NCBI GenBank assembly: GCA_019096065.1
Contig: JAGUCH010000003.1
Location: forward strand, 9,796,001-9,860,000
DNA from: Paracyclopina nana
Taxonomy: Eukaryota > Arthropoda > Copepoda > Cyclopoida > Cyclopettidae
Direction: 5' to 3'
DNA: 64,000 bases
Shown here one piece after another: positions 1-64,000 of the stretch. The position numbers and the translations under genes are program-made. The notes below the pieces were generated by a model. The model was not told the DNA's origin and ran no database searches. It was given only the letters and a program-made list of their open reading frames with translations. The stretch's first letter is position 1. Every line of letters starts with the position of its first letter.

Positions 1-1563
1 TCAAGTGTGACATCCTCCATCAGAGGAGACTCCAGAGCACCATCTCCTCATGCCAATGCTGGAGTAGCCCCACTCTTCCAAAGCTTGGCTTATGGAACTA
101 GCAACCTTCTCCAAGGGAAAACTCATAAATATGAAAAGTCCCTTAAGGATCTGAAGGAATATGCTCGTCACAATTCAGTCCAAAACAGGGTGGAAATGGA
201 ACGAGATATTATCGCAGCAGAACTCAGGAACGACTTCCTTCAACTCATTCCAAAACTCATCCAAACGCAAAGAATTCCATGCCTGAAAACCGTCCCTTTC
301 ATTCCTGGATCAGATACAAGAGAGTCCAACACGCTTTTTGTCCAACTAAAAAGAGAAAACTTGAAAGAGTTCCCAAGGTTGAGCAAGGCAAGCCCAGATG
401 TGAGGCACATTATTGAAGCTATGGCTGAGCGACACGCAGGCGAGCTAACAGCCAAGCAGTTTGCCAACCTCATTATACACCAGACTAACTCTCAACTCAA
501 GGACACTTTCACCAACATTTTCAAGAGTCATGATGATATTAATGAAGCTATCAAGGAAATCCTTGAGAGCTATTGTTGCAGCAAGAGACCAGACGAACTC
601 TTGTGCGAGTTTTATGACTCCAAAATTGACACGAAAAAGGTCGATGACTCGCTAACCAAGATAGTCAAAAAGGCTCGTTTGGCCTTCCCAGAACAAAGGA
701 ACGACGCCTTGACTAAGTTAGTTATCGATCATGTCATTCCCCAGCTGCCTTCAGAGGTACAAAAGGCAGTTAACCTTGAACGGACAAAGATTGCGGAACT
801 CCAAAAATATCACCCTTTGTTCCACTCCATGGATTTGAACACGTTCAAAAACATGGTTACATCCCAACCTTCCATGACAAAAAGGGTAGTAAAAAACTTG
901 GAAGCGGCCCCTCAAGCCATAAATAATGAGCATACCACAACCGCAAGCATAAAAACCGGTTCTTCCAACCACTCCAATGGCCATTTCGCTGCTAATAATC
1001 AAATCATCTCTGAAATGAAAGAAACGAACCAGTTATTGATGAAAACCGTAGCTGCACTTGAAAATCAGCCCAAGACTTACCCAAACGAAAAGGGAGGATA
1101 CAACAGACCTCAAAAGTCTAAGCTGATTGTCTACAAAATTTCAGACCCCAAATTTTCTGAAATAGCAGCCAAGTTTGACAAAAAAGGCCCTCTTATGAAT
1201 GTTCTTCTCATGGAAATCGATTCGTATGAACGAAACACCAGAAAGAGAGGCCCAAAGCTCAAGATGCTGGATGATCCACATTCGCGAATTCCCTACAAGT
1301 TTGACAATCTTGGACGCATTATTCCTGAAAATGCACCAATTGACTTTCCAGTATTTGTTGAAACTCAACCGGGAAAGTATCGCATCTCTTTGAAAACTCT
1401 TGAAAGAATCTCTATTTCTTGTGCGAGATGTGGACATTTACTGTGTGGATTCAATGCTGAAAATTGCATTTACAAGAGCTCCACTCCTAGCTTCAATGCA
1501 TGCTCCAAATGCATGCAAGGTTTCCATCTTGATCACCAATGTCGAGCAGTTCCTTTAAACTAG
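1..1563 (+). CDS. gag: Gag-like polyprotein of a Ty3/gypsy retroelement, 5' partial
   Basis: The frame is open from the first base of the window, so the N-terminus lies upstream; the GTG at 7 is not a real start. At least 520 codons are seen. Most of the protein is charged and mainly helical-looking, as expected of a capsid-forming Gag. The last 20 residues hold one canonical zinc knuckle, C-X2-C-X4-H-X4-C (CSKCMQGFHLDHQC), preceded by a second cysteine cluster that does not match the knuckle spacing. In this family Gag assembles particles and the knuckle binds the genomic RNA. No stop codon interrupts the frame, so the copy may be young. The frame ends at TAG 1561-1563, and the pol frame opens at the same place. 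Confidence is high for Gag because of the knuckle and the adjoining pol. Confidence 0.85.
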   Translation, partial: SSVTSSIRGDSRAPSPHANAGVAPLFQSLAYGTSNLLQGKTHKYEKSLKDLKEYARHNSVQNRVEMERDIIAAELRNDFLQLIPKLIQTQRIPCLKTVPFIPGSDTRESNTLFVQLKRENLKEFPRLSKASPDVRHIIEAMAERHAGELTAKQFANLIIHQTNSQLKDTFTNIFKSHDDINEAIKEILESYCCSKRPDELLCEFYDSKIDTKKVDDSLTKIVKKARLAFPEQRNDALTKLVIDHVIPQLPSEVQKAVNLERTKIAELQKYHPLFHSMDLNTFKNMVTSQPSMTKRVVKNLEAAPQAINNEHTTTASIKTGSSNHSNGHFAANNQIISEMKETNQLLMKTVAALENQPKTYPNEKGGYNRPQKSKLIVYKISDPKFSEIAAKFDKKGPLMNVLLMEIDSYERNTRKRGPKLKMLDDPHSRIPYKFDNLGRIIPENAPIDFPVFVETQPGKYRISLKTLERISISCARCGHLLCGFNAENCIYKSSTPSFNACSKCMQGFHLDHQCRAVPLN

Positions 1564-1564
1564 C
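1554..1564 (+). promoter_or_regulatory. gag-pol frameshift site
   Basis: The gag reading frame ends T TTA AAC TAG, a textbook slippery heptamer followed directly by the stop. A -1 slip here would meet a TAA at 1590 after about ten codons. The pol frame is instead the +1 (or -2) frame, open from 1559. Pol therefore appears to need a +1 or -2 shift at or near this heptamer, or stop-codon-coupled re-initiation. Confidence 0.55.
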
Positions 1565-4500
1565 TCGGCCCTTTCCAAAACAGCAACTGTAAAAGAAGAA
1601 ATATCATTAGTCACATTCTCAGACATTTCACTCGCAGACATTGACACTGAAGATGATGACAATCCCACCATTTCCTCTTCAATCGAACCTGACTGGTTAG
1701 ATTCAGATGCTGCCTTGGAAATCGCATCCTCATTAGACTATCAAGAAATTTCGCAAGTCTCCAAAGTTCTTACTCCAGATATCATTTTAGAAGGACTCGA
1801 TCTTCCAGTGATCAACGAAAGTCCTCTAAAAACAGCTTTGACAACAGACTTTGGCCTAAAAGTTGACTTCACTGTCGACTCAGGTGCACAAGTCTCAATT
1901 CTCTCCGTCAAAACTTTCCAAGAGCTTCCTAAAGACAAGTATTCCCTTTCTAATGAAAAACTCACATTGGTCGATGTACAAAAGAATGAAATACCACAAT
2001 ACCAGTGTCCAATCGAACTAACCTTCCAACTACAAGGATTTCAGTTTAAGCACACATTTTTCATTGCCTCTTCAAGCAATCTACTTGGTTTAGATTTCAT
2101 AACCACTCACAACCTTCAAATAATCCAACAAAAAGGTAGAACAAACCTCATCATAAGCTTTGAGCAAAGATCTGAACAAAAGTCTCTGCCATCTCCGGAA
2201 GGCTTAGACTCATGGGCTTCAGTGGACGAGATCGAAGTTCTACCCGGATTAAATGAGGTCACTGGCACTCTGGATCTTCCGGATGGCCAATATAACTTGT
2301 CAATTCCCAGTGAATCACCCTTAAAGACAGTTGGATCACTTTCAGTCAGAGGGGGAAAATTCACCACCACCATGGAAAACAAGTCTACTTCAAGATTCCC
2401 ACTTTCCTGCAATGAAATCATTGGAAAAGTAACCACTGAGGATGAAACCACCAACCAAATAGATGAAGAGACAGTTGAACCAACCGGATTCCCATGCTTG
2501 ACTACAGAAGAAAAAGATGACTGGAAAATGATTATTCGTGATAATCATTCTCACATCGATAAATCTGCAGTTGAAGACATCATATCATTCATCGAAAAGG
2601 AAACACCCAATCTTTTCAGCACACATGAATCCGACATTGGAAAGATCCATGAAAAGTTTGAAATCTTCTTTGACATAGAAACTACAACTGAAAAACCTGT
2701 CTACATCAAACCTTACACCTTGGATCCGCTCAGAGAAGCTCAACTGGCTGACCAACTCGCTGAACTTGAGAAAATTGGAGTTCTGAAAAAAGGATTTTCA
2801 CCATGGGCCATGCCATGTTTCTTGGTCACAAAAAGGAATGGAACATTAAGAGCAGTGTATAATGCTCGTGAACTGAACAAGGTTACAAAACCTGTTAAGT
2901 TCCCCTATAAGCCAATTAACACCATCATCGAAGAAATCTCATTGGCCAACCCCAAATACTTCACCACCATTGACATTGCCTCAGCCTTTCTCTCTATTCC
3001 CATGACAGAGAGAGCACAAAAGATCTGTGCAATTGTCACCAATTCAGGTCAGTGGCTTCCCCTTCGAATGATCTTTGGTCTCTCTAATGCTCCATCCTAC
3101 TACAATTACTGCATGAGCCGCATCCTTGATACTGCAGACAAATCTCCGTGTAAGAGCAACTTTGTGTGCAACTACTCTGATGATGTCTGTCTTTATTCAA
3201 AAAGCTTTGAACTCAACATTCAGCAAACCAAAATCATACTCAGAACACTTTACAATGCTGGAATCAAACTACGACCAAGAAAATTCCAGTTTGCCCAAAA
3301 AAGCATCGAACTTCTCGGCAAACACTTGGACCAAAATGGATTTTCCATTCTTCCTCGACACTTGTCTGCTGTCAAGAACTTTAAAAAGCCTGAGGACAAA
3401 CACACTTTGATGTCCTTCATCGGCTTGGCTCAATGGAACGCTAACTTAGTTTATGCCTTTTCTGAAAAATTGAAGCCACTCACCAAACTTTTACGGAAAG
3501 ATGAAGACTTTGCCTGGGGTACCGAACAAGATCAAGCCTTTGACGATATTAAAAATGCCATTATCAACTCTACAACGGTGTACTTTGTGAACTATAACGA
3601 ACCACTCTATCTCCATTATGACAGCAGCCTCAATGCCATCGCTGGCTATTGCTATCAGATCAAGTCCTTCTCCAGGGAGGAAGTCTCCAAATGGCATGAA
3701 GAACTTTATCAAGAGGAATCCCTCGATAGCAAGTCAAAATTGAACACAAAACATCCAGTCATCCCTCCATCTGGAAAAAATAATCCAGGAATGGTAACAC
3801 TGTCACCAATAGATGAAGCATTGAAGCAATATGAAAGTAACTTGAAAACCAACAACGAAGAGCTCTTCATCAGAGACATCAGACATGAAGAACTTGACGA
3901 ATTGGAACCCATCTCTACATATCTTCAGGAAAAGGACAAATTACACATAATTTGTCCTGTGGGTTTTTACAGTGCAACGCTCAACAAGCAGCAATCCAGA
4001 TATACCATTCTGGAACTTGAATGCCTTGCCCTTGTGAAATCACTCGAACATTTTGCTCATCTACTTCATGGAGTTCCGACAACTTTTGTTTGTGGTGATA
4101 ACATGGCACTTCTGTGGATACTCAAATCATCCAAGCTGTCCCCAAATCCACCTCCAAAGCTAGTGAGATGGTGCATCACGATTAGCTCAATGCCATTCAA
4201 ATGCATCTTCCTACATTGCCAAGGAAAATACAATTTGTGTGCAGATGCCATGACTAGAAACTTTCCCATAGTGTATAAAGCTGTTCAAAATGATGGTCAA
4301 CTAGAACCCATTCTCATCACTTCACCGTTCAAGCTTGGTAAGGTTGTCACTTTAAATGATCTCCAAGAATATCTAGAAAAAGTCTATGAAGAAGGTTTTG
4401 AACCCAAGTTCAATGGAGAACAAAAGCTTGGGACACGCAAGAAAAAAACTAAAAAGACTTTTTCCTACATTGACTCGATTCAGGAGAAGATCCAAATTAA

Positions 4501-6034
4501 CTACATTGGTAAGAAAAATCCAAAACATGAACTCGCTGAACTGCTGACTCTTGATAACATCGCAATGGAACAAGAAAAGGATGCCAATATTCAAAAAATG
4601 AGGAGAAATCCACCAAAAGGCTTTGCTTTTGAACAAAATGTTCTATACAAAACTGTTCAAAATCCAGACCAATCCACTGAAAGGAGCCTTATTTATATTC
4701 CCGATTCTCTTCTTGGTGTACTTTTAGCCTATCTTCATTTGGATTGTCATATAGGAGGAACAAGCTTGGCACGAATGGCTGCTATGACTCATTATCATCC
4801 CAAGTTATTTAAGTCAGCTTTAAACTTCACAATCCAATGTTATCTTTGCCAACTCGCCAAACCCAATCGACTTGGAAAGGCCAAGCTAAAACCTATCTCA
4901 TATGGAGAATCACCAAAAGGCCATACCTTTTCAATTGACATCCTCGAAGGCTATCCTGAGTTTTACAAAAGCTCCAAGATCCTTGTCATGATTGAGTACT
5001 TTACTGGTTACAAGATCATAGTACCCGTCAAGAATGCGACTGGTGACGAAATTGCCAAGATTATTGAACAATACATCATTGCAGTGTTTTCACCACCTAA
5101 AGTCCTCATCTCTGATGGTGCCTCCAACCTTGTCTCCTCATCAAAAGTCAGAAGACTTCTGGAGTATTATGACATCCACCCACATGTGACAATGCCATAC
5201 TCTCCTCAAGCTCACTCAATTGTGGAAAATGCAGTTCAACAAGTCAGCAACCTCATCCGGATTTTGACCAATCAACTTAAACTACCCTGGATCAAACTCT
5301 TGTATCTTGTTCAACTATCCTTGAACACTCGCCCCTCACCAAGAATTGGCAACATTAGCCCCATTTATGCTTACTTTGGAGTTGATCACGACAGACTAAG
5401 ACCAATTACAGAAAAGGACATTGTCGAACCAAGCACAATCAAAGACATCTGGAAAGCTCATGACGCCATTATACAAGAAGCAATCAATAAGAACACTCAG
5501 CTCAAAAAGCAAGCAAGAGAAAAGATTCCTGGAAAAGACATCAACTATGAGCCTGGCACTTACGTTTTCATGCTTGATAAGAGAAAACATGAAAAGCCAA
5601 AGATTTGGGTACGTTATCACACGAGCCCTTACCTGGTCCTCAAGAACTTGCAAAACACATGCCTTCTAAAAAGTTTCAATGGAGTTGTCTTTCCTGCTCA
5701 CAAGAATCTCCTGAAGAAATGCTCTCCTCGCTTCGCTGAGCTCTATGGAAATTTGCCATTAAGTGTTAGATTCATGCTTGGATCACACTTCACATTGGAG
5801 TCTCTCGAACCGTACATGGAAATCCAAAAGACTCCCGAATTCTTCGATGAGGACATTTTCAAGCCCATTGAAAAGGGCCGTGTAATGACACGTGGTGAAT
5901 CAAAAAGACTAAAGGAGCAAGAAAAAGCTCAAAGTGTCAACTCTCAGCTTCCAATCATTGACCAGATGTTCCTGGATGATGAAGAAGATGAACAAGCAAT
6001 GCCATATGAACCTACTGTACATTTCGCAGAATGA
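1559..6034 (+). CDS. pol: Pol polyprotein: protease, reverse transcriptase, RNase H, integrase (Ty3/gypsy type)
   Basis: The frame is open from 1559, just after an in-frame TAA at 1556, and has no early ATG, so it is probably made by ribosomal frameshift from gag. Domains in order: aspartic protease with DSGA at 1877; reverse transcriptase with catalytic YSDD at 3173-3184; RNase H with D near 3619, E near 4020 and D near 4095; integrase with an HHCC zinc site near 4735-4850 and a DDE core at 4937, 5114 and 5225. The last two acidic residues are 36 residues apart by my count, against the usual 35. A GPY-like C-terminal region follows near 5570-5710. About 95 extra charged residues (nt 3659-3949) interrupt RNase H. 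The whole frame is intact over 1491 codons. Domain order RT-RH-IN is that of Ty3/gypsy rather than Copia. Confidence 0.93.
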   Translation, partial: TSSALSKTATVKEEISLVTFSDISLADIDTEDDDNPTISSSIEPDWLDSDAALEIASSLDYQEISQVSKVLTPDIILEGLDLPVINESPLKTALTTDFGLKVDFTVDSGAQVSILSVKTFQELPKDKYSLSNEKLTLVDVQKNEIPQYQCPIELTFQLQGFQFKHTFFIASSSNLLGLDFITTHNLQIIQQKGRTNLIISFEQRSEQKSLPSPEGLDSWASVDEIEVLPGLNEVTGTLDLPDGQYNLSIPSESPLKTVGSLSVRGGKFTTTMENKSTSRFPLSCNEIIGKVTTEDETTNQIDEETVEPTGFPCLTTEEKDDWKMIIRDNHSHIDKSAVEDIISFIEKETPNLFSTHESDIGKIHEKFEIFFDIETTTEKPVYIKPYTLDPLREAQLADQLAELEKIGVLKKGFSPWAMPCFLVTKRNGTLRAVYNARELNKVTKPVKFPYKPINTIIEEISLANPKYFTTIDIASAFLSIPMTERAQKICAIVTNSGQWLPLRMIFGLSNAPSYYNYCMSRILDTADKSPCKSNFVCNYSDDVCLYSKSFELNIQQTKIILRTLYNAGIKLRPRKFQFAQKSIELLGKHLDQNGFSILPRHLSAVKNFKKPEDKHTLMSFIGLAQWNANLVYAFSEKLKPLTKLLRKDEDFAWGTEQDQAFDDIKNAIINSTTVYFVNYNEPLYLHYDSSLNAIAGYCYQIKSFSREEVSKWHEELYQEESLDSKSKLNTKHPVIPPSGKNNPGMVTLSPIDEALKQYESNLKTNNEELFIRDIRHEELDELEPISTYLQEKDKLHIICPVGFYSATLNKQQSRYTILELECLALVKSLEHFAHLLHGVPTTFVCGDNMALLWILKSSKLSPNPPPKLVRWCITISSMPFKCIFLHCQGKYNLCADAMTRNFPIVYKAVQNDGQLEPILITSPFKLGKVVTLNDLQEYLEKVYEEGFEPKFNGEQKLGTRKKKTKKTFSYIDSIQEKIQINYIGKKNPKHELAELLTLDNIAMEQEKDANIQKMRRNPPKGFAFEQNVLYKTVQNPDQSTERSLIYIPDSLLGVLLAYLHLDCHIGGTSLARMAAMTHYHPKLFKSALNFTIQCYLCQLAKPNRLGKAKLKPISYGESPKGHTFSIDILEGYPEFYKSSKILVMIEYFTGYKIIVPVKNATGDEIAKIIEQYIIAVFSPPKVLISDGASNLVSSSKVRRLLEYYDIHPHVTMPYSPQAHSIVENAVQQVSNLIRILTNQLKLPWIKLLYLVQLSLNTRPSPRIGNISPIYAYFGVDHDRLRPITEKDIVEPSTIKDIWKAHDAIIQEAINKNTQLKKQAREKIPGKDINYEPGTYVFMLDKRKHEKPKIWVRYHTSPYLVLKNLQNTCLLKSFNGVVFPAHKNLLKKCSPRFAELYGNLPLSVRFMLGSHFTLESLEPYMEIQKTPEFFDEDIFKPIEKGRVMTRGESKRLKEQEKAQSVNSQLPIIDQMFLDDEEDEQAMPYEPTVHFAE

Positions 6035-6080
6035 ATATTAGACAAATGTGATACAAATGATGATGGATGAATGATAACCT

Positions 6081-6103
6081 CTACACTCTACTTTGACTTC
6101 TAG
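6081..6103 (+). promoter_or_regulatory. Candidate splice acceptor for the env-like mRNA
   Basis: A pyrimidine-rich run ends in TTCTAG at 6103, seven bases before the first env ATG. This is the expected place for the acceptor of a subgenomic env transcript. The donor would lie upstream of the window. Confidence 0.4.
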
Positions 6104-6110
6104 CCCAACT

Positions 6111-7736
6111 ATGAGTACAAGGATGAAACAACTTCTGTGGAGTTTGGCGTTGGCAACACTGCTCCACAACACGAGTGTGACAAGCACTCCCTTCTGCAAG
6201 GCTTACAACATTGTGTCCTTGTCAGAAACACTCAATCAACTACATCAGCTCCTAGAGCCTCTAGTTGATGCCATCTCGAACCAAATTACTGATGTGGAGA
6301 CTTTTGCAAAAGGTCGCATTGTCAACGACAAAGTTTACAAGCTGATCAATGTTCAAGACAAGTTTGCCACTTCAAAATTGGTCTGCGAGATCGAGAAGAT
6401 GACTTTCATCAAGCCCAAAGGTGATTTTGCATCTGTTTTAAAGAAGATAGAGGCAGGTGTGAGAGACCCACCTAACTTCAAATTCGATGACAAGAAAATC
6501 TGGGTAAATCTTCAATATGACAAAAGAACTGATTCCTACTACTTCGACGGTGAACCATTTCCACTATACTGGGGAGACAATGTTGAGAATCTAAGTGTCA
6601 AGCCTACTTCATTTGATGAAAACAAGTGCTATCGGATCGTCGTACCAAACAATTACGACGACAACACTGTTTTTGTAATTGAAGATGTGGCTTGCAGGAA
6701 CGGACAAGCTTTGACACTGTGTGAAGCTGCCATTCCGGACAATTATGAAAAGTACACTTCCCTTCGAAAAGTTTACTCAGCAGAACTCACTACTATCAAA
6801 GACAACTTCCCAAATGGAAAAGAGTTAATCCAAGAGTTGAATCAAGCTGATTGGTGCGATCAATATCAAGAAAGCAATGTGGATGAGCTCTTTCTGGACC
6901 ACCCTTTACAAGAAGTGAAGAATCTACTAGAATCTACTCCACCCAATATGGAGCTGATCTTTGACCTTCTTCCTAATCTAGTGAATGATTATGTCACAGC
7001 GGACAATATTATTCAGAGATTGGATAATAGTGCAAAATCTATGGATGGAAACCAAATTTGCATTTGTGATGAAGAAGAAAAACAAAACTCCGCTGAAATC
7101 AACCCTCCTACTACAGTTATTAATGGCTCTATACCCACTAAGACAAAAAGGCCAAAGGTGATAAAAACACTTCCAGCTGATAAGCCATCAATCAACATCA
7201 CTGAGATTTTTGATAAGGCAAAAGAAAAACTGCCAGATTGGATCACTAAACATACAAATCCTAAAGTGCTGGATATTATATTTAGTATCATAGGCGGTAT
7301 ATCTGGAATTGTCACCTTGACCACAAGCCTTTTCCTCGTCATAAGAAGCTGTCGGAAAGATGGATTTATGTGCCATAAAAGAAAAAGATTTGTTGCTTTT
7401 AAAGTACCTGCCAACAAGGCGAGTCCCAAAACTACCAATCGTAATGAAACTGAAATGGCCACTTTTCTCCCATCAAAAAAGGACTCTTCAAGCGAGGGGG
7501 AAAATGATAAAAGTGATGTCTATTTTGTGACTCAAGATTCAAAATCAAAGAAACAAATGGACAACACAAAACCTTCAAGACCACCAAGAAGAAGCCCAAG
7601 AGCCAAAAGATCTGTAAAAGTGATTGATGTTGCTCATGTCCATAGCATTGATCCCAGGAGACACAGCAACTATTCCTGTTACACAAGTGAGGATGAAATT
7701 CAAGCAGCAAGCAAAATTCACCCCTACTATGACTAA
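6111..7736 (+). CDS. env: Envelope-like type I membrane glycoprotein of the retroelement
   Basis: About 541 residues from the first ATG (6111). The frame is open a little upstream, but without an ATG. A probable signal peptide covers roughly residues 5-24 (hydrophobic run LLWSLALATLL). The ectodomain has several cysteines and N-linked glycosylation motifs (NTS, NGS, NIT). A single membrane segment at about residues 386-411 (nt 7266-7343) is followed by a basic cytoplasmic tail of roughly 130 residues with a proline/arginine-rich patch. The position right after pol and this layout match the env genes of errantivirus-like elements. I see no perfect furin site and do not recognise the family by sequence. 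A good 3' splice site (CTTTGACTTCTAG, ending at 6103) lies just before the ATG, which suggests expression from a spliced subgenomic RNA. Confidence 0.65.
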   Translation: MSTRMKQLLWSLALATLLHNTSVTSTPFCKAYNIVSLSETLNQLHQLLEPLVDAISNQITDVETFAKGRIVNDKVYKLINVQDKFATSKLVCEIEKMTFIKPKGDFASVLKKIEAGVRDPPNFKFDDKKIWVNLQYDKRTDSYYFDGEPFPLYWGDNVENLSVKPTSFDENKCYRIVVPNNYDDNTVFVIEDVACRNGQALTLCEAAIPDNYEKYTSLRKVYSAELTTIKDNFPNGKELIQELNQADWCDQYQESNVDELFLDHPLQEVKNLLESTPPNMELIFDLLPNLVNDYVTADNIIQRLDNSAKSMDGNQICICDEEEKQNSAEINPPTTVINGSIPTKTKRPKVIKTLPADKPSINITEIFDKAKEKLPDWITKHTNPKVLDIIFSIIGGISGIVTLTTSLFLVIRSCRKDGFMCHKRKRFVAFKVPANKASPKTTNRNETEMATFLPSKKDSSSEGENDKSDVYFVTQDSKSKKQMDNTKPSRPPRRSPRAKRSVKVIDVAHVHSIDPRRHSNYSCYTSEDEIQAASKIHPYYD

Positions 7737-7818
7737 TGGATATGCAACATCAACTTTTCGCCTTCAAATACAGTATAGCCAAGCATTTTACATCTAGTTC
7801 AACACAACAGCAATTTTA

Positions 7819-8535
7819 ATGAGCCATTATTGCACATTAAGCACGAAGAAGATACACTATCAAATTGCAAAACCTCAGTCTCATCTACTACCAAGAAGAA
7901 GCAACATGAGTCCACTCCAATTCTTCGTCATCACCTTAAGATTGATTTCTGCCATAGAAGCCAAATCAATCTCTGAGATTGAATTCCTCAACAACTATGT
8001 CCTCAATCAACAACGACTAACCACCTGTCTTGCATCCGAAGCTGAACTCAAGGAAAACAACCAGGAATTGAAGACCAAAATTACCACCTTGACTGATCAA
8101 CTTGACAAGTGCCAAACAACCTATGCTGCCATGATAACAGAAGAGAAGGAGAATAACAAATCTACTTATCTGGATCCAACGGCAGACACCGATCTTGAGG
8201 AGCAAGAGGCTCTTTTTCAAAACATAAGTGTGGCCTCTCAAGATTTGATCAATGCTTCATCCAGATTGAATCCCAATCAAGGTCTCCGTGATGTCCCTTG
8301 TCAAAGAAAAGTCATCATCCTGGAAAAACTCTATGATTATGCCAAATCCAAGGTTGAGGATATGCTAATTACCATGTCAGCTCAAGAAGAACTCATCCTG
8401 GACATTGATGAATTAAGCAGATTGAAGTCCATTGAAGACACAGTACAGAAACTTTACAGGCTTGCCTTCAGGGGAAATTCCACTACTAACCGCCAAAGAG
8501 GACTCGCCCGACATGAAGCAAGAAACAGGTTTTAA
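7819..8535 (+). CDS. Second post-pol ORF: secreted-looking coiled-coil protein
   Basis: An intact 238-codon frame begins at ATG 7819. An internal ATG at 7906 gives a better N-terminus, because it is followed by a signal-peptide-like stretch (MSPLQFFVITLRLISAIEA); the mature product would then be about 190 residues. The middle (about nt 8035-8160) is rich in E, K, L and N with heptad-like spacing, consistent with a short coiled coil. Three cysteines are spread along it. No membrane segment is visible after the N-terminus. It lies 82 bp after env and the same strand continues, so I infer it belongs to the retroelement. I do not recognise the family; it could be a second surface subunit or an accessory protein. 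Confidence 0.5.
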   Translation: MSHYCTLSTKKIHYQIAKPQSHLLPRRSNMSPLQFFVITLRLISAIEAKSISEIEFLNNYVLNQQRLTTCLASEAELKENNQELKTKITTLTDQLDKCQTTYAAMITEEKENNKSTYLDPTADTDLEEQEALFQNISVASQDLINASSRLNPNQGLRDVPCQRKVIILEKLYDYAKSKVEDMLITMSAQEELILDIDELSRLKSIEDTVQKLYRLAFRGNSTTNRQRGLARHEARNRF

Positions 8536-9440
8536 TATCAGCCCACAACGAAATCTACAATAAGTCCACATGGAGAAGATCAGCCCAAAAACATCACTAA
8601 CAATTTATTCATCATCTTTCTCATTCTCAAAAGTATCATACTCTAATGATATTTCATCACACAACATGACTTCCCTGGAAACAGCTTCCACTTGGTCATC
8701 TTCATCACCCATATTTGAAATAGTAATCTCAAGACTCTCTCTTGTCTCCATCATAATGCCTGATCCGGATTTTGAAGATGACGCTGCCCTTATTTGGTTG
8801 GGGTCCTCTAAAACCAGATCACGGAAATATGACAAGTCAATGTGAAGATTCTTCTCAAGAGCCCTCCGCACTTTTCTCCTGAATATTGGTGATCTCTTCA
8901 AATACCGGCACACCTCCTCGTACTGTCTCCTTTTCAACGACAAAATGATCCTTTTCAACGTATTCACCACTGATGCGGCCTCCAACCTAAAATTGACACT
9001 TCTCTGGTCTACCCCATCGCCATTCCCCAGTTCGTCCATGGGCAAACGATGGATCATCATAAGAAGATCGACATAGGCAATGCAAATCGACACCTAAATT
9101 GGAAAAATCACATTATTACAGACGTCGTGATTCATTTCTTCAATCTTACCTGACTGGTCCTAGCCTTCATCGTGGAAGGCTAGCTTCTTCTTCCGGGGGG
9201 ATATCTATGAAGAAATGGAACCAGACGACGACCACAAGTAGGTCACGACGCCCGATCTCTCTTTTTTGGCTCTACGCGCACGCCGCTGGTATATGTTACT
9301 TCTACCTGCATTTTTACTTCAGTATGCTAAAGTTTGCTTCGCTCACTTCACCCTAGCAAATAAAGTATACTCAAACCCGTTTCATCACTCTTCTACTCAT
9401 AAAACTGTTCGAACCCAGTTCTTCACCTCCATTTCATCAT
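8536..9440. other. 3' untranslated region and presumed 3' LTR of the retroelement (not delimited)
   Basis: The LTR should lie here, but the 5' LTR is outside the window, so its ends cannot be found by self-comparison. A polyadenylation-type AATAAA is present at 9359-9364. The antisense gene occupies the first two thirds of the interval. Confidence 0.35.
8605..9170 (-). CDS. Putative spliced antisense gene at the 3' end of the retroelement (169 aa, unknown)
   Basis: On the minus strand, ATG at 9170 starts a seven-codon exon that ends at 9150 with donor CAG|GTAAGA. A 56-nt intron ends at acceptor TTCCAATTTAG (9094), and the second exon runs 9093-8605 to its stop. The joined frame gives about 169 residues and has an in-frame stop upstream of the ATG. 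The middle is strongly basic (KRRQYEEVCRYLKR, RRKVRRALEK) and the C-terminal third is acidic and serine-rich. The stop lies 69 bp from the stop of the sense ORF, tail to tail. I do not recognise the protein. It could be an accessory gene of the element transcribed from the 3' side, as known for some retroviruses, or a host gene next to the insertion. The splice prediction is by eye. Confidence 0.5.
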
Positions 9441-9444
9441 AGAG

Positions 9445-10604
9445 GTGAGTGAGGTTGATGAGGATTGTGAGGTGAGTGAGGTTGATGAGGCGAGTGAGGT
9501 GAGTGAGGTTGATGAGGATTGTGAGGTGAGTGAGGTGAGTGAGGTTGATGAGGATTGTGAGGTGAGTGAGGTTGATGAGGTGAGTGAGGTGAGTGAGGTT
9601 GATGAGGTGAGTGAGGTGAGTGAGGATTGTGAGGTGAGTGAGGTTGATGAGGCGAGTGAGGTGAGTGAGGTTGATGAGGATTGTGAGGTGAGTGAGGTGA
9701 GTGAGGTTGATGAGGATTGTGAGGTGAGTGAGGTTGATGAGGTGAGTGAGGTGAGTGAGGTTGATGAGGATTGTGAGGTGAGTGAGGTTGATGAGGCGAG
9801 TGAGGTGAGTGAGGTTGATGAGGATTGTGAGGTGAGTGAGGTTGATGAGGCGAGTGAGGTGAGTGAGGTTGATTAGGATTGTGAGGTGAGTGAGGTTGAT
9901 GAGGATTGTGTGGTTGATGAGGTGAGTGAGGATTGTGAGGATTGTGAGGTGAGTGAGGTGAGTGAGGTTGATTAGGATTGTGAGGTGAGTGAGGTTGATG
10001 AGGATTGTGAGGTTGATGAGGATTGTGTGGTTGATGAGGTGAGTGAGGATTGTGAGGATTGTGAGGTGAGTGAGGTGAGTGAGGTTGATGAGGATTGTGA
10101 GGTTGATGAGGTGAGTGAGGATTGTGAGGAGAGTGAGGTGAGTGAGGTTGATGAGGATTGTGAGGTGAGTGAGGTTGATGAGGCGAGTGAGGTGAGTGAG
10201 GTTGATTAGGATTGTGAGGTGAGTGAGGTTGATGAGGATTGTGAGGTTGATGAGGATTGTGTGGTTGATGAGGTGAGTGAGGATTGTGAGGTTGATGAGG
10301 CGAGTGAGGTGAGTGAGGTTGATTAGGATTGTGAGGTGAGTGAGGTTGATGAGGATTGTGAGGTTGATGAGGATTGTGTGGTTGATGAGGTGAGTGAGGA
10401 TTGTGAGGATTGTGAGGTGAGTGAGGTGAGTGAGGTTGATGAGGATTGTGAGGTTGATGAGGTGAGTGAGGATTGTGAGGAGAGTGAGGTGAGTGTGGTT
10501 GATGAGGATTGTGAGGTGAGTGAGGTTGATGAGGTGAGTGAGGTTGATGAGGTGAATGAGGTGAGTGAGGCTGATGAGGCACGTGAGATGAGTGAGGTTG
10601 TGTG
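9445..10604. repeat. Minisatellite of 9-bp units
   Basis: About 1.16 kb is built almost only from the 9-mers GAGGTGAGT, GAGGTTGAT, GAGGATTGT and GAGGCGAGT, arranged in higher-order blocks (e.g. 27- and 45-bp blocks) that recur. Because the unit is a multiple of three without stops in several frames, it creates long but meaningless open frames on both strands. The plus strand is G-rich with strong purine bias. It starts right after the retroelement's 3' region. Confidence 0.95.
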
Positions 10605-10614
10605 CAATGTGTGA

Positions 10615-13600
10615 TTTTGGGATTTCTGTGTGTTACTATGGTTAATGAGGCTGGTGTGTGCATTGTGTGATTTCGGGATTTCTGTGCGCTGGTTATCTGG
10701 CCACTGCCTTTTATTTTACATAGTTTGGTAAGGGAACAGGGTATTTAGCGCTCAGGTTGATGTGAGTTGCAATAAAAAAGAATAATATTGAATTCTTAAA
10801 TCAAGTCTTGCAATTTTAAATAAATCAATGTAGCTTATCCTAGGCTAAGTAAAAAGCTGTGAAGAGTCTTCAATGATCTTAAAAGGTCCACTTTTGGATC
10901 ATAAACACTGATTGTGATCTAATCATGAATATCGGTTTTCACTAACTAGAAAATGTCCATATATAGATAAGCTTAGCTAGCGCGTCCACCACAGTGATCT
11001 AAATATTAACAAAAAATGTCCATTTATAGATCACAAAGATCAGTGATCTTTACAATCTTTATGATCTTTGAGATCTATATATGGATGGAGCCGGGTGCAA
11101 CTGCTGATGAGAAAAAGCTCCTTGGGGTGACAAAAAAGATGAGTATTTCTGGCAATGTATTGCATTTCTGCCACTTTTTGCATTTGTCTCACACAATACA
11201 CTGAGGTGTACATTGGATACATATGAAGACCACAAAATGGGTGCAAGGCTCTGCTAGTTGTAGCCTGCAATTTCCTCCTGCATATTCCTCTATCTAGGTC
11301 TGCAATTTGCTGAAGCTGAGATGTGAGACAGACACAAAGCTGCTGCTAGACTAACAACAATTCTCACCACCACCAGCTAAAAAGAAAACAAATAAATCTG
11401 GCATTTTCAGGCAGAAGTTGTAAATGTTTCAACACAAATATCACTACCCCCAGCTGTTTTCCGGTCAAAACATTTGTATTTTAACGATGTTTTGCTTCTT
11501 GTCTTAAGATACATTTTTTTGACAAAACGCCTCGCTCAAAATAAATGACAAGCTAATGAGACCTGGTTGGTTTCTTTCAATTTGGTTTTCAGTCCTCGAT
11601 ACTGAATTTGCACAACTCATTTCTTTCAGTAGAACGTAAAATGCGTATTTTACATGATTGTATTCAGCGTACTATTTCCTGAGATGAATATTATGACAGT
11701 TTGCAGACTTGTGAAATGCAGCTTCACCTGGCAACAAGAAACTCGTGAGATGCCATGCATGCTTTGCATCAATCAAGATCAAGTGGAAATGGAAACACAT
11801 TTGATGGATTTCAAAGAACAGCTCAAAATTAAGCCTGTAGTAGCAGTGCATCTGATGCACTCTCACAATTGCAAAATTTGCTCAGCTAGCAATTGTAGAT
11901 AGTTGACCATTTTTGCAATTGCATCAAATGCAACCTTCAAACTTTTGACACAGTAGCATATGTTGTTCTAGATTTGTATTAGCAATTTTGAGTGCTCAGC
12001 TCCTCTGATTGAGGATTATAGAAGTAATGGTAGGCAATTTTCTTATTTTCTAGCATTACATGGTGAAAAAGATAAATGTTGCATTTTGTCAAAGTGAAAG
12101 TGGCATGCTAGAATGTTACAATTGTGGATGAGCTTCCCATCAAATTTGCCTTTGTTGCATCCGCAATTCAACATTTGCCATCGTTTGCTATGCTTTTGTT
12201 GTTGGTATTATGCGAGGGATAAATCATGCAATTTTGCTGCTAGCTTTTGAAACAGCACACATCTCATTTTGCTTTCTACTTTGACTAGTCATACGGGAAT
12301 TTATAGCATATGCAAAAGTTCTCTGCTCAAAAAGAGGAAACTGTTTTTAAGTTCTATTTAAAAGGGCAATGTGCACAAATACAGCTGGGCCTTAATATTC
12401 AAGTGTTGTATGACTTACCCAGTCCTTCAAATCCCTTACCTAGAGGAATAAAAAGCAGAGTTAGATACTTTGATTAGAGCATATCTAAAAAGTATGTATT
12501 GAACTTGAATTTTTGTATTCAGATACAATTTTTCTACTTTAAAAAATGTATTCTAATCAAATGACGGAGAAATGAAACTCTTTTGTGGTCTAGTATGTTT
12601 GGATTCAATCTCCAAACTGAATTCAACTTAGAAAAGGTTAATCCACAAATACATCAAGATTTTCAATACATTTATTTCAGTTTGTCTTACAACCTCGAAT
12701 AGTGGGCGTTCCCTCACTAATGCAGAACTACAAGCATTTTACTAGCTTTATTATAGACCATTCTGATTTTCATCAAGTCAACAAGGCCAGTTGATGGACT
12801 GACATGGCCTTTGTCTACCACTGCAATAATAACACGAAGGCCAATTATTTCTGCATAATCTCGACTAATCGGTGCGAGACACGAGAACAATGTCAGATAA
12901 TCAGGCTTCAAATTAATAAGCCTATAGTAGTATATGAGCATACATGTGATATCATGTCATGATAATGGGATTTTCATCAAGCACTACAGTTACTAAATGG
13001 CATCTACGTAATGTAAGGACCATTTGCGAGCACAATGCTTTCTAATTGCCTAAAGAAGCATCATCAAATGCTTTTTCTTGCTTTCTAATGCAAGCTTTAT
13101 TGTGTGGGTAGGACAAGTGGTAATAATATCTTTCCTGAGTTTGCTTACAAACTCCCACGAGAGATTTTCGCGCACTTTCTCACAGTCATTATTGCAGACG
13201 ATGAGGATGAGATATGCCACTAAATATACTACCACTAGGCAAACCACAACAATCACATTTAATTAAAGAAAAAATATCTTGACGCAATTATAGTACATTG
13301 TCTAAAAACATTTGATTTCATTTGGTTTGGATACATGATTCCGACCAAATTAGCTAAGAAATGTAAGCAAATGCCTTTAAATCGAAATACGATTGTTAGT
13401 AGATGAACTTTACATAAAGTGAATAATAGCACCAATCACTCTGATCATTGACTTGAGCACAGCCAATTTGCATGGGATAGAAGCATATAATAACTGGTAA
13501 TAAAATTGTGGCTATTCATGTTGAAGGCTTTTTTCGAGCATCTATCTTTATAAAGAGAGGATGCTGAAGAAAAAGGGGAAATAGAGTTGGAAAGGCAATA

Positions 13601-16600
13601 ATTCACTCGCGATTTCCAAATACGAGCAATAAGTTACGAGTTTATGGGAATCCACAGCTATAGTACGAAATGCGCGCGCGAGAGAGAGTTCGCGGTTAAT
13701 GTTATATATATCTCGATAGATAGGAAAGCTTGCCAAATAATCTTTTGAGGTGTGTGTGTGTGCATGCTTTGAATGGAGCTGGCCAACAATCTTCTTGACA
13801 TAGATGGAGCAGGATTTTCGTCCAAAATTATGCATACAATCTCACCATCACTATTTCAGCCTAAAATTCAACTGGAGCCTCTACGTAGTAATTGATTCGA
13901 TCTATTATGTATTATATGGTGAGAACAATGATGACAGATTCATCGATCATCACCTCCTTTCAAATACACATGAAGAGCCTGACCTGGTATAAAAAGCACG
14001 CGGTGAATACAAGTGAATACAGAAAGTGAATACAATATGTGGAGGTCATACGTTTGGCCTGATACATTTTAGGCCCTGTTCATATGCAACTCATAATTAT
14101 GTTGTATTTTCAAGCAATTTCTACATTTTTATGTCATTTACATATTTACCCAAGTATCATTATAATTAGGTTATAAGTTTTCCTTTTGAAAAATACATGT
14201 GTATTACACTCAAAGCAAAGAAAAATTGTTGGAATGAAAATTAGCATAGATGAACACCACATTAGGATTTCCCATGTGTGGCTTGTTGTCATTTGGAGCG
14301 ATGACTTGGCTGTTAACGCGTCTTAGCAAAGGCTTTACTAATATTCACTACATGCTACAACAAAGGCTACCATGCCCAGCCTACAATGTAGGACATGTGC
14401 TTGAAAATACTACACATCAGTGAACAAGGCAAAGTTCAGCTACTTTGTCAAAAATGATCTAAAATTGCTTGAAAGTAAATTAGGATTATCTACTAGTATT
14501 GTAACATAATTAGCTTGAATATGCCATTTTCTACTACTGTACCTAAAAATTGCAAACTTTGAACAAAACAGGGCTCAAAAATAAATGTATTATCTAGGTC
14601 CAAATCTGTGTAGAAAATTAGCATGTTGACCTTTACTCAGCAAAGAAAAAAAAACAATAGAAAACAAAGAAAAGGAGTGGAAAAGGGCAATTCTTAATGA
14701 ATTGACTTCCTAATGGGTTGAAGACATGACCCAGAACTTGCTCCATTTATCACAAGGCTTCTGGCAGAATTGCTACCAGCAAACCAGCCCAGATTCACAG
14801 TTGCTAACTCATCATCTTGTAATTAGCTGATTTGTCACAAAAAGGGGCCGAATCAGCCAAATACAGCACAAATACATTCAGAAAAGCCTGAAATTGAAAC
14901 CAAATTGAAAAGAGGCTCATTTGCTGCTTTGTAGGCAAAAAGGCAGCAGAAAAGGAGGAGAAAGCAACAAATAAGTAGCTACTATCTGTTTACTCATGGC
15001 AAAAAAGAAGGAGATTCCAGAGCTTACAGTCTTAGTGGTGTGTGCTTATTGCAAAGAGCTCAGCTAAAACAGGAGCTAAACAATAAACAGAATATTGGAT
15101 TTGGCAGCAATCTTCCAGCAGCCTTGCCATTCCACTTTCTGGAAGTTCCAACAACATCAAAGTGGAATAATGTACCACAGATAAAATACAGCAGTACAAC
15201 TATGTGTACTATTGAAAAGGGGTGGAAAATTCATGCCAATGGTTTTGCAACTCTTGGCTCAAGGATCAGAGATGAGCTGGGAAGAAGCATTATATGAAAA
15301 ATGTTCAGAATTACATTGCTACAACTGCTCGCTTCCCAAAGAGTGGAGGAAGCAATAAAAAGCAAATGTCATCTCAGAACAAAAAGCATAAAAACAATTC
15401 AAAATAGCGGCACTGATTGCAGATGTATTTTGCTTCCTTTTAGATGTATTTTCAAAAATATGAAAGTAAATGAGAAGAGGTCTTGTTTGCTTTTCATTTT
15501 GCCAAGTTGGTTTTCAGAAAGTGTTGTCAGTGTGTATGCTTTTTAGTGCTGAAAAAAGTGTTGGTGAAAAATAACCTTGGAGTTATAAAGCATGACCCCG
15601 AGCAATGGAAGAAGTTCCTCTTCTTCCCGACCAACCGAAAAAACACGTTCTCGATTATTGCCACGGGCTCTTTGCAGCTTAGTCTCCACAACTCGATATC
15701 AAAAAGAAGAAGTTTGTTTCCGGCTCAAATACTCTGCTCTATGTAGCAACCACCGCAGTAGCAGCAGGAGAAAAGATGGAAATAATTGATTTTTCCCATG
15801 GCTTTCCTACTAAAAATAGAAATATAATGCAAAAAACCATAAGGCCAATTTTGGAAAGGCCAGGAGCTAAAAAATCCTCGATACATCAAATATGAATCTT
15901 TTTAAAAGTGCGACATTTTCTACTTACATTCAAATGAATTTTAAAAGCATAAAATTACAGGTAAGTACAATTTGGCTTTGCTAAGCCATCAAATCTTATT
16001 GAGGTTGAAAGGAAAATCTAAATTATCTATAGTAACACTTTTTTACGGCAAGAAAAGAGAGTTATTTGACATGGTTTCTTGGATACAGTCAATACACCAG
16101 CAAAAAAGAACATGCTGGTACATTGGTACACTTGTGTATCCGATCAAACGACGATGGAAAGTTTTCACAGAAAGTTCTCTCTCGATATAGCTTACAATAC
16201 TGCTATGCATGGATATCTTTGTAGCGTGAATATTTTTTCATGAGAGACTGCATAATAGATAGGCTTTTTACGCAATCAGATATCACATGATCGATTGAAA
16301 TCGGCGCAAATGCCCGACCAGCCTAAGTGAGATCGAAGAAAAAGCTGTGGGGAAATACGCGACAAAAAAGCCATCATCGTTTAGCCCCTTTTATGCATGC
16401 ATGGAAAAAGCTTCACTACAGTCAAGATAAGAACAAAAGGACAATGCCTTTCACGCTTTCACTAGTTGGCGGTCGCCCCCACGAGAAGCAGCGCGCCCAC
16501 TTATTTATTACACGCCCCACCAACCGCCGACCGCAAGCCCCAAAATTAACGCCATTTACGCTCTTCCTTCGGGAAAATACGAGCACTTGGCAGTGACATG

Positions 16601-16930
16601 GGCAAAAGTGTAAATTATATCCTATGTGCGTTTACCATTTTTTCCATGGTTTTTTTGCAATGTAAGGCTAAATACTAACGGCAATAACGTGTATTTTGAA
16701 TGTGGTATGAAAAATATTCTATTCCAAATGTGATTAGCTCCAATTAATTTGAGTATTTCACGTTAAGTTCGAAGTCCCGAGAAGAAGCAAGTCTAGTATT
16801 ATTAATTGTGAGTGACTGTCGATTTTCTGAGCAAAATGAACTAGCCGAAATGCCATGCTGTGACGTCACAGGGGCGCAAAAAATATGAAACCTATCTGCA
16901 ATTTGTACTGGTTTGGGCCGGTTACAGATA
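10615..16930. other. Gene-poor interval
   Basis: No coding exon is supported. Contents seen: an imperfect inverted repeat at 10955-10968 / 11073-11086 (TCCATATATAGAT type) in a GATC-rich stretch; a minus-orientation copy of the hairpin-headed repeat near 11545-11605; a TAGATGAACACCACATTA terminus near 14250; and CpG/GA-rich short tracts near 13670-13760. Open frames of 60-95 codons have no protein character I trust. Confidence 0.5.
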
Positions 16931-16939
16931 GAGCACTAA

Positions 16940-17161
16940 GGCATGGTTCACCTGCTTATAATATCGGATATTTTGACAAAATATCGGAGCGAAATACTGA
17001 GAAACTGAGAAATTAGATACTGTTCTAGGATGGCTTTTGGTACCAAAAGACCGAATCCGAAGAGAAAATCTAAAAAATTTTTTTGGAAGTACCTGATATT
17101 TGCAAATATCAGCATAATATCGCTCGATATTTTGATCATAATATCGCAGGTGAACCAGGCC
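16940..17161. mobile_element. PIF/Harbinger-type MITE, copy 1
   Basis: A 222-bp element with terminal inverted repeats GCATGGTTCACCTGC / GCAGGTGAACCAGGC and AATATCG-rich subterminal sequence. The left flank is TAA but the right flank does not match, so the target duplication is imperfect. It is internally similar to the copies at 17847 and 49968. Confidence 0.75.
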
Positions 17162-17846
17162 AGTTAAACTTACTCCCATTATTAATGGGAATAAAAGTCG
17201 CTCATTTCCCTACATATAGCGACCACTAAATATTTCTATTCAATTACTTAACCATGGAGGTTTATAACATCAATGGTTCGAGAATAATTTTGAGAAGAAT
17301 TACTGTTGGCATAAAAAGTTGCAAAATTTGCTTTGGACTTAATAGTCTGAAATGCCGTAAAATAAATTTTAAGTCGCTCGCATTTTTTATTTAAAGTGCA
17401 AAGTAAAGTGAGTTAGCAAAGTCGTTCACATTTATCTTTTAAAGTAAACAAGCGAAGGTCAAAGTTTGAAGATCGAGCAAAAATGGCATGATCTGCCACC
17501 TAGCGAGCGCAGCGAATACTTAGATAAAAAACGAAGACGTTAGCTAGGCAATCAATTAACTAGCTAGTTAGGCTAGTTCATGTTCAGTTAACCTGAATAT
17601 GCGTTATTTTCTGTAAAATAGTCAAATTTTTCAACAAAAAGTCATTAAAATTAAGATTATTGTAGAAAAATTGTAGATTTCATGTCGGCCCGAATAAGCA
17701 CGTAACATTTGAAAAAGTCATTTATGAGCTGATAGCTCGACCGATAAAGCCGAAGACTGTAAAAAAAATTCATGTCAGGCCCGATCCGAGCCGTTTTTTG
17801 GAAAGTCCAACTTTCCTAGGCCCGATACATCTCTACGGATCACTTA

Positions 17847-18080
17847 GGCCTGGTTCACCTGGATATTATGACGCGTCATTATGGCGCGATATTATGAGGA
17901 TATTTGGAAATATCGGGTATTTGCAAAATAATTTTACGAATTTTTTCTTCGAATTTGCTCTTTTGTGATCAAAACCCTTTGCCTAAAATAATAAAGTCTC
18001 GATATTTCCTTTTATTTCGCTCCGATATTTTGTAATATCGAGCCATAATGACGCGTCATAATATCCAGGTGAACCGCGCC
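17847..18080. mobile_element. PIF/Harbinger-type MITE, copy 2
   Basis: A 234-bp element that begins GGCCTGGTTCACCTGG and ends CCAGGTGAACCGCGCC. It is flanked on both sides by TTA, the 3-bp TWA target duplication typical of PIF/Harbinger. A second inner inverted repeat, GACGCGTCAT/ATGACGCGTC, makes its stem long. Confidence 0.85.
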
Positions 18081-18083
18081 TTA

Positions 18084-21000
18084 ATCTTTAATCGGTACGA
18101 AATAAGCATTTTGCGATATCAAGGATCACTTACAGGTGGCATTAACTTAAAGCCCAAAGTTAAGAGCCTATGTATCAGGCATCATTTACCCTCATTGCCG
18201 TTACTTCTGTTAATGAATATGTAAACAAACGGCGAGAAAATATAAAATTATAGGTTTGACAGAATCCAAAGACAGTCTCCAGACACTAAACATAAATTTG
18301 AGATAATCTGTTGTTTATGTAAATCGTCACAAGAGTATCCTTTGAACATATGACTCGCAATCACCCCGTGAAATCAAGAAAATTGCAAAAAAAATTATGG
18401 CAAAACATTTGCTTTAAGAGCGCAAAATTATGCAGTAACCAATGTTTTCTGCTTTATAAAATGAAGAAATGAAAAAATTTTAAAAGTGAGAACGCGTCGC
18501 AAACTGGTTAATCTGCCACCTTGCGGCCAATTCTGAATTAATTGACGAAATCGTTTGTTCCGCGCACCCTAACCCATTTTTTGGGCATCGCGGCCAAAAA
18601 TAAAAAAAGAATGGAAAAAACTTACGATAAAATGAATGTAAAGCTCACTCCGAAGTTTCCCTTGATGATGCACTTCGATTAAAGCACTTTTCCTCTTATT
18701 AATGTCGATTACTACGTTTTTAGACAGCTGAACGCTGTGTGACACGCTTTAGCGACTTTGTTTTGGTTGTGCGCCGGCTAGAATCTCAGTTTTTTGAAAA
18801 TCGAAATTGTTTGGGCAAGTCACCTATGCATGGCCTCTCTTTTGCAACGAAAACATTCAAACAAGAAATATTTACATCAAATAGGAGGAACAAATTCGAT
18901 TATCGATTTCGTGCTATTTTGAATGCTTTTTTGTTCACATGATGAATAAAGCATCTGTTGTCAAATTCTAGCCAAAGTTTTTTCCACCGAAAATCTTATT
19001 TAGCTTTCATCCTGGCTAATATTGGCTGGTTTGGTTGGTGAGCTTGTCTTGATCAACTCCCTCTTCACATCTAATTTGGCAGAAGATATTGGTCTGGCAG
19101 GGAATTTATCGTCCGGAAACAACTAGAGCAAGTAAGTACTACAACTCAACCGAGTAACTCAGCAGCATGCAGCTAAATAATTTTTCTTTATCATTCCATT
19201 ATTACTAATGGCATTTCGCGAGATTAATCGTTGCATACATTAAACTTTTTTTGGCTCAGCTAGCGAAGCTTTTTTTTCAAGGAGGAAGGCTGAAATGGTT
19301 AAAGTTCTCCCACAGTTAATTCCAGGCAACCCACAACATTCAGGAAGTGAGAATGAGGTGCTTTTTGTGCAGAAGCAGCCTTTTTTCTCTTTCCTTAGGC
19401 CTTCTGCTTGCTTGCCCTGAGATTTGTGCTGATGGCTTTTTCCAAAATTACTTTAAAGAAGGGCCAAAGTTTGGTAAGACACAAATTCTGTGCAAAGTAT
19501 GGCACACCAGCTTTTGTTTACCATTGCCATGATCCCTAAAGTCTTGAAAAGGCTTTTAAGAAAAGGCCATGGTGCTGCATTTGGACTGGGGTGTACTATA
19601 CTCTATATAGCTTTACTTCTCATTTTGTGATGAGAAAAGTTTTCTGTAGGATCTCCAAAACAACCCAAGCTAGCACACCACCACCAAAATCTATTGAAAT
19701 ATCCATCGACACCTTCTCCAAGACATGGCAATAAAGTAGACAAAGTGCACATCAAAAGATAAGGAGTGGTGAATCAATTGCAAGCCCAAGTGAAGAGAAA
19801 TGCTAGGCCATGATAGTTTAATAACTCTAAAAAGCCCTAGGCAGCAGGAGAGGAGTTGCATAGGGAATCACACTTTTTCTATAAAATATGGAGCACAACC
19901 ACAGCTTCTGCTGTGCCATTGAACATTTCAACATAGTACGACATATGCAAAGACATGAGAAGAAGCCTGGATTTCTTTCAACAACACATACTCCCTTCTT
20001 CAAGCAGCAATCCAGGACAAAGCACATGGGGAGGAAAAAGTGTGTGAGTGTGTGGTGAAAAAGGCACCAAAATGAAAAAGAGCATCTATAGAGATGCTCT
20101 TGCCTGGGGCTCTCATCTGAATGAGATTGACATAATAATAGTGTTGAATGAGGGTCCCTGCAATGCTGTGTGTTGTCACTGTGGACCTGCAATTACCTTC
20201 AGTGCTGTGCTTCTCAGGCTACTTTCGTAAAGGGAAAGGCATGCGAAGAAATGTGGAGGATATGAGGCAAATTTTGCAGAACACATATCCCACCAGCAAT
20301 GCGATGGCCTAGACATGTTTATTGTTTTTCATGCTTAGCTGGAGATCCCTTTCTTCAATAGCTGGACAAGAAGTGCTTGTAGGAGTGCTATCATGGTTTT
20401 TTTTCTGTGTGTGTGCAAAAGAATTGAAGTGAGCATCTCTGAATCTGTGGCATGAGGGAGAAATTGCTATAGTGCTCGATGGAACATGGCTAATCTTGGC
20501 CTTGGTCTTGGTTGGTCCCAACCATGGAAAAAAGTTGAGTGCATTATCTTTTCTATCACGCTTCCGGGATAGATACTGCTGCTACTTTTCGCCAGCTTCT
20601 TCTTCAGCCATAGTCGTTGTAGCAGTAGTCGTTCAATAAAAAAAGTTTCATGGAATAGTCTGCTGAGTGCTTGCTTGCTGCCATACACAATACATACATA
20701 TGAAGCAGTCTTTTTTGCTCGGCTTTTGTAGTGGAGCATATCTTGATTTTAACTTGAATTAAACAAACTTTGCTTCAGAATAAGCTGAGATAGTCGAGCA
20801 TGAAAAGACATAATAGACGACATTCCAGATGGTGTTTGATTTAGCAACAAATTTAGTAGTGCTCAGCCATTTACACAAATAAAATAGTTTAGGGATGAAA
20901 ACAGAAAAAGCTGAGACTCAACAACTGTGCTGAATCAAAACAAAATGTTATTTCTAATACCAATTCTGATCCAGGTAAAAGTGATTTTGCATGAATTCTT

Positions 21001-21862
21001 CCCTGGGAATTTCGTTGCTTTTGGTGGGTTGATCTGAGGCAACATCCAATCAGCATTTGACTCGAGTGGCAAAAACAAGTGACAGGAGTAGGGAAAACTT
21101 TTGACCACCACCGCGCAAGTTGTGCTATGGTACAAGACCTCATCTTTTTTATCAGGTTTGGCACTCTTCCAGCAACTTTCCATGTGTCTTTATTGACAGA
21201 CACAATATCCGAGGCTAGCTGAAACCGGCTATATGCCATATGTTAACAGCAAGGCAAAAGTGTCTATATGGCAGATACAGGCACATAAAATGATACTGCC
21301 ACCAAATTGTGCAATCTGGGTCAACTTTCTTATTCATTTGTCTTCTTCAGCTATCCACTGGATGGTGATGAGTCTTCAAAACTCAAATATTTGGCAGTAG
21401 CTTGGCTGAAGGGGGGATGTTGACCACATTCACATGATGTCTTCATCCTTCCATGTGAACAATATATTGCCTTTGTGGAAAAAGCCCCCTTTTTGCACTG
21501 GAAAGTTGCAGCCAGCGCCTTGGCAGAGTTTGGACTTTGGACTTTGGCAGCAGCAAAAAGAAAAGACAGTTTTTTGACTTTACTGCAAATTATGGAGCTT
21601 TAGGTTAAGTAGGATGATGTTATGGGACTTCCTTGGCTTTTTCCTTTTGGCAAAATACATCTTTATAGTACTAGTATGTAGTGGTATACTGGTGTCAAGG
21701 GATGGATGGGGTGGACTTTTTTGGGGCCGCCAACTTTGGTATATATATGTTGGCCATAAGGTTGTATATCTCTGGCAAAAAAGCGCCTCAGAGGCCGCTG
21801 ACAAATATCATGGCCTCCACTTCTTTCCTCCTTACATATCACAGTGTGACCTCGTCGGAAAG
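18084..21862. other. Gene-poor interval
   Basis: No exon is supported. ORFs up to 121 codons on the minus strand (19827-20192, 20889-21239) lack recognisable domains; the second follows a fair splice acceptor but does not read as a known family. Confidence 0.4.
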
Positions 21863-24172
21863 TACCCAACCAGACAAACGGCCTGTATTTTCTCGGTCGT
21901 TTATCCATTTCAAAAATTTTTTTAGGATTTTTCGAAAATTTTTATTGAAATCATATTCCTTGTAGTATTTGACTATATAATATCATATTCATTAATGATT
22001 TTTATTATTATTTTTGGAGATATGATTTTTTAAAAATCTTTGTTTCACTCAATTTTGACCCATAAATAAACTGTTTTGTTTAAGGTTTCATTAACTTTTT
22101 TCCTTATCCTTATTGACTGTAACGTTATACTAAATGAGAAAATCATGATTTTTTAATAATATTAATGATTTTTTAAATAAGTATTTGTTGTGTATTTAAT
22201 TAGTATTTTTGTATGTGACTATACCTATAATCTTGTTATATCTTAATCAGTACAGACCTTCATGTTTACCTAATAAAATTTTATAATTGATATTAGTAGT
22301 AAAGGAATTTAACATTGATATAGAAATTAGTATTATTTCTTAATACCTATGTTGTGAACAGTCTGTATATATAATCGGTCCGAAATACCTCGTAAATCCA
22401 ATTATGCAGTCTGTATTATCGCGGTCAATTTTCGAAAAGTGCACCCCATACTGTCAGTATGCTAGATCACTATGATTGCCAATACAGACTGTGCTCCAAA
22501 GCAGTGGCGTCTCTAAAGTCACATAGTGAAAAGACTGTATTTAATCGGTCAGAAATATCTTGTAAATCCAATTATGCAGTCTGTATTTTCGCAGTCAATT
22601 CTTGAAAAGTGCACCCCATACTGTTGGTATGCTAGATCGCTATGATTGCCAATACAGACTGTGCTCCGAAGCAGTGGCGTCTCTAAAGTCACATAGTGAA
22701 AAGTCTGTATTTAATCGGTCAGAAATACCTCATAAATCCAATTAAGCAGTCTGTATTATCGCGGTCAATTCTCGAAAAGTGCACCCCATACTGTTGGTAT
22801 GCTAGATCGCTATGATTGCCAATACAGACTGTGCTCCGAAGCAGTGGCGTCTCTAAAGTCACATAGTGAAAAGTCTGTATTTAATCGGTCAGAAATACCT
22901 CATAAATCCAATTAAGCAGTCTGTATTATCACGATCAATTCTCGAAAAGTGCACCCCATACTGTCAGTATGCTAGATCACTATGATTGCCAATACAGACT
23001 GTGCTCCGAAGCAGTGGCGCCTCTAAAGTCACATAGTGAAAAGACTGTATTTAATTGGTCCGAAATACCTTGTAAATCCAATTATGCAGTCTGTATTTTC
23101 GCAGTCAATTCTCGACTGCGACTGTTTTCTTGAAATAAACTTTGTAAATTATTCAGAGATGGCGCTGCCTACATTTCATTATATTTTGAAAATTCTCTTG
23201 TAAACAACTTTTATTCAGTTATAGAGTTTGAAAAAAAGTATTTATAGCTTTTAGCTGTAAGTACCTAAATATGCTATTCATAATGACATTCATTCTTATT
23301 TTTCATAAAACAAGTAAAACTTCATAAAAAAATCAAATGTATTGTTTGGAAAGAAGATATTGGGTTAAGTGCTTATAAATCACTTAACTTTATATGATTA
23401 CCAATCATCTAGTCTGATGAATGGATAAAGTTCTCTGAAGTAGAGAATTGAGCCATCAAATTTAAGGCACGCAAAGTTTCTAAGTTTGTGCTTTAGTAAA
23501 ACAGATGAAAAACAACAAAAAATGTGTTCTTTATCAGCTCAAAATGACATTTCTAGGAAATATATACATAAATATATACATTTACACAATACGAATAAAA
23601 CTATAAAAGTATTTAACTGATAAAACAAAGTGTATATTAAATAAATAAAATTTAGATTGTATATTTCATCAAACATGGCAATCACAATCATATTATATAT
23701 GTTCTAATTGTATTCATTTAATTAATTTGTTGCAACTGAACAATTACAGCAATTGAACTCTATTTGCTCACTCTGCATGTATAATAACAAAGTATTTATT
23801 ACATTTAATACCAAAATAATACATACAACAAAAACAGACAAAAAAAGGGGTTCTTTATCCTATCAAAATAGCATTTCTAGGAAATTAATGCTATCAAAAA
23901 GTCAAAACATGAAATTTCAAATTGAAATAACTTTTAAAGTATGTGATAAATGAAAAATTTAATCATTCATATGGCATCACTGGGATGTGGTCTTTGCATT
24001 TTTTATGATTTTAAAATGATTGCATCTATTTTAAAAAATAAGTATTTTGCAAATCATATGTTTACTCAAAGCGTTACACTTTTCTCGGTAGAAATGCCTT
24101 AATCAACGGAATAAATACCTGTATTAAATAAGTACTAATTCGGTACTATTTTTCAGTTTGTCTGGTTGGGTA
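21863..24172. mobile_element. 2.3 kb TIR DNA element with internal tandem array, non-autonomous
   Basis: Exact 17-bp inverted repeats TACCCAACCAGACAAAC (21863-21879) and its complement (24156-24172) bound the element. If the outer TA is a target duplication, the true ends are CCCAACC...GGTTGGG with a TA duplication. The interior is very AT-rich, lacks a transposase ORF, and contains the 170-bp array at 22360-23115. Sequence just inside the left end (CTGTATTTTCTCGGTC) resembles the array unit, so the array may have grown from subterminal sequence. Confidence 0.75.
22360..23115. repeat. 170-bp tandem repeat, about 4.5 copies
   Basis: The motif AATCGGTC ends at 22380, 22550, 22720, 22890 and 23060 (fifth copy reads AATTGGTC), a constant 170-bp spacing. 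Units differ by a few substitutions and no indels in the region compared. Each unit contains GTGCACCCCATACTGT and CAATACAGACTGTGCTCC. Confidence 0.95.
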
Positions 24173-24350
24173 GCTGAGAAAGTTTTTCGTCCCATTTCCA
24201 ATGCAAAGTGTCTTCGATTGTCAATCAAAGCCCTTCTTCTACTTCGACTGCCAAATAAAGAGCTTTCTCCGTATGCAGCTCATTTTGATGCACCACTCAT
24301 CTATACGCTGATGAGGCCAGCCAAAAAGTCAATTTTGTTCACTTTTCTTA

Positions 24351-24470
24351 GTTTTCAGTTTCGAGGACTGAATGCAAATTGGAAAGAAAACAATCGAGTC
24401 TCATTATATTTTTTGTTGGCTTGTAATCATACTTGAGCCCAAAAAATGTATCTTACAACGATACATAATT
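24351..24470 (+). repeat. Hairpin-headed repeat family, copy
   Basis: Starts with the palindrome TTTTCAGTTTCGAGGACTGA, followed by AATCGAGTCTCATT and then AAAAAATGTATCTTACA. These three landmarks, in this order, define the family. Confidence 0.7.
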
Positions 24471-25546
24471 TTTTTTAGGCGTATTACAATAGCTGATTTT
24501 CTTCTATTTTCCCCAGAAGATCGAAGACAATATGTTCTTCATACACAGAAAAACAGGGTTGAAAGCAGGAATGATCATCATTATTTTCCTAGTTCTCGGG
24601 AAAAACAGATCGTTATACTATATTACTCCTACTTTTTACCTACTCGATGCGAATCGTTGACTTCCAAGTCTTCTCTATAGATACTTCCAAACAAAAATCA
24701 GAAGAGCATCTTTCTTCTAAGGGGGCGTGCGGGAAAATTCCCCCATGTTGCCATGTGCTTTTTTCCGCTCTCTTTCCCCAAAAGCTGATTTTTTTCTCCC
24801 TGCTGCTGCAATCAAGTATTTCGATCTGATTTGCTTTGATTTTTTGCCTGCAAGAATTGCCACCAATATTGTCCTATAAAGATATATTTTTTATAGAGTT
24901 GAGGCAGCTCACAAAAGGAAATTTCCCTCTGCTCTTTTCATCTCTATTCTCGCAAAAGAAGAGCTCTAGTATGTATCACTAATTTGATTAGGAATCTTTG
25001 GTGGCCATCGCGCCAACAACTGATTCTTTTGTCATTGTCATGGACAGCTGGGTCCATGACGGCTTGACCTTGCTACTCGAGCTGTCACTCAAACTCATCA
25101 ATATGATGATATTATATTGAGACTTGCTTAGAACTTGCCAAAAATCTGATAAATAACTCTAATGCCCTGCTCATCTGCAAGACATTTTCTAATTTGACGA
25201 AAAAAATTTTATTTTTAAAGTATTTATTTTTGACTCAGTCATGATTACAAGCCAAGGCATAAACTAATGAGATTGGTGTGGCAACTTCCTATTTTGTTTT
25301 CAGTCACTCAAACTGAAATCAACTCTGGGTGATGAACAACGCTTAATGGAAGTTGCTGACAAAACAAAAAAGCCTGGCCTTTTTTCCCTTTTGCATTTTG
25401 GTTTGCCATTAGCAGTTAGCAGCCAAAAGTGCATTTTCAGCCACTACAAAAGTGCAAAGGATCATATTTCACTAATTTTCACTCCAATGCCATGTTCATG
25501 TATCAAATAAAAAATACAGAATTCAAAAACAATTATGTAACCTCAA

Positions 25547-25714
25547 TTTCAGTTTTGAGCACTGAAAACAAAATCGAGAGTAGACACCGAATTCTCATTA
25601 AAACAATGTTTGAGTTGGAAAAACGAGTGTGCCAAAAAAAATCCAACAAAAGCTCAAGTACGTATATCGTCAAAAAATCTAGCACTTTAAAGTTGTATAG
25701 GTGAACACCACATA
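25547..25714 (+). repeat. Hairpin-headed repeat family, near full-length copy
   Basis: Palindrome TTTCAGTTTTGAGCACTGAA at the left, family body, and right terminus AGGTGAACACCACATAA. About 168 bp. Confidence 0.75.
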
Positions 25715-26995
25715 AAGCTGAAGAAGCATCATTTTTGAGGCTCATTTTGCGGAAAAGTAGGAAAAGTAGAGGCTTTGCAATAATGACTTTCTTTTCCCCC
25801 TAGCTCTTAATATTTGGCTCTGTTTGAGAAAGCAAGAGATTAATTGAGACTCGTGATAAGAAAAAGGAGAACATATTGGAAAGGACAATTGGATGAGCTA
25901 CTTATTAGCTAGGCAGGGATTTTGCCCTCTTATTGCAGACAGTTTTATAGCCTTGATCAAGTATGCTAGTAAAAAGGCTGTATAACACCCAAAAAACAGA
26001 AGAAGACGATTAGAGCCAACTCTCTGCCTTTGTTATATAAACTGTGGCAAAAAGCTAGGCATTCTGAAGGAGGTAGCAGGGGAAGAAAACAAGAGTTTTA
26101 TGTCAATCGTGCACTGTTTTGACCCTGGCTTTTGTTCCTCAAGAAACTTTTATTGGAAAATGAGACAATGGAGCTTTTTTCACATGTTTTGCTCCAATTC
26201 TTGGTTTCTATATATCTGGCTGCAGGAAAATGGTTTTCGTCAAAGCACATTCTAGCTGCCAACAAACAGACCAATACAAAAAAGTGAGGATTGCTGCACA
26301 TGGACTCGGGATAGAATCGAACCCTTAGCCCTGCTCTCTTCAATGTTTTAGGGGAGAAAATCCGCAGGAATTCCCCTAGGTGCTGTCAATTGTGAAGGGC
26401 TCAAAATGCAAGAAGTTTCATATGTATGGTGCTGGTTAAAAAACTTGGAAGGAGAAGCTCCTCCAGATATATTGGAATTGTAGTGCCTTTTTTTCGAGGC
26501 CCCAAAAAGATGAGCTCGCTCCACCACGACAAAGGCCCAGAGCCAAAAGTTGAGCCAACCACAGGAAGTGTAAACAAAGAGCTTCAGTTTCATTTCTTCT
26601 CCTTTTTCAGAGGTCAAATGTATTAGGAGCTTAATATGCCGTTTTTACCTTCAAATACCAGCTAGCTATGTGGAACCTTTGGATAAAACCTGCTGACATC
26701 AATTGACAGGATTGACATATTTGAGATAGAGGAGAAGGAAGGCCACGTGGTCTGAGAGAGACTAGTTTGATAAGGTCTCGGCTCAGACCTTTTTCGTTTG
26801 AATAAAGTTTTGCATGAAAGCTCATCATTTGTCAAGAACCAATCGACTTTTTTCAATTTGCCACTGAATACCAGCATTTTCTGCACAATTACTGCCAGCA
26901 AAATTACAAATAAGCAAAAATTTGGCAGAGGAGGTGAAACTAATCCAAATGTTATAATTGAAGCCATTTTTGAGCCATTTGAATACATTGTCAAG

Positions 26996-27112
26996 AATTG
27001 TATCTTACATCGAAAGCTGGAAGGATTGTCAAAAAATTGTATCTTACATCGAAAGCCTGAAGGATTTAAAAAAAATTGTATCTTACATGGAAAGCTTGAA
27101 GATCGATTGTCA
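26996..27112 (+). repeat. 39-bp tandem repeat, three copies
   Basis: The motif TATCTTACAT begins at 27001, 27040 and 27079. Each copy reads AATTGTATCTTACATSGAAA and onward. The motif is close to the GTATCTTACA landmark of the hairpin-headed family. Confidence 0.85.
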
Positions 27113-27831
27113 AATAGTAATTACTACAGATGGACAGCACATTGTGGGATGAATTGGTGATTTGAGGTACTTGACTGGTTTTTTGGATCGAGCCAGAGGA
27201 AGGAAGAAGAGATATCGTTTCCTTCTTCACTACTTCTTTTCATCCTCAAGGGTCACTAGATCTTTCGAATGTCCCCACAGCCACAATTGTTGCTATATAC
27301 TCCCATCCATATTCACAAAAGAGACACCCACACACATGCAGACACTTTTATGGCCCTTTTCTTCTGATCCATTCCAGAGCTGGAACCTGCCACAGCAGAA
27401 CTGACGGACTTTTCCCCAGAGAAGAAGCTGAACAACTTCCTGAATTCTGCTATTTCAGTTTTACCCTGCTAAAAAGGAGAGAAAGCTTTTTGGCCTACGA
27501 TGCACGTCAACCATTGCATTGAATAAAAAATGCCCACTTTTGGCAAACTTTTTCTCATACACGCTGTATATAGTAATATAGAAGCATATAAAGGCCTTTT
27601 CAAGCTGTCAATCTTTTGTGAGGGTGAAACGCGTTCTCTTGGCAGAAAGTTGGGAAAGTTGTCAACCCTTAACCTTTCCATTCAACGTTATGGTACATTT
27701 TGAGGAAAATCAAAAAAGTACATTTTTTTCTGTCTAGCCAAGCACATTTGCCATTACATACTATGTATTGTGACACCTTTTTTAGCACTTTGTAAAGAAA
27801 GTGAAAGCCCAGCTTTTTTCATTACACTTAC

Positions 27832-29283
27832 TGTCGTTGTATTTGGTGAAGCACGTTCTGAATCCTTCGCTCTCTTTGCACCTTGTGATCTGAGTGGCCT
27901 CAATGTCAGTGTAGCAACGTAAGCCATAGGCTGCTGAAATGCAAAAAAAAAATCACCTGATAAAAAAAGTGGGAATATAGCTTGTTATACTAGAGTAGTA
28001 GTAGCATTACGACAATCTTGGCCAAGTCATGGCATGATTATGAAAGGTACTAGAGCCATCAGTGAATGTCGATATCGAGCATGCAGTAAGAATTGCCTCT
28101 TCTTGTAACAAGTTCTAAACAATTGGATATTTCCTCTCTACTTGAAAATAATGATGACGATTGGAAAAAAGCTTGGGTGTGTGTGCTGAGTTAGCACCTC
28201 ATCAGTCTATGGATTACATGTGTGGAGAATGGGACCAATTACTTTTTTCTCTCTATCTTCTCCTTTTTTCCGTCAAGTGTGGTGTGTGTCAAAGCAATCA
28301 GTATTTCAGGAGTTGCACCTTACTTTTCTGAATTTCAGTTTAGAAAACTGAAAATTAATTTGCGTGGATACAACCGAGTAACGTTAAAAGGGTATTTGCT
28401 TACATCTGTACGTCAACAAATGTATCACACGTTAAAACGTCGAAAAATAGTTAATTAGTTTATTTTCTTATTAAAAAGCACAATTGCTTCGATTTTTCAA
28501 ATGGATCTACTCATTTGAAAATATATTCCGCCAAATTGCAAGATTTTTGTCAGAAGGGTATAGATGAACACCTCATAAGATAAATGAGCTATCCACGAGT
28601 CAGTCAGAGAAAAATGACTGTGTGTGTGTAAAAAATTGCCCTTTTAGAGGTCAGCAGCAGCAACAACAGCAGTGAAAAAAAAGATGGTTATTTCAGCAGC
28701 ACAGTTGGCCTTTTTAGCTGGTATCATTCACGTGAGGAGTTGCTGACAATAGGGCTATTATATTTAGCTTTCTACTACAAATGACTTCTTCTTCTTTGCA
28801 TGTAGTGCAGTATTGCGCTACTAACTTACTTTGTACCATGTACCAATGATTTCTTGGTGGTATAGTACATGTAGTCATACACCCTGAAATGGACTAACTT
28901 TTCGCGTTTGCTGAGGATGCCAACAGGCCTTCAAAACGGCCTTTTACAGCCTTTACACAATGTTAAATCCACCTGATTTTAAGCCCTATTTTGAAACCGA
29001 GCGAAGCGATAATTTAAGCATGCAAAAAACTCAAATTGCTCCTCAGCTCGAGTAATCCAAGGCTGGAGCCTTGACCTTGGACACCTATTTCTATATAGGT
29101 GGAAAATTCAATATTTGCTGTCTACATCTTTTGCACGATCGAGTCAGCAATATGTCATCTGCTGTATAGTAGTAAGCAAGAAAAGGCCCAAAAAGGCCAC
29201 TTACCTCGCATGCAGAAGCCACCCGTGAGGAACCAAAGGCCGATGAAAGCTACGAACGGTTCTGAGACAGCCTTTGTCATCAT
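27832..29283 (-). CDS. Ly6/three-finger-like secreted protein, first two exons (partial)
   Basis: Exon 1 is 29283-29205 on the minus strand. It starts with two ATGs, encodes a signal-peptide-like N-terminus (VAFIGLWFLTGGFCMR), and ends at donor GAG|GTAAGT. Exon 2 is 27933-27832, with acceptor TGCATTTCAG and donor ACA|GTAAGT. The phases agree (one base carried), giving about 60 residues in all. The mature start reads LRCYTDIEATQITRC followed by CFTKYN, resembling the first finger of Ly6/uPAR proteins, which are small disulfide-rich extracellular or GPI-anchored modulators. The usual CYxC second cysteine is absent. The remaining exons, with the CC...CN end, were not found. Exon 1 is also open 29 codons upstream (ATG at 29370), but the signal peptide favours 29283. 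Confidence 0.55.
28334..28578 (+). repeat. Hairpin-headed repeat family, copy
   Basis: Palindrome TTTCAGTTTAGAAAACTGAA at the left and terminus TAGATGAACACCTCATAA at the right. It lies within the intron of the Ly6-like gene. Confidence 0.7.
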
Positions 29284-29299
29284 GATGCTGATGATGGCA

Positions 29300-32200
29300 T
29301 TAATAATTTCGACCACTGCAACCACGCATCTCTTCTTCTTCTTCTCTGGTGGGGAAATGGTGGCCTTCACTCCATCTAATGATTCATGGCCTTGAAGGCT
29401 GCTTAAGTGGCCTTCACAAATCCTGATGATCGTTTCTCTTCAGAAGAAGAACTGCTGATCGACCCACCAAGGATGAATAATGAGAGCCAAAATTGAATTT
29501 CCACGATAGGAATCTTTTTCTTCACATTTTTGTAGTACGTATAGTAGTATAAAGGCTGGCCTTTCTCAGATTTTTGTCTACGACTGCTAATTAATGCAGA
29601 GAATTCAGCCCCAAGTCCACTGTGAGGTAAAAGGCCACCATTAGATACTTTAATTCTCCACTGTGCACAATGCAGTGGTCCCTTCCACGTTTTGGACAAA
29701 TTGCTCTTACTTGGCATGAAAAAAACATGACAGTTACGGGGCTTTTTCCTTTTGAGCTACACTCCGCTATTTGCATTAGTGTGGTGTTCATCTACTCGAG
29801 TTTGCATTTTCAACTACATTTTCCTCTTTGATGTTAAATGCATTTTTTTGATGCGCTAGCTGAAGCATTTGAATCAAATCACTTGATATTAAATCGCTCG
29901 ATTGCTTTTAATTGAAATTGATCAGGAAAATGTCCTCGACTTAAGTTCATTGTTATCCTGGATACGTTTATTTTGGACGCTATCGACCCTGGACGATTTT
30001 TGACGTATTTGAAGTATTCAAGTAAAAATGCGAAGTAATAAGGCTTTTTAATAATATTAGCTTCAGTATTGGAATCTGAACTCAGAAATGAAAAGATGTC
30101 ACTATTAATTTCATTTGATCATATTTTGTATCGATTGCAATATTTAATATATAAGATACGTACATGCCTTTATGAAGCATTCTGATCAAATCGCTACTTA
30201 ATGCGAGTCAATTTCACCATATAAAACACTTGAAAATCATTTAAGTGGATTTTCAAAGGAACTTATTTTAATGTTCACGAGCTTAGATGAGCACCACATA
30301 GAAAAAGTAATTATTCTTGTCACCCACGTCCTGTTTTGTGAATTTTCAGTCAAGAAAATAGCTGTGTTATTGGGTCATGTTCTAGCGTTGGAAGTTGGTG
30401 AAGAAAGTTGTTGTTGTTGTTGATTTCAGGCCAAGAGCCCTTGACAAGTGGTGAGCTTGAAGAGCTCTCTGGTCGAAACGTTGAGTTGTCAGGTTTCAGC
30501 CCAAGAAAAATCCCAGATGAAAAAAAAATGGCTGACGCTAATAAACCTCCCAAGTCAGCACTTTCCAATCTACAAAAACTGAGCTCCTTTTTGAGCTCCA
30601 CATTTAAAAATAGCAAGGGTCGATCAGCTGGTTTACACACTGGGCTGAGGCCTCTTCAAATCATCCTTGGATTCACTCTCACAAAAATTGGAAACTTCTA
30701 GTTGCCTAATTGTCTTCAACTGAACACCACTTGACATACACTAACGTCAAATTGTAGAAAGCAACAATTTCGTAGCAGCGTCTTCTTCTTGTTCCAGAGT
30801 CCGCGAAAGCTCTCTGGAGCTTCCAAACGGGGCTCTGCGCCGCCAAACGCCGTTCGGATCTCCCACACTCACTTTTCAGGATCAGGGAGTGGTGACATGG
30901 AAAAAAGTGCAAAAAATGCTGTGGAGGATGTTGAATGGAGCTTGGAGGAGGAAATTGGCATTATCTGGTTAGAGGGAGAAGAGCTTCCAAATTAGCTGGT
31001 GAGGCTTTTGTGGATTGAACATAATACTAGAGCACCAGAAGAAGATGCTGCTGCTGCTGCTCTTGAGTGGAAAACTGACTTTGAGGAAAAAAAGTGATAA
31101 ATGGAACCCAACAAGAATGAACACACACACATTTCCAATAGTCTTCCACTGGACTTTCCTCTCCATGCCACAAAGGCCCCAAGGCCATCAAAGTCGATTG
31201 CAAGGACATTTTACCCAGATTTGGCATATAAAATGATCAATGGCTCCAAAAGTGTAATTTCCTGATTTCAGTGGTAAAAATGTTCCGAAACCTATAATGT
31301 ATATTTCTTTATTAAAAGTTCATTTTAAAAAGACTCTTATAAGTAAGAAAATTTTCTACTATCAAAATAGTTTTCAGATAATTCTAATTTCAGCAAAACA
31401 ATTATGCATGAAATTTTCTTATTACTGAAGATTAAATAATTATTCAGTTTCAAGCTGAGGTTGCGCGTGATTTTGCTAAAAGTTGCGCGAGTTCCGATTC
31501 GGTGTTTGTTTACTGTTACTTCGCTCGCTTGGAAAAAATGCGCGGGGAAAAATCAACTTTGTCCGATTTTCACCAAATAGGTAAGCTGATTTAAACTTTG
31601 TAATTACCTTGCAAGTGCAGAAATTCGCACAAGAAGCTGTCTGAGAGCCCAAATTCGCCAAGTCATGCAATCTCAACTTTCTTGAGGATTTCCTCCATCG
31701 TTTTATGGCCTTGTTCAATTTACTTCAACGATTTCGCCGCCGCCGCTTCTCTCAAGTCGGTTGTGATCGAATCTTGCCAAAAATCTTTTATTGGCACGAA
31801 ACCAAAGATTTCATTTGCGATTCCACTTCGTCCATTTCAAATAGGCCTTTCGTAATCCGATTTGGCTCGTACAACGCAACAATTTGAATGAAATCACGCA
31901 ACCTCCTCAAAAATAAACATTATAGTTCAAATTTCTCACATTTCACATATTTAGGTTTTACTTGAGATTTTGGCTAAATATCAAGATTGCTATGTAATTA
32001 ATATTAATTAATAAAAAAATTAAATTGAGACATTTGGTGAAGGTAAAAAAGTTTTATTAAGCTAAATATCAAATTGTTAGTATCTAATAAGGTAATTTAA
32101 GCTACACCCAAATTATGAAATATTTTTTTCAAACTTGAATAATTTTATTTCGTGTTGTTGTAATGCATTTCAATCCGGATTGGTAGGATATTTTATTTTC

Positions 32201-35200
32201 TGCATATTTTGTGTCAGGTTGTGAAAAAAGTCATTTTTGTGGGCTGCTAAAGGTCACTTTTAGCTTCACCTTGCATTTAGCTAACGTGGAAAAGTCACAT
32301 TTGTGACAAGAGCGTGCGTACATACAACAGAAGAGAAAAACGTATCTTTGGCCAGCGTCCAGCCTTATTTTACTCACTTTGCCTCTTGGTGAATGTACTC
32401 GGATTATTGGGATACAGTTGCTTACAAATACCAAGATGATCTATAGTATAAGGTGAGCTCTATGCGCAGCTTTACTATAGCACATCATCGGACTGTACTA
32501 TGGTAGGGTGCAAGACAAAATTTCTATATAAATCTGTGGAATTTTCTTTGAGTTAAAGTGCATGGTTTCAACATTATCCCCAAGATCACATAAAAACAGC
32601 CATAATTTGTTATGTGGCGAGCTAAATTTGGAAAATGGCTGGTAACACTTTCAGGCATGTGAAGCGAGCGAGAGTGAGCGCTCACTCTCACGCTGGTTCT
32701 TGAATTTGAATTTCGCGCTTTTTTTATGTACTAGCACAACTGAAGCGCTCCCTAGTGGAGGACAAAATAACTACAATAGTTTCGTGATTCAGAAGTAGAA
32801 TTCTTCCGTCAGGATTGCTCGATAGAGATGGCCCTGACAAATACAATGTCCTTAGCTCAATATGTCGATAAATCGGCCTAATTTGGCCTCATTGAAGTGT
32901 ATTGAAGGCCTTTAAACTGAAGTTTACGTATTTCATGAGTATTTATGTATTTTACAAACTTGGTGTATTTCGTAAGATGAACTGCTTTCCTGATAGCTTT
33001 TTTACACTGTCCACTTTGAAATAATTGACGAGTATTTGTTGAATTCAGAAAAATGAGAAGTACAATAGATGTGTATTTTGTGCATGAATATGTATTTTAC
33101 ATAAATACAGATCCTGACATAAATAAAGATGCGTTTTTCTCTTACTCTCTAATTTCAGTTTAAGGTACTGAAAGCAAAATTGAGAGTTTGCAATGAATCT
33201 CATAGCTTAGTGATTTGAATTGAAATCGTGATTACGTCATATAGATTAAAACAAGTCGATACACTAATGCTAAAATACTCTTTTAAGACAGAAATTGTTG
33301 ATGAGCACCCCATTAGTTGAGTGTGTGAGAAAATAATTTACTATATTCAAGGCCATGAGATTATGGCAAGTCTCCAAACCAAACCTTAGCAGTGAAAACA
33401 TGACAATGATGTATGAAGCAAGCATTTTGCCAGTTTTTTTGTCAAATGATTTTTCGCGGAGTTGAAACAGGTGGCAAAAATCGTGCAACCTTTGAAACTT
33501 GAGAGAGCGAGCGAAACAACATAACAATCAGCATGACTTACTTACCTTTTTCCTCTTTAAGTGACGTTTTTTGGCCCAGGGGATTTGTTTTTTTTCTGCA
33601 GCTTGTACTACATGAATACATTAAGCCTTTTTTCACTAAATATGGTGTTTCCCCTTTAACAGTCGAATTCCTGGCATTTTCAGAGTAATTTGATACACTT
33701 TCCCTCGGCTAAAAAACCCTTAAACCTCTCAAAAAGATACATTAAAAAACTAACTAACTTATTCATTAAATCATGTTTTTATTAAAAAAATGCAAAATAC
33801 ACAACAGTTTGCTTATTAAACATTAAGGGCTCAAGTTCAATATTCAATACAATACTCTAGGGTATAATAGATGAATTAGAGTTCTAGAGATAGATTCTAG
33901 AGGTGACATATTTTGTCAGTGGGCAGGGATGTATTCTCACTGTATCCAAGGTCATGTACCTGTTTTCGAATACTGGACCCCTCAACTACACATCCCCTTA
34001 TCGAAAAGAATTCAGTTGTTCTTTTTACTTCTGTGCTGCTCTACTTTTCTCAGCAATGATTTGGCATTGACCAGCTTTCGCAGAATTCACTGCTTACAAA
34101 AGCTTCGATCCGGAGGAATGTTAACAAGTTTCGAGGAGTTCATCTATTTAATGCCTTTAATGATATTGGGTCTGGGAAAATCAAGTGTCAAGTAGCGAAA
34201 ATGTGTGTGCGTGGTCAAGTCAGGTCATTTTTGGTGAAAAATCATGGACCGATGCATGTCAAAATACTCATTTACCAAGTCAGGAAAAATTGACGTAATG
34301 TAATGTATTGCACCTTTTATTTTTTAAAATTCAGTAAAAGGAACTGAAATCATGGTTGAAAGAAAACGATCGAGTCTCATTGAAGAGTGACTTGACTTGA
34401 AATCATTGCAGTGTCAAAAAAATGTATCGAGCAACAAGAGTGAAAATGTCGTCAAAATGAGGTGTTTTTTGGAAAGAAAAAACACTTTTAGAACAACACC
34501 CTGTACGCTATACATAACACAGTGACGTTGTCACTTGTCGAAAGTTCTTTACTTTGAGGGTCACTCCTAAAAAAGCGAGCTTTTAAAAAAGAGAAAGTCA
34601 AAGTATTGTGTCCTTTATCCGTGCACAAATACATCATCATTACTGGGCAATTTGTAAGGAATGCTAAAAATACATTTAGCAACCTCTTGTCTTCATAGTG
34701 AAAGCAGATGAGTTGATTTCGTTTTTCTTCAAGCTCAATATTTTGACTTTGAAGGGTGAGTTGAAAGCTTTCATTGTAGTCAAATGGGCAAAAACAGCAG
34801 CCTGTTTTATAGGGCTTAATTACTTGGAATTTTCATCTCGTGTGTACTGCATAGACTTCGAGAGTAAAACCAGCATGGAGATAGGAGCATTTAGAAAGCT
34901 GTATACTAATACGGAGAGGAGAAACGAGAGAGGAAAGAAGCCCTCTTATGCCATTTTTCTGCTTTACTAGTCAGTCATTGGATCTGAAGCCACAGACGTA
35001 TTTTTCACCACCACGCAAACAAGAAAGTGTGACACACACACAATTGCTTTCAAAGTTTTTGCTGTGCTTTCATCGCGTCAAGAATTCTGAGCTTGGATTT
35101 TCAGTCGTCGAGGACATTGGCACTTTTAGGACAGTTTTACCAACATGCTCACCTGAGCTTTCTAAACTATACTCATACACACACTGGGCAATTCACCTGA

Positions 35201-36290
35201 GGTAAAAAAAGTAGCTCGTGGATGAGAGGGACCAGTGTGTATTATTCACTCATTCATCATTGAGTGTAGTATATAGTGGTGAATAGGAGTGAGCATTTCG
35301 CATTATTTTTCTGTATGTGCGGCCGCCGGCCTTTAAAAGTCACCTAGAAGCTACTGCTGTTGCTGCTGCTTGAGAATGCTCAAATCACAGAAAAGAAGCA
35401 GCAGCGTTTTACTTTTGCTTTCTCGGCGGGCTCCAACATGCCCAGAACAGCAAAATATGAACTTAAAAAGGATTACATCAGTTTTCGGAGCTGAAATCAA
35501 AGAAGAAAGATGGCAATTAGGTCTCTTTAGATCTTGATTTGATTTTAAATTCACAAGTACGTCCAAAAAAATGTATCTTACAACAAAAGATTTTCAAAAT
35601 CAGACCGCTGGCAAAATCCAGGCCAAATTTAGTTTTGAACACTGAATGCATAATTCACTCAAGTCCTTTTAGGTATTGATGTATTCCGTCATAAAATGTA
35701 TCAAAATTCAGTTTTGGATACTGCAAGGTTTTTTTATTGTCCTCTCAAAATTCAAACTATTTCAGCTTTGGATACTGAAAGTAGAACTGCAGGAAATCAG
35801 TCACGTCTCATAAGATCTTGATTTGATTCAAACTCACGAGCATGCCAAAAAATGTATCTTACAGCAAAATCCAATTCACTGCAATACAGTGCTTACATTC
35901 GTATGGTCATTACAGAAAAAAGTATGTTGCTCCGGACGAGGCTGGGCGAGCAGTTTGCTGAATATGCTGCTGCAATTGCTGGCTATACTGTTATACAACG
36001 AAGTGTAGGAGAGTCCGAAGCAAAAGAAGCTGAAGGCAAGCAAGAAGAAGTCCTCGTCATGCAGCTAAACTCGTACAGTCGTTGAACATCCTGTCATTGA
36101 AGTGCTGCGCGCTACGAGGTAGCTTTCACAACTGTCTTTTCTTGGCTCGTTCCCAAAGAATTATTCAGCTGTGCAGCTTGTGGAGTTGAGCACGCCGCGC
36201 ACTGCTGCTCACTTTGCCTATGCTGCGGCCTTGTGTTCATGCTGGTCAACTGTGAGCCGCCGGCGGCCAAAAGAGCTGACATTATTGCAG
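29300..36290. other. Mostly noncoding interval between the Ly6-like gene and the exchanger
   Basis: Two weak coding candidates on the plus strand: 30428-30700 (hydrophilic, after acceptor GTTGATTTCAG) and 30797-30995 (after acceptor CTTGTTCCAG). I do not recognise either. A CpG-richer patch at 31440-31580 has ATG 31538 and a good donor ATAG|GTAAGC at 31581, possibly a first exon. A perfect 20-bp palindrome lies at 32670-32689. Hairpin-headed repeats lie near 33156, 34330 and 35760. Confidence 0.35.
33156..33317 (+). repeat. Hairpin-headed repeat family, copy
   Basis: Palindrome TTTCAGTTTAAGGTACTGAA at the left and terminus TGATGAGCACCCCATTA at the right; about 160 bp. Confidence 0.7.
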
Positions 36291-36299
36291 CTCACCAGG

Positions 36300-36471
36300 A
36301 CATTTTCAGCTCAGTGACCGTTTGTCGGTGAAAAGACCTACTACATCTCTTCGCAGTATCAAGTGCTGCTGCAGAGGTGATATCACCGACAATCCCTCTG
36401 TGTATCACCCAAAAAATAAGAGCTTCTTTTGAGTGGACATCGGTCACGGATTGACCTCAAGTCAAGCAACA
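36300..36471 (+). other. Candidate 5' untranslated exon of the exchanger gene
   Basis: The 36080-36475 interval is clearly richer in GC and CpG than its surroundings, as for a promoter/first exon. It ends at a good donor, CAACA|GTAAGT (36472). The next acceptor on this strand with protein continuity is the one at 37319. The 5' end of the exon is not defined by sequence. Confidence 0.4.
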
Positions 36472-37167
36472 GTAAGTCTTACGTATTCACTTGCCGTAAA
36501 TGTATTCTTGATAATTTGAGCTTAAATTAATTTTGGGGGGTTAATTAGCCATTTTGGACTATTTAAGGTTGTTGAGAAAGTCCAGGTCAGAAATAGCCCT
36601 CATTTTTTCGGTCCAAGGCTGCTGCTGCTGCTGTCAGTTTTGGTGAAAAATGATAGTTAGGGTATTAGTTTTCCTTGCCTGTTGTCAATCATTTAAAGGC
36701 TGTCAAAGCTTTTGTATAAATGGCCTTTTTTGGGCTGAGCATGGTGACATGCTTCAAGAATTCCTTCAACCCTAACTCATTGCTTTTCTGTCTTGCTCTG
36801 CTGCAGAGGCAACAACCTAAAAATAGCCATTTTCTAGCCAGAACTGGATTAGTTTGAGATTTACCGGTGCGAAATGAGAAAATGAGCTCTGCACCCCTTT
36901 CAAACAAATAGCAATTGCTTTTTGCCCTCTGAGAGCAAAAACAATAAAGCTTTTTTTCCCTGCTTGTTTCAGTACTATTTGTTACAACATTCCATGCGTG
37001 TGAGAATGCTCACTCATGCAAATCCATGCTAAAACAAAATGACAACATAATTCAGCGTTTTAACTAAAATACAGCTATACAGCGCGTTGTGGTCACTCAG
37101 CTGCACACATTCTTCAGCAAAGTTGGGCAAAATCCTGACGTGAACAAACTTACGACTTCTCAGCTCA

Positions 37168-37275
37168 CTTTCAGTTTCGTGGACTGAAAACAAAATCACG
37201 AGGAGACAATCGCGTCTCATCAATCCGGAATTTGATTCGGATACATTCTTGCGTCAAAAAAATGTATCTTACGCC
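37168..37275 (+). repeat. Hairpin-headed repeat just upstream of the exchanger start exon
   Basis: Palindrome TTTCAGTTTCGTGGACTGAA, then AATCGCGTCTCAT, then AAAAAATGTATCTTACG. It ends about 45 bp before the splice acceptor at 37319, so it may contribute branch-point or silencer sequence. Confidence 0.7.
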
Positions 37276-37319
37276 AAAAGCCAAAAGAACGCTGAAAATA
37301 AAACTTGCATCCTTTTTAG

Positions 37320-38349
37320 ATATGTTGCCAAGCAGCATACGAGGGGCCATGTTGGTCGGCCTCCTCATCTTGGCCATCTCGACCTCGGTGACCTTTGCTG
37401 AGGAAGAGGAGGAAGAAGAGGAAGCCACTGGAATCCCTGAGGGTGTCAACTGTGCTGACGGCCTCCTCATCCCCATCTGGCGCCCCTATGACAACCTCAG
37501 CGGCGGAGACCGTTTCGGTCGAGGCCTCCTCTACATCCTCCTCATGGTCTGGCTCTTCATCGGTGTCTCCATTGTCTCCGACAGGTTCATGGAGTCCATC
37601 GAGATGATCACTGCCCAGGAGAAGGAGGTCACCGTCAAGGACACCAAGACTGGCAAGAACCAAATCATCATTGTAAAGGTCTGGAACGAGACTGTGGCCA
37701 ACTTGACCCTCATGGCTTTGGGATCATCCGCACCCGAGATCATGTTGTCCGTCATCGAGATCTGGGCCAAGGGCTTCAAGGCTGGTGACCTGGGACCTGG
37801 CACCATTGTCGGATCCGCGGCCTTCAACCTCTTCTGTATCATCGGCCTTTGCATGTATGTCATCCCGGATGATGAGGTGAGGAAGATCAAGCATCTCCGC
37901 GTCTTCATCGTCACTGCAACCTGGTCTGTATTCGCTTACATCTGGCTGTATGCCATCCTGGGTCCAATTTCCTATGGTGTGGTCCAATCCTGGGAGGGCA
38001 TCCTCACCTTCCTTTTCTTCCCTGCCACTGTCTACACCGCCTATGTTGCCGACAGGAGGCTCTTCTGCTACAAGTACATGAGCAAGACCTACAGGATGAA
38101 CAAGCATGGCATCGTCGTCCAGACTGAGAAGGGAGACATTGAGTCTCGCGCCCAGGAAAAGTTCAAGGAGTTTGAGGAGGACGAGAACCAGGATCCTGCT
38201 TTTGCTGAATTCGAGAGGAACAGGCGCGAATACATCAACACCATGAAGAGAATCAGGCTGGAAAATCCCGACATCTCACCCTCTGAGCTCGAGCTGAGGG
38301 CCAGGGAGGAGATCATGAGCAAGGGACCCAAATCCAGGGCTTACTACAG
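37320..38349 (+). other. Exchanger exon: signal peptide, first membrane block, start of the cytoplasmic loop
   Basis: Acceptor CCTTTTTAG at 37319 and donor TACAG|GTACTA at 38350. The exon encodes a signal peptide (cleavage probably after TFA), a run of eight glutamates, the alpha-1 repeat near 37690-37830 and the charged loop up to AYYR. It joins exon 38654 in phase to give R-LQATRKL. Confidence 0.9.
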
Positions 38350-41300
38350 GTACTATGAATGCCTTGAAATGAGTATTCTATGAACACACAATTCATAAAT
38401 ACATCATAGATGCCTTATATGTATTCCTGGATACATAGGAATGTATTGCTGGAAAGATCAAATTCATTTGTGGATACAGCACATGTATTCTCAGATCTAG
38501 TAATTACGTATTTTTGGATACATACCTCAATAATGCATGTAATGTATTCAGGAATACGTGTATCCTGGAATACAGCATGTTTCTTGAACTTTTACAGAAT
38601 CTACGAGTACTCGATATGTATCCGTAATTAATCATGAACTATGCTCCTTTTAGACTCCAGGCTACCCGCAAATTGGCTGGTAAGGGCAACATGGACAAGG
38701 CCTTGAGGGCTCGCCTCGAGGCTGAGGCCGAGGCTGAGAAGGCTGCTCTTGAAGGCGAGAAGGAGATAGTTGAGGAGAAGAAGGAGGATGGCGTGATGAG
38801 GATGTTCTTTGACCCTCCCCACTACACAGTCATGGAGAACGTGGGCAAGTTCTTTGTCACCATTGTTCGTGAAGGTGGAGATCTCAACCTGCCCGTGCAA
38901 ATCGACTACAAAACTGAAGATGGAACCGCCTGCTCACCTGATGACTACACCGGTGTATCTGGCACCTTGACCTTTGGACCTGGAGTCACTGAGCAGAAGG
39001 TCGAGCTGGAAGTCATGGATGATGATGTATTCGAGGAAGATGAACATTTCTACATCAGGGTGTCCAACCCAAGGCGCAAAGACGGCATTGAGATCCCCAA
39101 CATCAACGTTGAAGGACAAATGGTACCCTCCCTCCAGCTTGGCACTCCCCATATGGCAACAATTATGATCCTTGATGATGACCACGGTGGTGTCTTCCAA
39201 TTTGAGGAGCACGAGGCTGAGATCAACGAGAGCATTGGTACATTCGAGCTGAAGGTTGCCAGGCAATCCGGAGCTCGTGGCAAGGTTGCCATTCCCTATA
39301 CCACTGAGGACGGAACTGCCAAGGCTGGAAAGGACTATGAGCATGTCGAAGGAGAACTTGTCTTTGCCAACGAAGAGAATGAGTACGTACTTTTTCATTT
39401 TTGTATTCGAATACGCTTTTATGGCCTAACGTATTGAACGTATTGAGCCAATTAATGAGACTCGATTGGCATCGCTTGTTTTTGTTTTCAGTCTCGAAAA
39501 CTGAAATTAGGGAGCAACGATAAATATTGCTATTCGGCAAGATTTTCACGTGCTTTGAAGATGAACGGTGCATTATTGTAGTAGTCGTATGACTTTCCCC
39601 TCAAACTTTCTTATGCTTAAGTATGGAGTAGTTGAAGCTGTGGGCACTTGTCTAAATGTGAAAGTCTTTTTAGCAAGATGTTTTTCAAGGTCTCGACATT
39701 CACTTCTCTTTTGAAAGCAATAAATACGTTCTGACGTTGGAAAGCTGGCTTGATTAAGATCACTAGAAGGGAGCAGCAAATGGAAAATTTGCCTTTTGGG
39801 TAAACTCGTCAAGCTTTGCAATTTTCTCATTTTTACATCAATGTATTTGCTATGACTACTAAAAATAAGCCAGCTTGACTTGGCTGCTCCCAATTTTCAT
39901 GCTTCATAATGTCAACTAATCATAATGCAGCAGTGAAAGCCATACAAATGCAGCTGTATAGAGAGTTATGCTACTATGTATCATCTGTTCTAGCGAAAAA
40001 ATTGCCACATTTTGCTTAATCATATGCAAGAAAATTACAATCAGATTATTATTTCTCCCCTCTTAAATGAAAAACACTTCATGGTTTTTTCTTCTAGGAA
40101 AATGATTGAAATTCCCATCATGGAAGAGGACAGTTATGAAAAGAACGTGGTTATGTATGTTGTGATTGGTGAACCCAAACATATTGCTGGTAAGTGAACA
40201 TGTCCAATTTTGGCTGATACAATTTTACTGCTATTTACCTTAATGAAAATCCTTCTTGAGGATCAACAGCTTGTTGGGGTGAGAAACAGTGGCAAAAATG
40301 GCGTAGACTATCCATGGCTTTTAATCAGAGTTTTTACGTGAACTGCGAGGAAAACGACACTTCAAGCAAAGTTTCGTGGGATAGCAAAGGTTTTTTTTCA
40401 GAGCACTAGATCAAATCACCCTTTTGAATTGCAAAAGATAGCTTAGCTGTATTTCTTCTCGCACACTTCGTAATTAGAGCCATTTACATCATCTGTATTC
40501 CCCTTTCTTGTATTGTAGGTGCTGCTGGCGAAGGAGGTAACACAAATCGACCCCTCTCTTTTTATGTTTTGTAGTATTACATTTTTTGAGTGCTTGTCTT
40601 GTTTATAGTCCTTAAAAACCCTTTAAAATTCATCCAGCCAAGCATAAATTATGCTCATGCATACTTTTTCATGACTTTGACCTTCAAGATGTATTCCTAC
40701 TGTATGTATTGGTACTGATTTGGCCCATTCGTTAAAATGTATTTTGTACCCTGTTTGGTGGCTATCCAGTTGTAGGTCACATGTAGAATTCAGGCTTACA
40801 TTTGACAGTGCCTGTATTACTCTTCTCCCCATGCTGTATTCTGTGCTGTATTTGACTTGATACAACGTTGTATTTCAGAGGGTGTCAATTATGAGGAATT
40901 GGATGCCAAGAAGCCCGAGGATTTGACTGAAGATGAGAAGATTGCTCTTCTTGGTAGGCCAAGGTTGGGAGATGTGACCAAGATTCAAATCAGGATCAGG
41001 GAGTCCAAGGAATTCAAGGTTGGCTTCCTTTTTAGAGCTTTTTGTGATGAAGCTCTTTTAATGCAGAATTATTCTCCCTTTAATTTCCCTGTAGAGCTCT
41101 GTGGACAGGATGATGCAACGTGGAAATGCTTCCCTAATGGTTGGTGCTGCTTCGTGGAAAGATCAATTCTTCGAAGCTTTCTCTGTTCAAGCCGGTAACT
41201 TTCCACTCTTTCCCAGCATTTACAACTCTAATAACACAAGCATAATCAAGTTGAAAAGAAATATTTTCTTTTGGTCTTTGATTTCAGTTTCGAAAACTGA

Positions 41301-44300
41301 AGCTTATGCTCTGTTCATCTACAAACTCCTTAAGGAATCGGAACGCGAAATTCCTTTGCGCAAACGAGTTCTCAGTACATAAACTAGCTGCGTAGAGTTG
41401 TCATTATGCACGGATTTGTCATAATGCATTCCTTAAGGAACGGTAGATGAACAGAGTATTAAATTAAAGGGTGACAATCGAGTCTCATTGCTTTGAGATC
41501 TGTATCGGATACTTTTGCTTACCAAAAAGATCTTACGGCGCGGCGTAAATCAAAACATCGCCGATTCTTAGAATTGCTTTCATTTTTGGTACGATTATAG
41601 GTGATGATGATGAAGAAGAAGGTGAAGATGGTGGTGAAGGAGAGGAGAAAATGCCTACTTGTGGAGACTACATCATGCACTTCCTTACCCTGTTCTGGAA
41701 AGTTCTGTTTTCGCTCATCCCTCCAGCTGGTAATTTCATTCACAATAGTCCTAAAATACATCATTTAGCTTACATAGGAATATCAGGGGGTTCTTACAGT
41801 CAAGGGGAAAACATGATTACATCCATGAGGAAAATGACTCCCAATAACCCAATAAATGTTTTGATTTGCATTTTCTGCCAAATTAAGCTGAGTATGAGAA
41901 TTCAGCACTTGGCTGGCTTCAATGTACCACAAATAATAAGCCTGTGATCATGATCAAAACCACATGTGCTTGACTGATGTAATTGGTACACTTGACCAAT
42001 TTAATTCCCTATTATACGTACTACTGCCTGAAGGGCTTCCATGGAGGCTTCAGTACCTTCACCATTTCCTTACTTATAATTTGCTTTACCTGAGCAATTA
42101 ATGAACACAAGGAAAAGTTGCTGAAAATTACCATGTACCATGGATTTTAACCCCCTCCCTTTTAGAGTAACTGAAGCTGTTTTACTTTTTCTTCACATAT
42201 AGGAATGTTCAACGGGTATTTAACCTTTATAACATCCATCCTCATGATCGGCTTTACGACAGCCGTCATTGGGGATGTGGCAGGACACCTAGGCTGCTTT
42301 ATATTCCTTAAGGATTCCGTCAATGCTATTGCTTTTGTGGCGTTGGGCACAAGTGTTCCTGGTACTGCACTTTCCACTTTTTTATGTCCAAAATTGCGTG
42401 CTGTTTTCTTAGCATGGTTTTCATTAACAGCTTAACTGACACAAAACACAAAATACTTTTGGGAGTAGGAGAATTAGCAATTAAGGAAGTATTCTTAACC
42501 AAATGTATTCAAAAATGCAAGCATAAGATTTCATGTTAAGCGTTCATGAACGCATGTTCTGTATTGTAGAATACATGCTATGCATTCAAAAATACATTCA
42601 ATGTATTCAAAAATGCAAGCCATGTACTCAAAAGTTGTATTCAACAGAACAAGCCACGTATTCAAAAATACTTGCAGTGTATTCTAAAATACATGCAGTC
42701 AATTCAAAAGATTAAGCTATAACCTCAGAATCTAGGATTAAGTTTCTGTGTCTAGGAAACTATGTTCTTTCTAAAAAAAAATGTTGCTAATCAAAAATAG
42801 GAATTGCCAACGGATACCCCTGCTTCGTCATCTCAATTCTGTTTATTGGTGCTTGTACTGCTGTCATTGGTGATGTTGCTGGCCACTTGGGCTGCTTCAT
42901 CTTCCTCAAGGATTCCGTCAATGCCATCGCCTTTGTTGCCCTCGGAACTTCAGTTCCCGGTACTTTTCGCGTTTCCCCGCTTAAAAGAAATGTATTCCCC
43001 GAGAATACAATGAATACACCTTTCACGAGAGAAGGGAAATAATGCAAGTGATGTTATTTTTTCTCTCACCAAAACGCTGCTCTAAACAGACAAGTGTAAA
43101 GGCTGGCCATCATTTGTCAGTTCGATATTTTTTATTGGTCTTCTCACTGCTGTGATCGGTGATGTGGCTGCACACTTTGGCTGCATCAGTCGCATCAAGG
43201 ACTCAGTTACTGCCATAACAATTGTAGCTCTTGGAACGAGTGTGCCAGGTTTGGTTTTCCACTAATCTTACTTCATATTTTTGGTCTCTTTTTCATTTTG
43301 TTTTGATTGTCTGTAGCTCGTTTTCGTATTTATTGAAGTAACTTGGAGCATACTCCTAAGTTAAGCAAGGTATATAATTTTTACGTGAAACGTACTTAAA
43401 AGTGTGCCTACCTTGCTTTGCTGAGTCTTACTTTAATAAATACCGAAGATAACGAAGTTTTTCCTAAAAATGTATTCTATGAGTTTTTCAACTGATTGCA
43501 TTTTTCAGATACATTTGCCAGCAAGGTTGCTGCCATTCAGGATGACACTGCTGATGCCTCTGTTGGTAATGTGACTGGTTCCAATGCTGTCAACGTCTTC
43601 TTGGGCATTGGTATTGCTTGGTCAATGGCTGCCATTTACTGGGAGGCTCAAGGCTTGGCCTTTGAGGTCGCACCTGGCAGGTAACAACTGAAAAAACTGA
43701 AGTGGTATCAAAAATGTACCCTATTTGATACCAATTGTATATTTTGGTATGCAGTGCAGTAGAGTCTGAAACGTTAAACGTTGAACTGACTAACACAAGC
43801 TGATATTAATTGTTATGCTTAAAATGCGGTAATTTTCAATTGTTTAACTTGACTTGGGCGCGTTACAACTCATAATTCAACAAATATTGGTATGTATTTT
43901 CAATTACTTGATGCACGTAGTACTTTAAATTGTTCACTATGTAAGATGGTTCATTTTCTTGAGTTACTTTTTCATAAAAAATGTCTTGGCTCCTATGAAA
44001 AATTACCGCTCGAAAATCAATGCTCTTAAAAGAGAAAACACTGGGAAGAAAGCACTCAAACAAACTCACTCACACCAAAATTAACACTTTTGAATTGTCC
44101 AAAATGAGGTGCTCATCTACATTCACATGCCTTTTTTGGTCGAAAAAAAAACGTTTTCACATTCAATTCAGTTCCATGGACTGAATTCGAAATTGAATGA
44201 TAACTATCAAGTTTCATTAACATGGAATTTGTTTTGAATACGTAAGTGTGCCAAATAGCTGTATCGAATACATTTCACTCTTCTCTGCTTAGATGAGCAC

Positions 44301-46209
44301 TTTATTTGCTTGCTTTTCTACTAACATACTATTTTTTCCACTGTTTTTTATTTCTTTCTTTTCATTTTTAAATGTCGATGATGTATTTCAGCTTGGGATT
44401 CTCTGTAACAATCTTCTGTGTTGAGGCTCTCTTGGCCATCGGCATTTTGATGATTCGTCGTAATCCAGCCATTGGTGGAGAATTGGGAGGTCCCAAGAGC
44501 GTCAAGATTGTCACCTCCTCCATCTTCTTCTTGTTCTGGGTCTTTTATGTCTTCATCTCAGCTCTTGAAGCCTACAAAGTCATTGACCCTGGATTCTAAA
44601 CCAAATATTGACTAAATGCTCAGCTCAGATTTCTTCAAGTGTTGTTGAACAAAAATCCTCCAGCACAAAAAATATCAGACCAAAAATCAGCAGCTTTCTC
44701 TTCTTCACTGAAAATAATGCGAAACTAGTATTCAACTGAAAAGAAAGGAGAAAGCTTGGAAAATCATGTTAACATCAATTAATGAGAGTCAAGCAATTTC
44801 GAGTTGTTGCTGATTTTATGAGCAACAGTAAAACGATGCTACTTTTTCCTTGGTTTAGTTATAGTCTCAGATTTTTTGACACGTACACACTCTTCTTCTC
44901 TCAAGCTACGTTCAACGCCACTGTGTTTTTGGTATCTTTGTTTTAAATGAATTGTGCGGTTGAAATCATCCATTCAATCCAGTTGTTAACAACCCTCGTA
45001 TTTGAAATACATATGCCTTCAAAAAACGTACTAACACCTTGAGAATCATTCATTAAGGCATTTTTAAGGCTTTTATTCAACCCTCATTTGGTCAAGCTTA
45101 CAATTTCTATTTTCCCCTTTTTATGCTTTTCTTAAGGCAATCAGCAAGGATTTTTTGAATGACCTTTTGATATCTTGAATATCACAGTATTTGACACAAC
45201 ATGTCAGCTACAAGACTTGGTAATTTTGTTTATTTTCTAAAAGTATAAATTGGTCATTAACCAGATGTATTTTAATGTGCTTATTTTGCAATTTCCCCAC
45301 TTTGGTGGTGATTTTCATTTGATAGAAGATTAGAGGTTATTTTATTTAGGCTTTTCAGTGTATCTGTTTTGTTTTTTATTGTCTTGAAGGATCCCCACAA
45401 TTTTGCAATTATCATTTATGCCTCTTGGTTAAAAGGCCATTTAGCATTGGCCAATCAGATCTTCGCTGAGTTCTTATTTTTTGTAACTTGAAACCTCATT
45501 AGACCTTATAAAATTATTCAGGCAGAGGTAATGCACCTATTAATTAAATCAACAGCCCCGTTGATTGAATCTTCATTTTGTCCTATTTTTTTATACTGTA
45601 AATGTAGCTAATTCTTGGAAAAACCTAGGAAATATGAAGCCCAAACAATATTTTAAATCTAAATTTTCTGGTTGGTCAATCACACTCGGTTCCTACAAAA
45701 GTCTGAAAAAGTGCCCAATTTTCCAAATCATATTCACCTGCAGAGGCTCCATTAATGTTAAGCGAGGCTCTTTGGAGCTCTATGACTCACCAACCACAGC
45801 GCCAATTGGCTCCAAAGTTGGTAGGATTCTTCAGTAGAACCTAATAGTAGTAGAACCTGAATCAGCTGGCTCTGGTTTGAGGCCGTTATGTTATTTTATC
45901 TTAAAGGTCACTAGCACATACTGGTAAAAATCACATGAAAAGTATTATGTAAATTCGAGTCTCGAAGCATATTTAACAATTTTGGCCTTGTATTATTTCA
46001 GCTTGGGCTTTTCCGTGACGATTTTCTGCACAGAGGCTCTTGTGGCCATCGCCATTTTGATGCTTCGTCGTAACGCTGCGGTTGGTGGGGAATTGGGCGG
46101 GCCTCGCAAAATCAAGATTTTCACAGCCTCCATTTTCTTCTCCTTCTGGGTGATATACGTCATGCTATCGGCTTTGGAAGCCTATGGCGTCATCCAGCCT
46201 GGATTCTAA
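37320..46209 (+). CDS. NCX: Na+/Ca2+ exchanger (NCX/CALX family), complete coding region with alternative exons
   Basis: Plasma-membrane antiporter that moves Na+ in for Ca2+ out. Coding exons: 37322-38349, 38654-39382, 40098-40189, micro-exon 40519-40536, 40879-41018, 41095-41194, 41601-41729, one of three 159-nt exons (42203, 42801, 43090), 43509-43680, then one of two terminal exons (44392-44599 or 46002-46209). Phases fit throughout and one full path is 2775 nt, 924 residues, normal for the family. Seen in order: signal peptide ending TFA, an acidic stretch, the first membrane block with alpha-1 signature GSSAPEIMLS, a basic XIP-like stretch after it, two Calx-beta domains (exons 2-6) with acidic Ca2+-binding loops such as LDDDHGG, then alpha-2 (VIGD...LKDSV...ALGTSVP|DTFAS) and the last membrane segments. 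The start ATG 37322 follows acceptor CCTTTTTAG. GT/AG boundaries are read by eye. Confidence 0.93.
38350..38653 (+). repeat. Exchanger intron with degenerate TGTATTC repeats
   Basis: The 304-bp intron is dominated by degenerate copies of TGTATTCNNGGATACAT, with many complementary GTATTC/GAATAC pairs. A similar tract lies in the intron between the first two alpha-2 exons. Confidence 0.6.
38654..39382 (+). other. Exchanger exon: Calx-beta 1 and start of Calx-beta 2
   Basis: Acceptor CTCCTTTTAG and donor AATGA|GTACGT. It encodes the first Ca2+-binding Calx-beta domain, including the acidic segments MDDDVFEEDEHF and ILDDDHGGVF, and opens the second domain (YTTEDGTAKAGKDYEHV). In this family these domains sense cytosolic Ca2+ and set exchange activity. 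Confidence 0.9.
40519..40536 (+). other. 18-nt in-frame micro-exon of the exchanger
   Basis: Acceptor TTGTATTGTAG and donor GGAG|GTAACA bound exactly 18 nt, encoding GAAGEG with the flanking bases. Upstream and downstream exons also join in frame without it, so it can be a cassette. It lies within the second Calx-beta domain, where other NCX genes are alternatively spliced. Confidence 0.65.
41309..41456. mobile_element. Small MITE nested in a hairpin-headed repeat, exchanger intron
   Basis: Inverted repeats CTCTGTTCATCTAC (41309-41322) and GTAGATGAACAGAG (41443-41456), with inner inverted CCTTAAGGAA boxes. It splits a hairpin-headed repeat: the palindrome part is at 41282-41303 and the body resumes at 41457 with CAATCGAGTCTCATT. 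Confidence 0.75.
42203..42361 (+). other. Exchanger alternative alpha-2 exon, version a
   Basis: 159 nt, phase 1 at both ends; acceptor CTTCACATATAG and donor CCTG|GTACTG. It encodes a membrane helix and the first half of alpha-2, with GHLGCFIFLKDSVNAIAF then VALGTSVP. Versions a and b are alike after the first ten residues. Confidence 0.88.
42480..42725 (+). repeat. ATGTATTCAAAAATACATGC-type repeats between alpha-2 exons a and b
   Basis: About eight imperfect copies of a roughly 20-bp unit of alternating TGTATTC and AAATACATGC, so the tract is largely self-complementary. Confidence 0.7.
42801..42959 (+). other. Exchanger alternative alpha-2 exon, version b
   Basis: 159 nt, phase 1 at both ends; acceptor AATCAAAAATAG (poor pyrimidine tract) and donor CCCG|GTACTT. 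It encodes GIANGYPCFVISILFIG followed by the alpha-2 half. Its codon choice is like that of the constitutive exons. Confidence 0.88.
43090..43248 (+). other. Exchanger alternative alpha-2 exon, version c (divergent)
   Basis: 159 nt, phase 1 at both ends; acceptor GCTCTAAACAG and donor CCAG|GTTTGG. It encodes DKCKGWPSFVSSIFFIG and AAHFGCISRIKDSVTAITI. It is the most different version: Thr replaces Asn in SVTAI/SVNAI, Phe replaces Leu in AHFGC/GHLGC, and an Arg-Ile replaces Phe-Leu before KDSV. Confidence 0.88.
43509..43680 (+). other. Exchanger constitutive exon completing alpha-2
   Basis: Acceptor GCATTTTTCAG and donor GGCAG|GTAACA. It encodes DTFASKVAAIQDDTADASVG then NVTGSNAVNVFLGIG, the strongly conserved second half of alpha-2 that every splice version must share. 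Confidence 0.92.
44106..44303 (+). repeat. Hairpin-headed repeat with inverted ends
   Basis: Here the family has matching ends GAGGTGCTCATCTAC (left) and TTAGATGAGCAC (right), with palindrome TTCAGTTCCATGGACTGAA inside. It lies about 90 bp before terminal exon 1 of the exchanger. Confidence 0.7.
44392..44599 (+). other. Exchanger terminal exon, version 1
   Basis: 208 nt from acceptor TGTATTTCAG to TAA 44597-44599. It encodes the last two membrane segments, with RRNPAIGGELGGPKSVKIV and the end ALEAYKVIDPGF. Its 3' UTR holds a 23-bp block (44713-44735) repeated exactly after version 2. Confidence 0.9.
44600..46001 (+). other. 3' UTR of terminal exon 1 and intron before terminal exon 2
   Basis: Contains the conserved 23-bp block at 44713-44735. 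Otherwise AT-rich with no exon seen; the 90-codon ORF at 45565-45837 has no recognisable character. Confidence 0.5.
46002..46209 (+). other. Exchanger terminal exon, version 2
   Basis: 208 nt from acceptor TATTATTTCAG to TAA 46207-46209, exactly the length of version 1. It encodes RRNAAVGGELGGPRKIKIF and ends ALEAYGVIQPGF. Splicing straight from 43680 to here skips version 1. Confidence 0.9.
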
Positions 46210-46861
46210 GGCAAAATACTTTTGTTTTGCCTTACGTAATACGACGACCAACTGCTCACACCTTCTCAATGAAAAAAAAGAAAATCATCAACATCAGAAT
46301 CAAAAGAACACACAATTTTCCTCTAGCACAAAAAGGGAACTCTCAAAAATAAGAATAATCATTATTATGATGCGAAATAATGCGAAACTAGTATTCAAGC
46401 TCCTTTCTTTTGAACATCGTTACAATACTACTATTGTGTGCTTGAAATTCAGATGATCGCTACTCACTACAACTGCAAATGAGGAGATTTGTTCAACTGA
46501 TTTCCCCCCCTTGATGACTGTGTTGAGGGGGCGAAAGTGCAGGCAAAATACAGGAAATACTTCTTCTCTACTGAAAATACACACCATTTATTATATTGGT
46601 TGTAAGCTACTTCTACTCTCGAATAACTATTATGTATCTCGATACGCTGCTACACTGTGTTTTTGTCACTTTTGTTTTGTTGACTCAATATATGTTATAT
46701 CTGACCTGATGAAATGTTGAAATCCTTACAAAATACAGTTATTGACCCCTAATACGTAATCCATCGATAACTTCATTTTTGATGTATCTTACAATTTTTT
46801 CGAGGAACATTTTTGTCAATACAAATTGCACGTAAATGAGAAGGGATTGCAATCATTTGGC

Positions 46862-46922
46862 TTTATTTTCAGTTTGCAAACGTGAAATCAATCTCAAATG
46901 TATTTTGTATCTTACGCATAAA
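46862..46922 (+). repeat. Hairpin-headed repeat, short copy at the 3' end of the LRR-like gene
   Basis: Palindrome TTTTCAGTTTGCAAACGTGA and the GTATCTTACG landmark are present; the middle is shortened. It lies between the convergent exchanger and LRR-like genes. Confidence 0.5.
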
Positions 46923-46924
46923 AG

Positions 46925-48015
46925 TTATTTTGCTAGTTGGTAAGCCAATTGAAGGATCAACACACATAGCATGGAGGCAAATTTTGGCATTCCGGAAGAT
47001 GATTCAGGCTCTGCTTCATCATTGATGCTGCAATATTCATCACATTTCACTTCATTGGAATTGGCTTCAGTGAAGCATTCGCAATGTGGATTGCTGGCAA
47101 AATACAGCTGCTCAGCAAACAGCTTTTTTCCTTTATTGGCATTGCGGAAGCAAGCAATTCGGTCAACTCCTTCAATGGTGACATTTCTCAGAGTCAATGA
47201 CTTCAGGTTATACAATCTCTCCAGAATCAAGCTTCCATGAGGAGAATCCACTTTTATGAAACTATTTTCAATAAGGATCTGCATGCAAATACAGTATTAC
47301 ATGTAGTACTATGAAAATACATAAAAGAGTAGCTTACTTCAACGCTATTAGGGATTTGGTCAAGTGGAACCAAAGGGACTGCCAAGTCATTATTTCCACA
47401 GTCTTGATTACCAAGAAAGCCGTAAATGATGGCATTTCTAAGGATGACCTTCTCAAAGGCTGGCAACTTCATTTTGGTTTCCAGAAAGAGGCACAAGCTT
47501 GGAATGGCTTTGGGTCCAGATGCCTTTAAGAGCTTCAGCTGAGGCCCAGAAATGCTACTAATTGAATACAACTCTGCTGAAGTGATATCAACCTCTTCGA
47601 TGTTTTCAGACAGAGTGAAAGCAACATTGAAACTTGGATTAAATCCTGGAACCACCGCATTGAAAACCTAAAACAAAGTTGCAGATATTTTTTACACCTG
47701 TACACAAATTCAGTTTTGGACACTGATGGCAAAATCAAAAGATCACAATCAATTATCATTCACAAGTGATTTGACGTAAAATTATTGATGTGTCTTAAAA
47801 TTGTAGCAAGTAGCAAAAATTAAAATGTTGAACAATTTTATTTTTGCCAATGAAAGTGAATACAAATGAGTATTAGGTACCTTTTTGGCTTCAATGGCAT
47901 TAAATATGGCCTTGTTATTGAAGCAAGACCAGAGCCTTGGAACTGAAGAGCACAAGTTTTGGCCCTGGGCAGCCTTTATCAAAAATGCTAAAAAAAGCAA
48001 AAATGCCTTCATCAT
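46925..48015 (-). CDS. Small secreted, probably GPI-anchored, leucine-rich-repeat-like protein (272 aa)
   Basis: Three exons on the minus strand: 48015-47881 (donor AAG|GTACCT), 47667-47338 (acceptor TTTGTTTTAG, donor GAA|GTAAGC) and 47278-46925 (acceptor TTGCATGCAG). All joins are phase 0, giving 45+110+117 residues. The start ATG at 48015 gives a clear signal peptide (MMKAFLLFLAFLIKAAQG). The body has LRR-like segments (LERLYNLKSLTLRNVTIEGV) and a cysteine cluster NPHCECF...KCDEYC reminiscent of an LRR C-terminal cap. The C-terminus is SSSG, then a hydrophobic tail without following charge beyond a lysine, typical of a GPI signal. Such proteins act at the cell surface or in secretions; the exact role is unknown. 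It is convergent with the exchanger gene, whose 3' UTR ends just beside it. Confidence 0.8.
47709..47815 (+). repeat. Hairpin-headed repeat in the first intron of the LRR-like gene
   Basis: TTCAGTTTTGGACACTGA head, CAATCAATTATCATT body and TGATGTGTCTTAAAATTG; diverged but in the family order. Confidence 0.55.
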
Positions 48016-48336
48016 TTGGCTTTACAAGTAAGACTGATATGTATTTCCGGAATCAAGGACTCTTATCGCAAAACTTTACGTATTCTGCATGTTTTCCCCT
48101 AAATTAATCACATAAAAAACTATACATTGCATTATTTATAAAAGCACATCTAGTTTTTCTCAAGTCGGAAAAATTGTTTATTTTCTCACCCAACCTTTTC
48201 CATTTTTTAAAAACGAAATATATGCTCGCATGACGTTACAGTGCCAATTTGAGCCAAATTTGAGATTTCAAATATTGAACTTCAGATACTGAAAACTCCA
48301 ATGACAATTGATAAAATGTTCGATTATCAAGTTGGT

Positions 48337-48629
48337 GGCTTAGTCTCTTCTGGAGATTTCATAGTGGCATTGCCACGGTCATTATCGATTCTTATGTAGC
48401 TCCATCGCAACCTACTCAGTACATAAGAAACGATAATGGCTCATTATCTTCCGCGTCTTTGATCGTGACTTGGTTACGGTTGTTATCGCTTCTTATTTAC
48501 TGACATCGCAACCTCGTCAGTAAATAAGAACCGATAACAACCGCAACCATGCTACGATCAAAGACGCGGAAGATAATGAGCCAATGACCGTGGCTGGGTC
48601 ACTATGAAATCTCCAGAAGAGACTAAGCC
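48337..48629. mobile_element. Fold-back element with branched palindromes
   Basis: A 293-bp structure. Outer arms GGCTTAGTCTCTTCTGGAGA (48337-) and its complement end at 48629. Inside are arms GCCACGGTCATT (48372-48383) and its complement (48583-48594), and a 28-bp pair (48438-48465 with 48555-48582). Two loops, 48381-48437 and 48477-48543, are each hairpins and resemble one another. A GGT flanks both ends. Confidence 0.9.
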
Positions 48630-48957
48630 GGTATTGACGTTACCTAGGAGAAAATATTGATAAAATTAGGAACAATTTAGAAAAAACCCGATTTTCTCTC
48701 TTTCGCAAACAAGTCAAAAAAGGCTTTGAAATATATTATGATGAAAATATTTATCCTGCTCATGTATTTAGGAAATTGAAATATGCACTTTTTTCAAGAA
48801 AAGTATCTCTTACGAGTTTATCTTTACGCTTAGTTCCATTTTTAATGGTCAGAGCAGCAAGAATTCCCAGGGTTAAAATATGTGCATTTAAAATAGTGTG
48901 AGATTGCTGTTGTTGTAGTAAAAATGTGTCTACACACAATCTAAGCTCCCAATCGGT

Positions 48958-49089
48958 CCACAGTGGACTATTTCGAATCTGCGGGCGCGCATACTTCAAT
49001 GAATAGTTTTTAAGAAAAACAATATGGGTTTCTTCTCAAGTTTGGATAATTAGTATGCGCGTTCAAGCTGGCCAGATAATCCACTGTGG
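48958..49089. mobile_element. CCACAGTGG-ended MITE, copy 1
   Basis: Left end CCACAGTGGACTATTTCG and right end ATAATCCACTGTGG, with matching inner GCGCGCATACT boxes. The 8-bp sequence CTAAGCTC occurs on both sides (48941-48948 and 49094-49101) but at unequal distances from the ends. Confidence 0.7.
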
Positions 49090-49101
49090 CAGCCTAAGCT
49101 C

Positions 49102-49944
49102 TCATCAGGCCTCAATTTTGGGTATGATAAATACGAAATATCGATCCAGATTTTCAAAAAGACGGAAGCTCACACCATGATAAATCTAACATGGCCGCGA
49201 TTATATCTGCATTTTTGAATCGAGTGACCGGGCAGAATTTCGATCTGTTTCATATAATAATGCTATTTTTGAGGAATTAACTTTCTTGACAACAACAAAG
49301 CAACAATCGTTGGTTTTGACATTTGAAACAATTGACAACAATTGACTTCCTATTGGCATTTGGCAGAAATCAAAATGCAAATCAACAAGACTGAGAAAAT
49401 CAAGGCCAGATCACTTGATGGGTGAATTTTCCCATAGTGCTGAAAAACGCCCATTTTTGGTCCCATCAGAAGGAAAACAATCTGGTGCGCTAAATGACAA
49501 GGTCAAAAATCTGCCATTAGCAAGCCATTATTTACAGATCATTTATTCAGCTCACAAATCAGCTGTTGGTTTAGTTGCCTGCTCAGTAGGAAAAAAACTG
49601 AGAGAAGGTGAACACGCCCAACAAGCAAAAGTGCCAAATGCTAGCAATAAAGCTTGATATTGCGTTACAGAGTGCCCAGATGACATTTTATGAGGCAATC
49701 AAAACGCCCAAGCGTTGCTAAAAAAACCTCTTCAAAACGATTCCTGGTCATCCATCAACCTGGGGTCGTAATGTGGGAAATTCAAACTTTATGTGGTGGC
49801 ACACATCAATCAACATTTTTTAACCTTTGTGAGCAAATTAGTCTAATTCAGCTCAACTGAACAAGGAAAAAAAAGCTGACATTTAAACGATGTTCATATG
49901 GAAAAGCTTTAACGTCAAGCAACTCTTAACTTTAGTTCTATAAT
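49102..49944. other. Noncoding interval
   Basis: No exon, RNA gene or clear repeat is seen here. Confidence 0.4.
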
Positions 49945-50320
49945 TCAGTATTGAGCACTGAAACTAAGGCCCTGTTCACCTGCATTATTATCAGCAAAAT
50001 AACGCGCGATATTATGATGAAATTTGCAAATATCTGGTATTAGTAAAATCATTTTTCAGATTTTGACTTCGGAATCGGTCTATTGGTACCAAAAGCCATC
50101 CTACACCAATATAAAATTTCTCAGTTTCTCAGTATTTCTCTCCAATATTTTGCCGAAATAACGGCCATAATAAGCAGGTGAACAGGGCCTAAATTGGAAA
50201 GTTGGCACTGGCATCTCATATTAATTTTATTTCCTTCAAAAATGTTAGTTTTATTAAAAAAAGGTCACTTGCGACAAAGAGCAAAAATATCATCAATTAT
50301 GAAAAAAATTGGTTAATAAA
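49945..50320 (+). repeat. Hairpin-headed repeat split by a Harbinger MITE
   Basis: Head TTCAGTATTGAGCACTGAAA at 49945-49964. The body resumes at 50190 with AAATTGGAAAG and CATCTCAT. Confidence 0.65.
49968..50189. mobile_element. PIF/Harbinger-type MITE, copy 3
   Basis: 222 bp, ends GGCCCTGTTCACCTGC and GCAGGTGAACAGGGCC, with an exact TAA duplication (49965-49967 and 50190-50192). It is the best preserved of the three copies and is inserted within a hairpin-headed repeat. Confidence 0.9.
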
Positions 50321-52300
50321 AGCTGCAAAAAAGGTACACTAATTTTTTTTACAGTTTTATCTTTTTAGGCATGTGTGTGAAAACATGCTTTTTTACGTTT
50401 TACTGATTTGCTAACCCGGCTAAACTCATGACGTTTTGTGAGAAAAATGGTTGTAGGCTAGGACATTGCGTTTTTATTGCATGCTCCCAAAATAATAGTA
50501 ATGATCCAGTTGCACAAGGACAAAATGGATCACCATTGATCATGTTGTTTTGGCTAATTAGCATTATGCTTGACCCTGAAAAGAACCAGATGCATTTGTC
50601 TGCTGCCCACCTTGAACGCTGAAAAAAACCGTTTGCAGTTATCATCAGCTGTTGCCTGGTTATTTTGGTCATCTCACATCACTCAGCAAAACAACAACAA
50701 AGGAACGAGATTTTCATTATACGACTTTTCTCAGCTGATAAAAAAACCTCGAATTGAGATGATTGTGGGCGAAAAACAAATACATCAGGAAGTTGGTCAG
50801 CAGCATTGAATGTCTGCATTTTTTCACCCCAAAAACAGAAGAATATTCACTTTTGACCATATAAGCAGAATAACAATTTATTTAGTGAGTATTAAATCTG
50901 AACAAGGAAATGGAATGCAATAGATAATTTTTTGGGAGCAACATTTCTTCAAGTGCATAATGCCATAAATACACACTTTGCATAAACCAGTAATTGCAAT
51001 ACAAGGCGTAACTCCTTTGGCAAAAAATATAGTGCTAATGGCAAAAAGTGCGTACATAGCTGAGAATTTGCAGTGGATTTGGTGCGAACTTCTTTTGGTC
51101 AAAAAGTGAGGAAGATTGATACCAAAATGGATGAGTTTGCTGCCATGCTTGTCGGTTGTCACAACAATGGAATTGAGTCTTCACATTCACCATGCATGCC
51201 AAAAACATGGAAGAAGAAGATAGCAAGAATTGCATGCTATGTACTGTTTTTGTTGCACTGTAGTCTAAGGTCAGGTCAGGAATGCAGCAATTTCAAGAAT
51301 CAACAACATCCACACAAACTTTGCAGAGTGGAGCTCAGATTGGCTTCTTCTGCCACTGATACACAGAAATAATGCAGGAAAGGCTTCAATCTGCTGCTAC
51401 ACCGTAAAAAAACATAAAATATAGGAAGCACCTTTCAATCAGCCAATTTTAGCACACCAACTGATTTTTGAAATGTGTCTATTTTAAAATTGAAAATGAA
51501 CTTTTAAAAATCTGCACAATTATATAGAACAAATTGAACTTAACAATTATTTGCTTGAGGGATGTTTTCAAATTGCAATTTGTGTTTAGAAACAAATGGT
51601 GTTGCAATGAGAACCAAAAAGAAACTTTTCATTTTTAGCTCAGTCCTCAGCACTGAAAGAAATAAGTATTATGTTACGTCAATATTAGCTGTGATTGCGT
51701 TGAAAAACTTCCAATTTCCTAATTTAATGAGGTTTACTATGTCACATGAAAAAAAGGACCCCAGGTCGGGCCATTAATTATTTTCCAAGCAAAAGGGAAC
51801 TGGAAAAGCGATTTTGACACCAAATAAATACGAAAAGTTGACTTATGTTTCCAATTAACAACAACTGTCGCGAGGAGCAATTAATTTTGAAAAAAGGACG
51901 CATTTGTTATTGAGGTTTTCATCAGAGATTCTAAATTGGCTGTTTTAGACGAAAATTGCTAAGGCCCTTTTGAAAATGTCAATAGCATTGAACCTTTTAA
52001 AAAGTCGATAGCTTAGATTGCCTACATAATGAGATGTTTGCCAGAAATCTCATTTTCCTTTAACTCAAAACTTGGAAAAGTTTAGCAGAGTTGCCTTTTT
52101 ATATTTTGACATTTTGTAAGATATCAACAGAAATTCCTTTTTTGGTTTTTAGCAAAAAATTAGGCTAATTTTAAATAAAATAAACCCTTTTTTGTTGCCT
52201 AGTGGATTATTTCGCTTGAAATCTAGAGCAGAAAGTGGACGTTTCCTATTTTGGCGTTTTTCGCAACTTTTCAGAGTTTTATTTATTTACGGAGATGAAA
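50321..52300. other. Interval without supported gene
   Basis: Open frames up to about 99 codons on both strands overlap one another (50400-51370) and none has a recognisable domain. A diverged hairpin head (CTCAGTCCTCAGCACTGAA) lies near 51639. Confidence 0.4.
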
Positions 52301-52319
52301 AAAGCCAAATTAGTAACGA

Positions 52320-52476
52320 CTGCCGAGCTCGCCGTGCTTCGAATCTCAGCTCTCGCTGAGAAACGCTGAGTTCAAGACGAAACTTGAATTTGTTGTGATT
52401 TTGCTTTTTGGCACGCGAGGAAATTAACGGAAAATTCGCCAATCGAGAAAAATTCGAGAATTTCGGGAAACTTGAG
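52320..52476 (+). other. Candidate 5' untranslated first exon of the downstream plus-strand gene
   Basis: A CpG-richer patch ends at a strong donor CTTGAG|GTAAGT (52477). It has no long frame. The next supported plus-strand exon is at 55752, so this may be its first exon with a 3.3 kb intron; a middle exon ending at 55085 (ATCAG|GTAAGA) is possible. Confidence 0.35.
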
Positions 52477-55400
52477 GTAAGTCGACATTTAATTAATTTT
52501 GCCGGATGCTCGAGATTTTCGCCGATTTGCCAATAGGCATTTTGCCGTCAATTGCAGCAAATATGAACACGAAAATTGGTTTCCATCGAATTGGTCTTTC
52601 TTTTTCCTGAAAGGCTTTTTCTGAAAAGCTTCGATTTCTTATTAATTTTGCGGTGCACAATGGAAGAAAGGCTTTACTTTTCTTAGATTTTTCAACAATT
52701 GCTTCGAAATTGAACGATTTTTAGAGTACAAGTTACATAATTCAGCTTCATTTGACTCAAGAGAAACATGTCGATGCTTGTCAAAAGAATTGTCATATCA
52801 AAATAGAAATGCAAAATTCTCAATAAGGAAAAGAATCATAACAAAATGGAGGACCGTAAAAATCCACAATGGAATACTTAATGAAATATTCCCATAGTTA
52901 AAAAAAGAACAGTTTAAAAACGTGTTTGTTTTTTCGAAAGCCAAAAAAGTTCATTTTTTAAAGATTAAGTAAAATGCGCGTTTAAATGAGCTCAATAATC
53001 CACTGTGGCATAAGTGGGGGTAAAACTCGTGATTCTTGATTTATTGCCCCACTTTTTGGCCGTTTCCTTCAGCTTCAATCTAAAATCCATAATAGTCACG
53101 ATTATCAGGCTTGTCCAGCCAACAAAGTCAATGATGATGTATTCATTATTTGCCCATTTAATGAAAGTTCAGGGCCAAGCCCGAGCTCATTAATCACAAC
53201 AAATGAGATCAATGAATTAGCACGTATTTTTTTCATTACTTCTCACCTATAATTGCAGTAATTTGTCCGTTGAGCACGGTGAGTTATTTAGCTGTTTTCA
53301 AGCACTCTTGGCATTTTATATATATGAATAATATAGAATATGTCAAGCTATTTTTAGCAATTTATCCAAGTGGAATCAAAAGGGTCAACCAAATTGATAT
53401 CAGGCAGCCTTGCGAAAATAGCAGCTTTATTGTGTGAAATTTTGCAATATAAGTAGCATTTTTGATTATTCTTCACGGTTTACCGCAAATTGCAAAAATA
53501 TGCCAGCCATCCTTGTCCCCTTTTGGCATTTTTAGCCTTTTTGGCTTGCAAGCACTCTTCTTGTCACAATAATTCTCACGTGGGCTGATGTTTTGATGTT
53601 CCTCGTGCTGTTGTCAAATTTGCTCAAGATGATTTTTTATTTGTAGTGGCCTTAAACTTTTACAATATCCTAATATCAGTAACTATCTTATTACCATTTA
53701 TGTTACCACAGTGGCTGATATTTTGAGCGCAAAGAAACCTAATTTAAATTAATTTTTCATGGCTAAAAATACACTCTAACGCGATTGTTCTTCAAAGGTT
53801 GAAAGTTGACTCTCATTTGATTTTTTCCATAACTGCGCGTTACTTAGGTGGAATAATCCACTGTGCAATGGTGTGGTGGGATATCTTCATCTCTTCAAAA
53901 TGCATTATTATTGCCTCTGGTATGGAATGAAAAAAGCTTGAAATAACCACCTTGGTTTTCATAAAGGTCAATATTGGAACAAAAAGGGGATATGCTTCAG
54001 GCCACACTCGTAAATAGCGTGAAAATTGATTAAAAACGAAGCAGCGCTCTTTACTTTGTACATTACCGTCCTCGTCAATTGTTTTTCGTGTTCCATTGAA
54101 AAAATAAAATGAGGCTTAAATTATTTACTATTACCTTTTCCCTCTCTTTTTCGCAATCCTTCAATTGACTAACTAACATGCAAGGTCAGAAGGTAATTTT
54201 TTACCAGAAAAAAATAAAAGAAGCCTCAAGTGTTTTTTTGTCTTGCTCATTCGTTATTTTTGGCCACGAGGGACATGAGGAGACCTCACTTTGAAATTGG
54301 AAGGAACTGGAGCAATTTATTTTATCTTTCATTCATAGCTGAGAAACTGGTTAAGGTGCGTTTTTACCTGTTAAGCCTCTAATTAAGCCAAAAGACCGCA
54401 AAGTGAATCATTCATCAATTAAGCAAGTGTCATAATATTTCAACGGTTCAATTACAGCAGCCAAGTCTGGTTCAGCCAAGCATGACACTAAAAAAATTTC
54501 TGCTTTTCATTTTCAGTTATTCTCCAGGATCTGCATAATAATGAGGAGATCATATTGAGAGTCATATAATACTGCTACCTCCATCGTTCGCTCAAATTTT
54601 CGCCCCCAAGGCCATGATGATGGTGGTTGTCGTTTTTGGCCTGGAAATTCTGTCAAACCGTTTTAAAAAGTCGACTTTGAGACCTCCAGCATTGCCTCAA
54701 CTTCACAGTATGTACAAGTGCATATATGTCACATTTGAGCCTGTTAATGAGTGTCAACCTTTACTTTGAGCAGGTTTTCCTGGCGCGCGTCTCCAAGATC
54801 CGTGGGAGATTTCAACGCTAGCACAAAAGGATAAAACATGAAATGTAATACATAAGTAAGGAAAATGGCTGTAGTTAAAACAATATTTTGAGTTGGATTG
54901 CTCTAGGAACAAAATGTCAATTTGTGGAAGACGTTGATGATGATGATGATCTTCAACTGAGTTCCATTCATGTCAAGGATTATTGGATCAAAAAGAATCC
55001 ATCTTCAATTTTCACCCTGACATCAAATGGAGGCAAACAGAGCCAGAAATGGATGATGAGAGTGCTGATGCAATTAAAAAGATCAGGTAAGAACTTTTTT
55101 TCCTGATAATTTCAACATCTAAATTTAGCAAGAAGTGTTCACATGGGCAAATATTTGTCAAGCAAAGATCATCTGAAAATGGCTTTATTGCCAACAATAA
55201 ACTTGGAACATTTTGCAATCAGCAGCAATTGAGTGAGTGAAGAAATTGCACAGCAATGAAAAAAGTCTTGATTCAATTTGCAACTTTAAAAAAATTGCAC
55301 TTTCCTCCTCGAGCCTCTCATATAATATGTAATATTGCTCATCATATTTCCTTATTGCTTAGCTGTATTTTATTTGACTTAAGATACAAATTTTCGTCTC

Positions 55401-55751
55401 TTTAACGTTCACAAAACAAAGCACGCATCAATGAGACTTGGCGTTCACCTCTCTCTTTCATTTTCAGTCTTCTAAACTGAATTTGAAGCCATGAGAAAGA
55501 TATTTCTTCGCATCGATATTTTCCTCAACTCGTGAATTTTGAATACGTATTTTGAATACAGGCCTTAAAAAGTATCTCAGGCCCACTTTGCCCATGTGTA
55601 TAGTGCATAGAAAGATCAAAGGAGAATCATGCACAGAGCACACATGTGCACACACACGTGCGCGCATGACGCGCTTCAGCGTTTTCGAAGCAACGTGAAC
55701 TCAGTTGTTAGTAACATACCAATGCGTCCAGAATACAGTGATCATTTTCAG
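52477..55751 (+). other. Presumed intron region with MITE remnants
   Basis: Contains the CCACAGTGG-type right end at 53000-53008 and a complete small copy at 53706-53866. Near 55016-55085 the frame DIKWRQTEPEMDDESADAIK reads like protein and ends at donor ATCAG|GTAAGA, but an upstream acceptor is unclear. Confidence 0.3.
53706..53866. mobile_element. CCACAGTGG-ended MITE, copy 2
   Basis: Left end CCACAGTGGCTGATATTTTG and right end GGAATAATCCACTGTG, about 160 bp, with inner GCGC boxes on both sides as in copy 1. Confidence 0.55.
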
Positions 55752-55798
55752 TGAGGTGACATTTTTCGTGGGACAAGTGTTGTTGCACTGCTTTCAAG

Positions 55799-56688
55799 AT
55801 GAATTTCATGACTTTGCAAAGGCCAACCTTTGAAGAGCTCGAAAGGAGACGTCAAGTTCGCGAACATTTGAGCCCTCAAAGATCCACCACTTTGCAGAGA
55901 AGAGAGTCCATGCTTTCCAGGGGGATCAATGCCATCATGAGGAGGCAGAGTTTCATGGGTGGTGGTTCGAAACCCAATTTGAAGAGGAATGACAGCTTCT
56001 TCATGCACAGCAGTCTGATGTCCAAAGATGAGCATGAGGCCATTACTGGCCCCATCTCCATGATGATGACTCCCAATGACGACAATTTGTTGCACTCAGT
56101 GGTCACAAACAGCAGCAACAATCGTCCCACTCGCTCCAATTTGGGCAGGGCCAAGTCGTTCAAATACCCAGAGAGAATATCACAAATCCCACCAGCTGAA
56201 ATCACCAGAATCCGGTCCAGGTCTCAGGTGCGGAGCCAATTCCAGCCGGCTCAGCAAGAGCTGCTCAGCAGCTCAGAGGACCCCATGTACACCTCTTCTG
56301 GGGGCTCTGGCGGCTCAGCAGCTGGCTCCTCTGGCAAGTCTCTCTTGAAGAGGAATCCCAGCTGGATTGGCAACAACAGGAACACCCTCAATCCTTTCTC
56401 TGATGATTTGGGCTACGGCCATGCTGCCAACTGGTTAAATCGAGAGATGTTTCACCAGCCTGCCAGGATGTTGCCCAGTAAACCAGCAACCAGTGTGATG
56501 CAAAGGCCCAGTCCAAGGGATTTGTCTGAGCCTCCGCCAGTGGCAAAAAGGAGGCTTCCACTGCCTGACATCTTCTATTATGGCGACCGTTGGAATGAAC
56601 AGGAATCCAGAAGAATGAATATTAACCAGCACGAAACACCTGAGCCACCTCCAGGCTCCATCGAGATCAACAACAACAGTAATAACAG
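55799..56688 (+). CDS. Unrecognised basic, serine-rich protein, first coding exon (296 codons, 3' partial)
   Basis: The exon probably starts at 55752 after acceptor TCATTTTCAG. An in-frame TGA at 55757 precedes ATG 55799, so that ATG is the start. The frame runs to donor AACAG|GTAAGA (56689). The protein has no signal peptide or membrane segment and is low-complexity and polar: it repeats basic-serine motifs (RRES, RRQSF, LKRNDSF, GRAKSF, LKRNPSW) of the kind phosphorylated by basophilic kinases and bound by 14-3-3 proteins, a Gly/Ser run, proline-rich stretches (SEPPPVAKRRLPLP, PEPPPG) and an Asn run at the end. I infer a cytoplasmic scaffold or regulatory protein but do not recognise the family. 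The downstream exons are not found before 64000, so the gene probably continues beyond the window or over a very long intron. Confidence 0.75.
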
Positions 56689-56787
56689 GTAAGACATTTT
56701 TTACAAGCTCATTTTTGAATTGATTTTATCGAGAAGCTGAGAAAATCTTGACGATGAGAAATGTTTATCTCTTTAGAGTAATTTCAG

Positions 56788-56977
56788 TTTGGGAAACTGA
56801 AATTATCTTTGAGTGGAAATGATGGAGTCTCATTAGAAGATGCTTTGTTTTGAAAACATCGATATGCCCAAAAAAACCTGCTTTTGGCGAGAAAATGCAA
56901 AAAGTCGTCAAAACTCAAAAGTGTTTTTTCTGGCTTGTGAAGTGATTGAAAGTAGATGAAGAGCTCATTACTTTGTG
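56788..56977 (+). repeat. Hairpin-headed repeat family, copy
   Basis: Head TTTCAGTTTGGGAAACTGAA, then GATGGAGTCTCATT, and terminus TAGATGAAGAGCTCATTA; about 190 bp, in the intron after 56688. Confidence 0.7.
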
Positions 56978-58283
56978 ATGCATATGGAAAATGCTACTGC
57001 TGCAGAAGAGCAGTATAATGTTTCAAAAGACCTTCAGCTTGGTAACATAGAACACTGTGGGTTTCTTAACATGATGTGTATCAGTAGTTTGAACAAGTCA
57101 CGACTAGCGGTGGCTTCTTCGTCTTCTTCTTAGTTAATTTTTTCGTTTTATTTCCTTTGGATGCACGAAGAAGACAATGGATGAGGGGAAAAAAGCTCGT
57201 TTGTAAAATCTCGTATTCATAGCATAACTGTAGAGTGTAAAATAACAATATGCTCAAGCTCTGTGAGAGAGCAAAAAGGTGCCAACAAACTATTCAAGTT
57301 TGATGACACTCAAATGGGCCCAGAGGCACAAAAAGTCTTTTACAACCTCAGATGAGAAATTGCTAACTTTAGCACCTTGAAACTTCATTGTGGTGTTCAT
57401 CTACTAGGGTATTTATTTGATGGAAAAAATGCTTTCAACTCGATTAATTGTCATTTATTTTGTGGCTTAGTTATGTTTCAAGTCAAATCTTTATAAATAT
57501 TGGAGATTCAATTGCTATCACTAAGTTTTGATTAAAGTCCTTAAAAATGAATTTCTGTAGAGAGACTGACTTTGAATTGCTTGGAATCAATCTTGAGGAA
57601 ACCTCAAAACCATCCAAATTCGGATCTTATGGCACCAAAATCAAAATGGCATGTTTGCACGAATAATGTTCTATGATGTAATATTATGGTTAATTGAAGA
57701 CATCATAAAAGATCAAGTCATTTGTCAGACTGCCATTTTCTGTCAAATTCCACTTAGTTTCCCACCAGGCATAAAGTGTGCAATTAGCTAATTTGACTTG
57801 AGAGAAAGAATCAAAGTAGCCAATAAACTGCAACTGTGGTAGACCTCAGCTAGTAGAAGGCCTTAATGACTGCTGCTAATTTTTTTTCCAGTGTTTGCCA
57901 AAACCCTCGTAAATCTTGCTTCTTATAAAAGAAAACAAGGACGTTTTTGGCTGTGCTCCATTTAACCCGACAGTTGTGGTCATTTTTGCTGACAAACAAA
58001 AAAAGGCTTGAAGCGAAAATATCCTTGCTTCAAAGGACCATCGAAAAATAGATGAACATCACATTAGTGAGATGTGGCAGCATTTTCTTCTTTTTTCCAC
58101 AGTGGAATATTCGCGTGCCTGCATGCGAATATGGAAGATCCCATTAACCCCCCGGTAGCGTGTTCGGTCAAGCTTCTTATAAGGTTTTCTTCCTGAATGC
58201 AAAATTCGAATCCTTCATATATTTATAAAAGGGTTCCACTACCACAAAGCAAACAACTTCGCCGCGGGGCCTCAAAGCAAGAA

Positions 58284-58445
58284 ATGTTCATCATCTTCCT
58301 ATTATTGCTATTATTGCTTCAAAATGGTGAGAATCTCGTGCCAAGCCAGAATGTCAAAAGTACCTGTAGAAGTAGTGGAATAATTATTTGCTGCCCCCAG
58401 CTCAATATCCTTTGTAATTCCATTGATTTTCCGACGTTTAATTAA
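58284..58445 (+). CDS. Small secreted cysteine-containing ORF (53 aa), uncertain
   Basis: ATG 58284 starts a frame with a leucine-run signal-peptide-like start (MFIIFLLLLLLL) and four cysteines spaced C-X7-CC-X6-C. A TATA-like CTTATAAGG lies near 58177. The frame is open 29 codons further upstream from ATG 58197. It could be a short secreted peptide, the first exon of a cysteine-rich protein, or chance. Confidence 0.25.
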   Translation: MFIIFLLLLLLLQNGENLVPSQNVKSTCRSSGIIICCPQLNILCNSIDFPTFN

Positions 58446-61400
58446 TGCAAAATGGCCCTTCCTGATTGGGAATTGTCCAAGAAGTTTTTCCCTTTTTTTA
58501 GCTAAATGATGATGATCTTTTATATGGCTTTGTTTGGATAGCAGTAAATGGTGCTATTAAGTTAGCAAACCCTTGAGAATTACCTGGTCCTATCTTGACT
58601 AACTTCCATTGCAATGTAATAGTAGGTATATGGTATGCTTGGAATTACACAACAATAAAATAATTAATTCTCTCCATCCATTTCTTTCAAGCCTTGACTT
58701 GAGCCTCATCTTTTGCATAGTTGGCAACAATTAGGTGAAGGATTTCCCAAGAAGGAAAGGTCAAGAGCCATTAAAGTGCTTCATTTCTTAATTTATTCCA
58801 AAGAGGTTAAAAATGGTAGATTATGCAATTAGGACCATTTAGCAGATGCAATCTAACTGTACTTGGGGTGAAAGAAGAGGAAGGCTGCATTAATTTTTCT
58901 TTTTGGTGGGAGGTGAGCAGTTGAAGCAGGGGACACCCTTTTTTTAAAAGGCGCAAAAATGATGCAGAGCAATGTGGGCAGCTCCAAAGGCATTCACACA
59001 TGCCTACGAGTCATCTTGAATGCCTTTGGAAAAATTCACACCTCACTCTGAATTTCAAGGGCAATTTTTAGTGACTGCCTGGTGCAAAAGGCAGCAACAG
59101 TTGAAGCTGAAGAAGGAATTTCTCCCCTTGACATAATGGCGCCATTGTTCTTGCACTACAGTTGATTTGTGGCTATCAGAGCCTCCTTGAGGTGAACTTT
59201 AGCATAGAAGGCCTCACCTAAATACTTGTAGGCCTTTGAAAAACTTGATGCTTTTCAGCAATTTGAAAAATGCCAATAGCTTTTTGTGCTTTGTTGAAGA
59301 GGCTCATTTCCTTTGTTGATTTCACCTTGTATATTTCAAATCTCACATTTTTTAATTCTTGCCTGGTTGGTGGGGGAAACTCCGTTTCTAATGGGGATTT
59401 GTCAAGGCATCTTTTCATGTGACAAAGCTAAATGGTTTTGGAGTTTCTCTTCTCATTTGCATTTGGTAATTTTTCCTGCCTGCAATTCTGATTTTTTTAG
59501 CCTAGCAGAGTGGACAGGTGCGCGTTGCTTTGCTAGATAATCATAGTAGTCGTGTGGTTAGAGAAGTGTGGGAGTAACCATGATCTTGGCCTTCCAGGAT
59601 CAATGCACATTAGGACATGTCAATCAACTATATATGTATATAAAATGTATAAAAAATGGACCTTAGAGCAACTCTGCCTACTGATGATGAGTCATAATTA
59701 TAATTTGGCCAAATTGTATGCTTTTAAGCCAACTAAAAGCTCTAATTACACCTGTTTGTCCTAAAAGGCAGAATTGACGTTTTAACTTCATCTGCAAGCT
59801 ATATGCCAATAAATAAGTTTTTTTTGCAGGGCAAATTGCCAAGAAAATTTTCATAGGATAATTCTGCCTCTTTTTGCTTTTAACAAAAATAAGGATTGAT
59901 TGATTGGTGTAAGAAGAGAAATTAATGCTTTTTGCCTTATGATGCAATCATACAATAAATGAAAAGTGATGCTTATAGGTGGAGCCAAGTCCTTTTTTTC
60001 CCTCCTTGGTTTTGGTCAGGTTCCATCAGGCATTTAAGGGCTATGAATGGAGACATCTGTCCAAATACCACCACCACTTTTTTGATTGAATAATGCCACA
60101 CACTCCACCTTAGCCATTTATTGTAACTGTCTACAGATATGAAATGTGCTAGTAGGCTAACCTTGGAGAAAATTGAACATTGTTGCTGTGCCTTTCTTAT
60201 GGTTCTTTGCTTTTGATTCAGTGTCAAAATCTAGACGTTGAATAATTTTATCCTTTCAAGTTCATTTTCAGTATCTAAGACTGAAAATTGCAAATAGATG
60301 ATCGAGTCTAAAGAATGAGCTCTTTGTTTTGAAAAGGTTGTTTTGCCAAAAAAATAAATACATCAAACATTTCACTTTACAAAAAAAGCTGAAGAATCGT
60401 CCAAAGTGGATTTTTTCACAAAATTTGACAATCTGCTAAGTAGGTGAACACGACAATAGACATGAAGGCTTGCATTCAAGTGTTTGCTTTGCCATAATGT
60501 ATAGCTTGGGTAGGTGTGATTGGTTTTGTGATGCTTTTTCATTGTAAGGGTTATTTAGTAATTCTTTTGTGTTCCCAGCACCTTTTGTATTGTTGTTGCC
60601 TTGCCATTCGATTTTTTGGCGTGGATTTTGGGCGCATGACGAATTGCTGATATACTTCCTTCTGGTATTTTTCCCAGTAGGATTAATCCGTCAAAATTAC
60701 TGCTTTTTGGTAGGTGCCAAATTGAACCCCATCTTGCCATCATTTTACAGTATTTGTATATCCCTTTTTTGAATACTGAAAAATGCATGTTGACTCGTCA
60801 CGTTTTGCTATTGAATAGCTCTTAATTTAGGCCTGTTTTTGCGCTCACAATTGATGACAAAGGAGAATTTCCGTCAAAAAACTGGTCACTCAAAGAACAA
60901 TGTGTCATTCGTTAATTCAGCCACTTCATAAACTTCATTTTTTCACCATGTTGTGGCAATAATCTTTGTTTTACTGCCATTATTTGGGATCTCCCCGAAG
61001 ACAATTGTCAGTTTTTGGACGTATTCTCAATTGTTTTGCCAGTAATTTTAAGTGATTGGAACGCCCATCGGGTATATGGTAACAATGCACAAAGAGTCTT
61101 GCATTGCAGTACTTCAAATTGATCACTTTCAAAAGAAGTTGCTCAAAATCCCTTGAATTCTTAAAAAGCTTAAAAAATCTTTGAGTGAATGAAAAAAAAG
61201 CGTTTACAGGTAATTATTTAGGTTTTTTGAACAGCTTAGCATGTTTATTAATGTAAATGTCATCCTGTGTGGAATGATCGTGCTTAATACATAATAGGTG
61301 ATAATAATTGCTGTAAGCTGCTGTAGATGATCGCCAAATAATCCTCTGAAATTAAGGCGGTCCAAAGAGTCGTTCATCTTTAGTAGCCCATTTTACCCAA

Positions 61401-64000
61401 TAAATGCAGCTTTGGTGCACTGCAAAATGGGCGTGGCTAAATAGCCTTGAAAGTTGCCTGGATAAATCTCATTTTGGCAACATACATGCTTACATCTCTC
61501 TTTCTCAGTTTGATTGATTTTGCCTCATAAGAGCTATAGCTGAATATTTTTCAGGAAATACCAATAATCATTCATTTCCACCATATATTGAAAAAAGTGA
61601 AAGGTGGCTTGGGTAGTATGAAACAGAAATAAGAAGTGAAGATCTTGGGTATGCAAGTGAGACTTATTCCAAATGTAGACCAACAATGCCCTGTGATCTC
61701 TTCCATGGTTTGGTGGGTGGTATAAGAATCCTGACGTGAACACAATGCCTGCCTGAGATAGATTTGCTGCGCTAAATCAGCAAAAAATATGGAGAAAAAC
61801 TTTCTTTCACTTCTTCTATTGAATACAGTTCAAGCTGGATTCTGACCTTTTGCTTTTCACTCTTCATAATGTCAATACGAATATTGAAAGAAGGGAGAAG
61901 CTGTCATCAGCCGAATGAAAAGGATAAAATAGAGCTCAGAAACTTTTTCCTCTTGCAGTTTAAAGGCAAAATCTTGACAAAACTCAAAAAGCATGCCAAA
62001 CTGAAACTAGGTTATAAGTAGGCAAAATACATCAATATTTATAGAGTCTAATTTGTTGTAGGCTTTTCAGGTTTTGTAGGCTTATTCCTAGGTATTTGTA
62101 GCCCAGCTTTAGGGGCATGTTGTGTCATCTTGCAGTCAGATCAATTTTCAGTCCGCCCATTTCCAGAAGAATTGGAGTCGAAAAAAGTTCTTCCTCAAAA
62201 ACGCCTTTTGAAAATTGCGTGGAAACACGCGCATCCAACACTTAAAAAGTGTTGCAGCAGCCACCCAGTTGTAAAAATTGACATCATTCACCATCTCCCT
62301 AAGGCAGATAAAATCAATAAAAAATTCCTATGAAATTGCAGGCCCAGCTGCTAATTTTTCCATGCTATTGAATTACCTTCAATGTAACAATGTTTTTGTG
62401 GTTGGTTGCATGGTAAGCAAAATTGGCTCTCATTATGCTATGAGCATGCCTTTTTTCCTCATCACTATTTTTACTGCCAATTCTTATGCAAAACTGAAGC
62501 TTGATCTGATTTTCTCTTCCAGAGTCCAATTTTTAGCTCTTGAAGGTCAGCAACAAAAGAGGCTTTATTACAGACTCGTGTGTGGGTTGGCTAATTGTTC
62601 CTTTATAAATCTTTGGAGCCCCAAGATGGTTTTTCCTTTTTATTACTATTAATGCTCATTTTTTGGCTCCAAAATGGTGTAATGATGATTATTCCAATTT
62701 GGCCATTTTGAGCCTGCTGTTGCTTCCAGCCATAAAAATGCATAATTTATCAATAATTTGTTATTGCAATCAAATCAACTGGTTTTTGAGCATAAATTAA
62801 GCCTAAATTTTTCAAGTTACTTACAAAAAGAGGCTGACAATAATCATCACTCAAATTGTCCCATCAAAGGTGAAAACCTGACAAATGTGTCAAAGGATTT
62901 GATAGCTTAAAAGAAGCAGCTTGCTTTGGTTTGGCAAGGTCAATACATAATGAAGAGTTAAATGCAAAGTAGGAGTGGAAACACATATCAATGTCAAGGA
63001 GAAACTTTCAGTTGAAGAAGAAGAGGAACAATGTTCATTAGTGGCTGATATTCCATTATTTACCAAATTAGCAAGTTGAGTGGCAAAAAAAGGTGGAAGC
63101 AGATTAGCAGTGAATTTGTGGGTATCTTTTTTGTGTCACCTACTGGCAATAGTAAGGCCATCATTAGTATTATTAGCAGCAACAAAATTGCTTTGTTCAT
63201 GAGGAAATTGGCACAAGGACATGCACCAATTTATGCCATAGAGTAAAGGGGAAGTCAACTGGATTAGGCCAAATATAGAAATGGGACTTGCAATGGGTGG
63301 TTTTTGCCTGAGCTCACTTTTTTGGGGATTTGCTATTAGCCTGAGTCATCATCATTTCAATAAAGCCAAATAACTGAGGGAATATTCTCCCTTAAGGTCA
63401 CACACACAAATCAATGACTCTCATTATTTCTCTCCATATTTATGTGCAACAACATGGAGAAAATTCCAATTTTGTATGCTGAAGAAGGCCTTGTTTAATT
63501 AACTTCCTTCAAGGCCACCTGGCCTTTTAAATAGTCAAGTTTATTGGGTATTGTCTGCTTGTAAATAATTTCAAGTCCAGGACGAGGAAAAGAAGCTTCA
63601 TTAGATCTATCTGATCAGCTTTAAGGTAGATGCTAGTAATCACTTCCATATATGCCTAGGCTTACTTTGCAATTGCTGCATGCAGCCTTCCATTTGATAG
63701 AGTAATAGGAAACAGATATAAAGTTCTATGTTTTAGTCAGTATCTTGATTTCCAAGATACTATTATGCTTTAATTTTAAATATGATCAAGTGCTGATCAT
63801 ATTATTCAATTTCACTTTTTGTTGAAGCATGTGCTTTTTTGTTAAAATATTGTATTTGTATTAAATAGTGAAGTATTGTGAAAATGAATCCAACTTCAGG
63901 TTTTCAGTCATCTGAACTGAAATTGAAATCTGAAGTAAAATTTTTTTCACCAAGATTTCCCCCCTACTTTGCATTTGATCGTGACTTTTTTGGGTAATGT
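58446..64000. other. Gene-poor interval to the window end
   Basis: No exon I can support. A possible exon at 62152-62330 follows acceptor CAATTTTCAG but is unrecognised. A hairpin-headed repeat begins at 63903 and runs to the window edge. Confidence 0.4.
60264..60457 (+). repeat. Hairpin-headed repeat family, copy
   Basis: Head TTTTCAGTATCTAAGACTGA, then GATCGAGTCTAAAG, then a terminus close to TAGGTGAACACGACAATA. Confidence 0.65.

Follow-up and report, generated by a model that had tools for sequence, protein, structure and literature searches.

When three consecutive exons of the same length and phase encode the same segment of a membrane transporter, the question arises whether they are alternatives used one at a time, whether they are joined in one protein, or whether only one of them is still in use, and which property of the transporter their exchange would change. 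This question is raised by a gene of the copepod Paracyclopina nana, found in the window (the whole stretch of 64,000 nucleotides analysed here). The answer that we hold to be very likely is that this is an SLC8/NCX gene with three mutually exclusive exons, that splicing picks one of them and thereby swaps a gate helix, and that the isoforms most likely differ in gating or in their control by the cytoplasmic loop.

An exchanger gene with three tandem exons

The coding part of the gene, which contains nine introns, lies on the plus strand. According to its translation and to Pfam, the first coding exon (37262..38349) encodes the N-terminus, the N-terminal membrane half with the alpha-1 repeat (GSSAPE) and the start of the cytoplasmic loop. 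It is followed by an exon for CBD1 and the beginning of CBD2, the Calx-beta domains (38654..39382), by an exon inside CBD2 (40098..40189), by an 18-nt microexon also inside CBD2 (40519..40536), by the exon with the end of CBD2 (40879..41018) and by one for the loop past CBD2 (41095..41194). The exon preceding the array (41601..41729) encodes an acidic stretch as well as the helix that immediately precedes TM6, and its phase-1 donor, after 41729, feeds the array. The exon receiving the array (43509..43680) finishes the Asp codon of GTSVPD and encodes the remainder of TM7 and TM8. Two versions of the last exon, each with TM9-10 and a stop, lie at 44392..44599 and at 46002..46209; the first is closer to the tails of copepod-type relatives, and the second, 75% identical to it, is in frame.

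In isoform c1 Pfam recognises PF01699 in two stretches, PF03160 in two and PF16494, the NCX loop domain, in one, and among PDB entries human NCX1 is the closest by sequence (E 2e-280). GTSVP is present in every alternative exon, with the Asp supplied through a split codon, so that both signatures given for nematode NCX, GSSAPE in alpha-1 and GTS(I/V/L)PD in alpha-2 (PMC4232491), are found. By these domains and signatures the gene is an SLC8/NCX (arthropod CALX) Na+/Ca2+ exchanger, its exchange activity being predicted. Tigriopus and Lepeophtheirus, the named copepods among the matches listed, match the protein at 81-82% over the C-terminal region. Elsewhere in the window, positions 1-7733 hold an LTR-retroelement-like block, with an open frame at 1559-6031 (reverse transcriptase and RNase H, plus an integrase match that stays under the curated cut-off) flanked by frames at 1-1560 and 6078-7733, and positions 9400-10744 hold a long low-complexity repeat in which several frames are open (LTHLINLTHLT and similar).

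The three alternative exons, a (42203..42361), b (42801..42959) and c (43090..43248), all on the plus strand, have 159 nt each, are flanked by ag on the 5' side and gt on the 3' side, and are in phase 1 at both ends. Each encodes TM6 and the first half of TM7. Exons a and b are of the KDSVNA type, b being the nearest to most copepod-type environmental proteins, and c, which starts with Asp, is of the KDSVTA type and belongs to a conserved clade of its own. Coordinates, borders and open proteins thus bear out the first-pass annotation, made from the letters of the window, in its claim of three consecutive exons of this length and phase fitting the exon at 43509. The three also end alike in G, the first letter of the Asp codon of GTSVPD, to which the next exon adds AT. 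They are adjacent, homologous, equal in length and phase, and compatible with common neighbours, as is expected of tandem exons. When exon a was searched against the whole genome (92 Mb, 10 contigs), b (E 2e-21), c (E 2e-13), a itself and one paralogue match on another contig were retrieved; chance as the origin of the likeness is excluded.

Combining the three units with the two last exons gives six forms, each of 2835 nt with one terminal stop and 944 amino acids. With last exon 1, the frame is also kept by skipping of all units, by the three pairwise inclusions and by the triple inclusion. Since the combinations tested stay in frame, a frame shift or nonsense-mediated decay cannot be what enforces exclusivity.

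Two further sites of possible variation were seen. Tigriopus isoforms X4 and X2 differ solely in six residues missing from X4, which match the microexon in place; for this reason the microexon probably acts as a cassette exon where CBD2 is classically spliced, and a second alternative site in this gene is likely. The second version of the last exon is probably an alternative terminal exon, and none of the relatives is clearly of its type: in a comparison of 136 rows, which takes in truncated tails and one lamprey protein, 128 are closer to version 1, four are closer to version 2 by one or two residues and four are ties, giving no support to version 2 as a conserved alternative. An NCX-like paralogue on contig C2 has two open last-exon copies (L024:3109-3384 and L024:3512-3769, minus strand) and one match only for the TM6/TM7 unit, so that terminal-exon duplication is present in two paralogues.

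The divergence among the three exons bears on their maintenance. Over 52 whole codons, a and b share 43 amino acids, a and c 31, and b and c 34; at the nucleotide level, 108, 96 and 104 of the 159 positions are identical. The values of pS/pN are 0.83/0.16 for a-b, 0.87/0.24 for a-c and 0.68/0.23 for b-c, with rough Fisher P values, from rounded site counts, of 3e-14, 4e-12 and 3e-7. Of the non-synonymous differences between a and b, 15.5 fall in the first half of the unit and 3.25 in the second. With synonymous sites near saturation, a, b and c are by these estimates old duplicates under purifying selection. That the other copies carry disabling changes, an outcome which the first-pass annotation had named as fatal to its proposal, is contradicted by this selection and by the conservation in relatives described below.

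Two readings of the locus can be judged at this point. If one exon were used and the others were decaying duplicates, the acceptor of exon b, which by eye has a poor pyrimidine tract, and the donor of exon c, by eye an atypical one (CAG followed by gtttgg), would find an explanation, as would the lack of a clear type-a relative among those listed; the excess of synonymous over non-synonymous differences in all three pairs, the intact splice borders, the absence of stops, and the presence of b-type and c-type units in spliced proteins of relatives make such decay very improbable. An assembly artefact or allelic expansion deserves mention because such cases exist, the Oppiella model (P0001), set aside as a member of the array list, showing a duplication of two nearly identical whole C-termini. 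In the window the exons share only 96-108 of 159 nt, the introns between them are unlike and related copies occur in other genera, and the probability of an artefact is practically negligible.

The exchanged segment within the transporter

The unit aligns without gaps to residues 760-812 of human NCX1 (8jp0), directly before D813, which is among the ion-coordinating residues and lies in TM7 (PMC10897212). The fifty residues that lead to TM6 in the human structure extend up to 757, in the numbering of the paper concerned (PMC10550945). An AlphaFold2 model of Tigriopus X1, of limited quality as a whole (mean pLDDT 66.5, pTM 0.48) and with blocks of 74-81 over residues 751-800, places helices at 752-784 and 788-814, the exon corresponding to 751-803. 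Foldseek with this model returned four human NCX1 structures on top, 8sgj being the best, with modest query TM-scores of 0.40-0.43. So the exon would start at the start of TM6 and end in the middle of TM7. It had been annotated as a membrane helix plus the first half of the alpha-2 repeat; the helix stands, and the unit is TM6 and the first half of TM7 rather than mainly the repeat. Nor is it established that two units in series would invert the topology, as had been argued, the unit comprising about one and a half helices.

The three units are invariant at 31 of 53 positions, and ALGTSVP is identical in all of them. The 22 variable positions fall, in 8jp0 numbering, at 760-778, the first half of TM6; at 787-795, its end and the following loop; and at 800, 803 and 804, in the first turns of TM7. 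The first half of TM6 follows the cytoplasmic loop and is therefore its cytoplasmic side; the differences between a and b are confined to this half (761-778). Position 800 is T in human NCX1 and in c, and N in a and b. Thus, the difference of c inside the repeat (SVTAI against SVNAI) is real, yet it is c that has the usual KDSVTA, a and b having KDSVNA. The N of SVNA is not specific to copepods, being present in a lamprey NCX too.

It had also been claimed that splicing here alters the ion path itself. This has to be revised: the ion-coordinating residues are invariant, and what is altered is the gate helix, together with the helix that leads on to the ion site. TM1 and TM6 are termed gating helices (PMC10897212), and their sliding is inferred to open and close the site in alternating access (PMC10550945). 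The helix preceding TM6 touches the cytosolic portion of TM1 and TM6 (PMC10550945). Choosing among the units would exchange all of TM6, the sliding gate helix, together with the loop joining it to TM7 and the first half of TM7, and every isoform would keep ALGTSVP and the split-codon Asp of the ion site. Because ALGTSVP-D, with its ion ligands, is the same in the three units, the switch is more likely to act on gating than on ion coordination. The isoforms would most likely differ in the speed and in the ion or voltage dependence of the inward-outward transition. A difference in the inhibition or activation of transport by the cytoplasmic loop that leads into TM6 is also likely, given that the helix in front of TM6 touches the cytosolic portion of TM1/TM6, where a and b differ. 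The choice between a and b, restricted to the cytoplasmic-side first half of TM6, could be a fine tuning, and c would be a larger change, reaching also the far end of TM6, the loop and the first turns of TM7.

One unit per molecule in most relatives, and arrays in other arthropods

Three protein searches gave 6150, 2433 and 147 proteins over the threshold, and the best 120 of each yielded 347 different proteins. In 324 of these 347 relatives exactly 54 residues separate the PP motif from DTF(A/P)S, as corresponds to one unit; the spacing is 107 (two units) in five and 160 (three units) in one. Among proteins from environmental or transcriptome sources, 156 of 161 have one unit by length, and the other five, which are short at one end, variant in the flanks or genomic-looking, have one unit motif each; none of the 161 has two or more. 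Named records show one unit by length in 167 of 186 cases and several in 11.

The environmental set, which is not all copepod, includes 129 proteins of the VNAIAF type and five of the c type. At least 900 residues are present in 87 of the 129, and their source contigs, where given, are mostly of 3-5 kb. Such long proteins on contigs of this size, against nine coding introns in the gene of the window, lead us to infer that most VNAIAF-type environmental proteins derive from cDNA. Two cases are more direct. Tigriopus isoforms X1 and X2 have four differences in 929 columns, all within the unit. The environmental proteins P0065 and P0231, one b-type and the other c-type, have identical flanks (18 residues upstream and 120 downstream, 138/138) and units only 60% identical, and they presumably come from one species. 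No other pair among the 321 proteins compared has flanks at least 97% identical and a unit at most 85% identical, which is unsurprising since the database was collapsed at 90% identity. In another environmental protein, P0124, the unit starts c-like (GKLKGWPAFFGSIAGIGLLTAV) and ends a/b-like (GDVAGHLGCFIFLKDSVNAI), and may be an assembly chimaera or a recombined further exon.

The proposal that the exons are used one at a time is therefore supported in relatives by the 161 environmental proteins with one unit each, by Tigriopus X1/X2 and by P0065/P0231, and the splicing machinery of the window species would also pick one of the three.

Two or more units in series are found in 11 of the 347 relatives (best 120 per search), all of them arthropod gene models, and no multi-unit protein from outside the arthropods is among the 347. 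There are five units in Petrolisthes cinctipes; five, one of them partial, in Petrolisthes manimaculis; four, one of them partial, in Tigriopus californicus; three each in Cloeon dipterum and Timema bartmani; and two each in Orchesella cincta, Cryptotermes secundus (a model named isoform X2), Cyprideis torosa, Portunus trituberculatus and two models of Artemia franciscana (where the name isoform X2 occurs too). Two further Timema models have a second-unit fragment. Of 11 named rows with a longer stretch, the fish proteins P0310 and P0347 were counted for this list as one unit, whereas P0228 and P0230, whose length could not be parsed, were counted as several. A search of other arthropod NCX genes for tandem copies, which the first-pass annotation had suggested, has thus given arrays of two to five units. 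Their holders are, as we take it, a copepod, decapods (crabs), a branchiopod (brine shrimp), an ostracod, a springtail and insects (mayfly, termite and stick insect).

These models have to be weighed against the alternative that the exons are not exclusive, and that the inclusion of two or more gives longer exchangers with extra membrane segments. In its favour, no double or triple inclusion tested disrupts the frame, and there are exactly two units in the Cryptotermes, Artemia (two models), Orchesella and Cyprideis models and two to five in the others. Most of the multi-unit models look like gene-finder fusions; the Cryptotermes and Artemia ones, bearing the name isoform X2, may reflect occasional double inclusion. 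That the exons are not exclusive is improbable, given that no two-unit protein is present in the environmental set. AlphaFold2 of the two-unit Cryptotermes model gives pLDDT below 50 over 649-841, a weak argument taking into account its thin, gappy alignment and that it is a different protein from Tigriopus X1.

If exclusive use is accepted as the better reading, the means by which one unit would be chosen can be narrowed. Introns too short for splicing do not account for it: the b-c intron has 130 nt, more than the 76 nt of intron 41019-41094 of the same gene. Clusters of the Dscam type, with docking and selector sequences, are arthropod arrays in which three or more exons exclude one another. 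The array of the window is small by comparison, and a windowed duplex scan of its four introns shows no docking/selector pairing above shuffles (best -21.5 kcal/mol, shuffle mean -21.6, the best being reached by 29 of 60 dinucleotide shuffles). For whole-intron duplexes, the real energy was reached among 150 shuffles by 2 for I2-I3 (the b-c intron with the last array intron, the best duplex), 5 for I0-I3, 7 for I0-I1, 15 for I1-I3, 21 for I1-I2 and 142 for I0-I2; these energies are not relied on, since the program links many stems that lie far apart, over hundreds of bases, and pairing between the introns may still contribute to the choice. A complementarity of 42500-42523 with the acceptor at 43493-43517, in two overlapping pairs, is absent from the best of the windowed scan. 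The a-b intron contains, upstream of b, degenerate 21-nt repeats (TGTATTCAAAAATGCAAGC-like; 42502..42717, plus strand), which together with the poor tract before b and the gtttgg donor after c are candidate regulatory features that might matter. As a separate observation, TGTATTC is enriched on the coding strand of the introns of this gene, with 13 occurrences where the remainder of the window predicts 0.9, in a comparison that covered many 7-mers.

Age of the array and its significance

The ancestry of the units was approached with a tree of 54 units over 53 columns, from which the partial Tigriopus copy 3 and the second Oppiella copy were left out; its bootstrap is not settled, and 24 of 51 inner branches are open. 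The clade of exon c (support 100/96) also takes in four environmental proteins, a fragment that looks genomic and Tigriopus copy 4. A second clade (99/93) unites exons a and b with four environmental proteins, Lepeophtheirus and two units of Tigriopus. Because both clades contain Tigriopus units, the split of c from a/b most likely predates the divergence of the window species and Tigriopus. Tigriopus copy 2 and the X1 unit group together (99/89), and therefore a and b of the window need not match them one-to-one. No clear type-a orthologue is present among the relatives listed; the nearest, P0225 (87/90 in the tree), shares 47 of 53 residues with a and 46 of 53 with b, and exon a is the weakest of the three cases for conservation.

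Two decapod copies have their partner in another genus: Petrolisthes 1 groups with Cherax (99/98), and Petrolisthes 4 with Portunus 1 (100/99). Three groups with insects were obtained: Hermetia, Papilio and Timema 1 (98/87); Timema 2, Schistocerca and Cryptotermes 1, plus a spider (81/85); and Timema 3, Homalodisca and Cryptotermes 2 (81/87). The mayfly copies have no placement in the 54-unit tree. A single pancrustacean origin of the array is plausible from these groupings; as for the descent of all arthropod copies from one ancestral array, a tree of 53 columns with so many open branches does not decide.

The same clades bear on the most serious alternative, according to which exclusive splicing is real and the isoforms transport alike, the switch serving for expression control or trafficking, or being near-neutral. 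The identity of ALGTSVP in all units, their 31 invariant residues of 53 and the mere four residues that separate Tigriopus X1 from X2 speak for it. Against it, the c clade has kept its own sequence at the end of TM6 and in the loop from the window species to Tigriopus, and for two decapod copies the tree gives well supported orthologues in a second decapod genus, hardly expected of neutral redundancy. We regard equal transport as unlikely, though by far the most credible of the competing explanations, and a difference in gating or loop control is still preferred.

Alternative exons have been described in this family. NCX1 and NCX3 carry the mutually exclusive exons A and B in CBD2, where, according to a figure legend of a 2022 review (PMC9820601), the spliced region is exclusively located. 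The likeness lies in the same transporter family and in mutually exclusive alternatives that tune the exchanger. The A/B exons change regulatory Ca2+ binding in the cytoplasmic CBD2, whereas the array described here, unlike them, maps to TM6-TM7 and would replace a transmembrane gate helix. In Drosophila, another arthropod exchanger is spliced in CBD2, CALX1.1 and CALX1.2 being five residues apart (PMC9820601), and the 18-nt microexon of the window is probably at a comparable place; the account of CALX in that review mentions no splicing of TM6. The substitution of tandem duplicated exons is enriched in ion channels, and NALCN isoforms arising from such exons are selective for calcium or sodium (PMC9741552). 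In those cases, too, tandem homologous exons are exchanged in membrane ion proteins, but they are channels, whereas the gene of the window encodes a secondary transporter that would swap its moving gate. The terms SLC8A and sodium calcium exchanger are absent from the main text of that article (PMC9741552). Gene models with these exons are already public; in the titles and abstract openings of the open-licence literature no report of TM6/TM7 alternatives in NCX was found, nor any paper describing the array.

A broader proposal, which we put forward tentatively and with rather less than even confidence, is that of a pancrustacean splice switch older than the split of crustaceans and insects, which would swap TM6 and the lead-in of TM7, leave the ion ligands untouched and set alternating access by tissue or stage. 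If true, this would be a modular way to set how fast alternating access runs, which direction it favours or how the loop controls it, and in the gene of the window the microexon, the array and the last exons could give 2 x 3 x 2 = 12 forms. Some arthropod NCX gene models, which string copies together, are probably wrong, and predictably so. A splice switch at the gate would amount to a set of natural chimaeras, kept by selection and differing only in TM6 and half of TM7. Thus, the array would make two things testable: how turnover depends on the sliding door formed by TM1 and TM6, and in what way the cytoplasmic loop influences this door.
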